Shown here: piece after piece, positions 1 through 43,404 of the stretch
Position numbering within the stretch: position 1 is the first letter of the stretch
How the letters are laid out: each line of letters begins with the position of its first letter
NCBI GenBank assembly: GCA_012839815.1
Contig: DUMQ01000037.1
Span: 1-43,404, forward strand
Source of the DNA: Bacillota bacterium
Lineage (GTDB): Bacteria; Bacillota; SHA-98; Ch115; JABLXJ01
Direction of reading: 5' to 3'
DNA: 43,404 nucleotides
Notes under the pieces: generated by a model
Databases searched by the model: none
What the model was told of the DNA's origin: nothing
The model's input: the letters and a program-made list of their open reading frames with translations, nothing else
Made by a program: the position numbers and the translations under genes

Positions 1-83
1 AAGCGCGCCGTCCCCGGAACGCAACACCGGCAACCCATGGCAAAACGTCAGTAATCTTCAAACTTACACTTAGCCGGCTAGCT

Positions 84-480
84 GGCAAGTATCTTACCAC
101 TTCGCACGCCGGGATGGTAACATATTTGCCAGCTGAGCCTCAGGCTGAAAAGTATCTTTCCACTTCTTATGCCGGGGTGGTAAGTATTCTTCCACTTTAC
201 ACGCTGAAGTGGTAAGCTAATTACCACCAATTCGTCGAACTGGCAAGTATCTTACCACTCTGTGCGCTAGGCTGGCAAGTTAGTTACCACCTGCTCGCTG
301 CACTGGAAAGTATCTTGCCACTTAGCCCGATGAGATGGCAAGTTATTTATAACCTCGACGCCTATCCTGGTAACTTTCTTACCACCCAACCGTGACCCAC
401 CGGTGATGGTGGTAAGAATCTTATCACCCTGCTCCGTAAAGGTGGCAACCTGCTTACCACCTTACCAACTCGCTCACCAC
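84..480. repeat. Degenerate tandem array of 12 imperfect palindromes, about 32-bp period
   Basis: Each unit starts with a near-palindrome of consensus GGYAAGTATCTTACC, usually followed by AC and about 15 variable bases. Unit starts are at 84, 116, 147, 179, 211, 242, 274, 305, 337, 369, 411 and 444, so spacings are 32, 31, 32, 32, 31, 32, 31, 32, 32, 42 and 33. The palindrome is conserved while the spacer is free to vary, which argues for a DNA- or RNA-level function of the palindrome rather than coding. No open reading frame of recognisable content crosses the array. It lies upstream of a broken MATE gene. Confidence 0.85.
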
Positions 481-505
481 CTCGCCCGCAAGATTTGATC
501 ACGAG

Positions 506-628
506 CATGATTCGATCATGAGCATGACTAGAGCATAAGCATAACTCGAGCATAACTCAAGCATGACTCGAGCATAAGCATCACTCGATCATAACCCGCA
601 TGACCCGAATCATGACCCGCGCGCATGA
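506..628. repeat. Second short-unit array, 13 CAT-centred repeats (mostly CATRA)
   Basis: Words of the form GAGCATRACTC recur. CAT starts at 506, 517, 523, 534, 540, 551, 562, 573, 579, 590, 599, 611 and 624, giving mainly 11- and 6-bp steps (17-bp super-units). The array directly follows the 32-bp-period array but has a different unit. Bases 640-724, up to the MATE fragment, show nothing recognisable. Confidence 0.7.
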
Positions 629-724
629 CCTGATGGTGAATTTCTCTCCGGTCCCGGTTCCTCGCTCCACCCCGGGCAGAGGCCGTCACAGTTTCCCCGG
701 CCACATTACAAAAATTACAATTAC

Positions 725-1657
725 ATGCACTCCATGATACTCGTACGGCCATTACTCGGGCTTATCAACACCCCACCTGAATTACTGGAGATGGCGACCA
801 GATATCTACGTATTTTCATTGCGGGCCTCGTTTTCATGTTTCTTTACAATGGGCTGGGGTCAATCTTGAGGAGGCTCTGGGACTCCCGTACGCCCCTTAT
901 ATTCCTGTCTTACGCCACAATCATTAACATCATCCTCGACCCTTTGATGATTTTCGGGGTTGGCCCATTTCCTCGATTAGGCGTAGCAGGCGCGGCGCTA
1001 GCTACTGTTATTGCACAAGGCATTTCAGTCTTTCTCCTTGTGCGCCACCTGGCTAAAATAAACCACCTCCTGCCTGATACTGTCGGGCAGTGGCGCATAG
1101 ACCGCCAGCTGACAGCGACGACCTTCAGGATTGGATTGCCCGCAGGGGTGCAACAGCTGATGGTTTCTTTAGGCAGCCTCGTACTCACCTCTATCATCGA
1201 TGCTTTCGGTCCAACAGTCATAGCTGCATTTGGTGCCGCCTCTCGTCTAGACCAGTTTGCCTTCATGCCAGCCATGAGCACCAGCCTGGCCATATCGAGT
1301 CTAGTGGGTCAGAACGTGGGAGCTGGAAGGTATGATAGAGTAAAGTATATCTTGCGCTGGGGTACGTTGATGACAGGCGGTATTACCAGCATGGCTACCT
1401 TGTTAGTGCTTTTAACTCCAAAGTCACTTCTTAGCCTTTTTACAACCGATCAAGCCGTCCTCATCGCTGGTGCCAATTATTTGAGGATAGTAGGGCTTTC
1501 TTATCTGCCCTTATCGATGATGTTTGCGATCAATGGCGCTCTGAGGGGGGCTGGAGATACGATGCCCAACATGTTTACAACTCTGGCGGCTCTTTGGCTG
1601 GTTCGTATACCACTGGCCAAAGCCCTTTCAAGTTGGCCGGTCGAAGCCAGGTTGTAG
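725..1657 (+). pseudogene. MATE-family multidrug/Na+ efflux transporter, fragment truncated at both ends
   Basis: The 310-residue translation is a multi-helix membrane protein of the MATE family: it contains the family-typical segments around GLGSILRR, the INIILDPLMIFG stretch, GLPAGVQQ, LVGQNVGAGR and INGALRGAGDT. Complete MATE proteins are about 450 residues with 12 helices. Here roughly the first hundred residues (first helices) are absent, and the protein stops soon after the GAGDTMPN segment, where about 80 more residues are expected. No ribosome site precedes the ATG at 725. The upstream space is occupied by repeat arrays. I read this as a decaying remnant. An expressed half-size transporter is possible but unlikely. 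Confidence 0.75.
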
Positions 1658-1712
1658 GTTTGTGGTAAGCCATCTGAGCCCGTAGGCCTGCACAAATGCA
1701 CAAAAACTCCCC

Positions 1713-1740
1713 TTGACAACAGCATGGTTGAGCATATAAT
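1713..1740 (+). promoter_or_regulatory. Sigma-A-type promoter of tRNA-Glu
   Basis: TTGACA at 1713-1718 and TATAAT at 1735-1740 are separated by 16 bp, and a second TATAAT overlaps at 1740-1745. Both boxes match the consensus perfectly and lie just upstream of the tRNA. Confidence 0.8.
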
Positions 1741-1763
1741 ATAATAAAGGAACTTGGATGTGT

Positions 1764-1839
1764 GGCCCCGTCGTCTAGTGGCCTAGGACACCGCCCTCTC
1801 AAGGCGGCGACACGGATTCGAATTCCGTCGGGGCTACCA
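1764..1839 (+). tRNA. tRNA-Glu, anticodon CTC
   Basis: A 76-nt cloverleaf can be folded by eye. The acceptor stem GGCCCCG pairs with CGGGGCT (first pair G-U), and the anticodon stem is CCGCC/GGCGG with loop CTCTCAA, placing CTC at positions 34-36. The T arm contains TTCGAAT, and the 3' CCA is encoded at 1837-1839. Anticodon CTC reads GAG (Glu). The gene stands alone between the MATE fragment and the aminomutase operon, with its own promoter. Confidence 0.95.
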
Positions 1840-1880
1840 TTTTTATTTTATGTTTGGGGAGCTGCATGAGTTGGCCCACA

Positions 1881-1904
1881 TGGATTCATGGGTGGATTCA
1901 TGGG
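1881..1904. repeat. Perfect 12-bp tandem duplication after tRNA-Glu
   Basis: TGGATTCATGGG occurs twice head to tail (1881-1892, 1893-1904), followed by a partial third copy (TGAATG). Confidence 0.9.
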
Positions 1905-1910
1905 TGAATG

Positions 1911-1960
1911 AATGCCTCCCGGTACGGGGTCTTGAAGACTCCGCACCCGGGAGGCATTTT
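1911..1960. terminator. Long hairpin between tRNA-Glu and the convergent aminomutase gene
   Basis: AATGCCTCCCGG at 1911-1922 pairs perfectly with CCGGGAGGCATT near 1947-1958, enclosing a further imperfect internal stem. The plus-strand side ends in TTTT. Its position between convergent transcription units suggests a bidirectional terminator. Confidence 0.75.
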
Positions 1961-1974
1961 ACGTAAATGGATGA

Positions 1975-2019
1975 CGCCAAGTTTACCGCGTTTATCACCA
2001 GTTTTACCGCCAGTTTACG
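1975..2019. repeat. Tandem copies of the 3' end of the aminomutase gene, spanning its stop codon
   Basis: Read on the minus strand, GTAAACTGGCG (the last codons) is followed by GTAAAACTGGTG, ATAAACGCG and GTAAACTTGGCG. These are four decayed 9-12-bp copies, with the TAA stop inside the second. Confidence 0.75.
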
Positions 2020-3083
2020 GAATTCGGGAGCTGCCACACTTTCCCTTCGTAGTTTCGTAGCGTAACGGAATTCTCGTCCCTGGCCACGATGTTCTGGGGA
2101 GCCACTGGAACCTTCCCTATGGGCGTATCCACTACAAACCGAGGCACCGCAAACCCCGTGGTGAAGCCCTGGAGGCTCTGGATTATCTCGAGACCGCGCT
2201 CCACAGGGGTTCTAAAATGCGCTGTTCCCCGCACGACCTCGCACTGGTAGAGATAGTAGGGGCGCACCCTTATTTTCACCAGTGAGTGGACGAGCTTCTT
2301 CATGGTATCAGTGTCGTCGTTTATCCCACGAAGGAGGACCGACTGGTTGCCCAGCGGCACGCCCGCACGCAAGAGCCTGTCACAGGCGGCGGCGGCTTCC
2401 TCAGTTATTTCCTTAGGGTGGTTGAATTGCGTATTTATCCAGATAGGATGGTACCTGGAAAGGATATCGCATAGTTCGTTCGTTATCCTCTGCGGCATGG
2501 TGCATAGGGTACGCGTCCCGATCCTGATTATTTCCACATGGTCGATAGCCCGGATCTCCCGCAGGAGGCTTTCGATCCAGGCATCCTGCGCCACCAGCGG
2601 GTCTCCGCCCGTGATGAGCACGTCCCGGACTTCTTCATGCTCCCTTATATACCTTATCCCTTTCGCCAGGTCCCCCTGGGACAGGTTGTAGTCCCTTTTC
2701 CCGACGATCCTCTTTCTAACACAGTGCCTGCAAAACATGGCACATCGGTTTGTGACACAAAAAGCAACCCTGTCAGGGTAGAGATGGATCAAACCCCTTG
2801 TCGGGGAATGCTTTTCCTCATGGAGGGGGTCTTCCTCTCCAAGCACATCCTCGAGCTCGCGCGCCGAGGGTATGGCTTGTTTCCGTATGGGGCAGTTCCT
2901 ATCCTTCCTGTCCATGAGGCTTGCGTAATAGGGTGTTATCGCCCACCGGAATTCCCTGGACGCTCTTTCGATCTCATCCGCCTCATCATCGCTCAGATCA
3001 ACGTACCTCTTGAGCCCGCTTATACCGGTAATCCTGTGGGACATCTGCCATTTCCAATCCGCAGACCTCGGGTCCACCTTCAA
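2004..3083 (-). CDS. KamA-family radical SAM amino-acid 2,3-aminomutase
   Basis: This is a PLP- and SAM-dependent enzyme of the lysine 2,3-aminomutase family, which moves an alpha-amino group to the beta carbon. The [4Fe-4S]/SAM motif CAMFCRHC has Cys114, Cys118 and Cys121, a GGDP motif lies at 158-161, and the likely PLP lysine is Lys323 in DTPIGKVPV. In lysine aminomutase two aspartates bind the substrate epsilon-amino group. Here the first is Glu281 (YQCE) and the second is kept as Asp318, and the usual glycine-rich PLP loop is changed, so the substrate may not be lysine. The family is about 350-470 residues; this is a compact form. The start is ambiguous: TTG at 3083 (AAGGAG about 10 bp upstream) or GTG at 3077 (GGGAGG 9 bp upstream). 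The gene overlaps the ATP-grasp gene by about 80 bp, so the two are probably translationally coupled. Confidence 0.9.
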   Translation of the reverse strand: MKVDPRSADWKWQMSHRITGISGLKRYVDLSDDEADEIERASREFRWAITPYYASLMDRKDRNCPIRKQAIPSARELEDVLGEEDPLHEEKHSPTRGLIHLYPDRVAFCVTNRCAMFCRHCVRKRIVGKRDYNLSQGDLAKGIRYIREHEEVRDVLITGGDPLVAQDAWIESLLREIRAIDHVEIIRIGTRTLCTMPQRITNELCDILSRYHPIWINTQFNHPKEITEEAAAACDRLLRAGVPLGNQSVLLRGINDDTDTMKKLVHSLVKIRVRPYYLYQCEVVRGTAHFRTPVERGLEIIQSLQGFTTGFAVPRFVVDTPIGKVPVAPQNIVARDENSVTLRNYEGKVWQLPNSVNWR

Positions 3084-4107
3084 ACGCCTCCCGCTCCTTT
3101 TTGAGCCTCTCTATTGCGATTGAAACGATCCTGTTAATGAGCTCCACGAACGATAGCCCTGCGGCAGACGCAACAAGCGGGAAAAGGCTTACTTGCGAGA
3201 GCCCGGGTAGGGGGTTGGCCTCCAGGAAATACGGGTTTCCCCTGGAATCCAATCTCACGTCTATCCTGCTGAAGTCCCTGCAACCCAGGACGCGATGGGC
3301 TCTGCAGGCTATGGCGCGGATTTTGTCCTCCAGGTCACGTGGTATGCTGGCAGGACATATGAATCTTTCGAGGTTCCGGCTTTTCGTCTCATAGGAATAT
3401 ACAAATCCCCCCGCCTCAACCTGGTAGCCCGGCTCCACCTCCAGGATCGGGAACGCTATAAGCTCTTCATTACCAATGATCCCGATGGAGAACTCCCTGC
3501 CATCGAGGAATTCCTCGATCAGAGCAGGTTGCCTGTAGACCTTCGTTATTAACTCCACTTTATCGAGAAGCCCTGGTAAGTTATCTACCTTTGAGGAATT
3601 TTGTATACCTTTGCTGGATCCTTCACAGTTAGGTTTTACGAAAAGCGGGAAGTTGAGGCTATGAAGATTCTGTGCATAATTGAAGATGCACCGCCCGTCA
3701 AAGGACAGCTCGCCTGGGGATTCTATCTTGAGGAATCTCGGGGTGGGAATCCCGTGGGCAGCGACGAGGACCTTTGCCGTTGCCTTATCAAGGGCCAGCC
3801 CGAGAGTAAGCGGGTCTGAACCAATATAAGGTATCTTGAGAAACTCCAGGATGGCTGGCACTAACGATTCGCGATTTCTCCCTCCCAGGCCTTCTGCGAT
3901 GTTGAAAACCAGGTCTGGTTTCTCGCGCCTGAGCCTGTCAAGGAGATCTGGCTCGTATGGGAGACGGATTACATCGTAGCCGCAACGCTTGAGGGCAAAG
4001 ACCAGGTTTTCTATGGTTTCCTCGGAATCAAACTCCGCCTCCGAATCCTCGGGTCCACTGGTGCCCCCATAGTCTCCTTTAAGATTATAAGTTAGCCCTA
4101 TTATCAA
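2998..4107 (-). CDS. ATP-grasp ligase, D-alanine-D-alanine ligase-like
   Basis: The ATP-grasp fold is recognisable from FVKPNCEGSSKGI (157-168), the E-E-F-L-D-G-R-E-F segment (198-206), the metal-binding R-I-D-V-R-L-D (281-287) and FLEANPLPGL (294-303, Asn299), the equivalent of the EVNTLPG motif of Ddl. The N-terminal Rossmann-like part carries a FNIAEGLGGRNRE stretch (68-80) like the Ddl substrate loop. These enzymes join amino acids using ATP with an acyl-phosphate intermediate. Its coupling to an aminomutase suggests that it condenses a beta-amino acid rather than making D-Ala-D-Ala. The start is TTG at 4107 with GGAG about 13 bp upstream, which is a poor fit. The gene is first in a two-gene minus-strand operon. 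Confidence 0.85.
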   Translation of the reverse strand: MIIGLTYNLKGDYGGTSGPEDSEAEFDSEETIENLVFALKRCGYDVIRLPYEPDLLDRLRREKPDLVFNIAEGLGGRNRESLVPAILEFLKIPYIGSDPLTLGLALDKATAKVLVAAHGIPTPRFLKIESPGELSFDGRCIFNYAQNLHSLNFPLFVKPNCEGSSKGIQNSSKVDNLPGLLDKVELITKVYRQPALIEEFLDGREFSIGIIGNEELIAFPILEVEPGYQVEAGGFVYSYETKSRNLERFICPASIPRDLEDKIRAIACRAHRVLGCRDFSRIDVRLDSRGNPYFLEANPLPGLSQVSLFPLVASAAGLSFVELINRIVSIAIERLKKEREAFEGGPEVCGLEMADVPQDYRYKRAQEVR

Positions 4108-4527
4108 GTTTTCACTGCATCTCCTCGTATGGAAGATTCTTTAAAAGTGACTCATAACGGTGACTCATGACAATAAAATCTGAGATCCGAGCCAGGTTTT
4201 CAAGTAACCCTGCAAGATCCCTCCCTTTCACAACAAAACATACCCGACGGGGCGTATCCGACTGATACCAGCGAATCGCCGATTGGATACCATCGAGTCG
4301 CCTTCATATTAGCACGGGCAGGGAGAGGAGTCAATGGGGAATACAAGGGAAAAGAGGCCGCCCGCGCAACCCCACTATCTCCCGCCCGGGGTTGCCTATT
4401 GCGGCCGGCGCGGCGTGGAGTAGCTAAAATGAAGCAGCCTCCTTTGAAGGACTCTGAAACACATCGATGCCAGGACCGGAGCCTGTCATACTGTCATATT
4501 GTCATGTGACTGTTATACTGTCATGTA
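4108..4527. other. Intergenic region with short duplications, no gene seen
   Basis: This 420-bp stretch separates the ATP-grasp gene from the starch-binding protein gene, both on the minus strand. It contains GTGACTCAT twice (4147 and 4160), a 17-bp near-duplicate (4264-4280 and 4286-4302, two mismatches), GC-rich inverted sequence around 4350-4420, and CTGTCATA repeats at its right end. The promoter of the ATP-grasp operon should lie here, but I cannot place it. Confidence 0.6.
4264..4302. repeat. 17-bp near-perfect direct repeat, period 22
   Basis: GATACCAGCGAATCGCC at 4264-4280 and GATACCATCGAGTCGCC at 4286-4302 differ at two positions. Confidence 0.85.
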
Positions 4528-4530
4528 TTA
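4482..4530. repeat. CTGTCATA short tandem repeats next to a stop codon
   Basis: Five degenerate copies of CTGTCATA/CTGTCATGTA lie immediately 3' of the minus-strand starch-binding protein gene. Confidence 0.8.
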
Positions 4531-4851
4531 GATGATCTCACAGCCCCAGTTCAGGCCGCTGTTGGTATCCCAATGATCGGCACCATCTTTGAAGCAGAAA
4601 TTGAATTTGGTGGTCCCCTCGATTGGGACTTCCGCGACCCAGGTGTCCTCGGTTTGCTTGGTCATGGGAATCGTCTTGACGTTTGTCCAATTATCATGCC
4701 CGTAACCACAGTGCAGGTAGATTGCATCGGCCCCGGACTTTGCAAGGAGCCCTTTATACATGACAGTGGCCCTTTTACCCTCGGCGAGCGGGACGGGGTC
4801 CAAAGCAACGCGTCCATCAATGAAATAGTCTCCCATCATTTTTCTCGGCAT
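4528..4851 (-). CDS. Stand-alone starch-binding-type carbohydrate-binding module (CBM25/53-like)
   Basis: The protein is 107 residues when started at ATG 4851, which is preceded by AGGGAGGAG with a 7-bp gap; a longer in-frame ATG at 4875 would place that ribosome site inside the gene. The sequence fits an immunoglobulin-like beta-sandwich: Y-L-H-C-G-Y-G-H-D-N-W near the middle, then M-E/T-D-T-W-V-A-E-V-P and F-N-F-C-F-K-D-G, then W-D-T-N-S-G-L-N-W near the end. This spacing of aromatic residues is typical of CBM25/CBM53 modules that bind alpha-glucan. There is no signal peptide and no catalytic domain, so it is probably cytoplasmic and may bind glycogen. It is divergently oriented to the aminopeptidase gene. 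The family call is from the motif pattern alone. Confidence 0.75.
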   Translation of the reverse strand: MPRKMMGDYFIDGRVALDPVPLAEGKRATVMYKGLLAKSGADAIYLHCGYGHDNWTNVKTIPMTKQTEDTWVAEVPIEGTTKFNFCFKDGADHWDTNSGLNWGCEII

Positions 4852-5033
4852 AGACACTCCTCCCTTTGATGGCATGCTTCGTAATTGAAAGTCAGGTTCT
4901 AAGCTTTATCAGTGATTAGTATCTTGAGTTTTGGGCACTTTATGTGTGAATTTATATGGTAATATGTTGATGTAAGTATCAACGTTGCATACAGGCATAA
5001 ACAGCCGACAAGGCTGAGAGGGGGAGCATGCAC

Positions 5034-5999
5034 ATGGTTAAAGAAGTTAGGGACGATTTGAGGGATGCCGCAAAGATTGTTATATCCCAGTGTATGGCGG
5101 TCAAGCCCGGTGAGGGAGTCCTCATCCTGACGGACGAGCCCGAAAGGGAGATCGGTTATGTATTGTGGGAAGAGGCCAAAGCCGCCGGAGCGGAGGCTGT
5201 AATTACCGAGATCATAACAAGGCGGGTGAATGGGGAAGAACCGCCGCCGGCGGTCGCCGAGTTCATGAAGAACTTCAGCGTTATTCTCATCCCCACGAGC
5301 AGATCCCTCTCCCATACCGAAGCGCGCCGGCAGGCGAGCAAGGCGGGAGCAAGGATCGCGACGCTGCCTGGTATAACAGCGGAGTGCATGGTGCGGACGC
5401 TCGTGGCGGATTATAGCGCCATTGCTGAGAGGAGCACCCGCATGGCTGGGATCTTAAGCAGGGGCAAGATAGCCAGGTTGACGAGCCCCGCAGGTTGCGA
5501 TGTGACGTTTTGCATTGAAGGGCGTGAAGCCAGCCCCGACACGGGGATATATCACCTGCCGGGGGATTTTGGGAACCTCCCCGCTGGCGAGGCTTATATT
5601 GCTCCACAGGAGGGTACAGCTAGTGGTATAATCGTAGTAGACGGGGCCATGGCCGGCGTTGGAATGGTCGATGAACCTATCGTGATGCGCGTCGAGGACG
5701 GATACGTCAGGTCAATCGAAGGTGGCGAGGGAGCCAGGCGCTTGCTTGCTATACTTGAGGGCCTTCCTGGAGAGGCTCGAAACGTCGCTGAACTCGGTGT
5801 GGGCACGAATGACCGGGCCGTGATTACGGGCAACGTCCTGGGGGACGAAAAGGCCCTTGGGACCGTCCATGTCGCAATAGGTGATAACAGCGGTTTCGGG
5901 GGCAAGGTCAAGGTGCCGAGCCATCTGGATGGAATAATCCTGAGGCCCACCCTCGTTATTGACGGGGTTGAGATAATAAAAAACGGCGTACATGCGTAG
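5034..5999 (+). CDS. Aminopeptidase T-like metalloprotease (M29 family, COG2309)
   Basis: The predicted protein of about 320 residues resembles the leucyl aminopeptidase/aminopeptidase T family: an N-terminal alpha/beta domain with V-K-P-G-E-G-V-L-I-L-T-D, a middle part with Y-H-L-P-G-D-F-G-N-L-P-A-G-E, and a C-terminal E-L-G-V-G-T-N region ending in H-V-A-I-G-D-N-S-G-F-G-G and H-L-D-G-I. The Glu, His and Asp residues there are candidates for the two-metal site, and members release N-terminal residues from peptides. Two ATGs are possible. The one at 5034 has GAGGGGGA about 8 bp upstream and is preferred over 5028, which lies too close to that site. The gene is monocistronic or leads into the small gene at 6114. 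Confidence 0.8.
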   Translation: MVKEVRDDLRDAAKIVISQCMAVKPGEGVLILTDEPEREIGYVLWEEAKAAGAEAVITEIITRRVNGEEPPPAVAEFMKNFSVILIPTSRSLSHTEARRQASKAGARIATLPGITAECMVRTLVADYSAIAERSTRMAGILSRGKIARLTSPAGCDVTFCIEGREASPDTGIYHLPGDFGNLPAGEAYIAPQEGTASGIIVVDGAMAGVGMVDEPIVMRVEDGYVRSIEGGEGARRLLAILEGLPGEARNVAELGVGTNDRAVITGNVLGDEKALGTVHVAIGDNSGFGGKVKVPSHLDGIILRPTLVIDGVEIIKNGVHA

Positions 6000-6032
6000 G
6001 ATAGATACGCGGGCGCTCAAATCCCGGCAGGT

Positions 6033-6058
6033 GGTGCCTCGTTTGGGTGCCTCGTTTG
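6033..6058. repeat. Perfect 13-bp tandem duplication
   Basis: GGTGCCTCGTTTG occurs twice head to tail (6033-6045, 6046-6058), 33 bp after the aminopeptidase stop codon. Confidence 0.95.
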
Positions 6059-6113
6059 GCGGCGCGGTGTCGATCTGCTGAGCTATCTGAATATTTGAAA
6101 GGCGGTGATTTCC

Positions 6114-6326
6114 GTGGCACAGCGGTCGTTCCCGGCGAGAAAGTCCAAAGCAGCGAAGATGGGCGGGAGCAACCTGCGCAGGGCAGTCGATCTTGATGAT
6201 AAGGACTTCCTGGATATGATCATGGCGGAGGTTAACGAGGAAGAAGCAGCAGATGTGCTCGGAGAACCCGCTGAGAGACTCTGGGCCCGGCCCCAGGATG
6301 GCGAGGAAATAAAGGATGGTAAGTAA
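6114..6326 (+). CDS. Small protein of unknown function (70 residues)
   Basis: I do not recognise this protein. It is basic at the N terminus (PARKSKAAKMGG) and strongly acidic in the second half, with no membrane segment or cysteine motif. GTG at 6114 is preferred because AAAGGCGG ends about 8 bp before it; GTG at 6105 would sit on that site. The end of the gene is partly duplicated: TAAAGGAT at 6310-6317 recurs at 6324-6331, where the second copy supplies the TAA stop. It lies between the aminopeptidase and PNPOx-like genes on the same strand. Coding status is supported only by the ribosome site and context. Confidence 0.5.
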   Translation: MAQRSFPARKSKAAKMGGSNLRRAVDLDDKDFLDMIMAEVNEEEAADVLGEPAERLWARPQDGEEIKDGK

Positions 6327-6443
6327 AGGATAAATAGAATAGTTTGTAGTTACTCTCAATATGAATAGATTAGGAACGGGACCGGACATGCACATGCTAA
6401 CAGGTAGTACACAGGTCGCCCGGCCGCCAAGGGAGGCTTGGAG

Positions 6444-6890
6444 ATGTCAGGGCATGCTGGCGATCGGCTCCCGAGCAACGTTGTCGACCTGCTTAAAAAA
6501 AGGCTTACAACCTGTGTCGTGGCAACTGTCACGAACGATGGGCGGCCCCACGTTGCCCCGGTGAATCTCATTGTCCCACGGGACGACAGGACTTTGCGTC
6601 TCGCCCTGGAACGCAGCGGGCATACCCTTGCAAATATCAGGGATAACCAGTGGGTGGCAATTTCCATTCTGGATGAGGGCGATATCGCGATAGGTGTAAA
6701 GGGCAGGGCCGTCATAGTTAAGGATCATATGGATGCCAATGACGCCATGGCTATGGTCGATGTTGCCGTAAACGAGGTAGAGAATCATGCTCATCCAATT
6801 ATCCTCGTCTCATGTGGCGTGAGGACCAGGCGTCGATCGAACCTCGTAAACCTCTTTTTCAAGCGCCTCTTTTGCGAACTCGAAGAATAG
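6444..6890 (+). CDS. Pyridoxamine 5'-phosphate oxidase-like FMN-binding protein
   Basis: The 148-residue protein has the split-barrel pattern of small PNPOx-like flavoproteins: V-A-T-V-T-N-D-G-R-P-H-V-A-P-V-N near residue 30, then L-A-N-I-R-D-N-Q-W-V-A-I-S-I-L and I-G-V-K-G-R-A-V-I-V. These bind FMN or other flavin/haem cofactors and reduce varied substrates; the exact substrate cannot be read from the sequence. ATG at 6444 has AAGGGAGG 7 bp upstream, better than the TTG at 6438. A tandem 10-bp duplication spans the TAG stop. Confidence 0.8.
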   Translation: MSGHAGDRLPSNVVDLLKKRLTTCVVATVTNDGRPHVAPVNLIVPRDDRTLRLALERSGHTLANIRDNQWVAISILDEGDIAIGVKGRAVIVKDHMDANDAMAMVDVAVNEVENHAHPIILVSCGVRTRRRSNLVNLFFKRLFCELEE

Positions 6891-6903
6891 CTCAGAATAG
6901 GTC
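6884..6903. repeat. 10-bp tandem duplication spanning a stop codon
   Basis: AGAATAGCTC (6884-6893) is followed directly by AGAATAGGTC (6894-6903), one mismatch. The first copy contains the TAG stop of the PNPOx-like gene. ATCAGGGTG also recurs at 6908 and 6928. Confidence 0.85.
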
Positions 6904-7031
6904 AGATATCAGGGTGATAGCTCAGGCATCAGGGTGCCGGAAGGTCAGCAGGAATTGGCAGCCCGGCGTGGAATATGTCACTTGTTGCATTTGTATTGCC
7001 CGGCGCCGGTGCCGCGAGGGGGTGGTTGGTA

Positions 7032-10000
7032 ATGGGAGATTTCGTGCATTTGCACCTGCATACACAATACTCCCTTCTTTAGCTTGATGGGGCATGTAAA
7101 CTTGATGAGCTCATGCAGGCGAGCGCGGCTCAGGGCGGCAAGGCCCTTGCTATAACGGATCACGGAGTGTTGTTTGGCGCTGTAGAGTTCTTTAAAGTGG
7201 CAAAGAAATATGGCATTAAGCCGATCATAGGGTGCGAGGTCTATGTCGCGAGCAGGTCCCGCCTGGACAAGGAGGCCAGGGTTGATAAGGATCCTTATCA
7301 CCTTGTTTTGCTCGCCCGGGACGAGGTGGGGTACAGGAACCTGGTCAGATTGACGAGTATAGGCTTTGTGGAAGGTTTTTATTACAAGCCGCGTGTTGAT
7401 GACGAGGTGCTCGCAAAGCATTCGCAAGGGCTTGTGGCTTTATCCAGTTGCCTTGCAGGAGAGATACCCCAGCTTATTCTGCGGGACAAGCTCTCCGAGG
7501 CGAGGAAGAAGGCGCTTTTTTATCACGATATATTCGGGCCGGGGAATTTCTTTCTGGAGGTCCAGTCCAACGGTATTCCCGAGCAGGATAAGGTAAACCG
7601 CGCCCTGTTTAGCCTTTCACGAGAGCTCGGTATCCCGCTTGTTGCGACCAATGATGTCCACTATGTTAAACGAGAGGACTCGAGGGTCCATGACGTCCTT
7701 CTTTGCATCCAGACGGGAAAGACCATCGAGGACCAGGACCGGCTCAGGTTCCCCACAGATGAGTTTTTCCTTAAGTCCCCCGATGAGATGGAGCGGGCAT
7801 TTGGGGAGATACCCGAAGCGCTTGTGAATACCGTCGAGATCGCCGAAAGATGTAACTTTGAGTTTGAATTCGGGCGCTCGCTCGTGCCTGCGTACGAGGT
7901 GCCCGAAGGCCACACTGAGGAAAGCTTCCTGCGCGAGCTATGCGAGAAGGGCCTCCGGGAGAGGTACGAAAAGGTCACACCGGAGCTTGAGGCCAGGCTC
8001 AACTACGAGCTTGATGTCATCCGGAAGATGGGCTACTGCGGTTATTTCCTCATCGTATGGGACTTCATCCACTTCGCGCGGCAGGCTGGCATCTACGTGG
8101 GCCCGGGGAGGGGATCGTGCCCCGGTAGCATAGTTGCGTATTCTCTGGGGATCACCAGCATCGACCCGCTAAAATACGACCTCATCTTCGAGCGATTCCT
8201 CAACCCCGAGAGGGTGAGCATGCCTGATATCGATGTTGATTTTTGCTTTGAGCGAAGGGGCGAGGTCATTGAGTACGTGACGCGCAAGTACGGGGAGGAC
8301 CGCGTCGCCCAGATCATAACCTTCGGTACCATGGCGGCGAAGGCGGCGATCCGCGATGTAGGGAGGGCGCTTAATTTCCCATATGCCGAGGTTGATAAGA
8401 TCGCCAAGCTCGTCCCGGCTGAGTTGAATACGACCATTGACCGCGCACTCGAGAACTCCCCCGAGCTCAAGGAGCTTTACGACGGTAATGAGCAGGTGAA
8501 GAGGCTGATCGACACGGCCAAGGCAGTCGAAGGCATGCCCAGGCATGCCTCCGTGCATGCGGCCGGTGTAGTGATCTCAAAAGATCCGCTGGCAGACTAC
8601 GTGCCGCTCTACAAGACGGGCGACGGCGCCATAACCACCCAGTTCCCCATGGAGGACCTGGAGCCCCTGGGCATTCTCAAGATGGATTTTCTCGGCCTGC
8701 GCACGCTGACGGTGATAGGGAAGACCCTGGATATAATTGCATCAACCAGGGGAGAAAGGATTGACATAACGACCATCCCGTTGGACGACGCCAGAGTCTA
8801 TGAGATGTTAAGGAACGGGGACTCGCTTGGTGTCTTTCAGCTTGAGAGCAGCCTCTTTCAGGGCCTGCTGAAGGAGGTCAAGCCAACGACCTTTGAGGAC
8901 CTCATCGCCATCCTGGCGCTGGGGCGGCCCGGTCCGATGAACAGGATCCAGGATTTCGCCCGGCAGAAGCACGGGCTGGCCCCCATAACATACGCCCATC
9001 CAAAGCTGGAGCCCATATTGAAAGAAACCTACGGCATCATGCTCTACCAGGAGCAGGTTATGCGTGTGGCCAGCGACCTCGCGGGATTCACCATGGGAGA
9101 GGCCGATCTTATGCGGCGCGCAATGGGTAAGAAGAAGCCTGAGGTCCTGGCTAGCCTTCGCGACCGCTTCGTGAGCGGGGCAGCAAAGAATGGGGTGGAC
9201 AGTGAGACCGCCGGGGAGATTTTCGACCTCATGGAATATTTCTCAGGTTACGGGTTCAATAAGTCGCACTCGGCGGCATACGCGCTGATATCCTATCAAA
9301 CGGCCTATTTAAAGGCCCGCTACCCGGCGGAGTTTATGGCAGCCCTGCTTACAAGCGTCACTGGTAATACCGACAAGATTGCATTTTATGTGAATGAATG
9401 CCGGCAGAAGGGCATAGAAATACTCCCCCCCGATGTAAATGAGAGCCTTGCCGACTTCACGGTGGTCAAAGAGGGCAAGGCCATCCGTTTTGGGCTCGCG
9501 GCGGTCAAGAACGTCGGGAGGGGCGCCGTTGACGCAATAATTGCTGCCCGGAAGGAACATAAGAGGTTTAAGTCACTGGTAGACTTCTGTGAGCACGTAG
9601 ATACAGGCGTTGTCAATAAGAAGACCACGGAAAGTCTCATCAGGTGTGGGGCTTTCGATTCGCTCGGGGTGAGACGGTCGCAATTGCTCGCGGTGCTGGA
9701 TGAGGCTTATGAAGCCGCGCAGGCGGGGAGCAGGGAGAAAAAACGTGGTCAGGTATCTTTCCTGGATTTGTTCGACGAGAAGGCTGCATTTTGCATTAAT
9801 GACATCGAGCTTCCTGATATCCCCGAGTTTCCGGAGAGGGAGAGGCTCGCTATGGAAAAGGAGCTTCTCGGGCTTTACATTTCCGGCCACCCTCTGGACC
9901 CTGTGGCTGCCGAGCTGAGGAAGAAGGCTACGGTGACATCAGCCCTCTTGGGCGAGCTGCGCGACGGGGCGGATGTCAGCCTGGCGGGGATCATAACAGG

Positions 10001-10466
10001 CTTCAAGAAGACGACCACCAAGAATGGTCAACCTATGGGCTTTCTGACGCTCGAGGATCTGACGGGAGCGTGTGAGGTCATAGTATTCCCTAAAACTTAT
10101 GAGAAATATGGCGGCTTTATCCGGGAGGAGGAGATCGTCGTCGTCCAGGGCCGGGCCGATGTGAAGGAGGAAGGGACCAAAGTGATCGCAAATGAGATTA
10201 TTCCCTTGACATCTGGCGAGGTTCATATTACTATTGACGCGACAAAATCTGACTCCAAGTCGCTCGGCAAGCTAAAAAGGCTATTCAATTCCAGCAAGGG
10301 AAACGCCCCTGTTTTTATCGAAATTGCCACACCGGACGGAAGCGTAGTGGTCTCGACCTCGCCGGATTTATGGGTCGATCCGGATAGCGTTCTCGAGAAG
10401 CGTGCAGCGGAGTTGATTGAGGGAAAGGGGATCGGCGAAATTGTCCGTTGGGGGATGCAGGCATAA
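7032..10466 (+). CDS. dnaE: DNA polymerase III alpha subunit DnaE, interrupted by an in-frame TAG at codon 17
   Basis: This is the replicative C-family DNA polymerase, about 1144 codons. ATG 7032 follows a GAGGGGGTGG site and encodes MGDFVHLHLHTQYSLL, the classic first motif of the PHP domain. A TAG then occurs at 7080-7082, and the same frame resumes with LDGACKLDELMQAS and continues without another stop to 10466. Relatives read YSLLDGA, so the six bases TAG CTT look inserted. The rest is intact: GRGSCPGS near residue 359, the catalytic PDIDVDF near 397, a helix-hairpin-helix part, and an OB fold near 980. If translation restarted at ATG 7113, PHP motif 1 would be lost, and no good ribosome site precedes that ATG. 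First gene of the dnaE-accDA-pfkA group. Confidence 0.9.
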
Positions 10467-10524
10467 TTAAGGTATAATATATGATGAAAGCCAGAAATGC
10501 CACAGAGGAGGCGTCAGGCTCGTA

Positions 10525-10725
10525 ATGTGGACCGTCGTGTATATTGCACCTAATCGGGCTATTGCGGAATCGATGAAGGAACTCCTCGAGAAGGAGGGTC
10601 ACCTGGTCATGCTGCGTCCTGTGGGAGTTCCCCATCTCGGGGCGTCGGGGAACGTGGAGATACTTGTGCCGGAATCCGAAGCCGAGGATGCTCAGGAGAT
10701 CTTGACCAGCACCTACGGCAGGTAA
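10525..10725 (+). CDS. Small DUF2007-like putative signal-transducing protein
   Basis: This 66-residue protein has the pattern of short GlnB-like-fold domains (DUF2007): W-T-V-V-Y-I-A-P-N at the start, a central helix A-E-S-M-K-E-L-L-E-K-E-G, then V-E-I-L-V-P-E-S-E-A-E-D-A-Q-E-I-L. Such proteins are often found beside metabolic genes; their role is unknown. An AGAGGAGG site lies about 13 bp before the ATG, a long gap. It sits between dnaE and accD with a 15-bp gap to accD, so it is probably co-transcribed. Confidence 0.7.
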   Translation: MWTVVYIAPNRAIAESMKELLEKEGHLVMLRPVGVPHLGASGNVEILVPESEAEDAQEILTSTYGR

Positions 10726-10740
10726 GGGTGGCGGTGAGGG

Positions 10741-11610
10741 ATGTTCAAGGATCTGTTTCGTTCGAAACAAAAATATGTAACGGTAAAGCCTGCGAGCGTC
10801 CGGAGGGAGATCCCCGATGGCATGTGGTCTAAGTGCACCAAATGCGGCCAGATAATCTACAATAAGGAACTTGCAGGCAACCTCAAGGTGTGTCACAAGT
10901 GCGGTTTTCATTTTAAGTTATCCGCCCTCGAGCGTGTGGCGCTGACGGTGGACGCCGATAGTTTTGTCGAATTTGATTCAGATCTTTTAACCGTCAACCC
11001 CCTGGGCTTTCCTGGTTATGAGGAAAAAGTGAAAAGCGGCAAGAACACGACGAAACTCAACGAGGCTATTCTTACAGGCCAGGCCAGGATATGTGGCTTC
11101 CCTGTGGTTATCGGAGCCATGGATTTTGGTTTCATGGGGGCGAGCATGGGGTCGGTTGTCGGTGAAAAGGTGACAAGGGCATTCGAGTTTGCGATAAAAC
11201 GCAAGCTGCCGGTGGTGATGTTTTGCACGTCGGGCGGGGCGAGGATGCAGGAGGGCATCATCTCCCTGATGCAGATGGTGAAAACGAGCGCGGCTGTGGC
11301 CAGGTTCAATGAAGCGGGCCTGCTATATATCTCGGTGTTGACGAATCCGACCACAGGCGGGGTGTTGGCGAGCTTCGCCTCGCTTGCGGATATCGTGCTC
11401 GCCGAGCCTGAGGCCCAGATTGGGTTCGCGGGCCCGCGGGTGATCGAGGAGACCGTGCATCAAAAGCTCCCGCCGGGGTTTCAAACATCCGAGTTTGTGC
11501 TTGCCCATGGTATGATCGACAAGATTGTGGAGAGGAAGAACATGAGGAAGACGCTCGGTCTCCTGCTCTCGCTCCATAGCAAAGTGAGTGAGGTGGCGCT
11601 GGGTGAGTAA
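10741..11610 (+). CDS. accD: Acetyl-CoA carboxylase carboxyltransferase subunit beta
   Basis: This is the beta half of the carboxyltransferase that moves CO2 from carboxybiotin to acetyl-CoA, giving malonyl-CoA for fatty acid synthesis. The 289-residue length is normal. A four-Cys zinc ribbon (CTKCG and CHKCG) lies at about 33-55. The crotonase-fold core has [23 protein letters not shown] and T-N-P-T-T-G-G-V. The start ATG follows a GGTGAGGG site. Its 3' end overlaps accA by 8 bp, as expected for translational coupling of equimolar subunits. Confidence 0.97.
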
Positions 11611-12607
11611 CGGGATTCTGGAATTTGAGAAACCCCTTGCCGAGCTTGAGAAGAGGATAGAGGAGCTAAAGGTTTTCAGCAGCGATAAGGGGATCGACCT
11701 GTCGGGTGAGATTGCGACTCTCGAGCGAAAGGCTGAGGACCTGCGGCGCGAGATATACGGCAACCTCACGCCCTGGCAGAGGATCATGATAGCCCGGCAT
11801 CCTCACCGTCCCACGACCCTCGATTACATCAATCTCATATTTGACGACTTCATTGAGCTTCACGGGGACCGGTGCTTCAGGGATGACGCCGCCATCGTGG
11901 GCGGGATAGCGTCGCTCGAGGGACGCCCGGTGACTGTTGTAGGTACCCAAAAGGGACGGGATACAAAGGAGAACCTGGCGCGCAACTTCGGGATGCCTCA
12001 CCCTGAAGGCTATAGGAAGGCACTGAGGCTGATGAAGCAGGCTGAGAAATTCAGGCGCCCTGTTATCTGCTTTGTCGATGTCGCGGGGGCGTATCCGGGG
12101 ATCGAGGCCGAGGAGAGGGGCCAGGCTGTCATAATAGCGAATAATATATGCGAGATGGCGAGGCTGGAGGTGCCTGTCATAGTGGTCATAACCGGCGAGG
12201 GCGGGAGCGGCGGCGCGCTCGGTATCGGGGTCGGGGATAGGATAATCATGCTTGAGAATGCGTATTTTTCGGTCATCTCGCCCGAGGGCTGTGCCGCGAT
12301 CCTGTGGAAGGATGCATCGAAGGCCAGGGAGGCGGCGGAGGCCCTCAAGCTGACTGCTCAGGACCTCATGCGTTTCGGGATCATCGATGAGATCCTCGCG
12401 GAACCCGGGGGCGCGGCCCACAAGGACCGCGAAGCCATGGCCCGCGTCATAAAGGGGGCTATCCTGAAACACCTTGATCACCTGGTGGGCGTATCCAGGA
12501 AGAGCCTTATCGAGCAGAGGTACAGGAAATTCAGGAAGATAGGCGAGTTTATTGTGGACCAACAAGCTGGTACGAGTGAGGAGATCAGGGATACCATTTC
12601 CCTGTAA
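11603..12607 (+). CDS. accA: Acetyl-CoA carboxylase carboxyltransferase subunit alpha
   Basis: This is the partner of AccD in the alpha2-beta2 carboxyltransferase. It has an N-terminal helical part ([15 protein letters not shown]), then the conserved [21 protein letters not shown] and [10 protein letters not shown] segments and the E-G-G-S-G-G-A-L oxyanion region. GTG at 11603 overlaps the accD stop (GTGAGTAA) and gives a protein starting at the usual place; an upstream in-frame codon at 11588 is less likely. Length 334 residues, close to the usual 315-325. Confidence 0.97.
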
Positions 12608-12673
12608 CTGGTTTGACATGACCGGTTGGGCATGATGAATCGACGAATTACTTCTTACTTGGTGCACCGGTAA

Positions 12674-13693
<1,020 letters not shown>

Positions 13694-13719
13694 ATACAGC
13701 ATGAGTAATGTAGGTCTTC

Positions 13720-13745
13720 TCGCCCGGCGGGCGCGGTCTTTATAT
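13720..13745. terminator. Weak hairpin between convergent pfkA and ZIP genes
   Basis: CGCCCGGCGGGCG can fold as a short GC-rich stem and is followed by GGTCTTTATAT. It is the only terminator-like element between the two convergent genes. Confidence 0.4.
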
Positions 13746-13756
13746 CGCTAGTGGAA

Positions 13757-14494
13757 TTAAAGGGAGAAGATAATGCATAACCCGGTGAGGACGCCCGCCG
13801 CGATGCCGGCGATCACAAAGGGCTTCGCCTCCAGGTCCCATGCATCCGGGATGAGTTGCCTCGCGACTACACCGGTCATGGCCCCGCCGGCGATGCTCAG
13901 GCACGTTGCGAGGATGAGAGGGGAGATCTCTCCGAGGAGCACGCCGGCCAGGGATCCTACACCGGTGGGCGCACTCGCGATCAAGGTGGCGAGCAGGATT
14001 TTGCGCCTCCTTACCCTCGCGAGGTGAAAGGGCGCCGCGATCGCCATTCCCTCGGGTATGTTGTGGATCATCATTATTAGGGCCACACGGAGCCCAAGCA
14101 TCTCCGCAGCCACATACCCCGACCCTATAGCTAGGCCCTCGGCCATGTCATGGGTTGCGATGCCCAGGGCCACGAGGATGCCGGTCCTCAGGTAATGTGA
14201 CCTGCTGTTCTCATGCCCTGTGTTACCAGGCATGATACTGGATATCAGAGCGAGACTCCACATACCCGTCGTGAACCCCAGGATGCCGGCCAGGATCCCG
14301 CCAGTCCGGAATGATGCGGGGAGTAGGTCAAAGGCCACGACCCCAAGCATTATCCCTCCTGCAAAGCCCAGTAGAAACGCGAGCGCCCTCCGGGAGGGGG
14401 TCCTATAGAGCACTGTAACGATGCCGCCCAGGCCGGTACCGAGCGCGCCCGATACGAACCCGACGATGGTGGGGAGTGCTATCTCCATACCCAT
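13757..14494 (-). CDS. ZIP-family divalent metal transporter
   Basis: The protein is about 245 residues with about eight hydrophobic helices. It carries the two ZIP signature helices: H-D-M-A-E-G-L-A-I-G (helix 4) and H-N-I-P-E-G-M-A-I-A (helix 5), whose His, Glu, Asp and Asn residues form the metal path. Members import zinc or iron into the cytoplasm. ATG 14494 has GGAAGGGAG about 10 bp upstream; a longer reading from 14536 adds only a charged, non-conserved stretch. The gene is opposite in strand to its glycolytic neighbours and sits between pfkA and fba, so it interrupts what would otherwise be one glycolytic block. Confidence 0.9.
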   Translation of the reverse strand: MGMEIALPTIVGFVSGALGTGLGGIVTVLYRTPSRRALAFLLGFAGGIMLGVVAFDLLPASFRTGGILAGILGFTTGMWSLALISSIMPGNTGHENSRSHYLRTGILVALGIATHDMAEGLAIGSGYVAAEMLGLRVALIMMIHNIPEGMAIAAPFHLARVRRRKILLATLIASAPTGVGSLAGVLLGEISPLILATCLSIAGGAMTGVVARQLIPDAWDLEAKPFVIAGIAAGVLTGLCIIFSL

Positions 14495-14715
14495 ATGTTG
14501 TCGTCTCCCTTCCTGACTAATTTTATGCTCACACAAAGTTTTGAGAATTAAAAAGCAGGAATCTGGCGATCATTGCAGAATAGAACCGCGAAAGAGGCAA
14601 ATGCTAGGGGCAGGTAAATGCTACAGGCAGATGCTGAACCAGGGTCCGGACAGGATCTGGGTGGCAGAGCTCAGATACGATTCGGATCCAGACCAACCTA
14701 AGGAGGGTATAAACT

Positions 14716-15636
14716 ATGCCGCTAGTAACTAGCAAAGAAATGTTGATCGATGCCCAGAAGAACGGGTACGCGGTCGGAGCCTTTAACGCGAATAACCTGG
14801 AGTACGTCCAGGCTATCGTGGAGGCTGCCGAGGAGGAGGAGGCCCCCGTGATCCTCCAGGCGAGCCAGGGGGCCATCAAGTATGCAGGGCTCGACCAGAT
14901 CGTGGCCATGGTTAAGGTTGCTGCGGAGGCCGCCAGCGTCCCCGTGGTCTTGCACCTGGATCACGGCACGGATTTCTTCCAGAATGTGAGGTGCCTCAGG
15001 GCGGGCTTCACCTCGCTGATGTTTGACGGCTCTTCGCTCCCATTTGAGGAGAACGTGGCGATAACGAAAAAGGTCACAGAGATAGCTCACGCATGCGGGA
15101 TCCCCGTAGAGGCCGAGCTTGGCAAGGTGCCTCAAGTCGGGGTTACTCCTGAAGAAGTCAGGGCGCTCATGACCAAGCCCGAGGAGGCCCTGCGTTTTGT
15201 AGAGGAGACCCAGTGCGACTCCCTTGCTGTGGCGGTTGGCAGCGTCCACCAGATGAAGGTGCAGGAGGCAAAGCTTGATATCGAGCGAATAGCCAAGATT
15301 CGGGAGATTACAGGCATTCCTCTCGTCCTGCACGGTGCGTCGGGGGTAACAGACGAGGGCTATCGTGAGGGAATCAAGGCCGGGATCTGCAAGATAAACA
15401 TCGCCACTGAACTAAATAAGGCATTTACCCGAGGCATGAAAGCCGCCATGGAGAAGGACCCGAGCGTGGTGGATCCTCGCAAGATCGCAGGAGTGGGCCG
15501 CGAGGAGATCAAGAAGGTCATCAAGGCCAAGATGCGCCTGTTTGGTGCGTCAGGCAAGGCGAGGAATTTTGTTGCGAAGGGCGTCGGTTACGGTGGCCGC
15601 CAGGAGCTTTCCGCGAGCGACCTGAAGAAGGAGTAA
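14716..15636 (+). CDS. fba: Class II fructose-bisphosphate aldolase
   Basis: This enzyme cleaves fructose 1,6-bisphosphate to dihydroxyacetone phosphate and glyceraldehyde 3-phosphate, or runs in reverse in gluconeogenesis. Zinc-site motifs are seen: H-L-D-H-G-T-D near residue 80, V-E-A-E-L-G-K near 134, V-L-H-G-A-S-G near 205, and I-N-I-A-T-E-L near 228 for phosphate binding. The length (306) fits the GatY/FbaA group. AAGGAGG precedes the ATG. It is followed 61 bp later by the second phosphofructokinase. The upstream spacer (14537-14715) has AATGCTA repeats and no clear promoter. A tagatose-bisphosphate aldolase is an alternative, but context favours fba. Confidence 0.93.
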   Translation: MPLVTSKEMLIDAQKNGYAVGAFNANNLEYVQAIVEAAEEEEAPVILQASQGAIKYAGLDQIVAMVKVAAEAASVPVVLHLDHGTDFFQNVRCLRAGFTSLMFDGSSLPFEENVAITKKVTEIAHACGIPVEAELGKVPQVGVTPEEVRALMTKPEEALRFVEETQCDSLAVAVGSVHQMKVQEAKLDIERIAKIREITGIPLVLHGASGVTDEGYREGIKAGICKINIATELNKAFTRGMKAAMEKDPSVVDPRKIAGVGREEIKKVIKAKMRLFGASGKARNFVAKGVGYGGRQELSASDLKKE

Positions 15637-15697
15637 TACAAGGAGAATAGTGATGCAGGAGAATAAGAGTCAAGAACAGGGGTAAGGAGTGATGTCT

Positions 15698-16738
15698 ATG
15701 GCAGAAATTAAGAGGATAGGGGTGCTTACAGGAGGTGGGGATTGCCCGGGTCTCAACCCTGCGATAAGAGGGGTTGTGATGCGGGCGCTCGATTACAACC
15801 TGGAGGTCATGGGGATACGCGATGGATGGGCCGGCCTGATTAAAGGCGATATGGCGCCCATCGGACTGGCTGATGTGGACACCATCATATCGGTTGGCGG
15901 GACGATACTGGGGACTTCCCGGACCAACCCCTTCAAAAAGGAAGAGGATGTCCAGAAGGTTCTCGATAACATAAAGAAATTTAACCTCGACGCCATTATC
16001 GGGATCGGCGGCGATGATACCCTAGGCGTCGCCAATAAGCTGAGCAAGCGGGGCGCGCCTGCGGTAGGCGTCCCCAAGACCATGGACAACGACGTCTCAG
16101 GTACGGAATACTGCATCGGTTTTGATACAGCCGTAAGTGTTGCTGTAGACGCCTTGGAGCGCCTGCGGGATACTGCGCGGTCGCATCACCGCATAATGGT
16201 GCTGGAGGTCATGGGGCGAGACGCAGGCTGGGTGGCTCTCATGACAGGCCTGGCGGGTGGCGCAGATTGGATCCTCATTCCCGAGGTGCCGGTCGATTTT
16301 GACGAGATGTGCAAGCACCTGATGGATGTCCGCGCGCGCGGCAGGTCATACGGGCTGGTGGTCGTATCCGAGGGCGTAAAGCTGCCGCACCTCGATGAGA
16401 ATGCCGGCGGCGAGGTGGATGCGTTTGGTCATGTCAGACTCGGGCTCCGTGGCGTTGGCCAGGCGGTCGGCGACGAGATCGAGAAAAGGACGGGAGTCCA
16501 GACGCGGGTCGCCGCTATAGGGCATATCCAAAGGGGTGGATCCCCGACGGTTTCAGACAGGTACTATCCGACCAGGCTGGGCATGGCTGCGGTGGACCTG
16601 GTCATGAAGGGCGAGTTCGGGAAGATGCCGGCCGTCGTGGGGAACAAGATCGTTACCGTTGACCTTGACGTAGCCGTCGGCAAGACCAAGACCGTACCCA
16701 TAGAGCTCTGGAACGAGGTAAAAGCTCTCTTCAAATAG
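15698..16738 (+). CDS. Phosphofructokinase with pyrophosphate-type signature
   Basis: This 346-residue member of the phosphofructokinase family carries GGDDT (Asp107) where ATP enzymes have Gly104, and PKTMDND (Lys127) where they have Gly124. In this family the Asp plus Lys pair blocks the ATP alpha-phosphate and marks PPi-dependent enzymes, which run reversibly. Catalytic Asp130, M-G-R-D-A-G-W and Q-R-G-G-S-P-T are kept. The start is ATG 15698, with AAGGAG 8 bp upstream; an earlier GTG (15689) and ATG (15692) lie on or too near that site. It pairs with fba. Having both PFK types within 3 kb suggests separate glycolytic and reversible/gluconeogenic use. Confidence 0.9.
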   Translation: MAEIKRIGVLTGGGDCPGLNPAIRGVVMRALDYNLEVMGIRDGWAGLIKGDMAPIGLADVDTIISVGGTILGTSRTNPFKKEEDVQKVLDNIKKFNLDAIIGIGGDDTLGVANKLSKRGAPAVGVPKTMDNDVSGTEYCIGFDTAVSVAVDALERLRDTARSHHRIMVLEVMGRDAGWVALMTGLAGGADWILIPEVPVDFDEMCKHLMDVRARGRSYGLVVVSEGVKLPHLDENAGGEVDAFGHVRLGLRGVGQAVGDEIEKRTGVQTRVAAIGHIQRGGSPTVSDRYYPTRLGMAAVDLVMKGEFGKMPAVVGNKIVTVDLDVAVGKTKTVPIELWNEVKALFK

Positions 16739-16787
16739 GAGAGGGAGCTTTGTAAAGGGGCTGTTCGGGCGGAGCGGGACAGATATG

Positions 16788-16835
16788 GCCCGGCGGGATC
16801 GATTTGTTCGATCCTTCGCCGGGCTATATTTCTTT
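16788..16835 (+). terminator. Rho-independent-type terminator after the PPi-type phosphofructokinase
   Basis: GCCCGGCG at 16788-16795 pairs with CGCCGGGC at 16817-16824, with an inner ATCGA/TTCGAT stem, followed by TATATTTCTTT. This separates the glycolytic genes from the redox island. Confidence 0.8.
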
Positions 16836-16967
16836 ATGCGGGCGAGTCTTGGCTTCGGAGCTTATGCGGCCCATTGTTTGGTATAAACTATTTCGGAAAA
16901 GCAGGAGTTTTTTGCACCTAATGCGAATAGATAAAAATTGAGGCGTCTTTCGAGGAGGGAAACCCCG

Positions 16968-19325
16968 ATGGAGGGTTCGGGAATCGCCGTGATAGGCGGT
17001 GGGCCCGCCGGGATGTCGGCGGCTGTAGCTTTGGCCAATAACGGGTTAAATGTTTATCTTGTGGAGAAAGAGCCTGTACTGGGCGGGAAGGCTGCGTATT
17101 ATGGTTGCAAGGCGACGGATAAGTGCAACAAGTGTAATGTATGTTTGGTGGCGGATAAGAAGCGCCAGGTGGCTTCCCATCAGAATATAAAGGTGCTAAC
17201 CGGGTGCAGCGTCGAGAGGTCTTCAGGGGAGTTCGGTGATTACAAACTACGCCTGTCCAACGGCGAGATCCTGGAGGTTAGGGCCATCGTCATCGCCACA
17301 GGCTTTGATGTGTTTGATGCAAGGCTGCGACCGCACCTCGGCTATGGGCGCCACGAGAGAGTGGTCTCCGCGTTCGAACTCGAGAGGGCGCTACGGGGGG
17401 GCCGAACGCTGGCCGAATACTTGGGCGGGGTCGCGCCCCGTTCGATAGCCTTCATCCAGTGCGTGGGGTCGCGCGACGTCCGGAGCGAGCATGATTATTG
17501 CTCCCGGGTATGCTGTATGTATTCCCTCCGGCTCGCCAAGGTGATACGTGAGCAACTCCCGGATGCAGAGATAACCGTATTTTACATGGATTTTCAGGGC
17601 GGTGGCAAGGCCCCGCGAGCTTTCAGGGAGTATTGTGAGACGACCGGAAACGTGCGCATGATCAGGAGCATGCCCGGGGAAGTGAGGGTGCTCGAGGGGC
17701 TGGCGAGCGAGGATGGTGCGGACGATCGCCCTCACCAACTCGAGGTCAGGTTTGAGGACCCCGATACCGGGGATGTCCGCAAGGCGGGGTTTGATCTTGT
17801 TGTGCTGGCTGTAGGCAGCACCCCGGGCAGCGATACAACCAGGCTCAGAGAGGTATTTGGTGTGGGCGCTGGCCGCGACGGCTTCTTTGATTCCCCGACA
17901 GGGGTACCCGGTATATTTGCGGCTGGTGCGTGCCGCGGGCCGATGGATATCGCCGAAGCGATGAGGGATGGCGAGGGGGTAGCAACTGAGATTTTGAATA
18001 CCCTGGCGCGGGGAAACATGTGGGCACTCTCGGGTTCGCCTGTGCGGGTCCAGAGCCGCCCTCCGGGCCGGGATGATGGGCGCCCGGGTGACCATGTCCT
18101 CGTCGTGGGCGGCGGTCTCGCGGGGATGGTTGCGGCAAAGACCCTTGCAGACTTAGGCGTGACTGTCACGATCGTGGAGCGCGACGCGAGCCTTGGCGGG
18201 AGGGCCTACCTTTCGGAGAGACCGGATGTATCGGCCCTTCTTGAAAAGGTAATGGAAGATGAGCTGATCAGCATCAAGACATCGTCACGTATTGCGAGCC
18301 TGCGCGGCATGGCGGGCGGTTTCGAGGTGATGTTATCGTCCCATCTTGGCGGCGGTCCCCCGGGTACAATCCGCGCTGGCGCTATTATCATATCCATCGG
18401 CCATAGGCTTGAACTCCCTGCTGCCGCGGTGGGGGCGCGGCTCCCGGCTGATGCCGGCATCCTCACCCTTTCGGAGTTCCGGAGAGGCAGCATATTCAAG
18501 GAGCCAGCCGGTCGGAGGGTTGTTTTCTGGATCCCTGTAATGGCTGGCAACAATGGTCCGGCATTCAGGCTGACCTTGCAAACGATTATCCCGGTTTTGG
18601 ACCGCGGTGGAGAGGTTGTAGTATTGTGTGATGATGTCAAAGTGGCGGGGGGCGGCATGAGTGCCCTATACCGCAAGGCTCGCGACAGGGGAGCCATCTT
18701 CATAAGATGCGGGTCGAGCGCCCCCGGCGTGGAAAGGGCGAGTGAGGCGGGCCGTTCGGGTGGCAGGTTAACCGTCACCGCCCGGGACGGCTCGCTTGCG
18801 GGGCTTGCGGGATTCGCCGGGCCTGACGGGCCGACCGGACCTGCCGGGTACCTGAGGATCGTGTGCGACTGCTTTGTGATCGCCGAGGAGATGGTGCCCG
18901 ATATCGATGCCCCCCAACTCGCTTCAATACTAAATATTCACCCGGGACCGCTTGGATTTTTCCAGGAGGACAATGTCCACCTGCTTCCCTCTGATTCCAG
19001 CAGGCGCGGGATATATTTTGCCGGGACGTGCCGCGGGCCTCAGGATGACGACGAGGTTGTACTCGACGCAAGAGTTGCGGCGCTCCGGGCATATCATCTG
19101 GTGTCCGGGAGTCATTGCCCTGTTGATTGGGCAACAGCCAGCGTAGACCCTGGCAAATGCGCGTTGTGCCTTACGTGTTTGAGGTCATGCCCGCACGCGG
19201 CCATTGAGGTGGATCACGAGAACCGGGCTGCGAGGGTGACACCTATAGCTTGCCAGGGGTGCGGCGTTTGCGCGAGCGAATGCCCGGCCAGGGCCATAAC
19301 CCTGAAACACCTGGAAGTTTCATAG
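16968..19325 (+). CDS. HdrA-like flavoprotein with two FAD modules (HdrA1)
   Basis: The protein is 785 residues. The first FAD Rossmann motif is GGGPAG at 10-15. A Cys cluster follows (Cys47, 53, 56, 59; KCNKCNVC), then the HdrA hallmark FIQCVGSRD at 162-170 with YCSRVCC at 177-183. A second FAD motif is GGGLAG at 381-386. The C-terminal end holds a two-[4Fe-4S] ferredoxin domain (CALCLTC and CQGCGVC). HdrA proteins bifurcate electrons at FAD, coupling a favourable transfer to ferredoxin reduction. The order hdrA-mvhD-metV-metF matches the Moorella-type methylene-THF reductase operon, so this is probably the HdrA that feeds MetFV. ATG 16968 has GGAGGG 8 bp upstream; an earlier in-frame start at 16938 is less likely. 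Confidence 0.88.
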   Translation: MEGSGIAVIGGGPAGMSAAVALANNGLNVYLVEKEPVLGGKAAYYGCKATDKCNKCNVCLVADKKRQVASHQNIKVLTGCSVERSSGEFGDYKLRLSNGEILEVRAIVIATGFDVFDARLRPHLGYGRHERVVSAFELERALRGGRTLAEYLGGVAPRSIAFIQCVGSRDVRSEHDYCSRVCCMYSLRLAKVIREQLPDAEITVFYMDFQGGGKAPRAFREYCETTGNVRMIRSMPGEVRVLEGLASEDGADDRPHQLEVRFEDPDTGDVRKAGFDLVVLAVGSTPGSDTTRLREVFGVGAGRDGFFDSPTGVPGIFAAGACRGPMDIAEAMRDGEGVATEILNTLARGNMWALSGSPVRVQSRPPGRDDGRPGDHVLVVGGGLAGMVAAKTLADLGVTVTIVERDASLGGRAYLSERPDVSALLEKVMEDELISIKTSSRIASLRGMAGGFEVMLSSHLGGGPPGTIRAGAIIISIGHRLELPAAAVGARLPADAGILTLSEFRRGSIFKEPAGRRVVFWIPVMAGNNGPAFRLTLQTIIPVLDRGGEVVVLCDDVKVAGGGMSALYRKARDRGAIFIRCGSSAPGVERASEAGRSGGRLTVTARDGSLAGLAGFAGPDGPTGPAGYLRIVCDCFVIAEEMVPDIDAPQLASILNIHPGPLGFFQEDNVHLLPSDSSRRGIYFAGTCRGPQDDDEVVLDARVAALRAYHLVSGSHCPVDWATASVDPGKCALCLTCLRSCPHAAIEVDHENRAARVTPIACQGCGVCASECPARAITLKHLEVS

Positions 19326-19337
19326 CCGGCAGCCGGT
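19324..19337. repeat. 7-bp tandem duplication at the hdrA1 stop codon
   Basis: AGCCGGC (19324-19330) is followed by AGCCGGT (19331-19337). The TAG stop overlaps the first copy. Confidence 0.7.
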
Positions 19338-19371
19338 CGGGAGTAAAGCCTGGGTATAGGGAGGGCTCTTC

Positions 19372-19848
19372 ATGCCTAAAATCGTCGCTTTCGCTTGCGA
19401 GCATTCTGCATATGAGGCTGCGACTGCGGCGCTCGAGCGGAAAACGGGAACAGCCGTGTCGGGCGAAAATCCGAGGTTTCCGATTGTTGAAGTTGAAATC
19501 CTAAAGGTCCCTTGTACCGGCAGAGTCGAGGTTATTGATATTCTCAAGGCTCTCGAGGGTGGGGCGGGCATCGTCGTCCTGCTTGGTTGCTTTGAAGAGG
19601 CGTGCCACTATCTCACCGGGAACGTGCGAGCGAAGAAGCGCGTGGGGTATGTTCGCAGGATCATCCAGGATATCGGACTTGAGGAGAACAGGGTCCAATT
19701 CTTTTCCCTCGCCCCTGACATGGACGCGCGTTTCTCCGGGATCATTGAGGAGCTTTCGAAGCAGGTAGTAAACATGGGGCCTGGTCCCGTCACAAGGATA
19801 AGGGATCAGACGACAAAAGAGCAGGCGCAGGCAGCGCAAGCTAGGTGA
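19372..19848 (+). CDS. Divergent MvhD-type electron-transfer subunit (MvhD1)
   Basis: MvhD proteins carry a [2Fe-2S] cluster and pass electrons to or from HdrA. The canonical form has C-x-x-C, then C-S-G-R, then G-C-H-P-G-D-C. In this 158-residue protein the first pair is C-E-H-S (Cys9, with Ser12 replacing Cys), the second is PCTGRV (Cys48), and the third is GCFEEACHYLTGN (Cys73, Cys78). One usual cysteine is therefore missing, and the G-A-D segment is also lost. The cluster may be altered or bound with a non-Cys ligand. It overlaps the start region of metV and follows hdrA1, so it probably links that HdrA to MetV. Confidence 0.85.
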   Translation: MPKIVAFACEHSAYEAATAALERKTGTAVSGENPRFPIVEVEILKVPCTGRVEVIDILKALEGGAGIVVLLGCFEEACHYLTGNVRAKKRVGYVRRIIQDIGLEENRVQFFSLAPDMDARFSGIIEELSKQVVNMGPGPVTRIRDQTTKEQAQAAQAR

Positions 19849-19859
19849 GGGGTGCGGAT

Positions 19860-20537
19860 ATGATAGTCGCTGAGCAGAAGCCGGTAGCCGAGATCCTGAG
19901 GATGATAGAGGGTTATCGCAAGATCCTTGTGGTAGGCTGTGGGACATGCGTCACGGTCTGCATGGCCGGGGGCGAGAAGGAGGCTGGTATCCTGGCATCC
20001 CTGATCAGGATGGCGTGGGCCCGAGAGGGCAGGTTGGGTCCCCTGATCGATGTGAGCGAGACCACGGTTGAGCGGCAGTGTGAGTGGGAGTTTCTCCAGG
20101 AGATCTCCGAGAAGGTTGCGGCATCCGATGCTGTGCTGAGCATGGGATGCGGCGCCGGGGTCCAGGCGATGGCCAGGATGTTTGAAGGCAAGGTGATACT
20201 CCCCGCCCTTAACACGAAGTTCATAGGGATGCCCGAGAGGCAGGGACTCTGGACGGAGCTTTGCGCGGGGTGCGGCGACTGCGTGCTCGATCGAACGGGA
20301 GGGATTTGCCCCATAGCCCGGTGTTCCAAGAGCCTTTTGAACGGCCCGTGCGGGGGGTCGCAGAACGGCAAGTGTGAGGTCAGCAAGGATATCGACTGCG
20401 CCTGGCAGTTGATATTCGACAGGATGAAGTCCCTGGGGAGGTTGGAGGCGCTCGGGGCGATGCTCCCACCCAAGGACTGGTCCAAAAACCGCGATGGCGG
20501 GCCGAGGAAGGTTGTCAGGGAGGATATGTTGCTATGA
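19860..20537 (+). CDS. metV: MetV, zinc/iron-sulfur partner of methylene-THF reductase
   Basis: This is a MetV-family protein (methylene-THF reductase C-terminal-like, about 225 residues). Visible cysteine-rich motifs are G-C-G-T-C-V-T-V-C near the N terminus, C-A-G-C-G-D-C-V-L-D in the middle, and N-G-P-C-G-G-S with a further Cys nearby. In Moorella MetV forms a complex with MetF and links it to HdrABC-MvhD. ATG 19860 has GAGGGG about 8 bp upstream; the GTG at 19845, overlapping the mvhD1 stop, is an alternative. It overlaps metF by 4 bp (ATGA), showing tight coupling. Confidence 0.9.
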   Translation: MIVAEQKPVAEILRMIEGYRKILVVGCGTCVTVCMAGGEKEAGILASLIRMAWAREGRLGPLIDVSETTVERQCEWEFLQEISEKVAASDAVLSMGCGAGVQAMARMFEGKVILPALNTKFIGMPERQGLWTELCAGCGDCVLDRTGGICPIARCSKSLLNGPCGGSQNGKCEVSKDIDCAWQLIFDRMKSLGRLEALGAMLPPKDWSKNRDGGPRKVVREDMLL

Positions 20538-21451
20538 AATCAGGAAGCAACCTCGAAAAGGTCTTGGTGCACGGTGACTTCGCCGTCACGGGCGAGCTTG
20601 GCCCCCCGCAGAGCAATGACAGGGAGGTCATAGTTAAGAAGGCGAAGGCATACAAGGGGTATGTCGATGCAGTAAACATAACGGACAACCAGACTGCCAT
20701 AGTGAGGATGTCGAGCATCGCCGCGTGCGCGATTGTTGCGGGGCTCGGCCTGGATCCTGTGATGCAGATGACTTGCCGCGACAGAAACAGGATCGCCATG
20801 CAGAGCGATATCCTCGGCGCATCTGCTCTCGGCATCAAGAATATATTGTGTCTGACGGGTGACCATCAAAGCTTTGGGAATCACCCAACATCGAAGAACG
20901 TCTACGATATCGACTCGATCCAACTGATCAGCATGGTCAAGGGCATGCGGGACGATAAGAAGTTTTTGAACGGCGAGGAGATGAAGTCCGAGCCGAGGAT
21001 GTTCATAGGGGCCGCGGCCAATCCCTTCGCCGACCCATTTGAATACCGGGTTGTGCGGCTCGCAAAGAAGGTCGCGGCCGGCGCTGATTTCATCCAGACG
21101 CAGGCGGTCTTCGATGTCCCGAGGTTCAAAAGGTGGATGGAGATGGTGCGGGATCGCGGCCTCCACGAGAGGGTTTATATCCTGGCCGGGGTTATACCTG
21201 TGAAGTCGGCCGGCGCCATGAGGTACATGAAAAACGATGTTCCCGGTATGAGCGTGCCGGATGAGCTGGTGAGGCGCATGGAGCAGGCATCTGATCCCAA
21301 GGAGGAGGGCATCAGGATATGCGTGGAGACGATTCTGCAGTTGCGGGAGATCGAGGGCGTGAGTGGCATCCATCTTATGCCCATAATGTGGGAGAGCGTT
21401 GCGCCCATTATCGTCGAGCGGGCAGGCCTCTTGCCGAGGCCGGAATATTAG
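20534..21451 (+). CDS. metF: 5,10-methylenetetrahydrofolate reductase
   Basis: This FAD-dependent TIM-barrel enzyme reduces methylene-THF to methyl-THF, the last reductive step of the Wood-Ljungdahl methyl branch. The 305-residue protein has the conserved E-L-G-P-P near residue 22 (Glu for folate), D-A-V-N-I-T-D-N near 46, C-L-T-G-D-H near 106 and F-I-Q-T-Q-A-V-F-D near 187. Lacking an NAD(P)H-specific partner domain, enzymes of this type rely on MetV and Hdr-like subunits for electrons. It starts on the ATGA overlap with metV. TATTAGCT is tandemly duplicated across the TAG stop. Confidence 0.95.
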   Translation: MKSGSNLEKVLVHGDFAVTGELGPPQSNDREVIVKKAKAYKGYVDAVNITDNQTAIVRMSSIAACAIVAGLGLDPVMQMTCRDRNRIAMQSDILGASALGIKNILCLTGDHQSFGNHPTSKNVYDIDSIQLISMVKGMRDDKKFLNGEEMKSEPRMFIGAAANPFADPFEYRVVRLAKKVAAGADFIQTQAVFDVPRFKRWMEMVRDRGLHERVYILAGVIPVKSAGAMRYMKNDVPGMSVPDELVRRMEQASDPKEEGIRICVETILQLREIEGVSGIHLMPIMWESVAPIIVERAGLLPRPEY

Positions 21452-21461
21452 CTTATTAGCT
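21446..21461. repeat. Perfect 8-bp tandem duplication spanning the metF stop codon
   Basis: TATTAGCT occurs at 21446-21453 and 21454-21461. The first copy contains the TAG stop at 21449-21451. Confidence 0.9.
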
Positions 21462-21490
21462 TAAATGATATTCAGGAGGGTTGAATCGCT

Positions 21491-21910
21491 ATGGAGGTTC
21501 AGGGATACTCGCTGCCGGATGAGCTTTATTACGACACAAACCACAGCTGGGGCCGGGTCGAGGGCGATATCATGGTCGTCGGGATCAATGATTTCGCGCA
21601 GAAACTTGCTGGGGAATTCGTTTCGGTGGACCTGCCCTCAAAGGGCAAGAAGGTGCAACAGGGTAAACCCCTCGCCTCTGTCGAATCGGGCAAATGGGTC
21701 GGAAGGGTCTATGCCCCTGTGAGCGGCGAAGTGGTCGATGTCAATGAAGCCCTTGAAGACGACCCGACTACATTGAATAGCGACCCCTACGGGGAAGGCT
21801 GGGTCGCCAAGATCAGGTTCGAAAACTCGGCGGAGCTGGAGAACCTGCTCCAGGGGGAGAAGGCCGCCAGGTGGCTCGAGGAGGAAATCGCCAAGCACGT
21901 AAAGAAATGA
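21491..21910 (+). CDS. GcvH-like lipoyl carrier protein inside the Hdr cluster
   Basis: The protein is 139 residues with the barrel-sandwich fold of glycine cleavage H protein: H-S-W near 18-20, V-G-I-N-D-F-A near 30-36, V-D-L-P near 46-49, and lipoyl Lys68 in S-V-E-S-G-K-W-V-G-R. In ordinary GcvH the lysine lies in ESVKA, so the site is recognisable but unusual. H proteins carry methylamine on a lipoyl arm between the P and T proteins and so supply methylene-THF. Related lipoate-binding proteins also accompany sulfur-oxidising Hdr complexes. No glycine cleavage P, T or L genes lie nearby, so a redox or carrier role tied to MetF/Hdr is possible. The ATG follows AGGAGGG. Confidence 0.88.
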   Translation: MEVQGYSLPDELYYDTNHSWGRVEGDIMVVGINDFAQKLAGEFVSVDLPSKGKKVQQGKPLASVESGKWVGRVYAPVSGEVVDVNEALEDDPTTLNSDPYGEGWVAKIRFENSAELENLLQGEKAARWLEEEIAKHVKK

Positions 21911-21949
21911 CCGTGAACGCGCCGGGACGGAACGCGGGGAGGATGGCTT

Positions 21950-22477
21950 ATGGATATTGTAATCACAGATCTTGACCCCAGGTTTAAGCATGAGGTCGCG
22001 AAGGAGGAGGGCGGCGAGCGCGTAAAGTATTGCTTCCAGTGCGGCACCTGTACATCAGGTTGCCCCGTGAGCGAGATAGATAGCAAGTATAACCCCAGGT
22101 GCATCATCCGCATGGTCATACTGGGGATGAGGGAACAGGTTCTGAGGAGCGATTTCATATGGCTTTGCTCCACGTGCTATACCTGCTATGAGCGCTGCCC
22201 GCAGGATGTCAGGATAACCGAGGTCATGAACGCATTGAAGAACATGGCCGTTCGGGAGGGATACATCCATCCTGCCTTCAGAGCTCAGGCGGAGCTCATC
22301 GGCTCGCACGGCAGGCTGTATGAGATCGATGAATTTACTGAAGAAAAGCGGGAGGAACTCGGGCTCGCCCGGCTCTCCGGAGACATCGCCGAGGTCGCGG
22401 AGATCTTCAAGATCACGGGGCTTGCTGAGCTATTGAGCGAAGCATCCCAGGAGCCGGTCAGGACGGCGAGCGCGTGA
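21950..22477 (+). CDS. hdrC: Heterodisulfide reductase-like subunit C
   Basis: This 175-residue protein has two [4Fe-4S] motifs: Cys28-x2-31-x2-34-x3-38 and Cys73-x2-76-x2-79-x3-83, each followed by Pro. This is the HdrC pattern, which relays electrons between HdrA and HdrB. It lacks membrane segments, so the complex is cytoplasmic. It is followed 30 bp later by hdrB, and the order hdrC-hdrB-hdrA is standard. A tandem TGACGT duplication lies on its TGA stop. Confidence 0.93.
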   Translation: MDIVITDLDPRFKHEVAKEEGGERVKYCFQCGTCTSGCPVSEIDSKYNPRCIIRMVILGMREQVLRSDFIWLCSTCYTCYERCPQDVRITEVMNALKNMAVREGYIHPAFRAQAELIGSHGRLYEIDEFTEEKREELGLARLSGDIAEVAEIFKITGLAELLSEASQEPVRTASA

Positions 22478-22499
22478 CGTTGACGTGAGAGACGTGAGG
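22475..22499. repeat. Nested tandem duplications at the hdrC stop codon
   Basis: TGACGT is repeated at 22475 and 22481 (the first copy begins with the stop codon). GACGTGAGA (22482-22490) is followed by GACGTGAGG (22491-22499). The last copy contributes GAGGAGG, the ribosome site of hdrB. Confidence 0.85.
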
Positions 22500-22507
22500 A
22501 GGCGGCG

Positions 22508-23386
22508 ATGGCAGTGAAGTATGCTATATTTTTAGGTTGCACGGTGCCCGTGAGGGCCATGAGCTACGAGGTCTCGGCCCGCAAGGTCGCAGGTGGCCTG
22601 GGGATCGAACTGGTTGATATACCGGAATTTAGCTGCTGCGGCTATCCAGTGAAGTCAGTTCACCAGGATACGACGCTTCTCATGGCTGCGCGAAACCTGA
22701 GCCTTGCGGAGGAGCGCGGCCTCGATATCACCACCCTTTGCAGCGCCTGCACCTCCGTCCTGACCGAGGCGGCCAGGAGGCTTAGCTCCGACGGGGAGCT
22801 TCTCGGCAAGGTTAACGAGCAGCTCAAGAAGCTTGGAAGGAAGTATTCGGGCCGGACCAGGGTCAAGCACTTCGCACGCGTTATTTATGAGGATGTGGGG
22901 CTTGATAAGGTGAGGGAGAGCGTGAAACGCGATATCAGCTCCCTGCGGATCGCCTCGCACTACGGGTGCCATTACCTCAAGCCCTCTGAAATCTACGACC
23001 GTTTCGACGACCCCGAGGTGCCGGCCAGCCTCGACGCGCTGGTGGAGGCCGCGGGAGCTGTGCCGGTCGACTATGTAACAAAGAAGGAATGCTGCGGTGG
23101 TGCAATTCTCGGGGTCGATGAAAACATAGCCCTTAGTATGACCAAGCAGAAGCTGGATGATATCTCGAAGCGCGGCGCCGACGCCATAAATCTCGTCTGT
23201 CCATTCTGCAACATCATGTATGGGGCAAACCAGAGGAAGGTCCAGTCGAAATATGGCGTCAAATACGACCTGCCCATCCTCTATTACCCGCAGGTTCTCG
23301 GGCTTGCGATGGGGATGGAGCCGGAGGAGCTCGCGCTCAACATGAACCCCATAAAGCCCAAGTCGCTCCTGGCGAAGCTTGGCTGA
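22508..23386 (+). CDS. hdrB: Heterodisulfide reductase-like subunit B
   Basis: This 292-residue protein has two CCG domains. The first includes Cys11, Cys43-Cys44 (CCGYPVKS) and Cys78/Cys81 (LCSAC). The second includes Cys154 (HYGCHYLKP), Cys195-Cys196 (ECCGG) and Cys231/Cys234 (CPFC). In HdrB these hold non-cubane [4Fe-4S] clusters that reduce a disulfide. The organism is not expected to have CoM-S-S-CoB, so the acceptor here is unknown; options are a lipoyl arm (the GcvH-like protein), a small-molecule disulfide, or MetF. The conserved cysteines are complete. Confidence 0.93.
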   Translation: MAVKYAIFLGCTVPVRAMSYEVSARKVAGGLGIELVDIPEFSCCGYPVKSVHQDTTLLMAARNLSLAEERGLDITTLCSACTSVLTEAARRLSSDGELLGKVNEQLKKLGRKYSGRTRVKHFARVIYEDVGLDKVRESVKRDISSLRIASHYGCHYLKPSEIYDRFDDPEVPASLDALVEAAGAVPVDYVTKKECCGGAILGVDENIALSMTKQKLDDISKRGADAINLVCPFCNIMYGANQRKVQSKYGVKYDLPILYYPQVLGLAMGMEPEELALNMNPIKPKSLLAKLG

Positions 23387-23407
23387 GAAGGTGGTGACCG
23401 GATAGCT

Positions 23408-25462
23408 ATGGGTGTGGCACACGGCGAGGTCAAAGCCGAAGCCCCTCATATGGGCGGGATAAATGAAGCCGGCTGTGGCCGCGGTCCCCGGATCGGTGTG
23501 TACGTATGTCATTGCGGGCTGAATATAGCGGCGACGGTGGATGTGGCGCGCGTGCGCGATGCTGTGGCCGGCCTGCCGGGGGTTGTGGTTGCGCGCGACA
23601 ACAAGTATACGTGCAGCGAGGTCGGGCAAAAGACCATCGCTGATGACATCAAGAACCTCAACCTTGACAGGGTTGTAATAGCATCTTGCTCGCCCCGCCT
23701 TCATGAGCGCACCTTTCGCGAGCTCATGGCCAGGTCGGGGTTGAACCCCTTTCTCCTGGAGATGGCCAATATCCGGGAGCAGTGCTCCTGGGTGCACGGG
23801 CACGATCGCGAGGCTGCGACCAGGAAGGCTGTGGCGCTCACAAGGGCGGCTATCGCGCGGGCTGCGCTTTTGGAGCCCCTCGAGCGCAATGTGGGCTCTG
23901 TGACGAAGTCAGCCATGGTGATCGGGGGAGGGGTTGCGGGGATCTCAGCGGCCTTGTATCTTGCAAATATGGGCGTAAAGACCTATCTCGTGGAGCGTGA
24001 GCCGAGCATCGGCGGGCACATGGCGATGCTGGACAAAACGTTCCCAACCCTCGATTGCAGTCTGTGCATCCTGTCTCCCAAGATGGTGGAGGTGAGGGAG
24101 AACAGCAACATCGAACTCTTGAGCTATACGGAGGTTCGAAAGGTCGAGGGGCAGGTGGGTAGCTTCAAGGTTGAGCTCCTGCGGAAGCCGAGATATATAG
24201 ACGAAGCCAAGTGCGTGGCGTGCGGCCTCTGCGCTGAGAAGTGTCCTTCAAAGGCTCCCGATGAATTCAATCGCGGCTACTCCGAGCGGAAGGCCATATA
24301 TATTCCATTCCCCCAGGCGATCCCCGCAAGCTACGTAATCGATCCGAATTATTGCAGGTATTTCACGCGCGGCGGGAAGTGCCGGGTCTGCGAGAAGATC
24401 TGCGAGCGCGGGGCGGTGGATTTCTCCCAGAGGGAGGAGATCGTGACGCTGGATGTCGGGGCCATAGTTATCGCGACCGGCTTTGAGCCTTATGATGCCT
24501 CCAGGAAGACGCAGTACGGCTACGGGCGCTTCCCCAATGTTATAACGAGCCTGGATTTCGAGCGCATCATCTGCGCCGATGGCCCCACCCACGGGAAGCT
24601 GAAGAGGCCTTCCGACTGGGAGATCCCTCGTCGCATTGCCTTCATACAGTGTGTCGGGTCGCGCGATGAACATGAAACGGACGGGGCGGGGAAGTATTGC
24701 TCGCGCGTGTGCTGCATGATCACGGCGAAACAGGCTTTCATGGTCAAAGAGAAATATCCGGATGCCGAGGTTTACGTCTACCATACCGATATGCGCACGG
24801 CCGGCAAGGGTTTTGAGGAGTTTTATCAACGTGGGCGCAGCGAGGGTATAGTCTTTGTAAGGGGGAAGCCCGGTGAGATAGTGGAGAACCCTGAGGATCA
24901 CAGCCTCCGGGTTGTCGCGGAGGATGCAGATAGCGGTTGCATCCTGGATCTTACGTTCGATATGGTCGTCCTCGCTATAGGCCTGAGGCCTCCCGGTGGC
25001 CTCGTAGAGCTGGCTCAGAAGCTGAACGTCTCGAGGAGCGCCGATGGGTTCCTGCTCGAGGGCCACCCCAAGTTGCGGCCGGCCGAAACCTCCATTGAAG
25101 GAATTTACCTGGCCGGGTGCGCTCAATTCCCCAAGGATATCCCGGATAGCGTCGCGCAGGCGGGGTGCGCTGCGGCTGCGGCTGCGGGCGTCCTGGCGAG
25201 CGACAGGATAGAGATGGACCCGCTGAATCCCGTTGTGGATGAAGAACTCTGCATCGGGTGCCGGCTCTGCGAGAAGCTTTGCCCCTATGGCGGCATTAAG
25301 GTTGAGAAGACCGATAAGGGGTTCAAGGCAAGGGTCATCGAACTGGCATGCAAAGGGTGCGGCGTGTGCGGCGCCGCATGCTCGGCGAGAGCCATTAAGA
25401 TGCGCCACTATTCGGATGAACAGATATATGCCCAGACAGCGGCGCTGCTGGAGGTGGGCTAA
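23408..25462 (+). CDS. hdrA: Heterodisulfide reductase-like subunit A (HdrA2, canonical form)
   Basis: The 684-residue protein has the complete HdrA order. An N-terminal domain begins at R-I-G-V-Y-V-C-H-C-G (28-37) with S-C-S-P-R-L-H-E near 93. Next come an FAD Rossmann motif GGGVAG at 173-178, Cys217/Cys220, an inserted ferredoxin domain (CVACGLC), FIQCVGSRD, and a C-terminal ferredoxin domain (CIGCRLC, CKGCGVC). HdrA holds the bifurcating FAD and sends one electron to ferredoxin and one to HdrBC. It follows hdrB by 21 bp and its stop touches the start of mvhD2. No selenocysteine TGA is seen. Confidence 0.94.
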   Translation: MGVAHGEVKAEAPHMGGINEAGCGRGPRIGVYVCHCGLNIAATVDVARVRDAVAGLPGVVVARDNKYTCSEVGQKTIADDIKNLNLDRVVIASCSPRLHERTFRELMARSGLNPFLLEMANIREQCSWVHGHDREAATRKAVALTRAAIARAALLEPLERNVGSVTKSAMVIGGGVAGISAALYLANMGVKTYLVEREPSIGGHMAMLDKTFPTLDCSLCILSPKMVEVRENSNIELLSYTEVRKVEGQVGSFKVELLRKPRYIDEAKCVACGLCAEKCPSKAPDEFNRGYSERKAIYIPFPQAIPASYVIDPNYCRYFTRGGKCRVCEKICERGAVDFSQREEIVTLDVGAIVIATGFEPYDASRKTQYGYGRFPNVITSLDFERIICADGPTHGKLKRPSDWEIPRRIAFIQCVGSRDEHETDGAGKYCSRVCCMITAKQAFMVKEKYPDAEVYVYHTDMRTAGKGFEEFYQRGRSEGIVFVRGKPGEIVENPEDHSLRVVAEDADSGCILDLTFDMVVLAIGLRPPGGLVELAQKLNVSRSADGFLLEGHPKLRPAETSIEGIYLAGCAQFPKDIPDSVAQAGCAAAAAAGVLASDRIEMDPLNPVVDEELCIGCRLCEKLCPYGGIKVEKTDKGFKARVIELACKGCGVCGAACSARAIKMRHYSDEQIYAQTAALLEVG

Positions 25463-26269
25463 ATGGAGAGTGAAACGTTCGAACCGAAAATTGTGGCGTT
25501 TCTGTGCAACTGGTGCTCGTATGCCGGTGCTGACCTCGCAGGCACGTCTAGGCTCTACTATCCAGCCAACGTACGCGCCATCAGGGTGATGTGCTCGGGC
25601 AGGGTCGACCCTGCGATGATGATCAGGCCTTTCATAGACGGTGCCGACGGGGTTCTCGTGCTCGGATGCCATTTCGGGGATTGCCATTACCTCACGGGTA
25701 ATTACCAGACTGACCAGCGTGTGAGAATCGTATGGGAGGTGCTCCGCCAGGTCGGCGTAGATCCCGGGCGGCTGCATCTTGACTGGGTTTCGGCGGCCGA
25801 GGGCGCCAGATTTGCCGAGATCGTTGAGGAATTTTGCAACAGGATGAGGCACATGGGGCCGCTGCAGGCTTCGCTTCCGTCCGGGCCATTGCCTTATGAC
25901 CTGCCCCTGGCCCTGGCGATAGCGGCTGAAATCGTGGAGGGCGAGAGATTCAGGTGGCTCTTGGGAAGGCTGCGCGAGCTCCGCGAGCAGGGAAGCGTAT
26001 ATGGTGAGAGGATCGATGCGGCCAGGCTTGAGCAGCTGGTGCGGGATGTCATAGCCGAGGAGTACGTGCGGGCAGGCGTGCAGGTCCTTGCGGCGCGCGA
26101 ACCCCTATCTGTTAAGGATATGGCATCGAAGCTCGGGCTGGCCGCCAGGGATGTATTAAAGCAGGTTGCGTACTTGAAAAAACGCGGGGTCCTCGATATT
26201 TACGATGTCCGGCAACAATCGCCAAGGTACCAGTCAACTACGCGTATAGGGGTAGATGACCTTGGATAA
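25463..26269 (+). CDS. MvhD-type subunit with a C-terminal winged-helix-like extension (MvhD2)
   Basis: Residues 1-135 are a normal MvhD: C15-N-W-C18, C44-S-G-R and G-C69-H-F-G-D-C74-H-Y-L-T-G-N, enough for the [2Fe-2S] cluster. Residues 140-268 are an added part. A helical stretch is followed, at about 213-250, by E-P-L-S-V-K-D-M-A-S-K-L-G-L with L-K-K-R-G-V-L-D-I-Y-D, which looks like a winged-helix domain. Such a domain could bind DNA, a partner protein or HdrA. The gene starts immediately after the hdrA2 stop and overlaps hdrA3 by 14 bp, so it is co-translated with the complex. Confidence 0.85.
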   Translation: MESETFEPKIVAFLCNWCSYAGADLAGTSRLYYPANVRAIRVMCSGRVDPAMMIRPFIDGADGVLVLGCHFGDCHYLTGNYQTDQRVRIVWEVLRQVGVDPGRLHLDWVSAAEGARFAEIVEEFCNRMRHMGPLQASLPSGPLPYDLPLALAIAAEIVEGERFRWLLGRLRELREQGSVYGERIDAARLEQLVRDVIAEEYVRAGVQVLAAREPLSVKDMASKLGLAARDVLKQVAYLKKRGVLDIYDVRQQSPRYQSTTRIGVDDLG

Positions 26270-29200
26270 CAGGGATAATATGGATAATGATGTTGGAGCC
26301 AAGAGTGTCGGGGCTGTGTTGGTCGTAGGTGGCGGGATCGGGGGTATGCAGGCGGCCCTTGATCTCGCAAATTCGGGCTTTAAGGTGTATATGGTGGAGG
26401 CAAAACCAGCCATCGGGGGTGCCATGGCGCAGCTCGATAAGACCTTCCCGACTAACGATTGCTCCATGTGCATAATGTCGCCCAAGCTTGTTGAGTGCGG
26501 CAGGCACTTGAATATTGAGGTGATCCCCAACAGCGAGGTGACGGGGCTCGATGGCAGCCCGGGGGACTTCACGGTGACGGTGAAGACGAGGGCGAGGTAT
26601 ATCGACCCCCACAGGTGTACGGGATGCGGGCTGTGCGCCGAGCATTGCCCTGTCAGCGCGGCGCGGGATGCCTTCAATGCGGGGCTCTCGAGCCGGCCGT
26701 CGGTGTACATCGACTACCCGCAGGCCGTGCCGCTCGCCTATACCATTGACAGGGAAACATGCATAGGCTGCGGGCTGTGCGAGAATATCTGCATGGCCGG
26801 CGCCGTGAGATACGATGATGCCGCGAGCACGCGGGAACTCAATGTCGGTGCCATCATCCTGGCGCTGGGCTTTGAGCCGTATGATCCCGGGCAGATGGCC
26901 GAGTACGGCTACGGGCGCTATCCAAATGTGGTTACCAGCGTGGAGTTTGAACGCATTCTGAGCGCCTCGGGGCCGTTCGAGGGGAGGGTCCTCCGGCCCT
27001 CCGACGGCGACATACCCCGGAAGATCGCATTCATCCAGTGCGTGGGCTCGAGGGACAGGTCCTGCGGCAATGAATACTGTTCATCCGTATGCTGCATGTA
27101 TGCGAGCAAGGAGGCCGTGATCGCAAAGGAACACGCCCCCGGTGTCGAGCCTACCATATTCTATATGGATATGCGCTCTTACGGGAAGGGTTTCGATAGC
27201 TACATCGAAAGGGCCAAGTCCGAATACGGCGTCAGGTATATAAGGACGCGCGTGGCCGATATCTCGGAGGTTCCCGAGACGAATAACCTCATCGTTTCGT
27301 ATGAGGACGAAGTTGGAAGGGTTGTAACGGAAGAATTTGACCTGGTCGTGCTGAGCGTGGGCCTGGAGCCCCCGAAGAGCGCGGCAGGCCTGGCGCGGGC
27401 CCTGGGCATAGAGCTCGATGAGTACGGCTTTGCCAGGACCGGGACCTTCGACCCTGTGGAGACTTCGCGCCCCGGGGTTTTCGTGTGCGGCGCAATGCAG
27501 GGGCCCAAGGATATACCGGAGACGGTGACGCAGGCGAGCGGGGCGGCAGGCGCGGCTGCGGCGCTCCTGGCGAGCGCTCGCGGGAGCCTGGTCCGGGAGA
27601 AGACTTACCCTCCGGAGAAGGATCTCAGGGGCAAGGGCCCCCGGATCGGGGTTTTCGTATGCCACTGTGGCATCAACATCGGCGGCGTAGTCGACGTCCC
27701 GGCCGTTGTCGAGTACGCCAGGACGCTACCCCATGTGGTCTACGCCGAGCGAAACCTTTATACCTGCTCCCAGGATACGCAGAAGCGAATCCAGGAGAAG
27801 ATCCAGGAGCACGGTCTCACAAGGGTTGTTGTGGCATCGTGCACACCACGGACGCACGAGCCCCTTTTCCAGGAGACCATCCGCGAGGCCGGGCTGAATC
27901 ATTACCTCTTCGCCATGGCGAACATTCGCGACCAGTGTTCATGGGTACACATGCACGAGCCGGAGCTCGCCACGGAAAAGGCCAAGGACCTTGTCCGGAT
28001 GGCCGTCGCAAGGGCGGCGCTCCTGGAGCCCCTGGAGCGGCTGCCAATCCCGGTGAAGCATTCGGCCCTTATCATAGGCGGCGGCCTTGCGGGCATGACG
28101 GCTGCGCTCGACGTGGCGCGGCAGGGCTTTGAGGTGCACCTGGTGGAGAGGGAGGGCGAGCTGGGCGGCCATCTCAATAGAATATATTTCACGCTCAAGG
28201 GTGAGGATGTGCAGGAGCGCCTCAGGGATCTCATTCGCAGGATCGACGGCGAGCCGCTCATCCACGTTTACCCGGGGTGTGTCGTGACCGAGATAGCGGG
28301 ATACGTGGGCAATTTCAAGAGCAAGATCGCGCCGGTCGGTGGCGGCATCGAGGCCGAGGTCGAGCACGGCGTCGTCATAGTGGCAACCGGGGCGGGCGAA
28401 TTCAAGCCTGACAAGTACCTTTACGGCGAGGATCCAAGGGTCATTACCCAGTCCGAGCTCGAGGAGCTGCTCGCGACGGGAAAGATTCAACCAGGTAGCC
28501 GCGCGGCGAGCACCGGTACCGGCCGCACCTTTGTGATGATCCAGTGCGTGGGCTCGCGTGAGGGCGAGCGAAACTACTGCAGCAGGATTTGCTGTAGCGA
28601 GGCGGTGAAAAACGCCCTCAGGTTAAAGGCTGCGGACCCTGAGGCCAACATATATGTCCTCTACCGGGATATCAGGACCTATGGGGAAAGGGAGGTATAC
28701 TTCCAGCGGGCTCGAGCGGCCGGTGTGGTCTTCATACGCTACCCCGAGGATGAGCCCCCGGTGGTCGAGCCGGTAGCCGGGCCTGAGGTCGAGCAAGGGG
28801 GCAAAGGGAAGCCTGTAGGTGAGCTCCGGGTGGTGGTGCGCGATACGCTGCTCGGGAGCAAGGTCGCCATACCGGCCGATATGGTGGTGCTCGCTGCCGC
28901 TATCGTGCCTAATGATTCCAACCGCGAGCTGGCCCAGATGCTGAAGGTTCCCCTCGATGATAACGGCTTCTTCCTTGAGGCTCATATGAAGCTGCGGCCC
29001 GTGGATTTTGCCACGGAGGGGGTATTCCTGGCGGGACTGGCGCATGCGCCGAAGTCAATAGATGAGACGGTGGCGCAGGCTCATGCGGCGGCCGCGCGGG
29101 CATGCACCGTCCTGAGCCTGGAGGAGATCAGGAGTGATGGCATAAAGTCCGAGGTCAACAAGGCGCGGTGCAGCGGGTGCGGGATGTGCGTCGATGTTTG

Positions 29201-29363
29201 CCAGTACAAGGCGATCGAGCTTGATTTCAAGGAACGCGTTGCTAAAATCAATGCCGCCCTGTGCAAGGGCTGCGGCGCGTGCGCCGCGACATGCCGGTGC
29301 GGGGCGATAACCCTGAAGGGTTTCACGGATGAGGAGATACTGGCGGAGGTGAACGCGATATGA
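26256..29363 (+). CDS. Double-module HdrA-like protein, 1035 residues (HdrA3)
   Basis: This reads as two HdrA units in one chain. Half one has FAD motif GGGIGG at 25-30, Cys70/72, two inserted [4Fe-4S] motifs (Cys121-131 and Cys169-179) and FIQCVGSRD near 259. Half two begins at G-P-R-I-G-V-F-V-C-H-C-G (461-472), a second HdrA N-terminal domain, then GGGLAG at 608-613, another IQCVGSR, and a C-terminal ferredoxin domain (CSGCGMC, CKGCGAC). Canonical HdrA is about 650 residues. The halves carry different surrounding domains, so this is not a simple tandem copy. It is coupled to mvhD2 upstream and mvhD3 downstream (4-bp overlap), suggesting an electron hub between the Flox part and HdrABC. Confidence 0.9.
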   Translation: MTLDNRDNMDNDVGAKSVGAVLVVGGGIGGMQAALDLANSGFKVYMVEAKPAIGGAMAQLDKTFPTNDCSMCIMSPKLVECGRHLNIEVIPNSEVTGLDGSPGDFTVTVKTRARYIDPHRCTGCGLCAEHCPVSAARDAFNAGLSSRPSVYIDYPQAVPLAYTIDRETCIGCGLCENICMAGAVRYDDAASTRELNVGAIILALGFEPYDPGQMAEYGYGRYPNVVTSVEFERILSASGPFEGRVLRPSDGDIPRKIAFIQCVGSRDRSCGNEYCSSVCCMYASKEAVIAKEHAPGVEPTIFYMDMRSYGKGFDSYIERAKSEYGVRYIRTRVADISEVPETNNLIVSYEDEVGRVVTEEFDLVVLSVGLEPPKSAAGLARALGIELDEYGFARTGTFDPVETSRPGVFVCGAMQGPKDIPETVTQASGAAGAAAALLASARGSLVREKTYPPEKDLRGKGPRIGVFVCHCGINIGGVVDVPAVVEYARTLPHVVYAERNLYTCSQDTQKRIQEKIQEHGLTRVVVASCTPRTHEPLFQETIREAGLNHYLFAMANIRDQCSWVHMHEPELATEKAKDLVRMAVARAALLEPLERLPIPVKHSALIIGGGLAGMTAALDVARQGFEVHLVEREGELGGHLNRIYFTLKGEDVQERLRDLIRRIDGEPLIHVYPGCVVTEIAGYVGNFKSKIAPVGGGIEAEVEHGVVIVATGAGEFKPDKYLYGEDPRVITQSELEELLATGKIQPGSRAASTGTGRTFVMIQCVGSREGERNYCSRICCSEAVKNALRLKAADPEANIYVLYRDIRTYGEREVYFQRARAAGVVFIRYPEDEPPVVEPVAGPEVEQGGKGKPVGELRVVVRDTLLGSKVAIPADMVVLAAAIVPNDSNRELAQMLKVPLDDNGFFLEAHMKLRPVDFATEGVFLAGLAHAPKSIDETVAQAHAAAARACTVLSLEEIRSDGIKSEVNKARCSGCGMCVDVCQYKAIELDFKERVAKINAALCKGCGACAATCRCGAITLKGFTDEEILAEVNAI

Positions 29364-29824
29364 AAATGAACCAGGAGGGCGAGTGGGAGCCGAAGATCGT
29401 CGCATTCCTCTGCAACTGGTGCTCCTACGCTGGCGCGGACCTCGCTGGGACCAGCAGGATCCAGTATCCGCCCAACGTCAGGGTCATCCGGGTGCCGTGC
29501 TCGGGGCGGGTCGACCCGCTCCTCATCCTGAAATGCCTGCAGCGTGGCGCCGACGGCGTGCTAGTATCGGGGTGCCACCCCGGCGACTGCCATTATATAG
29601 CAGGCAATTACCTCGCCAGGCGCAAATTCGCCATGTTAAAGAGGCTTATTGAATATCTCGGCGTGGAGGAGGGAAGGGTTCAGTTTTCGTGGGTCTCCGC
29701 CGCCGAGGGCGAGAAATTTGCGGATGTCATCAAGACTGTGACGAGGCGCGTCAGGGAGCTGGGCCCGGCCCGTAAATTGGTCAAGGTGAGGGAGATGCAG
29801 GGAGGGGCGGGCGCGAGTTTATGA
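29360..29824 (+). CDS. MvhD/FloxD-type electron-transfer subunit (MvhD3)
   Basis: The 154-residue protein has the full MvhD set: C18-N-W-C21-S-Y-A-G-A-D, C47-S-G-R-V-D-P and G-C72-H-P-G-D-C77-H-Y. It should carry a [2Fe-2S] cluster and link the NAD(P)H-oxidising Flox subunits to an HdrA flavin. Its start overlaps the hdrA3 stop by 4 bp, and its stop overlaps floxC by 4 bp, so it is embedded in one translational chain with both partners. In Desulfovibrio-type clusters the equivalent gene is called floxD. Confidence 0.92.
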   Translation: MKMNQEGEWEPKIVAFLCNWCSYAGADLAGTSRIQYPPNVRVIRVPCSGRVDPLLILKCLQRGADGVLVSGCHPGDCHYIAGNYLARRKFAMLKRLIEYLGVEEGRVQFSWVSAAEGEKFADVIKTVTRRVRELGPARKLVKVREMQGGAGASL

Positions 29825-30828
29825 GCGATTTACTTGGCGTGAGCGGCATAATGAGCGGTATAGGCGGTATGAATAACTGGAAGAGAGATAGCGACGTGAA
29901 CGGTGCTGCTGCCAACGAGGCCGCGGACAGAGTTGCACAGGATATCAGACGCATAGCCCGGAAGCTCCTCAGCGACGGGGAGGTTGACGTATTCATCGGT
30001 TACGGGCAGGGGACCCTGCCTTCAAGGGTCACGCCTGTATTTATAACCCGGCCCGAGGACGCCGATGCCCTCATCTGGGACGCGCGCTGCGAGAATGACC
30101 TCGTCGTTTACCTGCCGGGGATCGAGGGCAAGGCCGGCGTAGTCGTAAAGGGCTGCGATGGTAGGGCCCTGGCTCGTCTTCTGGCTGAGAAGCAGGTCGA
30201 GCGCGACCGGCTCAAGATCGTTGCCGTCGAGTGTGCGGGCGTGATCGACCGGAAGAGCGTGAAGAGGGACGGGGGCAATAGAGTCCATTTGCACCCGTCG
30301 TGCCAGGTGTGCGAGGAGCGTACGGCCCCGGTTTACGATTTCCTGGCAGGGGGCGCCACGGGCCCCGTCGTACCGGGCGGCCCAGGCGATAAGAGCGGGA
30401 GCCGCGATCCCTTCGGCGAGATAAGGGAGTTTGAGGCTAGAGCGAGCGAGGAACGCTGGAATTATTTTTCTCAGGAATTTGACCGCTGCATCCTGTGCTA
30501 TGCATGCCGGCAGGCGTGCCCGCTCTGTTATTGCCCGGAATGCTTCGCGGACAGGGCGACTCCCAAGTGGATAGGCAAGGACCGGGCGCTCTCGGACAAG
30601 ATGGTATTCCACCTGGGGCGCGCCATTCACCTGGCGGGGAGGTGCATCGATTGCGGGGCGTGCGTGCGCGCTTGCCCCATGGGTATCGACCTGAGGAAGC
30701 TCACGAGGAAGATGGAGAAAGACGCCAGGGAGCTTTTTGGTTACGAGGCTGGCAAGGCCGCGGCCGCAGGCGCGCTGCCGCTCTTCGCTTCATTTACGAG
30801 GGAGGATCCTGACGATTTCATCTTATAA
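29821..30828 (+). CDS. FloxC-like iron-sulfur subunit
   Basis: The 335-residue protein has an N-terminal alpha/beta part with a V-K-G-C-D-G-R motif, as in FrhB/formate-dehydrogenase-beta-like proteins. A dicluster ferredoxin end follows: C-I-L-C-Y-A-C-R-Q-A-C-P with extra Cys in L-C-Y-C-P-E-C, then C-I-D-C-G-A-C-V-R-A-C-P. There is no membrane segment. By position between mvhD3 and the FloxB/FloxA-like genes it corresponds to FloxC of Hdr-Flox complexes. The name is by context and motif, not by a search. The first 15 residues are poor in conserved features, so the true start could be ATG 29851 or 29869. Confidence 0.8.
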   Translation: MSDLLGVSGIMSGIGGMNNWKRDSDVNGAAANEAADRVAQDIRRIARKLLSDGEVDVFIGYGQGTLPSRVTPVFITRPEDADALIWDARCENDLVVYLPGIEGKAGVVVKGCDGRALARLLAEKQVERDRLKIVAVECAGVIDRKSVKRDGGNRVHLHPSCQVCEERTAPVYDFLAGGATGPVVPGGPGDKSGSRDPFGEIREFEARASEERWNYFSQEFDRCILCYACRQACPLCYCPECFADRATPKWIGKDRALSDKMVFHLGRAIHLAGRCIDCGACVRACPMGIDLRKLTRKMEKDARELFGYEAGKAAAAGALPLFASFTREDPDDFIL

Positions 30829-30830
30829 AC

Positions 30831-30847
30831 TTATGAGCATTATGAGC
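30831..30847. repeat. 8-bp direct repeat just after the floxC-like stop
   Basis: TTATGAGC occurs at 30831 and 30840, two bases after the TAA stop, followed by TTATGG. Confidence 0.8.
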
Positions 30848-30894
30848 TTATGGATGTAACGTCCGGTGCGTGCTGGGCGATGAGCAATTTGTTT

Positions 30895-30952
30895 TAAACC
30901 TGGCGGTTTATCCCTTATACATATAACACAATACCTAAATTCACATAATGTG
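30895..30952. promoter_or_regulatory. Hairpin and palindromic operator candidate before the floxB-like gene
   Basis: TAAACC-TGGC-GGTTTA is a perfect 6-bp stem at 30895-30910. CACAT-A-ATGTG is a perfect 5-bp palindrome at 30942-30952, about 18 bp before the ATG. The region between is AT-rich (TTATACATATAAC) and may hold a -10 box. A promoter here would allow floxBA to be expressed apart from the upstream island. Confidence 0.45.
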
Positions 30953-30970
30953 TTGAGAGGTGCTTTTTAA

Positions 30971-32146
30971 ATGCATGGTACCGCCGGTCTGGATCGTACG
31001 GGTGGTCCCGGGGTCGCAGGCGTTAGCGTTATGAGCAAGGAGGGGCTGGCCGGTTTCCTGAACGGCCTCATCGCCAGGTTCCGGGTGTTTGCCCCGGTTC
31101 AGGAGGCGGGGACGACGAGGTTTGCCCCGGTATCATCAGCGGGCGAGGTAATGATGCCCACCACCGTCACCTCGCGGCCGCTCAAGGAGCTGTTCCTGCC
31201 CCCAAGTGAGACGCTTTTGGAATTTGAGGTCGAGACGTCAGGCGGCATGGTTGGTGAAGTCAAGGTCGAGCCTGCCGAGCCTGGCGTGGGCGACATGCCC
31301 CGGGTCGTCTTCGGGGCGCGGCCCTGCGATGCGAGGAGCCTCCTATTGCTAGATAAGGTTTTTGATTCAACTGATTACAAGGACGGCCATTACATCGCCA
31401 GGCGGAGAGGGACAGCGATAATCTCTGTCGCCTGCAGCGAACCCGCGGAGATATGCTTTTGCACCTCCACGGGCGGAGGCCCGTTTGATGAAGCGGGATC
31501 CGATGTTATCCTCGAAGACGTGGGAGATGTTTACCTTATAAAGGTCATTACGGAGCGAGGGGCAGGGCTCCTCGCCGGGCTTGAGGGCGTCGTGCCGGGA
31601 TTCCGGCGACTTTCTGAACAGGCGGAAGGAGATGCGCTACCGGGGCAGCTGCTACCGCTGCTACCGGAGCAGCTGCTGGCCGCGGAGAGGAATGCGAAGG
31701 AGCGGGCCGAGGCCGTGATCCCTGCGCTCGTCCCCGCGCGAGGGATCCATGAGAAGCTCAAGGGGATGTTTGAGCATGAGTGCTGGGGCGAGCTTTACCG
31801 CAAGTGCCTGGGGTGCGCTGCGTGCGCATACCTCTGCCCGACCTGCCACTGTTTTGATATAGCTGATGAGGCCGTCGATAACAAAGGCCGGAGAGTGCGA
31901 TGCTGGGACGCGTGCATGTTTCCCATGTTTACGCTCCACGCCTCGGGTCACAACCCGCGGCCGGGCCGGAAGGAGCGTTTCCGGCAGAGGGTTATGCACA
32001 AATTCAGCTATTTCATGGAGAATAACGGCGACATTGCCTGCGTCGGCTGCGGGCGCTGTATAGAGAATTGCCCGGTGAATATGGATATTCGCAGCGTTCT
32101 GGCCTCGCTGGACGCCGTATCCGCCGCATCCGCGGGTACGGTTTGA
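30971..32146 (+). CDS. FloxB-like iron-sulfur subunit (sulfhydrogenase beta/AsrA-like)
   Basis: The 391-residue protein has a middle segment V-F-G-A-R-P-C-D-A-R-S-L and a C-terminal dicluster ferredoxin: C-L-G-C-A-A-C-A-Y-L-C-P with C-H-C, then C-V-G-C-G-R-C-I-E-N-C-P. This is the architecture of HydB of sulfhydrogenases and AsrA of sulfite reductases, which pass electrons from an NAD(P)H-oxidising partner. No NiFe hydrogenase or sulfite reductase subunits are present, so the Flox role fits. ATG follows GAGAGGTG with an 8-bp gap. It is separated from floxC by 142 bp, the largest gap in the island. Confidence 0.85.
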   Translation: MHGTAGLDRTGGPGVAGVSVMSKEGLAGFLNGLIARFRVFAPVQEAGTTRFAPVSSAGEVMMPTTVTSRPLKELFLPPSETLLEFEVETSGGMVGEVKVEPAEPGVGDMPRVVFGARPCDARSLLLLDKVFDSTDYKDGHYIARRRGTAIISVACSEPAEICFCTSTGGGPFDEAGSDVILEDVGDVYLIKVITERGAGLLAGLEGVVPGFRRLSEQAEGDALPGQLLPLLPEQLLAAERNAKERAEAVIPALVPARGIHEKLKGMFEHECWGELYRKCLGCAACAYLCPTCHCFDIADEAVDNKGRRVRCWDACMFPMFTLHASGHNPRPGRKERFRQRVMHKFSYFMENNGDIACVGCGRCIENCPVNMDIRSVLASLDAVSAASAGTV

Positions 32147-32196
32147 ATCCGCGGTTCCTGTTTGAGTGTGAGCGCTGCGTTTGAGCGTCGTTTGAG
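32141..32196. repeat. Four GTTTGA(G) copies, the first containing a stop codon
   Basis: Copies start at 32141, 32160, 32179 and 32190. The first contains the floxB-like TGA stop; the last lies next to the ribosome site of the following gene. Confidence 0.8.
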
Positions 32197-32202
32197 GGAA
32201 GG

Positions 32203-33099
32203 GTGAGAGCTTTGCAGTATGCCGAGCAGACTCCAGGTCCAGCTCCAGATCCAGGTACGGTGCGGGATGTTTACCTGCCCCACATAGCGAGGATCAGGAA
32301 GATAACGCAGGAGACGGATTCGAGCGACGTTAAAACATTCGAGGTTGTATTCTTGGACGAAAACGCCTGGCAGGGTTTCAAATACGCCCCTGGCCAGTTC
32401 GCAGAGCTTTCGGTATTTGGGGTCGGCGAGGCCCCGATCTCCATCACCTCATCCCCGACTCAAGAGGGCTACCTTGAGTTCAGTGTAAAACGGATGGGCG
32501 CTGTGACGAGCGCCCTGCACTACCTTGAGGAGGGCGCGGTTATCGGGGTGCGCGGTCCCTATGGGAATACATTCCCCATTGATGACATGAGGGGGCGGGA
32601 CATAATATTCATAGGCGGGGGTATAGGCCTCGCTCCCCTGAGGTCGCTCATAAATTACATGCTCTCGTCGAAATACAGGGCGGATTTCGGCAGGATCGAC
32701 ATCATCTATGGCGCCAGGAGTCCGGGTGACCTGGTATTCAAATGGGAGCTTGAGAAATGGCAGCAGCGCCGCGACATGAGTCTGGTGGTCACAGTTGACA
32801 GGGGCGACGATACCTGGACGGGAAAGGTTGGCTTTGTGCCTGCCGTCCTCAAGGAGATTGCGCCGGCGCCCGGAGGCGCCGTGGCGGTTACGTGTGGTCC
32901 GCCAATCATGATCAAGTTTGTGATCCAAAACCTGCTCGAGCTCGGCTTTGCGCCCGAGCAGATTGTCACGACGCTGGAGATGAGGATGAAGTGCGGCATA
33001 GGCAAGTGCGGGCGCTGCAACATCGGTTCGAAATATGTGTGCAAAGACGGGCCGGTATTCACCTACGCCCAACTCAGGGAGATACCAAAGGAGTATTGA
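32203..33099 (+). CDS. FloxA-like FAD/NAD(P)-binding oxidoreductase (sulfhydrogenase gamma/AsrB-like)
   Basis: The 298-residue protein is of the ferredoxin-NADP reductase fold. FAD is bound by P-I-S-I-T-S-S-P near residue 82, NAD(P) by G-G-G-I-G-L-A-P-L-R near 142, and a C-terminal [2Fe-2S] site has C-G-I-G-K-C-G-R-C-N-I-G and a later Cys. It should oxidise NAD(P)H and pass electrons to the FloxB-like subunit. The start is uncertain: GTG 32203 sits close to GGGAAGG, while TTG 32212 has better spacing; conserved sequence begins later either way. It is the last gene of the island and is followed by a strong terminator. Confidence 0.9.
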   Translation: MRALQYAEQTPGPAPDPGTVRDVYLPHIARIRKITQETDSSDVKTFEVVFLDENAWQGFKYAPGQFAELSVFGVGEAPISITSSPTQEGYLEFSVKRMGAVTSALHYLEEGAVIGVRGPYGNTFPIDDMRGRDIIFIGGGIGLAPLRSLINYMLSSKYRADFGRIDIIYGARSPGDLVFKWELEKWQQRRDMSLVVTVDRGDDTWTGKVGFVPAVLKEIAPAPGGAVAVTCGPPIMIKFVIQNLLELGFAPEQIVTTLEMRMKCGIGKCGRCNIGSKYVCKDGPVFTYAQLREIPKEY

Positions 33100-33119
33100 T
33101 ACGTTATCTCCGACAGCCT

Positions 33120-33165
33120 GGCCTGGTCTCCGCCAACCCCGGGGAGACCGGGCCCTTCGTTTTCA
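33120..33165 (+). terminator. Terminator closing the redox island
   Basis: GGCC-T-GGTCTCC pairs with GGAGACC-G-GGCC across a short loop, followed by CTTCGTTTTC. The stem is long and GC-rich. Confidence 0.85.
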
Positions 33166-33308
33166 TTGGAGGCGTGGTCGCGGCATCGAGCATCAGCCGC
33201 ATCATGTTTGGACATACTAAAAATGACTGTAGAAAATGATTGCATCGTGCCTGGTAGCAGCTGCATTGCGCCTGGCGGGGAAGAATCTAAAAATTGGAGG
33301 TTGAGAGC

Positions 33309-33755
33309 ATGAGCTTAATCAGATGGGATCCGTTCGATGATCTGGTTTCCCTTAGGGAGACCATAAACAGGATGTTTGACGATACCTTTGCCAGGAGAGG
33401 GGCGCCGGGCTTCTTTGGAGGCCGGGTATGGCAACCCTCCGTGGATATGTATGAAACAGAAAACGACATTGTTATTAAGGCCAATTTGCCGGGCATGGAC
33501 CCCAAAGACGTGGATATAACCCTCACTGATAATGCTATAACCATAAGGGGCGAAATGAAGCAGGAAAAGGCCATCGACGATAAGGCCTTCCATCGCCGCG
33601 AGAGGATGTACGGGGCGTTTAGCAGGACGCTCCCGTTGACAAGTCCCGTGAAACGCGAAGAAGCGAAGGCGAGCTTCAAGAATGGGGTCCTCGAGGTCGT
33701 CCTGCCCAAGGCTGAGGAGGCGAGGGGTAAAGGTTACAAGATCAATATTCAGTGA
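33309..33755 (+). CDS. Hsp20/alpha-crystallin family small heat-shock protein
   Basis: The 148-residue protein has the alpha-crystallin domain: V-D-M-Y-E-T-E-N-D-I-V-I near 44-55, A-N-L-P-G-M near 58-63, then the hallmark A-S-F-K-N-G-V-L-E-V-V-L-P. It ends in I-N-I, an I-x-I tail used for oligomer contacts. ATG 33309 has TGGAGG 8 bp upstream; an earlier codon at 33294 is less likely. These proteins hold unfolded proteins for refolding. No CIRCE element is visible upstream. The last six codons plus stop are tandemly duplicated. Confidence 0.95.
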   Translation: MSLIRWDPFDDLVSLRETINRMFDDTFARRGAPGFFGGRVWQPSVDMYETENDIVIKANLPGMDPKDVDITLTDNAITIRGEMKQEKAIDDKAFHRRERMYGAFSRTLPLTSPVKREEAKASFKNGVLEVVLPKAEEARGKGYKINIQ

Positions 33756-33776
33756 GCAAGATCAACATTCAGTAAG
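33737..33776. repeat. 20-bp tandem duplication of the hsp20 3' end including the stop codon
   Basis: Copy one (33737-33756) encodes Lys-Ile-Asn-Ile-Gln-stop(TGA). Copy two (33757-33776) is the same with two changes and ends in TAA. Confidence 0.9.
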
Positions 33777-33907
33777 TAAATATCGGGCCCGTATGTATGC
33801 ATCCCAAAGGGGCGAGGATTTATGCGTGCCGGTTTGAATCAAAAATAGATGCCTCCAGTGGAAAAAGCTCCCCATAGAGGAATAAACACTCATCAACGGG
33901 TTCATAA

Positions 33908-33929
33908 TTAAAATAAATATTATTTTTAA
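33908..33929. promoter_or_regulatory. AT-only inverted repeat upstream of the coiled-coil gene
   Basis: AAAATAA-ATA-TTATTTT (33910-33926) is a perfect 7-bp inverted repeat inside a 22-bp AT-only stretch, in a GC-rich genome. It lies about 47 bp before the next ATG and may be a promoter or UP-like element. Confidence 0.4.
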
Positions 33930-33976
33930 GGAAGAGAATTGCAGGTTTAGAGAATCCGTGGATTGGAGGTGTTCCT

Positions 33977-34558
33977 ATGGAGGAGGCAGTTGACTGGAAG
34001 GCTGTAGCGTTGGACGAGATGGAGGCGTCTATAGCCAGGGGCAGTTCGGTGCGCGAGGCTTGCATTTTTGCCTGCGACAGGCTCAAGACCAGGTTCGGCA
34101 TTGATCGAAGGCCTTCTACGCTCCTGTCGTTTTACTATAAAGCCAGGAAAGAAAGGTCACAAGATGACGGGAACGACGGTGTCCGGGTCGATGCGGAAAT
34201 TACTGGAAATCCTTGCGATGCCGGCAGCCGCGTGGACAGCCCCACTCTGTCCCTGGTCCGGCCCCCGGAGGCCGGGACCAGGACTGATCCCACGGGGGGT
34301 GAAGGTGCCTCAATGGGGGATATCATGGTGAGCGAGTGGCTGCTGAGCGAGAAAACCCTTATGGAGTTTTTTACCAGGGTTGGGCGGTCGCTGGCGGAGC
34401 TCATCAAGGTGCGGGATGCATTTGAGCAATGCAACGCTAGAGCGCTGGCTCTCGAGAGGGAAAACGAAGCACTACGACGTGAGAATGAGGAACTCACGCG
34501 GAAGAATTCTGAGATGATGGAGAGGCTCGCTCTAATCCAAAAGACGCTGGGGGTCTAA
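33977..34558 (+). CDS. Putative regulator with RsfA-like N terminus and C-terminal coiled coil
   Basis: The 193-residue protein has three parts. Residues 1-62 form a helical domain (I-A-R-G-S-S-V-R-E-A-C near 20-30, then R-P-S-T-L-L-S-F-Y-Y-K-A-R-K) whose pattern recalls the MYB-like RsfA sporulation regulators, though I am not certain. Residues 65-115 are a low-complexity linker. Residues 140-193 form a charged heptad coiled coil (A-L-E-R-E-N-E-A-L-R-R-E-N-E-E-L). This suggests a dimeric DNA-binding protein. TGGAGGTG lies 5 bp before the ATG. The last codons and stop are part of a perfect terminator stem, so the gene ends on its own terminator. Confidence 0.6.
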   Translation: MEEAVDWKAVALDEMEASIARGSSVREACIFACDRLKTRFGIDRRPSTLLSFYYKARKERSQDDGNDGVRVDAEITGNPCDAGSRVDSPTLSLVRPPEAGTRTDPTGGEGASMGDIMVSEWLLSEKTLMEFFTRVGRSLAELIKVRDAFEQCNARALALERENEALRRENEELTRKNSEMMERLALIQKTLGV

Positions 34559-34573
34559 TCCCCAGCGTCTTTT
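34539..34573 (+). terminator. Perfect terminator hairpin overlapping the end of the coiled-coil gene
   Basis: AAAAGACGCTGGGG at 34539-34552 pairs perfectly with CCCCAGCGTCTTTT at 34560-34573; the 7-nt loop contains the TAA stop codon. The A-rich and T-rich arms make it usable in both directions. Confidence 0.9.
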
Positions 34574-34670
34574 GAAATTATTCGTGCGACAGAGGACGAG
34601 TTCGACAGGCTGCCCAAGGACTAGCCCGGCGCCAACCGGGCGTTAAGAGCATTTCAAAAGCATTCCCACG

Positions 34671-34694
34671 ATTACCGCGAGAATTACCGCGAGA
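34671..34694. repeat. Perfect 12-bp tandem duplication
   Basis: ATTACCGCGAGA is present at 34671-34682 and 34683-34694. Confidence 0.95.
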
Positions 34695-34895
34695 AAATCC
34701 ACGATGCGGTGAAGGAAATCAGATTTCAAGGTAGAATAGATAAATTATCAAACGCTAGCCTACACACCATGATTGAAATGCTACAGCATATGGTGCGCAA
34801 TGCTCCATGAACGCCTTACGGGTGTAACACGAAACGTTCGATGGGTGCAGCATGGTTTCACGGATAGATATGTAGCGCCACGTATCCCATGGCGG

Positions 34896-34934
34896 CATGA
34901 TGTGACAACATGATGTGCTCGCCACATGATGTGT
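34896..34934. promoter_or_regulatory. Three CATGATGTG repeats, operator candidate
   Basis: Copies start at 34896, 34909 and 34925. The last is part of CACAT-G-ATGTG, the same palindrome form as CACAT-A-ATGTG at 30942. They lie 31-69 bp before the epimerase ATG, a normal place for an operator. Confidence 0.45.
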
Positions 34935-34964
34935 TTTCATTGAGAGAGGAGAGATAGTGGTCGT

Positions 34965-35636
34965 ATGCGGAGCCGGATAGCGGCGTCAATGATGTGTGCC
35001 GACGCTGGCAACCTGTTATCAGGGGCCCGGGCGGCCGCGGTGGCTGGGGTTGATCTCTTGCATTTCGACGTGATGGACGGGAGGTTTGTTCCGAATTTCG
35101 GGTTTGCGCCCTGGATGATCAAAGCCCTGAAGGGGGCGGCTGATATCCCGTTTGAGGTTCACCTCATGGTCGAAGACCCTGAGAGACATGCGGGCGTTTT
35201 TGTGGATGCCGGCGCGGATATCGTAATTATCCACCTGGAGGCATGTCGAAACATCTACCCGGTCTTGAAGGGGATCCGGAGGGCAGGAGCTCAAGCGGGG
35301 GTGGCGTTGTCGCCGGCTACGAGCCCTGAGCCCCTAAAGTACATCCTTCCATATGTGGATGTCGTCACGATTATGACCGTAAGCCCGGGCTTCGCCGGGG
35401 GCGAGTTCCTGCCAGAAATGGTGTCGAAAGTTGAGGAGGTATCAAAAATGATAGGCGCATCCGGGCTCGCCGTCCCGGTTGAGGTTGATGGCAATATAAA
35501 CGCCAGGACGATCCCTCTCCTCGCAAGAGCGGGGGCGAATGTCTTCGTGGGCGGCTCGTCCGGCCTTTACCGAAAGGACGTGGAGCTGTCTCAGGCCGTC
35601 CGGGAGATGCGGGCGGCGGCTGAGGGCGCGTGCTAA
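34965..35636 (+). CDS. Ribulose-phosphate 3-epimerase family protein
   Basis: This 223-residue TIM-barrel protein has the metal-binding and catalytic set of the family: H-F-D-V-M-D-G-R-F-V-P-N near 33-44, H-L-M-V near 66, H-L-E-A near 89, M-T-V-S-P-G-F-A-G near 136, and E-V-D-G-N-I near 176. Two usual residues differ (G-F-A-G-G and D-G-N), so it may act on a sugar phosphate other than ribulose 5-phosphate, such as a 6-carbon or 4-carbon ketose phosphate. A GAGGAGAG site lies about 12 bp upstream. It heads a plus-strand catabolic group with two dehydrogenases and an isomerase, so it is probably a dedicated paralogue and not the housekeeping rpe. Confidence 0.88.
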   Translation: MRSRIAASMMCADAGNLLSGARAAAVAGVDLLHFDVMDGRFVPNFGFAPWMIKALKGAADIPFEVHLMVEDPERHAGVFVDAGADIVIIHLEACRNIYPVLKGIRRAGAQAGVALSPATSPEPLKYILPYVDVVTIMTVSPGFAGGEFLPEMVSKVEEVSKMIGASGLAVPVEVDGNINARTIPLLARAGANVFVGGSSGLYRKDVELSQAVREMRAAAEGAC

Positions 35637-35652
35637 GGAGGATAACGGTGCA

Positions 35653-35691
35653 AAGAGGGAAGCAAGAGGGATAAGGATGAAGAAAGAGGGA
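35653..35691. repeat. AAGAGGGA repeated three times
   Basis: Copies start at 35653, 35664 and 35684, between the epimerase stop and the dehydrogenase start. Confidence 0.8.
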
Positions 35692-35731
35692 GACGGGCGC
35701 AGTGGCAGCTGATGCTGATAAGGAGAGGAAA

Positions 35732-36781
35732 ATGAAGGCGGCTGTGTTACACGCCCCCGGCGTCATAAAATGTGAGGAGGTTCCAATACCCCGGTTAATC
35801 GATGGCGAGGCCCTGGTGAAGGTAAAGGCGGCCGGGGTTTGCGGCTCAGACATCCGCCGGGTCATGGTGACGGGCACATATCATTTTCCAACTATACCGG
35901 GGCATGAGTTTGCGGGCGAGGTGGTCGAGGTCGCCGGCGAAGCCGGGAATGTAAGACCGGGCGACAGGGTGGTTGTTATACCCCTCATCCCATGCGGCCG
36001 GTGTGATTTCTGTCGTGTCGGTGATTACGCTCTGTGCGATGACTATGATTACCTCGGCTCGAGGACTGATGGGGGGTTCGCCGAGTACGTAAAGGCCCCG
36101 GCTCGAAACCTCATTCCCATTCCGGACGGGGTTGATTATGAGACCGCGGCCGCGACAGAGCCCGCGGCCGTTGCCCTACACGGGTTGCGCCGGGCTCGAA
36201 TAGAACCGGGGGATAGCCTGGCGGTGCTTGGCGCAGGTCCCATAGGTGTGCTGGTGGCGCAATGGGCGAGGGCGCTCGGGGCGAAGGCGGTATACCTGGT
36301 CGATACCGTCGAGGAGAAGTTGGAGCTTGCGAAGCGGTTGGATTTCTTGCCCGAGAATTGTATCGATGCGGGCAAGGCTGACCCGATTCAGGCTATCAAG
36401 GATAGGACGGGTGGCAGGGGCGTTTCCCTTGTTGTGGAGGCGGCCGGGGTGCCTGCAACGTTGAAGGGCTCGCTTGAGATAGCGGGCAAGGGTGGCCGGG
36501 TCCTGCTGCTCGGCAATCCACAGGAGGATGTGACCTTGCCGGCCAAATTGATAAGCGGGATCCTCAGAAAACAGCTAACCCTCTGTGGGACCTGGAACTC
36601 GGAGTTTAGACCCTACCCGGTGAATGAATGGAAGTTGACCCTAGATTTCATGGCGAGGGGGCTCATAAAGGTGCTTCCGTTGATAAGCCACCGTTTTTCG
36701 CTCGAAGATGTGGCTGAGGCGTTCGACATGATGTACCACAGGAGGCAGGTATTCAACAGGGTATTCTTCATACCAGGCTGA
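35732..36781 (+). CDS. Zinc-dependent medium-chain alcohol/polyol dehydrogenase (first)
   Basis: The 349-residue MDR protein has catalytic zinc residues in V-C-G-S-D (Cys near 37) and P-G-H-E-F-A-G (near 58), a structural zinc site C-G-R-C-D-F-C-R-V-G-D-Y-A-L-C, and the Rossmann motif G-A-G-P-I-G near 169. It should oxidise a sugar alcohol such as sorbitol, galactitol or threitol with NAD(P)+. ATG 35732 has AAGGAG 6 bp upstream; the earlier GTG at 35702 adds ten unconserved residues. The acidic V-D-T after the second Rossmann strand favours NAD+. Substrate cannot be fixed from sequence. Confidence 0.9.
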   Translation: MKAAVLHAPGVIKCEEVPIPRLIDGEALVKVKAAGVCGSDIRRVMVTGTYHFPTIPGHEFAGEVVEVAGEAGNVRPGDRVVVIPLIPCGRCDFCRVGDYALCDDYDYLGSRTDGGFAEYVKAPARNLIPIPDGVDYETAAATEPAAVALHGLRRARIEPGDSLAVLGAGPIGVLVAQWARALGAKAVYLVDTVEEKLELAKRLDFLPENCIDAGKADPIQAIKDRTGGRGVSLVVEAAGVPATLKGSLEIAGKGGRVLLLGNPQEDVTLPAKLISGILRKQLTLCGTWNSEFRPYPVNEWKLTLDFMARGLIKVLPLISHRFSLEDVAEAFDMMYHRRQVFNRVFFIPG

Positions 36782-36889
36782 TGTGGTCTTTGTTGACGAT
36801 GCGTCCACATGAGCAGGGATTTGAGAGACAATAGCGAAATATAGTTACATAAGTAGGCACCCAAAACTACCCAAAACTACACAGTGCTA

Positions 36890-36906
36890 CATGTATATTA
36901 TACATG
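36890..36906. promoter_or_regulatory. Perfect palindrome upstream of the DeoR regulator gene
   Basis: CATGTATA-T-TATACATG is an 8-bp perfect inverted repeat with a 1-bp centre. It overlaps a possible -10 box (TATTAT) and lies about 67 bp before the regulator start. A DeoR autoregulatory operator is the natural guess. A short tandem repeat (CCAAAACTAC twice, near 36861-36880) lies just before it. Confidence 0.55.
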
Positions 36907-36972
36907 CCTGTTACCTTGCTACGCAGGGTCAGGGTAAAGAGCTGTAGCTACCTGCAAGGGAGACTATTCAGG

Positions 36973-37743
36973 ATGTTGGAAGCGGAAAGGCAGCTTGCGA
37001 TCGTGACCGAGATCAAAAGCAGCGTGGGGGTATCGGTCTCAAGGCTCGCGCAGAAATTCGGCGTATCCGCCAATACCATCAGGCGGGACCTTGAGAAACT
37101 GGAAAAGGCGGGTATAGTCAAGCGCATTCACGGCGGGGCGGTACTGAACGATCCCGGAGGGTACGACCTGCCGTTCGAGGAACGCCAGATCGAACACAAG
37201 GACGAGAAGGATGCCATCGGCGCGCTGGCTTCCTCCCTCGTCGGCGATGGCGATACCATCATCATCGATGCCGGGACGACATGCCTTTCGGTTGCGAAAC
37301 ATATAAAGTCCAGGCCCCGGAAGGATCTAACCGTGTTGACGAATTCGGTTGCGGTGGCCACAGAGCTTTCCAATAACCCCGGCATAGTTGTAATTCTTTG
37401 CGGTGGCATGGTTCGAGGTTTGACCCTATCCCTGGTTGGCCCGCCTGCGGAGGAGTTCTTTGAGTCTGTGCATGTCGACAAGCTGTTCCTGGCTACGGGC
37501 GGGATATCCCCCGACAAGGGGATATTAACTAACCCCAATATGCACGAGGTGCCTGTCAAGAAGCGGATGATGGGGGTCGCCGACGAGATCATTGTGGTTG
37601 CAGATAGCCATAAATTTGGCAGGGTCGCCCTGTGTCCCTTCGCGGAGCTCGGGAATGTACATAAGGTCGTGACGGATAGCAAGGTTTCCGGTGAAGCGAG
37701 GCGGCTGGTGGAGGCCTTCGGGCCCGAAGTGATCGTTGCCTGA
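36973..37743 (+). CDS. DeoR-family sugar-responsive transcriptional regulator
   Basis: This 256-residue protein starts with the DeoR winged helix (S-V-S-R-L-A-Q-K-F-G-V-S and N-T-I-R-R-D-L-E-K-L near residues 20-43, then H-G-G-A). The DeoR sensor domain follows, with I-I-I-D-A-G-T-T near 94, T-N-S near 117, G-G-M-V-R-G near 138 and V-V-A-D-S-H-K-F-G near 213. Such repressors sense a phosphorylated sugar. ATG 36973 with AAGGGAG about 10 bp upstream is preferred over 36904, which would precede the domain by 23 unconserved residues. It lies between the two dehydrogenase genes and probably controls the surrounding locus. Confidence 0.92.
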   Translation: MLEAERQLAIVTEIKSSVGVSVSRLAQKFGVSANTIRRDLEKLEKAGIVKRIHGGAVLNDPGGYDLPFEERQIEHKDEKDAIGALASSLVGDGDTIIIDAGTTCLSVAKHIKSRPRKDLTVLTNSVAVATELSNNPGIVVILCGGMVRGLTLSLVGPPAEEFFESVHVDKLFLATGGISPDKGILTNPNMHEVPVKKRMMGVADEIIVVADSHKFGRVALCPFAELGNVHKVVTDSKVSGEARRLVEAFGPEVIVA

Positions 37744-37791
37744 CCGGGAGAAGAATCAGGGATGAAAAAAGAGAATAGAGGGGTTTGACTG

Positions 37792-38838
37792 ATGAAGGCA
37801 GCATTATTTGAAGGTATAGATCGCCTGGCTCTTCGGGATGTCCCGACCCCGGAGATCGACCAGGATTACGGTATGCTGGTCAGGGTAAAGGCCTGCGCGG
37901 TGTGTGGGTCCGATATAAGGATCCTTCACCACGGCAACAGCCGGGTGAAGGCGCCACAGGTTATAGGTCATGAGATAGCAGGAGAGGTTGTGGAGGTCGG
38001 GAGGCGGGTCAACAGGTTTAAGGTCGGGGATCGTGTAGCCATAGGCGCTGATGTCCCGTGCGGGGAGTGTGATTACTGCCGCGACGGGTACGGGAACGAA
38101 TGCAGGATCAATTACGCAATTGGATACCAGTTTCCGGGCGGTTTTGCAGAGTACATCCCTCTGAACCCAATTACAGTCCAGTATGGTCCCGTCCACAAGA
38201 TACCGGATGGGGTGCCTTATGAAACTGCCGCCCTGGCGGAGCCGCTGGCATGCTGCATAAATGGTCTTGAATTGACGCCTCTCCACCTGGGGGATACGGT
38301 GGTGATAATAGGGGCAGGCCCTGTCGGGTGTATGCTGGCGCAGCTATCACGCCACCTGGGGGCGGGCAAGGTCATCCTCGCTCAGCGTTCTAGGGCCAGG
38401 CTGGAGCAGGCGCGGCGCTTTAACGCGGATGTCTACATTTCCACGAGCGAGGAGGACCTCTACGAGCGAGTCATGGCCGAGACAGGCGGTCTCGGGGCGC
38501 ACCTTGTGATAGTAGCATGTGCATCCCTGGAAGCTCAGAGGCAGGCTCTGGGCATCGTCAGGCCCAGGGGCATGATAAACTTCTTCGGGGGGCTGCCCGT
38601 CGATTCGCCGCCACTTGAGATATTGAGCAACCAGATTCACTATCGCGAGTGTTTCGTCACTGGGAGCCACGGGAGCGTGCCGAGACAGCACAGACTCGCC
38701 CTCGAACTTATCAGGTCAGGCAGGGTTGATGTGGGCTCGCTGATCACTCACCGGTTTCCGCTGGAGAGAATAGCGGATGCCTTTCAGATGGCCGAGCGCA
38801 AGGAGGGCATGAAGGTTGTCGTGGAGCCGCTAGGTTAG
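37792..38838 (+). CDS. Zinc-dependent medium-chain alcohol/polyol dehydrogenase (second)
   Basis: The 348-residue protein has zinc residues in V-C-G-S-D (near 40), G-H-E-I-A-G-E (near 61) and the structural site C-G-E-C-D-Y-C-R-D-G-Y-G-N-E-C (near 92), plus the Rossmann G-A-G-P-V-G near 174. After the second strand it has Q-R-S-R-A-R instead of an acidic residue, which suggests NADP(H), while its paralogue at 35732 looks NAD+-type. The pair could interconvert a polyol and a ketose in two steps with different cofactors. GAGGGG lies 8 bp before the ATG. Confidence 0.9.
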   Translation: MKAALFEGIDRLALRDVPTPEIDQDYGMLVRVKACAVCGSDIRILHHGNSRVKAPQVIGHEIAGEVVEVGRRVNRFKVGDRVAIGADVPCGECDYCRDGYGNECRINYAIGYQFPGGFAEYIPLNPITVQYGPVHKIPDGVPYETAALAEPLACCINGLELTPLHLGDTVVIIGAGPVGCMLAQLSRHLGAGKVILAQRSRARLEQARRFNADVYISTSEEDLYERVMAETGGLGAHLVIVACASLEAQRQALGIVRPRGMINFFGGLPVDSPPLEILSNQIHYRECFVTGSHGSVPRQHRLALELIRSGRVDVGSLITHRFPLERIADAFQMAERKEGMKVVVEPLG

Positions 38839-38880
38839 CCCTGGCCGCGTCGGCCAGGCGAAGAGATGCGAGGTGCCCCA

Positions 38881-38904
38881 GCTACCATGCTACCATGCTA
38901 CCAT
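38881..38904. repeat. Perfect 8-bp repeat, three tandem copies
   Basis: GCTACCAT occurs three times head to tail (38881, 38889, 38897), 42 bp after the dehydrogenase stop. A CCTGGCC/GGCCAGG hairpin lies between (about 38840-38858). Confidence 0.95.
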
Positions 38905-38993
38905 GCAGCGACTGGTAGTTGCTACCTGGGAAACCCTTGACCATCTTTGCGCCCTAACTTGGGGTATTCTGAAAGAGATAGGAGGCACTATCT

Positions 38994-39899
38994 TTGACCA
39001 GGATCAAGCTTGGAATGAATACCGGATTTGCAATCAACAGGTTCCCGGAGCCTGAGGCATGGACGAGGGTCGTGCGCGAGGAGCTCGACCTATCCTATGT
39101 CCAGTTTACCGCCGACCTCCTTAACCCTTTCCTGCCGCCTGATGTGGTGCGCGACCAGCTCGACCGGCTGAAGGCCTGCATAAAACGGTATGAGCTCATA
39201 ATCGACACGACCTTCACGAGCACGTTTACTAGGGTAAACCACCTGCTTCACCCGGATGCGGCGACGAGGAAGGTATGGTTGGGCTGGTTCAAGAAGTGGG
39301 CCGATATATCAGCTGAGCTGGGTGCGAAGGGCATGGGAAGTCATTTTGGGATATTCTCAGTGAGCGACTACGAAAACGAGGCCCACAGGAATGCGCTCCT
39401 GGGGGAGGCTGTGGAGAGCTGGCAGGAGATAGCTGAATATTGCAAGGGGCTTGGCATGAAGTTTCTTATCTTTGAGCCCATGTCGGTCCCGCGCGAGCTA
39501 GGCTGGACCATGGCCGAAACGGAGGATCTTTTAGCCCGGGTCAACCGTGGATCTGCTATCCCGATGAAGCTTTGCCTCGACATCGGTCACGCCCCGCATC
39601 CTGACGAGCGAGACCCATACATGTGGCTCGAGAGGTTCGCCAGCGTCTCGCCCGTGGTGCACCTCCAGCAGACGGAGTCCGGGCACAGCAGGCACTGGCC
39701 CTTTACGAAGGAATACAACGAGAAGGGGATTATAAAGGCGGAGAGGGTACTCAAGCTTATTCGCGATTCGGGTGTCGACGAAGTTATGCTGGCCTTTGAG
39801 ATATCCCACAGGGAGCGGTTCCCGGATGATCTCAAGGTCCTGGGCGACCTCAAGGAATCAGTTGATTACTGGAAGGATTCGATACGAGCATCCTGCTAG
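38994..39899 (+). CDS. Sugar phosphate isomerase/epimerase (AP-endonuclease-2-like TIM barrel)
   Basis: This 301-residue TIM-barrel protein has metal-ligand candidates spread over the strands: H in G-S-H-F-G-I near 119, E in F-E-P-M-S near 161, D-I-G-H-A near 199 and a C-terminal A-F-E-I-S-H near 268. This is the pattern of xylose-isomerase-like sugar epimerases, including those acting on erythrulose phosphates and ketohexoses. The start is TTG at 38994, with AGGAGG 8 bp upstream, a clear case for a non-ATG start. It is the last plus-strand gene and converges on the ABC importer operon. Confidence 0.85.
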   Translation: MTRIKLGMNTGFAINRFPEPEAWTRVVREELDLSYVQFTADLLNPFLPPDVVRDQLDRLKACIKRYELIIDTTFTSTFTRVNHLLHPDAATRKVWLGWFKKWADISAELGAKGMGSHFGIFSVSDYENEAHRNALLGEAVESWQEIAEYCKGLGMKFLIFEPMSVPRELGWTMAETEDLLARVNRGSAIPMKLCLDIGHAPHPDERDPYMWLERFASVSPVVHLQQTESGHSRHWPFTKEYNEKGIIKAERVLKLIRDSGVDEVMLAFEISHRERFPDDLKVLGDLKESVDYWKDSIRASC

Positions 39900-39948
39900 G
39901 AGACACCGGGCGCACCCGGGGACTGAGGTGTGCGTAAACCCATACATT

Positions 39949-40812
39949 TCACCCCTTCAGAGCGCCCGCTGTCAAGCCCTGGACTATCCTTTCCTGGAAG
40001 ATCAGCACCGCCGCCACGAGCGGCAGGGTGGTTAGGACCGTGGCTGCGGAGATCTGGTCCCAGGGGACCTCATACACCGTCACTCCGCTTAGCATGGCGA
40101 TTCCCACCGGGACGGTCCGGGAAAGGTCCTGGGTCATGAAGGTGAGCGCAAATAGAAACTCGTTCCACGCGAAGATGAAAACCAGGATAGACATGGTGGC
40201 CATCGCGGGTGCAGCCAAAGGCAGGACGATTTTTGCCAGGATACCCAGGCTTCCCATTCCATCCACTTTGGCTGCGTCCTCGATATCCTCCGGGACCTGC
40301 CCGAAGAAGCTTGTCATCACCCACGTGGCGAAAGGCAGGTTCAGGGTTACGTAGGGAACCACGAGGGTGATGAGATTGTTCGTAAGCCCTAGAGACCTGA
40401 CTATCTCATAGAGGGGTACCAGGAAAATGATGGCCGGAAAAAGGGCGACCCCAAGCACTGACCCCATGATTATACCTTTTGCCCTCATGCGGAACCGCGC
40501 CAGCGCGTATGCGGCCAGGCTGCCTACAGCCCCGCAGACCAGGGTGGTCATGGATGCCACGAGGATGCTGTTAACTATGTACCTGCCGAAGGGTCTTGCA
40601 GTGAAGATCTTAACATAACTTGAAATAGTCAGTTTGCTGGGAAGGTATCTCGGCGGTATAGCGAAAACCTCCTCCGACGGTTTGAGGGAGGTGATGACCT
40701 GCCATATGAAGGGCGCCAGGCAAAAGCAGACGATAAATATCACAAGCACGTAGAATCCTATCCTTCCAAGTGCGCGCAGGATGAAATTCTTTGATCTGGA
40801 ATCATGTCGCAT
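39949..40812 (-). CDS. ABC sugar transporter permease (MalG type)
   Basis: The protein is about 288 residues with six hydrophobic helices and the cytoplasmic EAA loop E-D-A-A-K-V-D-G-M-G-x5-K-I-V-L-P-L, which contacts the ATPase. N-terminal I-T-S-L-K-P is typical of MalG/UgpE-type proteins. ATG 40812 has GGAGG about 10 bp upstream; the earlier ATG at 40836 overlaps that site. Third gene of the minus-strand importer operon. No ATPase gene follows, because the next gene is convergent. Confidence 0.93.
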   Translation of the reverse strand: MRHDSRSKNFILRALGRIGFYVLVIFIVCFCLAPFIWQVITSLKPSEEVFAIPPRYLPSKLTISSYVKIFTARPFGRYIVNSILVASMTTLVCGAVGSLAAYALARFRMRAKGIIMGSVLGVALFPAIIFLVPLYEIVRSLGLTNNLITLVVPYVTLNLPFATWVMTSFFGQVPEDIEDAAKVDGMGSLGILAKIVLPLAAPAMATMSILVFIFAWNEFLFALTFMTQDLSRTVPVGIAMLSGVTVYEVPWDQISAATVLTTLPLVAAVLIFQERIVQGLTAGALKG

Positions 40813-40874
40813 ACGCTGGTAACCTCCTTCGGCCATAACCCCGCCACTCAGGCCATTCGGTAACTCTCTCAGAT

Positions 40875-40920
40875 AATACTCTACTTTAAATACTCTAAAT
40901 ACTCTACACTAATACTCTAC
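40875..40920. repeat. Four copies of the permease gene 3' end (AATACTCTA on plus strand)
   Basis: Copies start at 40875, 40889, 40898 and 40911. On the minus strand GTAGAGTATT encodes the last residues Val-Glu-Tyr and the first base of the TAG stop, then recurs three times downstream. Confidence 0.9.
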
Positions 40921-41829
40921 CTTTTCCTTATTAAACCAGGAGATTACGCCCGCAAGCGCGAGGACGCATACGAATGCCACTACAGCCAGCGCTGCGCCGT
41001 ATCCCAGGTCCAGGTAGCGGAAGACTGTACTATAAACCAGAAGGGAGATCGTCTGGGTTGACCCTCCGGGCCCGCCCCCCGTCAGGACCCACATGAGGTC
41101 AAATACGGCAAAGGCTTGTATGCTGCGAAACATCAGGGCGCTCACTATAGATGGCCGCAAGAGCGGCAGGGTTACCCTGGTAAACCGCCGGAACGAGGTT
41201 GCGCCATCGATGCTGGCGGCTTCATAGATCTCGTGAGGGATAGACTGCAAGCCCGCCAGGAGAATAATGAATATGAATGGAGTAGTCTTCCAGACATCTG
41301 CGAAGATGGCTGCGAACATGGCCAGCCCCGGCTCTCCGAGCCATGCAGGGGAGCGCTCTATGGCTCCCAGCTTCACCAGTATGTCTCCAAATACCCCATA
41401 CATATCATTGAAGATCCACCGCCATGCCATGGCCATTACCGCCGTCGGGAGCGCCCACGGGATGATCGCCACGGCGCGAACCAGCCGTCGGCCTGGAAAT
41501 GATTCATTCAATGTCAGTGCAAATACCAGGCCGAGCAGGAATTCTATGGGAACAGAGATCGCGGTGAAGATTATTGTGTTTTCAAAGCTTTGAATGAATC
41601 TCAGGTCTCGAATTAGTTTAAAGTAGTTTTTGAAACCAATATACTTTGTCCCTCCCATGCTTACCAGGTCGATATTGAGAAAGCTAAGCCAGAAATTCCT
41701 GATGATTGGATAAAAGGCCACAAGGAGGATGAAGAGAAGGGCAGGCGCAACAAATATCGCGCCGCGTTGTCCTTCGGTCAACCGAAATCCCCGCCTCTCA
41801 GGCGCAGGAGCCGCACCCGCATTCCCCAA
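40909..41829 (-). CDS. ABC sugar transporter permease (MalF/UgpA type)
   Basis: The 306-residue protein has six predicted helices, the first at about 26-46, and the EAA loop E-A-A-S-I-D-G-A-T-x6-R-V-T-L-P-L near 222-239. G-G-P-G-G-S-T near 268 is typical of the UgpA group. It starts at TTG 41829 with GGGAGG about 10 bp upstream. It forms the membrane channel with the following permease. The sequence resembles trehalose/maltose-type importers, but the sugar cannot be told from the permease. Confidence 0.93.
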   Translation of the reverse strand: MGNAGAAPAPERRGFRLTEGQRGAIFVAPALLFILLVAFYPIIRNFWLSFLNIDLVSMGGTKYIGFKNYFKLIRDLRFIQSFENTIIFTAISVPIEFLLGLVFALTLNESFPGRRLVRAVAIIPWALPTAVMAMAWRWIFNDMYGVFGDILVKLGAIERSPAWLGEPGLAMFAAIFADVWKTTPFIFIILLAGLQSIPHEIYEAASIDGATSFRRFTRVTLPLLRPSIVSALMFRSIQAFAVFDLMWVLTGGGPGGSTQTISLLVYSTVFRYLDLGYGAALAVVAFVCVLALAGVISWFNKEKVEY

Positions 41830-41874
41830 GGGCTGCTTACCTCCCTCGTGAAGAGATTAGGTTATCGCCACCAT

Positions 41875-41903
41875 GGGGCGGGCGCAGGAGGCACCCGCCC
41901 CCC
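41875..41903 (-). terminator. GC hairpin between the binding-protein gene and the permease genes
   Basis: GGGGCGGG (41875-41882) pairs with CCCGCCCC (about 41894-41901). There is no T-run, so it may protect the upstream mRNA or weaken read-through. This placement between the solute-binding gene and permease genes is typical for raising binding-protein output. Confidence 0.6.
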
Positions 41904-41931
41904 TAGCTTGGTTTCAAGCCCCAAATTTTAG

Positions 41932-41971
41932 GTCATAGATTTCAAGTCATAGTCATAGATTTCAAGTCATA
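41932..41971. repeat. Perfect 20-bp tandem duplication
   Basis: A 20-bp unit beginning GTCATAGATTTC and ending AAGTCATA is present at 41932-41951 and 41952-41971, downstream of the solute-binding gene. Confidence 0.95.
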
Positions 41972-41990
41972 ACCAAAATTAACAACCAAT

Positions 41991-42022
41991 TAACGCGCCA
42001 GGATATTAGCGCGCCAGGATAT
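41991..42022. repeat. 16-bp tandem duplication spanning the solute-binding protein stop codon
   Basis: Copies at 41991-42006 and 42007-42022 differ at one base. The minus-strand TAA stop (42006-42008) sits on the junction. Confidence 0.9.
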
Positions 42023-43268
42023 CCCTGATTTCCGCTGCAGCGGCTTTCAGGGCCTGGAGCGGGGTCTCCCGTTTTACCAGGGCCGCGCTCACGTGAATCT
42101 GGAGCGCGTCCGAGATGGCCCCATACCTTGGGTGCATCGGCCTTGGCCTGGCGCCGAGCTGAACCTTATAGAGGTCCGGGTAGTGTGGGCTTTCCTTCAG
42201 GATGTCCTGGTCCTTGAACAAGGCGTGCCTGGTGGGTATTATAACGTCCATGAAGTGCAGGAGCTTCTGGCCTTCATAGCTGGTGGCGAACTCTATAAAC
42301 TTCCATGCTGCCTCTTTATTCTTGCTGAACGCCGAGATACCGAGCCCCCAGCCCCCCTGGGTCGCTGCGCTCTTGTATTCCGGCCCAGGTCTATGAACCA
42401 TGGGTGTTATGCCGATCTTCCCTTTAATGGGCGAGTCATCTTTATTAGATAGGGTCCAGACGTATGGCCAGTTGCGAAGGAAGATAGCCTTACCCTCCTG
42501 GAAAGCATGTCGGCTTTCCTCTTCCTGGTAGGTCGTCACACCTGGAGGAGAGACCTTGAATTTGTGTATGAGGTCCACCATCCACTGAAGTGCGTCGACG
42601 GCCGGGGGCTGGTCTATGACCACCTGGTTGTCCTCGGTGAGGAGATCACCGCCTGCGCCCCAGACCACCTCCAGGAAGTCGCAGATGAGCCCCTCATATT
42701 GCTTGCCCTGCCACACAAACCCCCAAAGGTTGGGAGGGTTTTGCAGAGCCAGGGAGCACTTGACGAGGTCGTCCCATGTCTCCGGCACGCTGAGGCCGCC
42801 CTTTGCGAGGAGATCCTTCCTGTAATATAACATGCCGGCATCGGATTGTACAGGGACGCGGTAGATTTTGCCTGCATATTTTGAGCCCATGATATCCCCG
42901 GGGAGGAACTCTTTTTGCTTGGCTGGCGGGAATCTGTCGTCCAGCGGGATTATCCAGCCAGCTGCGGCGAACTTGGGCACCCAGATAAGGTCCATATAGA
43001 TTAAATCGTATGTCGACTCTTTCGCCATGAACGATGTAGCATACATGTCTTCTCTAATATTGGTCGCGGAGGGGCCCTCTATGATCACAAAATCAATGTC
43101 GGGGTTGGCCTTCTCAAACCGCTTCTCCAGTTCTTTCCACCCGCCGCCAGCACTTGGCTCCATCAAAATCGTGATCTTAGTTTTGGCAAAGGTCCCCTGG
43201 GCGCATGAAAACAGGACAAACACGATCCCGAGAATGATGAACACCAGTCGCATTCTCCTGGAAAACAT
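42006..43268 (-). CDS. ABC transporter extracellular sugar-binding protein
   Basis: The 420-residue family-1 solute-binding protein begins with a charged start, a hydrophobic stretch (about 9-21), then F-S-C-A (Cys22, weak lipobox) or a signal peptidase I site after T-F-A (28). In Firmicutes such proteins are usually lipid-anchored outside the membrane. Fold features: F-E-K-A-N-P-D-I-D near 51-59, D-L-I-Y-M-D near 88, V-P-E-T-W-D-D-L near 161, and G-G-W-G-L-G-I near 312. It resembles trehalose/maltose-type binding proteins. GAGGAGG lies about 9 bp before the ATG. First gene of the importer operon. Confidence 0.93.
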   Translation of the reverse strand: MFSRRMRLVFIILGIVFVLFSCAQGTFAKTKITILMEPSAGGGWKELEKRFEKANPDIDFVIIEGPSATNIREDMYATSFMAKESTYDLIYMDLIWVPKFAAAGWIIPLDDRFPPAKQKEFLPGDIMGSKYAGKIYRVPVQSDAGMLYYRKDLLAKGGLSVPETWDDLVKCSLALQNPPNLWGFVWQGKQYEGLICDFLEVVWGAGGDLLTEDNQVVIDQPPAVDALQWMVDLIHKFKVSPPGVTTYQEEESRHAFQEGKAIFLRNWPYVWTLSNKDDSPIKGKIGITPMVHRPGPEYKSAATQGGWGLGISAFSKNKEAAWKFIEFATSYEGQKLLHFMDVIIPTRHALFKDQDILKESPHYPDLYKVQLGARPRPMHPRYGAISDALQIHVSAALVKRETPLQALKAAAAEIRDILAR

Positions 43269-43288
43269 CAGGCTCTACCTCCTCGTAT

Positions 43289-43317
43289 ACTTTAGCTGAG
43301 ATCACAATAGACTCCAA
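43289..43317 (-). promoter_or_regulatory. Sigma-A-like promoter of the ABC importer operon
   Basis: On the minus strand TTGGAG (43317-43312) and TAAAGT (43294-43289) are 17 bp apart, ending about 20 bp before the ATG. Confidence 0.5.
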
Positions 43318-43361
43318 GAAATATAACTATAGAATAGTCGTCGTCGGGGCTGTGGGTATGT

Positions 43362-43382
43362 GGTCAACGCGTAGCGTTGTCC
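43362..43382. promoter_or_regulatory. Inverted repeat upstream of the importer promoter, operator candidate
   Basis: GGTCAACGC-GTA-GCGTTGTCC is a 9-bp inverted repeat with one mismatch, 45 bp upstream of the -35 box. It resembles a dimeric repressor or activator site. The window ends 22 bp later, so a mobile-element end cannot be excluded. Confidence 0.45.
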
Positions 43383-43404
43383 AAGCATCTGTGGACCCTG
43401 TGGG

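Follow-up and report, generated by a model that had tools for sequence, protein, structure and literature searches.

Ribosomes that hop over an in-frame stop codon are known from synthetic constructs in E. coli (Weiss et al. 1987, cited from PMC5009743), for which a stop lying between matched codons is the sole feature described. For natural in-frame stop hopping, a 2016 review stated that 'no occurences are known' (PMC5009743). The dnaE gene analyzed here resembles these constructs in that its stop has matched or near-matched codons on either side, nine bases would give one amino acid and the frame would remain unchanged; the constructs were made for tests, whereas the dnaE site is natural, conserved and placed in an essential chromosomal gene. 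As proposed for dnaE, in T4 gene 60 a stop (UAG) immediately follows the take-off codon, the landing codon is similar and the translating ribosome skips a non-coding gap. However, its gap is 50 bases long, lies between identical GGA codons and changes the frame, where dnaE would need a 6-base in-frame shift, and gene 60 has nascent-peptide and stem-loop signals, whereas no structure signal was found in dnaE. The mitochondrial byps of Magnusiomyces capitatus would be comparable as short inserts skipped in essential genes with tolerance of imperfect codon matches, but a single organelle genome holds 81 of them and their A site is occupied by an unused codon (PMC5009743), while dnaE shows a single site with a stop codon in bacteria. 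The +1 frameshift of prfB (RF2) shares with dnaE a Leu codon CTT before an early stop, near the gene start, and re-pairing of the P-site tRNA-Leu, which is predicted for dnaE; in contrast to prfB, dnaE has no upstream Shine-Dalgarno-like purines, tolerates TAG as well and would be read in the wrong frame after a +1 shift. Finally, the TMV-type sequence CAA UAG CAA has identical codons around a leaky stop, as in dnaE, and hopping was suspected there, but mass spectrometry revealed readthrough (PMC2754532); for dnaE, codon evolution points to hopping instead. Nothing was found on dnaE recoding in the open-access literature.

The window, i.e., the whole stretch of 43,404 nucleotides analyzed, is contig C18 of the Bacillota genome G000 (2.80 Mb, 163 contigs). 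A previous sequence-only reading had noticed that dnaE begins at ATG 7032, meets a TAG at 7080 and then continues as an open frame. We confirmed this arrangement: past the TAG the frame reads CTT GAT GGG GCA (DGACKLDEL) and stays open for 1127 codons up to the stop ending at 10466, and the ATG at 7113 proposed as a restart does exist. The features of the locus are as follows.

7017 to 7025, forward strand: strong Shine-Dalgarno AGGGGGTGG of dnaE, ahead of ATG 7032
7032 to 10466, forward strand: dnaE, DNA polymerase III alpha subunit, interrupted at codon 17 by an in-frame stop
7032 to 7079, forward strand: first 16 codons of dnaE, MGDFVHLHLHTQYSLL, carrying the HxH PHP metal ligands (E. coli positions 10 and 12; ligands by family alignment, PMC3666897)
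7047 to 7568, forward strand: PHP domain (Pfam PF02811), which spans the stop
7068 to 7079, forward strand: TAC TCC CTT CTT, last four codons before the stop
7077 to 7079, forward strand: CTT (Leu16), putative take-off codon
7080 to 7082, forward strand: in-frame TAG stop, kept as TAG (4) or TGA (9) in 13 genomes
7083 to 7085, forward strand: CTT, putative landing codon (CTT, CTA, CTG, TTG, GTG, ATG or CCG in relatives)
7086 to 7088, forward strand: GAT, putative resume codon, Asp corresponding to E. coli D19, the third PHP metal ligand
7113 to 7115, forward strand: ATG, ordinary internal Met

Read through the stop, the protein shows the full domain set of DnaE1 (Pfam PF02811, PF07733, PF17657, PF14579 and PF01336), and the presence of PHP, polymerase NTPase, finger, HhH and OB domains places it in DnaE1. 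A second DnaE or PolC had been proposed as something to look for, but nothing else in the G000 genome matches the Pol III alpha core family; therefore, G000 must make this DnaE.

The insert, a stop followed by one further codon between YSLL and DGA, was found in 13/13 genomes examined from two lineages, the window's order (4 genomes) and, in another class, families f63 and f74 (9 genomes), with TAG in 4 genomes, TGA in 9 and TAA or a sense codon in none. A search of 61 genomes recovered one stop inside dnaE in exactly four, namely G000 (CTT CTT TAG CTT GAT), G001 of the same genus (CTT CTT TAG CTT GAC), and G002 (CTC CTT TAG CTA GAT) and G003 (CTT CTT TGA CTA GAC) of the same order. Scanning 84,980 species' genomes for the pattern gave nine matches. 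Seven were in Bacillota MAGs and one was the G002 contig; the ninth, in Methanobrevibacter (L048), was rejected as a chance match because its frame is full of stops. Among 399 genomes of the phylum, only G000 to G003 and family f63 matched, the latter in 8/8 genomes examined. These scans were not exhaustive, as they required NTN after the stop and so missed G128 of family f74 (CTG TGA CCG), which was found by a class search. No viral contig searched for the site gave a match. At the place of the Shine-Dalgarno, all 13 insert-bearing genomes hold GGGGGTGGT or a close variant (e.g., GGAGGTGAT).

The closest relatives of the two lineages read YSLLDGA with nothing in between (the 13 f3 genomes, which share the window's class, and, from the other class, G051 of f38), which bears out the earlier suggestion that TAG CTT is a 6-bp insertion. 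In a protein tree of 37 DnaE sequences, the insert-bearing rows fall with f3 and f38 in one clade (100/99) and are split into two groups within it. Two changes would suffice for this history: either two gains, or one gain followed by a loss in f3 (and in f38, depending on the root).

We then considered selection on the codons around the stop, measured as silent and replacement differences in pairwise codon comparisons among the 13 genomes. Codons -13 to -1 showed 446 silent and 35 replacement differences, while only about a quarter of random changes in them would be silent, and codons +2 to +4 showed 149 silent and 0 replacement differences. On the contrary, the codon right after the stop gave 18 silent and 53 replacement differences, a ratio that fits an unselected codon even though the neighbouring residues hardly vary. 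Because of these opposite counts, both flanks appear to be translated into the product while the residue after the stop seems to be unselected, and a downstream restart, gene decay or a dispensable motif are ruled out or very unlikely. The restart at 7113 and the dispensability of PHP motif 1, both put forward by the sequence-only reading, are thus contradicted by purifying selection on either side of the stop; moreover, the f63/f74 genomes have no Met at the place of ATG 7113.

In the nine f63/f74 genomes, the codons TAC TCC CTC CTG before the stop are the sole run of four identical codons in about 700, and only 3/50 invariant leucines use an identical codon throughout, two of them just before the stop. 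RNA folding is no explanation for this run, since synonymous shuffles fold with the same energies as the region of the site (mean z 0.08, 13 sequences). The pre-stop pyrimidine tract TACTCCCTCCT is conserved at the nucleotide level in f63/f74. The start region (GGGAG or GAGGGAGT) and the Shine-Dalgarno are complementary to this tract (window 7017-7079, L063-L071); the corresponding hairpin was rejected, as despite the complementarity it is no better than in synonymous shuffles.

Each lineage has a single, unvarying codon before the stop, CTT in 4/4 genomes of the window's order and CTG in 9/9 of f63/f74. The codon after it is CTT or CTA in the former and CTG, TTG, GTG, ATG or CCG in the latter, so that it lies at most one base from the pre-stop codon in 13/13 genomes, although the match is not perfect (identical in 4/13, one base off in 9/13). 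As a control, only 10/678 other codon pairs two apart stay within one base in all rows, and we attribute most of these 10 to repetition of a single conserved residue. In f63/f74 all four bases occur at the first position of the post-stop codon, whereas its third position is invariably G, opposite to what a coding site shows. Such a fixed third base with at least three first bases was seen in 3/103 such columns, the start codon being among the three. This column fits re-pairing of a tRNA-Leu(CAG) in the P site at two of three positions.

Considering these data, we believe that TAG CTT (7080-7085) is probably a translational bypass element serving a programmed +6 in-frame ribosomal stop hop. The earlier remark that TAG CTT, which stands beside a CTT, looks like a 6-bp insertion was the key clue, although the hop between near-identical codons, the best option, was absent from the mechanisms listed by the earlier reading. 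With the stop in the A site, the ribosome would pause with peptidyl-tRNA-Leu on CTT or CTG; the tRNA would release CTT, the mRNA would slide 6 bases, and the same tRNA would re-pair on CTT 7083-7085, with decoding resuming at GAT. The nine bases CTT TAG CTT would then give one leucine and the product would be a normal YSLLDGA polymerase, whose tryptic peptide would span ...HTQYSLLDGACK. Since re-pairing would occur in the P site, beyond the reach of the decoding-centre check, it is plausible that a first-base mismatch (NTG) is tolerated, as at start codons. Part of the ribosomes would terminate, releasing a 16-residue peptide and limiting DnaE synthesis. There is about an even chance that this is a natural programmed stop hop which the only replicative polymerase gene has retained despite deep divergence, with the competition between release factor and hop setting the amount of polymerase. 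The sequences directly show the stop and its conservation, the coding character of both flanks, the non-coding behaviour of the post-stop codon and its likeness to the pre-stop codon, and a single Pol III alpha; that ribosomes hop, how efficiently they do so and whether this serves regulation is what we infer.

As expected for bypassing, CTT or CTG is directly followed by TAG or TGA in 13/13 genomes, and the take-off and landing codons match, albeit imperfectly; stimulatory stem-loops like those of gene 60 were not seen, but these mark gene 60 rather than bypassing as such. Several observations nonetheless count against a hop. GTG, ATG and CCG are imperfect matches to CTG as landing codons, unlike the identical GGA codons of gene 60, the known efficient bypass; a nascent chain of 16 residues is short for a peptide signal like that of gene 60, and the folding energies give no signal. 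In addition, the 13 genomes are related, so that the effective number of independent events is small. Hop efficiency is low in synthetic constructs, which weighs against a hop in the essential dnaE.

The geometry of the PHP site was also informative. The metal ligand pairs H12/D19 of E. coli, H13/D20 of Taq and H348/D355 of G. kaustophilus PolC are always seven apart (Table 1, PMC3666897), and in M. tuberculosis DnaE1 the metal ligand at the position of this Asp is Asp23, where D23N abolishes the PHP exonuclease and lowers stability (PMC5636811). In our genomes the third-ligand Asp is the D of LDGA. A hop would give the universal YSLLDGA and keep the H12-to-D19 spacing at seven, while a readthrough product with two added residues would have a spacing of nine; all solved DnaE chains with alignments printed show a two-residue gap at the place of the insert. 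Metal-binding PHP domains accompany the absence of a separate proofreading exonuclease (PMC3666897). Since no RNase_T (DnaQ-type) exonuclease domain was detected in the genomes of G001, G002, G003 and G128, the PHP site of DnaE probably proofreads there, and this domain may be their sole proofreader. G000, G187, G161 and G258 have one or two DnaQ-type domains each, which may not be DnaQ itself.

We also looked at the decoding machinery of these genomes. Family matches to both RF1 and RF2 were present in 10/10 genomes checked. Open reading frames, tRNAs and further cases were read in 1.43 Mb of G000, about half of the genome, where the 676 long ORFs end in TGA (282), TAG (225) or TAA (169), confirming that TAG is used as a normal stop. 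In this portion ARAGORN identified tRNA-Leu UAG, UAA and CAG. None of the tRNAs read was a suppressor, a few low-scoring matches aside, and no PylS match above the cut-off was found in the genome. No convincing further stop-split gene was seen in the same 1.43 Mb, as judged by eye; the candidates inspected resemble adjacent operon genes that share a frame (e.g., rplW-rplB and glyQ-glyS) or antisense frames. The usual CTT TGA +1 frameshift site of prfB is kept in G000, G002, G003, G128, G161, G187 and G258 (loci L116, L115, L119, L122, L113, L118 and L121). In prfB of G000 and G002 this TGA is followed by A, while C is nearly universal at this frameshift site.

The main rival of a hop is programmed readthrough, in which a near-cognate tRNA would decode TAG or TGA and DnaE would carry two extra residues (X plus L, V, M or P) between YSLL and DGA. 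Conservation of stop and frame with coding on both flanks, the use of TAG or TGA but never TAA in 13/13, the C after the stop in the window's order, which is a weak termination context, and the mostly hydrophobic residue that follows would all be in agreement with it. Nevertheless, we consider readthrough unlikely. The post-stop codon carries no amino-acid constraint, which disfavours a translated residue there, and yet it is tied to the pre-stop codon; the +4 base, which is the first base of the post-stop codon and a main determinant of readthrough, is always C in the window's order (4/4), whereas f63/f74 have A, C, G or T, and thus neither a constrained +4 context nor a coding-like post-stop codon is seen in the evolutionary evidence. 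TAG and TGA swap although they need different near-cognate tRNAs, no suppressor was among the tRNAs read, and the two residues would be inserted between H12 and D19, whose spacing is fixed. Suppression or read-through had been among the options offered by the sequence-only reading; the idea that the stop is passed is supported, while a suppressor is not, considering the lack of pylS and of a suppressor tRNA among those read and the interchangeable TAG and TGA. Reassignment of TAG as a sense codon, through pyrrolysine or an amber suppressor, would account for an in-frame TAG within an essential gene, but it is extremely unlikely considering that 225/676 long ORFs end in TAG and that a relative of the same order has TGA at the same place.

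Termination followed by restart is very unlikely. It would give a 16-residue peptide and a DnaE beginning at or after the stop (at NTG in f63, at ATG 7113 in the window) without PHP motif 1. The post-stop codon of f63 is indeed always NTG (ATG, GTG, TTG, CTG), the bacterial start set, and its column resembles that of a start codon, but five genomes have CTT, CTA or CCG, none of which is a start codon, the pyrimidines upstream (TACTCCCTCCTG) are the opposite of a Shine-Dalgarno, the product would lose its HxH metal ligands, and the codons before and just after the stop are under strong purifying selection. An assembly or sequencing error, or a decaying gene, borders on the impossible. Even if the window's genome is fragmented, 12 other genomes with diverged DNA carry the same insert, which refutes the sequencing or population error and the recent loss suggested before, the more so as TAG and TGA are swapped among them; furthermore, the gene is the only Pol III alpha of its genome and keeps its codons intact after the stop. 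We also rejected a prfB-type +1 frameshift, which leads to the wrong frame and would have a pyrimidine tract upstream instead of a Shine-Dalgarno-like stimulator; in G002 and G003 the +1 frame meets a TAG one codon past the shift.

If true, the hop in dnaE of these uncultivated Bacillota would be the first natural in-frame stop hop, as only artificial constructs have been available so far, and the 13 natural site variants would represent a ready-made mutational scan. Whether cells use in-frame bypassing and whether it can serve regulation, a long-standing question, can now be tested directly, with E. coli or B. subtilis as reporter hosts. Automatic gene calling will probably place the starts of these polymerases beyond the stop, or else label them as pseudogenes.

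Concerning the surroundings of the locus, accD and accA, encoding the acetyl-CoA carboxylase carboxyltransferase subunits, adjoin dnaE downstream in the same direction (window 10741-12607). Further along, window positions 16938-29363 hold a cluster with long heterodisulfide-reductase-type flavin/iron-sulphur oxidoreductases (Pyr_redox_2 and Fer4 domains), which suggests an anaerobic, possibly electron-bifurcating metabolism.

Follow-up and report, generated by a model that had tools for sequence, protein, structure and literature searches.

An LbpA-type lipoyl carrier protein encoded beside HdrCB in a Bacillota redox operon, a candidate disulfide partner of an Hdr-type electron-transfer complex

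The DNA analysed here, a stretch of 43,404 nucleotides from a Bacillota genome (contig DUMQ01000037.1), hereafter called the window, encodes a lipoyl carrier protein which is real, conserved and of the LbpA type, belongs to an HdrABC complex and is prone to misnaming. It is not the housekeeping H protein of glycine cleavage. On the evidence laid out below, the protein probably cycles between dithiol and disulfide as a carrier that serves the noncubane clusters of HdrB within an Flx/MvhD-HdrABC complex, and it is a candidate for the carrier sought in many anaerobes, namely the disulfide partner of an Hdr-type electron-transfer complex. Direct support comes from the gene itself, its motif, its phylogenetic place, synteny, co-occurrence and the conserved ligands of HdrB and HdrA.

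The lipoyl protein and its operon

The open reading frame starts with ATG, preceded by a GGAGGG ribosome-binding site, and is separated by 39 bp from metF on one side and by 39 bp from hdrC on the other, which confirms the position between metF and hdrCB given in the first-pass annotation. The genes of the operon follow one another in the order of Table 1, all on the plus strand, with gaps of at most 46 bp up to FlxC and of 142 and 56 bp thereafter. The redox operon is closely preceded by two phosphofructokinase-like genes and a fructose-bisphosphate aldolase gene (12701-13693 and 14716-16738); in most relatives the aldolase and one phosphofructokinase stay beside the operon.

Table 1. Genes of the redox operon and their identification
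Feature	Coordinates	Strand	Remarks
HdrA-like protein of MetVF block	16938..19325	+	aligned module has E but R in place of K
MvhD-like protein of MetVF block	19372..19848	+	PF02662
MetV	19845..20537	+	PF12225, 1.5e-37
MetF, methylene-THF reductase	20534..21451	+	PF02219, 1.8e-41
LbpA-type (KWVG) lipoyl carrier protein	21491..21910	+	139 aa, lipoyl lysine K68, no cysteine
HdrC-like 4Fe-4S protein	21950..22477	+	TIGR03290, 4.4e-39, below its cut-off
HdrB-like protein	22508..23386	+	two CCG domains, 10/10 cysteines of two noncubane clusters
HdrA, 684 aa	23408..25462	+	bifurcating-type flavin residues E385, K441
MvhD-like protein with C-terminal extension	25463..26269	+	profile search
HdrA-like double-module protein	26256..29363	+	E/K pair in both modules
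MvhD/FlxD-like protein	29360..29824	+	resembles the MvhD-like protein at 25463 in sequence
FlxC-like 4Fe-4S protein	29821..30828	+	Fer4 domains; named by position and domain content
FlxB-like 4Fe-4S protein	30971..32146	+	Fer4_22; named by position and domain content
FlxA-like FAD/NAD(P)-binding protein	32203..33099	+	NAD_binding_1, FAD_binding_6, DHODB_Fe-S_bind; name by domain fit

The protein consists of a single GcvH-like lipoyl domain with the conserved lysine (PF01597 GCV_H, E 5.7e-43), and it passes the curated NCBIfam equivalog model of GcvH, TIGR00527, with 124.7 bits against a cut-off of 115.85, so that automatic annotation would label the gene gcvH. The predicted structure has the H-protein fold, with modest confidence: its mean pLDDT is 73.9, and two out of five models were good. 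The closest solved structures in a fold search were all GcvH. Both the profile matches and the solved structures would also suit a housekeeping-type H protein, that is, a spare GcvH or a lipoyl relay merely placed in this operon, an explanation taken up with the phylogeny below. The same fold, with weak similarity (phmmer 3.9e-4, 22% identity in the fold search), is found in GcvH-L of SirTM operons (PDB 5a35). A macro-domain gene is present upstream of the operon in five of the 13 loci of class relatives (L037, L038, L039, L041 and L042); in view of the weak similarity to GcvH-L, a kinship with SirTM/GcvH-L was rejected and the macro-domain genes were treated as a coincidence.

The lipoyl lysine lies within ESGKWVG, and the element E65-S66-G67-K68-W69-V70-G71-R72 is invariant in the clade of the window protein (11 sequences). 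The residue after the lipoyl lysine (K+1) was scored in an alignment of 139 H-type proteins, with the L101 rows left out. Among proteins encoded close to Hdr genes it was tryptophan in 35 of 38 (the exceptions being L082_12874, L082_12497 and L092_10853), and among those close to lipoate-assembly genes in 10/13. Proteins lacking a labelled neighbour had tryptophan in 7/31 cases (six from actinobacteria and one from an archaeon), and the 37 from gcv surroundings never had it; the value of 20/20 for proteins from the motif scan is largely due to the design of that scan. Clusters of the sulfur-oxidiser type with Hdr, TusA and LbpA (e.g. L110 and L120) bear ESGKWVGP. Thus the site, at first described as altered, does differ from that of GcvH, but it is no oddity and represents a family signature of Hdr-associated lipoyl proteins. 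Proteins with ESGKWVG can pass the curated model, and their annotation as GcvH should be read with caution.

H proteins of the genome and phylogenetic position

Three GCV_H proteins are encoded in the genome, which is 99.7% complete (2.80 Mb in 163 contigs). Neither gcvP nor gcvT was found in the window ORF lists examined, in line with the absence of glycine-cleavage partners remarked upon before, and both are located on contig C145 in an operon gcvT-gcvH-gcvPA-gcvPB with its own GcvH, so that the suggested search for a separate gcvH with gcvPT had a positive outcome. Downstream of gcvPB there are two radical SAM-like genes followed by a lipoate ligase gene; LplA (PF21948) and one radical SAM protein were confirmed by Pfam, the second radical SAM protein being assigned by similarity only. 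The third H protein adjoins a fused E1 and a thiolase. Its locus (L005, contig C55, 5269-9284) encodes a thiolase-like protein and an E1 with the alpha and beta parts fused; the H protein itself belongs to the GcvH clade and has the site DCMKTAS. Genes resembling corrinoid-type methyltransferases are close by, and an E2 was not noticed in L005.

Two H-protein trees were calculated (97 and 79 rows, 138 columns, without an outgroup root) after removal of near-identical rows, long branches and others. The relatives were the best 80 of 181 from a contig search, weaker ones being left out; the loci L056-L065 and L024/L025 were omitted because they duplicate L037-L048 and L054/L055, respectively. 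In both trees a branch with support 100/97 excluded the window protein from the GcvH clade, within which the other two H proteins of the genome fell. The window protein is therefore neither the only H protein of its genome nor a member of the housekeeping group. It was likewise excluded from the clade of sHdr LbpA proteins (17 rows, 100/99), and its join with other HdrCB-linked proteins was not firm (95/69); with only 138 columns and no outgroup root the deeper order of the trees is unsure. The comparison with the GcvH and LbpA families, recommended in the first-pass annotation, thus places the protein outside both, and it probably forms an LbpA-type group of its own beside GcvH and the LbpA proteins of sulfur oxidisers. 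It was not filed as LbpA proper because it lacks two defining features of that family, the cysteines and the place in the clade. The exclusion from the GcvH clade, the separate gcvTHP operon with its own GcvH, the lack of a K+1 tryptophan in gcv-context proteins and the perfect co-occurrence with HdrB in the class, described below, make a spare GcvH or an incidental lipoyl relay very improbable.

Association with HdrCB

The lipoyl gene was present in 14 of 17 genomes of the class, and in all 14 it was located directly upstream of hdrC-hdrB. An HdrB ortholog (68-100% identical) occurred in exactly the same 14 genomes and was not found in the three without the lipoyl gene (G002, G003 and G007). 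MetV-MetF preceded the lipoyl gene in six of the 14 (the window, G001, G006, G008, G009 and G014), and MetF was not found anywhere in the other eight (completeness 81-98%). Since HdrB always accompanies the lipoyl gene and MetF is missing in 8/14, it is HdrCB that the lipoyl gene belongs with, MetVF being variable. The earlier proposal of a link with LbpA and Hdr systems is borne out by synteny, motif and co-occurrence, but a specific tie to MetF is not supported, as the eight genomes keep the gene beside hdrCB without any MetF.

The same eight genomes argue against two further explanations. A C1 carrier, whose arm would bring an aminomethyl group from glycine cleavage to MetF, had been considered from the start; it has its position beside metF in its favour and nothing else, gcvT and gcvP adjoin the gene neither in the window nor in the ten class loci compared with gcv references (L056-L065), and this role is hardly credible. 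A redox partner dedicated to the MetVF methylene-THF reductase, as electron donor or acceptor and hence the missing second partner of Hdr-type MTHFR, would agree with the position right after metF in 6/14 class genomes and with a GcvH-MTHFR electron link modelled in PMC8760232 for a different (GcvH-type) protein. However, the authors of that model rated it highly unlikely, and in the available passages of PMC9430772 the clusters of S. ovata and M. thermoacetica are listed with six subunits and no lipoyl gene, so that such a dedicated role also appears quite unlikely.

AcsB was present in five of the six class genomes with MetVF at the lipoyl locus and in none of the eight lipoyl-gene genomes without it; the genome of the window has MetVF but gave no AcsB match, its congener G001 having AcsB. 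This pattern indicates that the lipoyl-Hdr unit is not tied to acetogenesis.

Comparison with known systems

The LbpA proteins of sHdr systems resemble the window protein in the H-protein fold, the lipoyl lysine in ES(G/A)KWVG, the gene position beside hdr and the separation from GcvH in trees (PMC6067878, PMC10332631). They have two conserved cysteines, with exceptions in some archaea, according to the same papers, whereas the window protein has no N- and C-terminal cysteines and carries R, not P, after KWVG. Its complex is of the HdrCBA-MvhD-Flx type rather than sHdr and is devoid of TusA/DsrE, and the lipoate genes of the genome lie inside the gcv operon, not beside the LbpA-type gene.

For LbpA of the sulfur-oxidising sHdr pathway a role as sulfur carrier has been proposed. 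The lipoyl arm could accordingly hold sulfane sulfur and hand it to the Hdr proteins, or act in reverse in sulfur reduction, and this would be consistent with the common motif family and with relatives in G028, G245 and G129 that adjoin TusA and DsrE; the latter tie a related module to TusA/DsrE, so that sulfur handling may be ancestral or a feature of sister lineages. Of the 14 class genomes that have the lipoyl gene, however, 12 gave no TusA, the genome of the window among them (G001 and G008 do have it), and DsrC (PF04358) was found in none of the 17. Taken together with the HdrCBA-MvhD type of the complex, the position outside the sHdr LbpA clade and the missing pair of cysteines typical of bacterial LbpA, this makes a sulfur carrier unlikely.

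GcvH of glycine cleavage and of acetogen Wood-Ljungdahl clusters (PMC4320612, PMC5039349) shares the fold, the Pfam family and a gcvH-like gene near metVF, but the acetogen-type protein of L055, whose gene adjoins acsB, carries ESGKVAS and groups with GcvH in the trees, and neither holds for the window protein. The Hdr-type (type IV) MTHFR of Moorella and Sporomusa (PMC9430772, PMC13040438) likewise unites MetV, MetF, HdrA, HdrB, HdrC and MvhD in one cluster, and the bifurcating-type HdrA residues E356/K409 have their equivalents in E385/K441 of the 684-aa HdrA; the window cluster differs in holding a lipoyl carrier gene and extra HdrA/MvhD/Flx-like genes.

The FlxABCD-HdrABC complex reportedly goes back to Ramos et al. 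2015. The window shares with it, as described in PMC6687939 and PMC4759654, HdrA, HdrB, HdrC, MvhD/FlxD and, as far as the domain content of the window genes goes, NADH-type Flx-like genes; the proposed disulfide partner of that system, DsrC, is missing from the 17 class genomes, and the window has a lipoyl gene beside HdrCB.

Proposed mechanism

The HdrB of the window retains all ten cysteines of its two noncubane clusters, as do 19/19 relatives compared, and it can be aligned end to end with methanogen HdrB. The lipoyl protein is presumably lipoylated, as suggested by LplA and the two radical SAM-like genes of the gcv operon. It would dock on HdrB, whose pair of noncubane [4Fe-4S] clusters would exchange electrons with the lipoyl disulfide/dithiol arm on K68, and HdrC, HdrA with its bifurcating flavin, MvhD and the FlxCBA-like module would connect this site to ferredoxin and NAD(H). 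The arm would fill the place taken by CoM-S-S-CoB in methanogens and, as proposed, by DsrC in sulfate reducers. Upstream, a MetVF block that brings an HdrA/MvhD of its own has been added in the window and in five relatives, and methylene-THF could there be another terminus.

The direction of electron flow was considered with the potentials of NADH and ferredoxin taken as general background. For lipoamide, potentials of -0.29 V (PMC6067878) and -325 mV (PMC8760232) are given, and with these NADH-driven reduction of ferredoxin with lipoyl as the sole acceptor would be uphill on standard potentials; either dihydrolipoyl is the donor, or the arm carries a higher-potential species. Dihydrolipoyl as donor is energetically easier than lipoyl as acceptor. 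It could act together with ferredoxin in a confurcation to NAD, or, where MetVF is present, in a bifurcation to ferredoxin and to methylene-THF as high-potential acceptor. The option with methylene-THF as acceptor comes near the scheme of PMC8760232, judged highly unlikely there for the authors' enzyme. In the sHdr system electrons may reduce the lipoyl arm of LbpA, E3 reoxidising it later (Cao et al., PMC6067878). As a counterpoint, the Hdr-type MTHFR of Sporomusa ovata did not respond to free lipoate or dihydrolipoate (PMC9430772); that experiment concerned a different protein and free lipoate, not a protein-bound arm.

A substitution of HdrB for lipoamide dehydrogenase (E3) came into consideration because the gcv operon and the acetoin-dehydrogenase-like operons of G391 and G084 show no E3. 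It was unsupported, as TIGR01350 was over its cut-off in 16/17 class genomes; the same was found in 10/10 other LbpA-type genomes checked. With E3 in these 16 genomes, dihydrolipoyl could be reoxidised without Hdr, which counts against a role of the lipoyl protein as carrier for HdrB. With the sulfur and E3-substitute roles both disfavoured, redox exchange between the lipoyl arm and HdrB remains.

Two published gaps are concerned: the disulfide reduced by Flx/HdrABC without DsrC, stated for a Syntrophomonas genome (PMC6687939), and the second electron partner of Hdr-type MTHFR (PMC13040438, PMC5039349). For both, the dedicated lipoyl protein with its gene next to that of HdrB offers a concrete candidate, open to testing, in a subset of anaerobes. 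If true, LbpA-type lipoyl chemistry would reach beyond sulfur oxidation. In the literature searched, which took in few subscription journals and no preprints, no description came up of a lipoyl protein of the KWVG type that accompanies a canonical HdrABC or MetVF cluster.

Wider occurrence

The lipoyl motif was searched as DNA in 398 genomes of the phylum, the reversed control giving 0 matches. The exact motif was found in 32 genomes, 13 in the class (G016 was not among the genomes sampled) and 19 outside; since 366/398 are without it, Hdr complexes elsewhere must have other partners. Sixteen of the 20 loci from the 19 outside genomes were near a CCG-domain/Hdr protein: HdrC-HdrB-HdrA-MvhD followed the lipoyl gene directly at four (G028, G129, G245 and G391), GlcD-GlcF-type genes were present at nine, and single loci had an HdrC-HdrB fusion with HdrA, MvhD, FlxC, FlxB and FlxA (G127), an sHdr-type set, or HdrB/HdrC within about 6 kb. 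A complete CCG partner was not in view at the other four (L050, L186, L195 and L200). Pfam matches confirmed the CCG domains in the L051 GlcF and in the L190 fusion, other GlcF calls being made by similarity. LplA, LipS1 and LipS2 were found at most of the 20 loci, often with LipT.

It is tempting to speculate, although as a whole this reading is rather doubtful, that anaerobes have in LbpA-type lipoyl proteins a general, protein-bound disulfide currency for their CCG-domain enzymes. Such proteins would be the thiol-disulfide carrier with which Flx/HdrABC complexes work in some DsrC-free organisms, would in the window lineage also be the second electron partner of Hdr-type methylene-THF reductase, and would in other Bacillota serve GlcD-GlcF-type 2-hydroxyacid oxidases and acetoin-dehydrogenase-like operons.

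Locus L190 (G127, 4615-17966) runs from GlcD-GlcF and a LUD-CCG protein into an LbpA-type protein, followed by the HdrC-HdrB fusion, HdrA, MvhD, FlxC, FlxB, FlxA, a GntR/FadR-like regulator and a lipoate ligase; this run is the module of the window in another family. In several Bacillota families, KWVG/KWAG lipoyl genes stand beside a GlcD-GlcF-type 2-hydroxyacid oxidase and lipoate-assembly genes (L187, L189, L192, L193, L194, L198, L051 and L052), and we know of no described function for these lipoyl genes. In L201 (G391, 755-14898) and L188 (G084, 8118-18729), operons of the acetoin/2-oxoacid dehydrogenase type (E1 alpha, E1 beta, AcoX-like, E2) are continued by genes for an AhpD-like CMD protein and a KWVG/KWAG lipoyl protein, after which there is HdrC-HdrB-HdrA-MvhD in L201 and GlcD-GlcF in L188; E3 is encoded elsewhere in both genomes. 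Finally, the archaeal loci L071 (Bathyarchaeota, 160-10438), with the order HdrA-MvhD-HdrC-HdrB, and L082 combine Hdr genes with KWVG lipoyl proteins, which suggests that the lipoyl-Hdr link is not confined to Bacillota.
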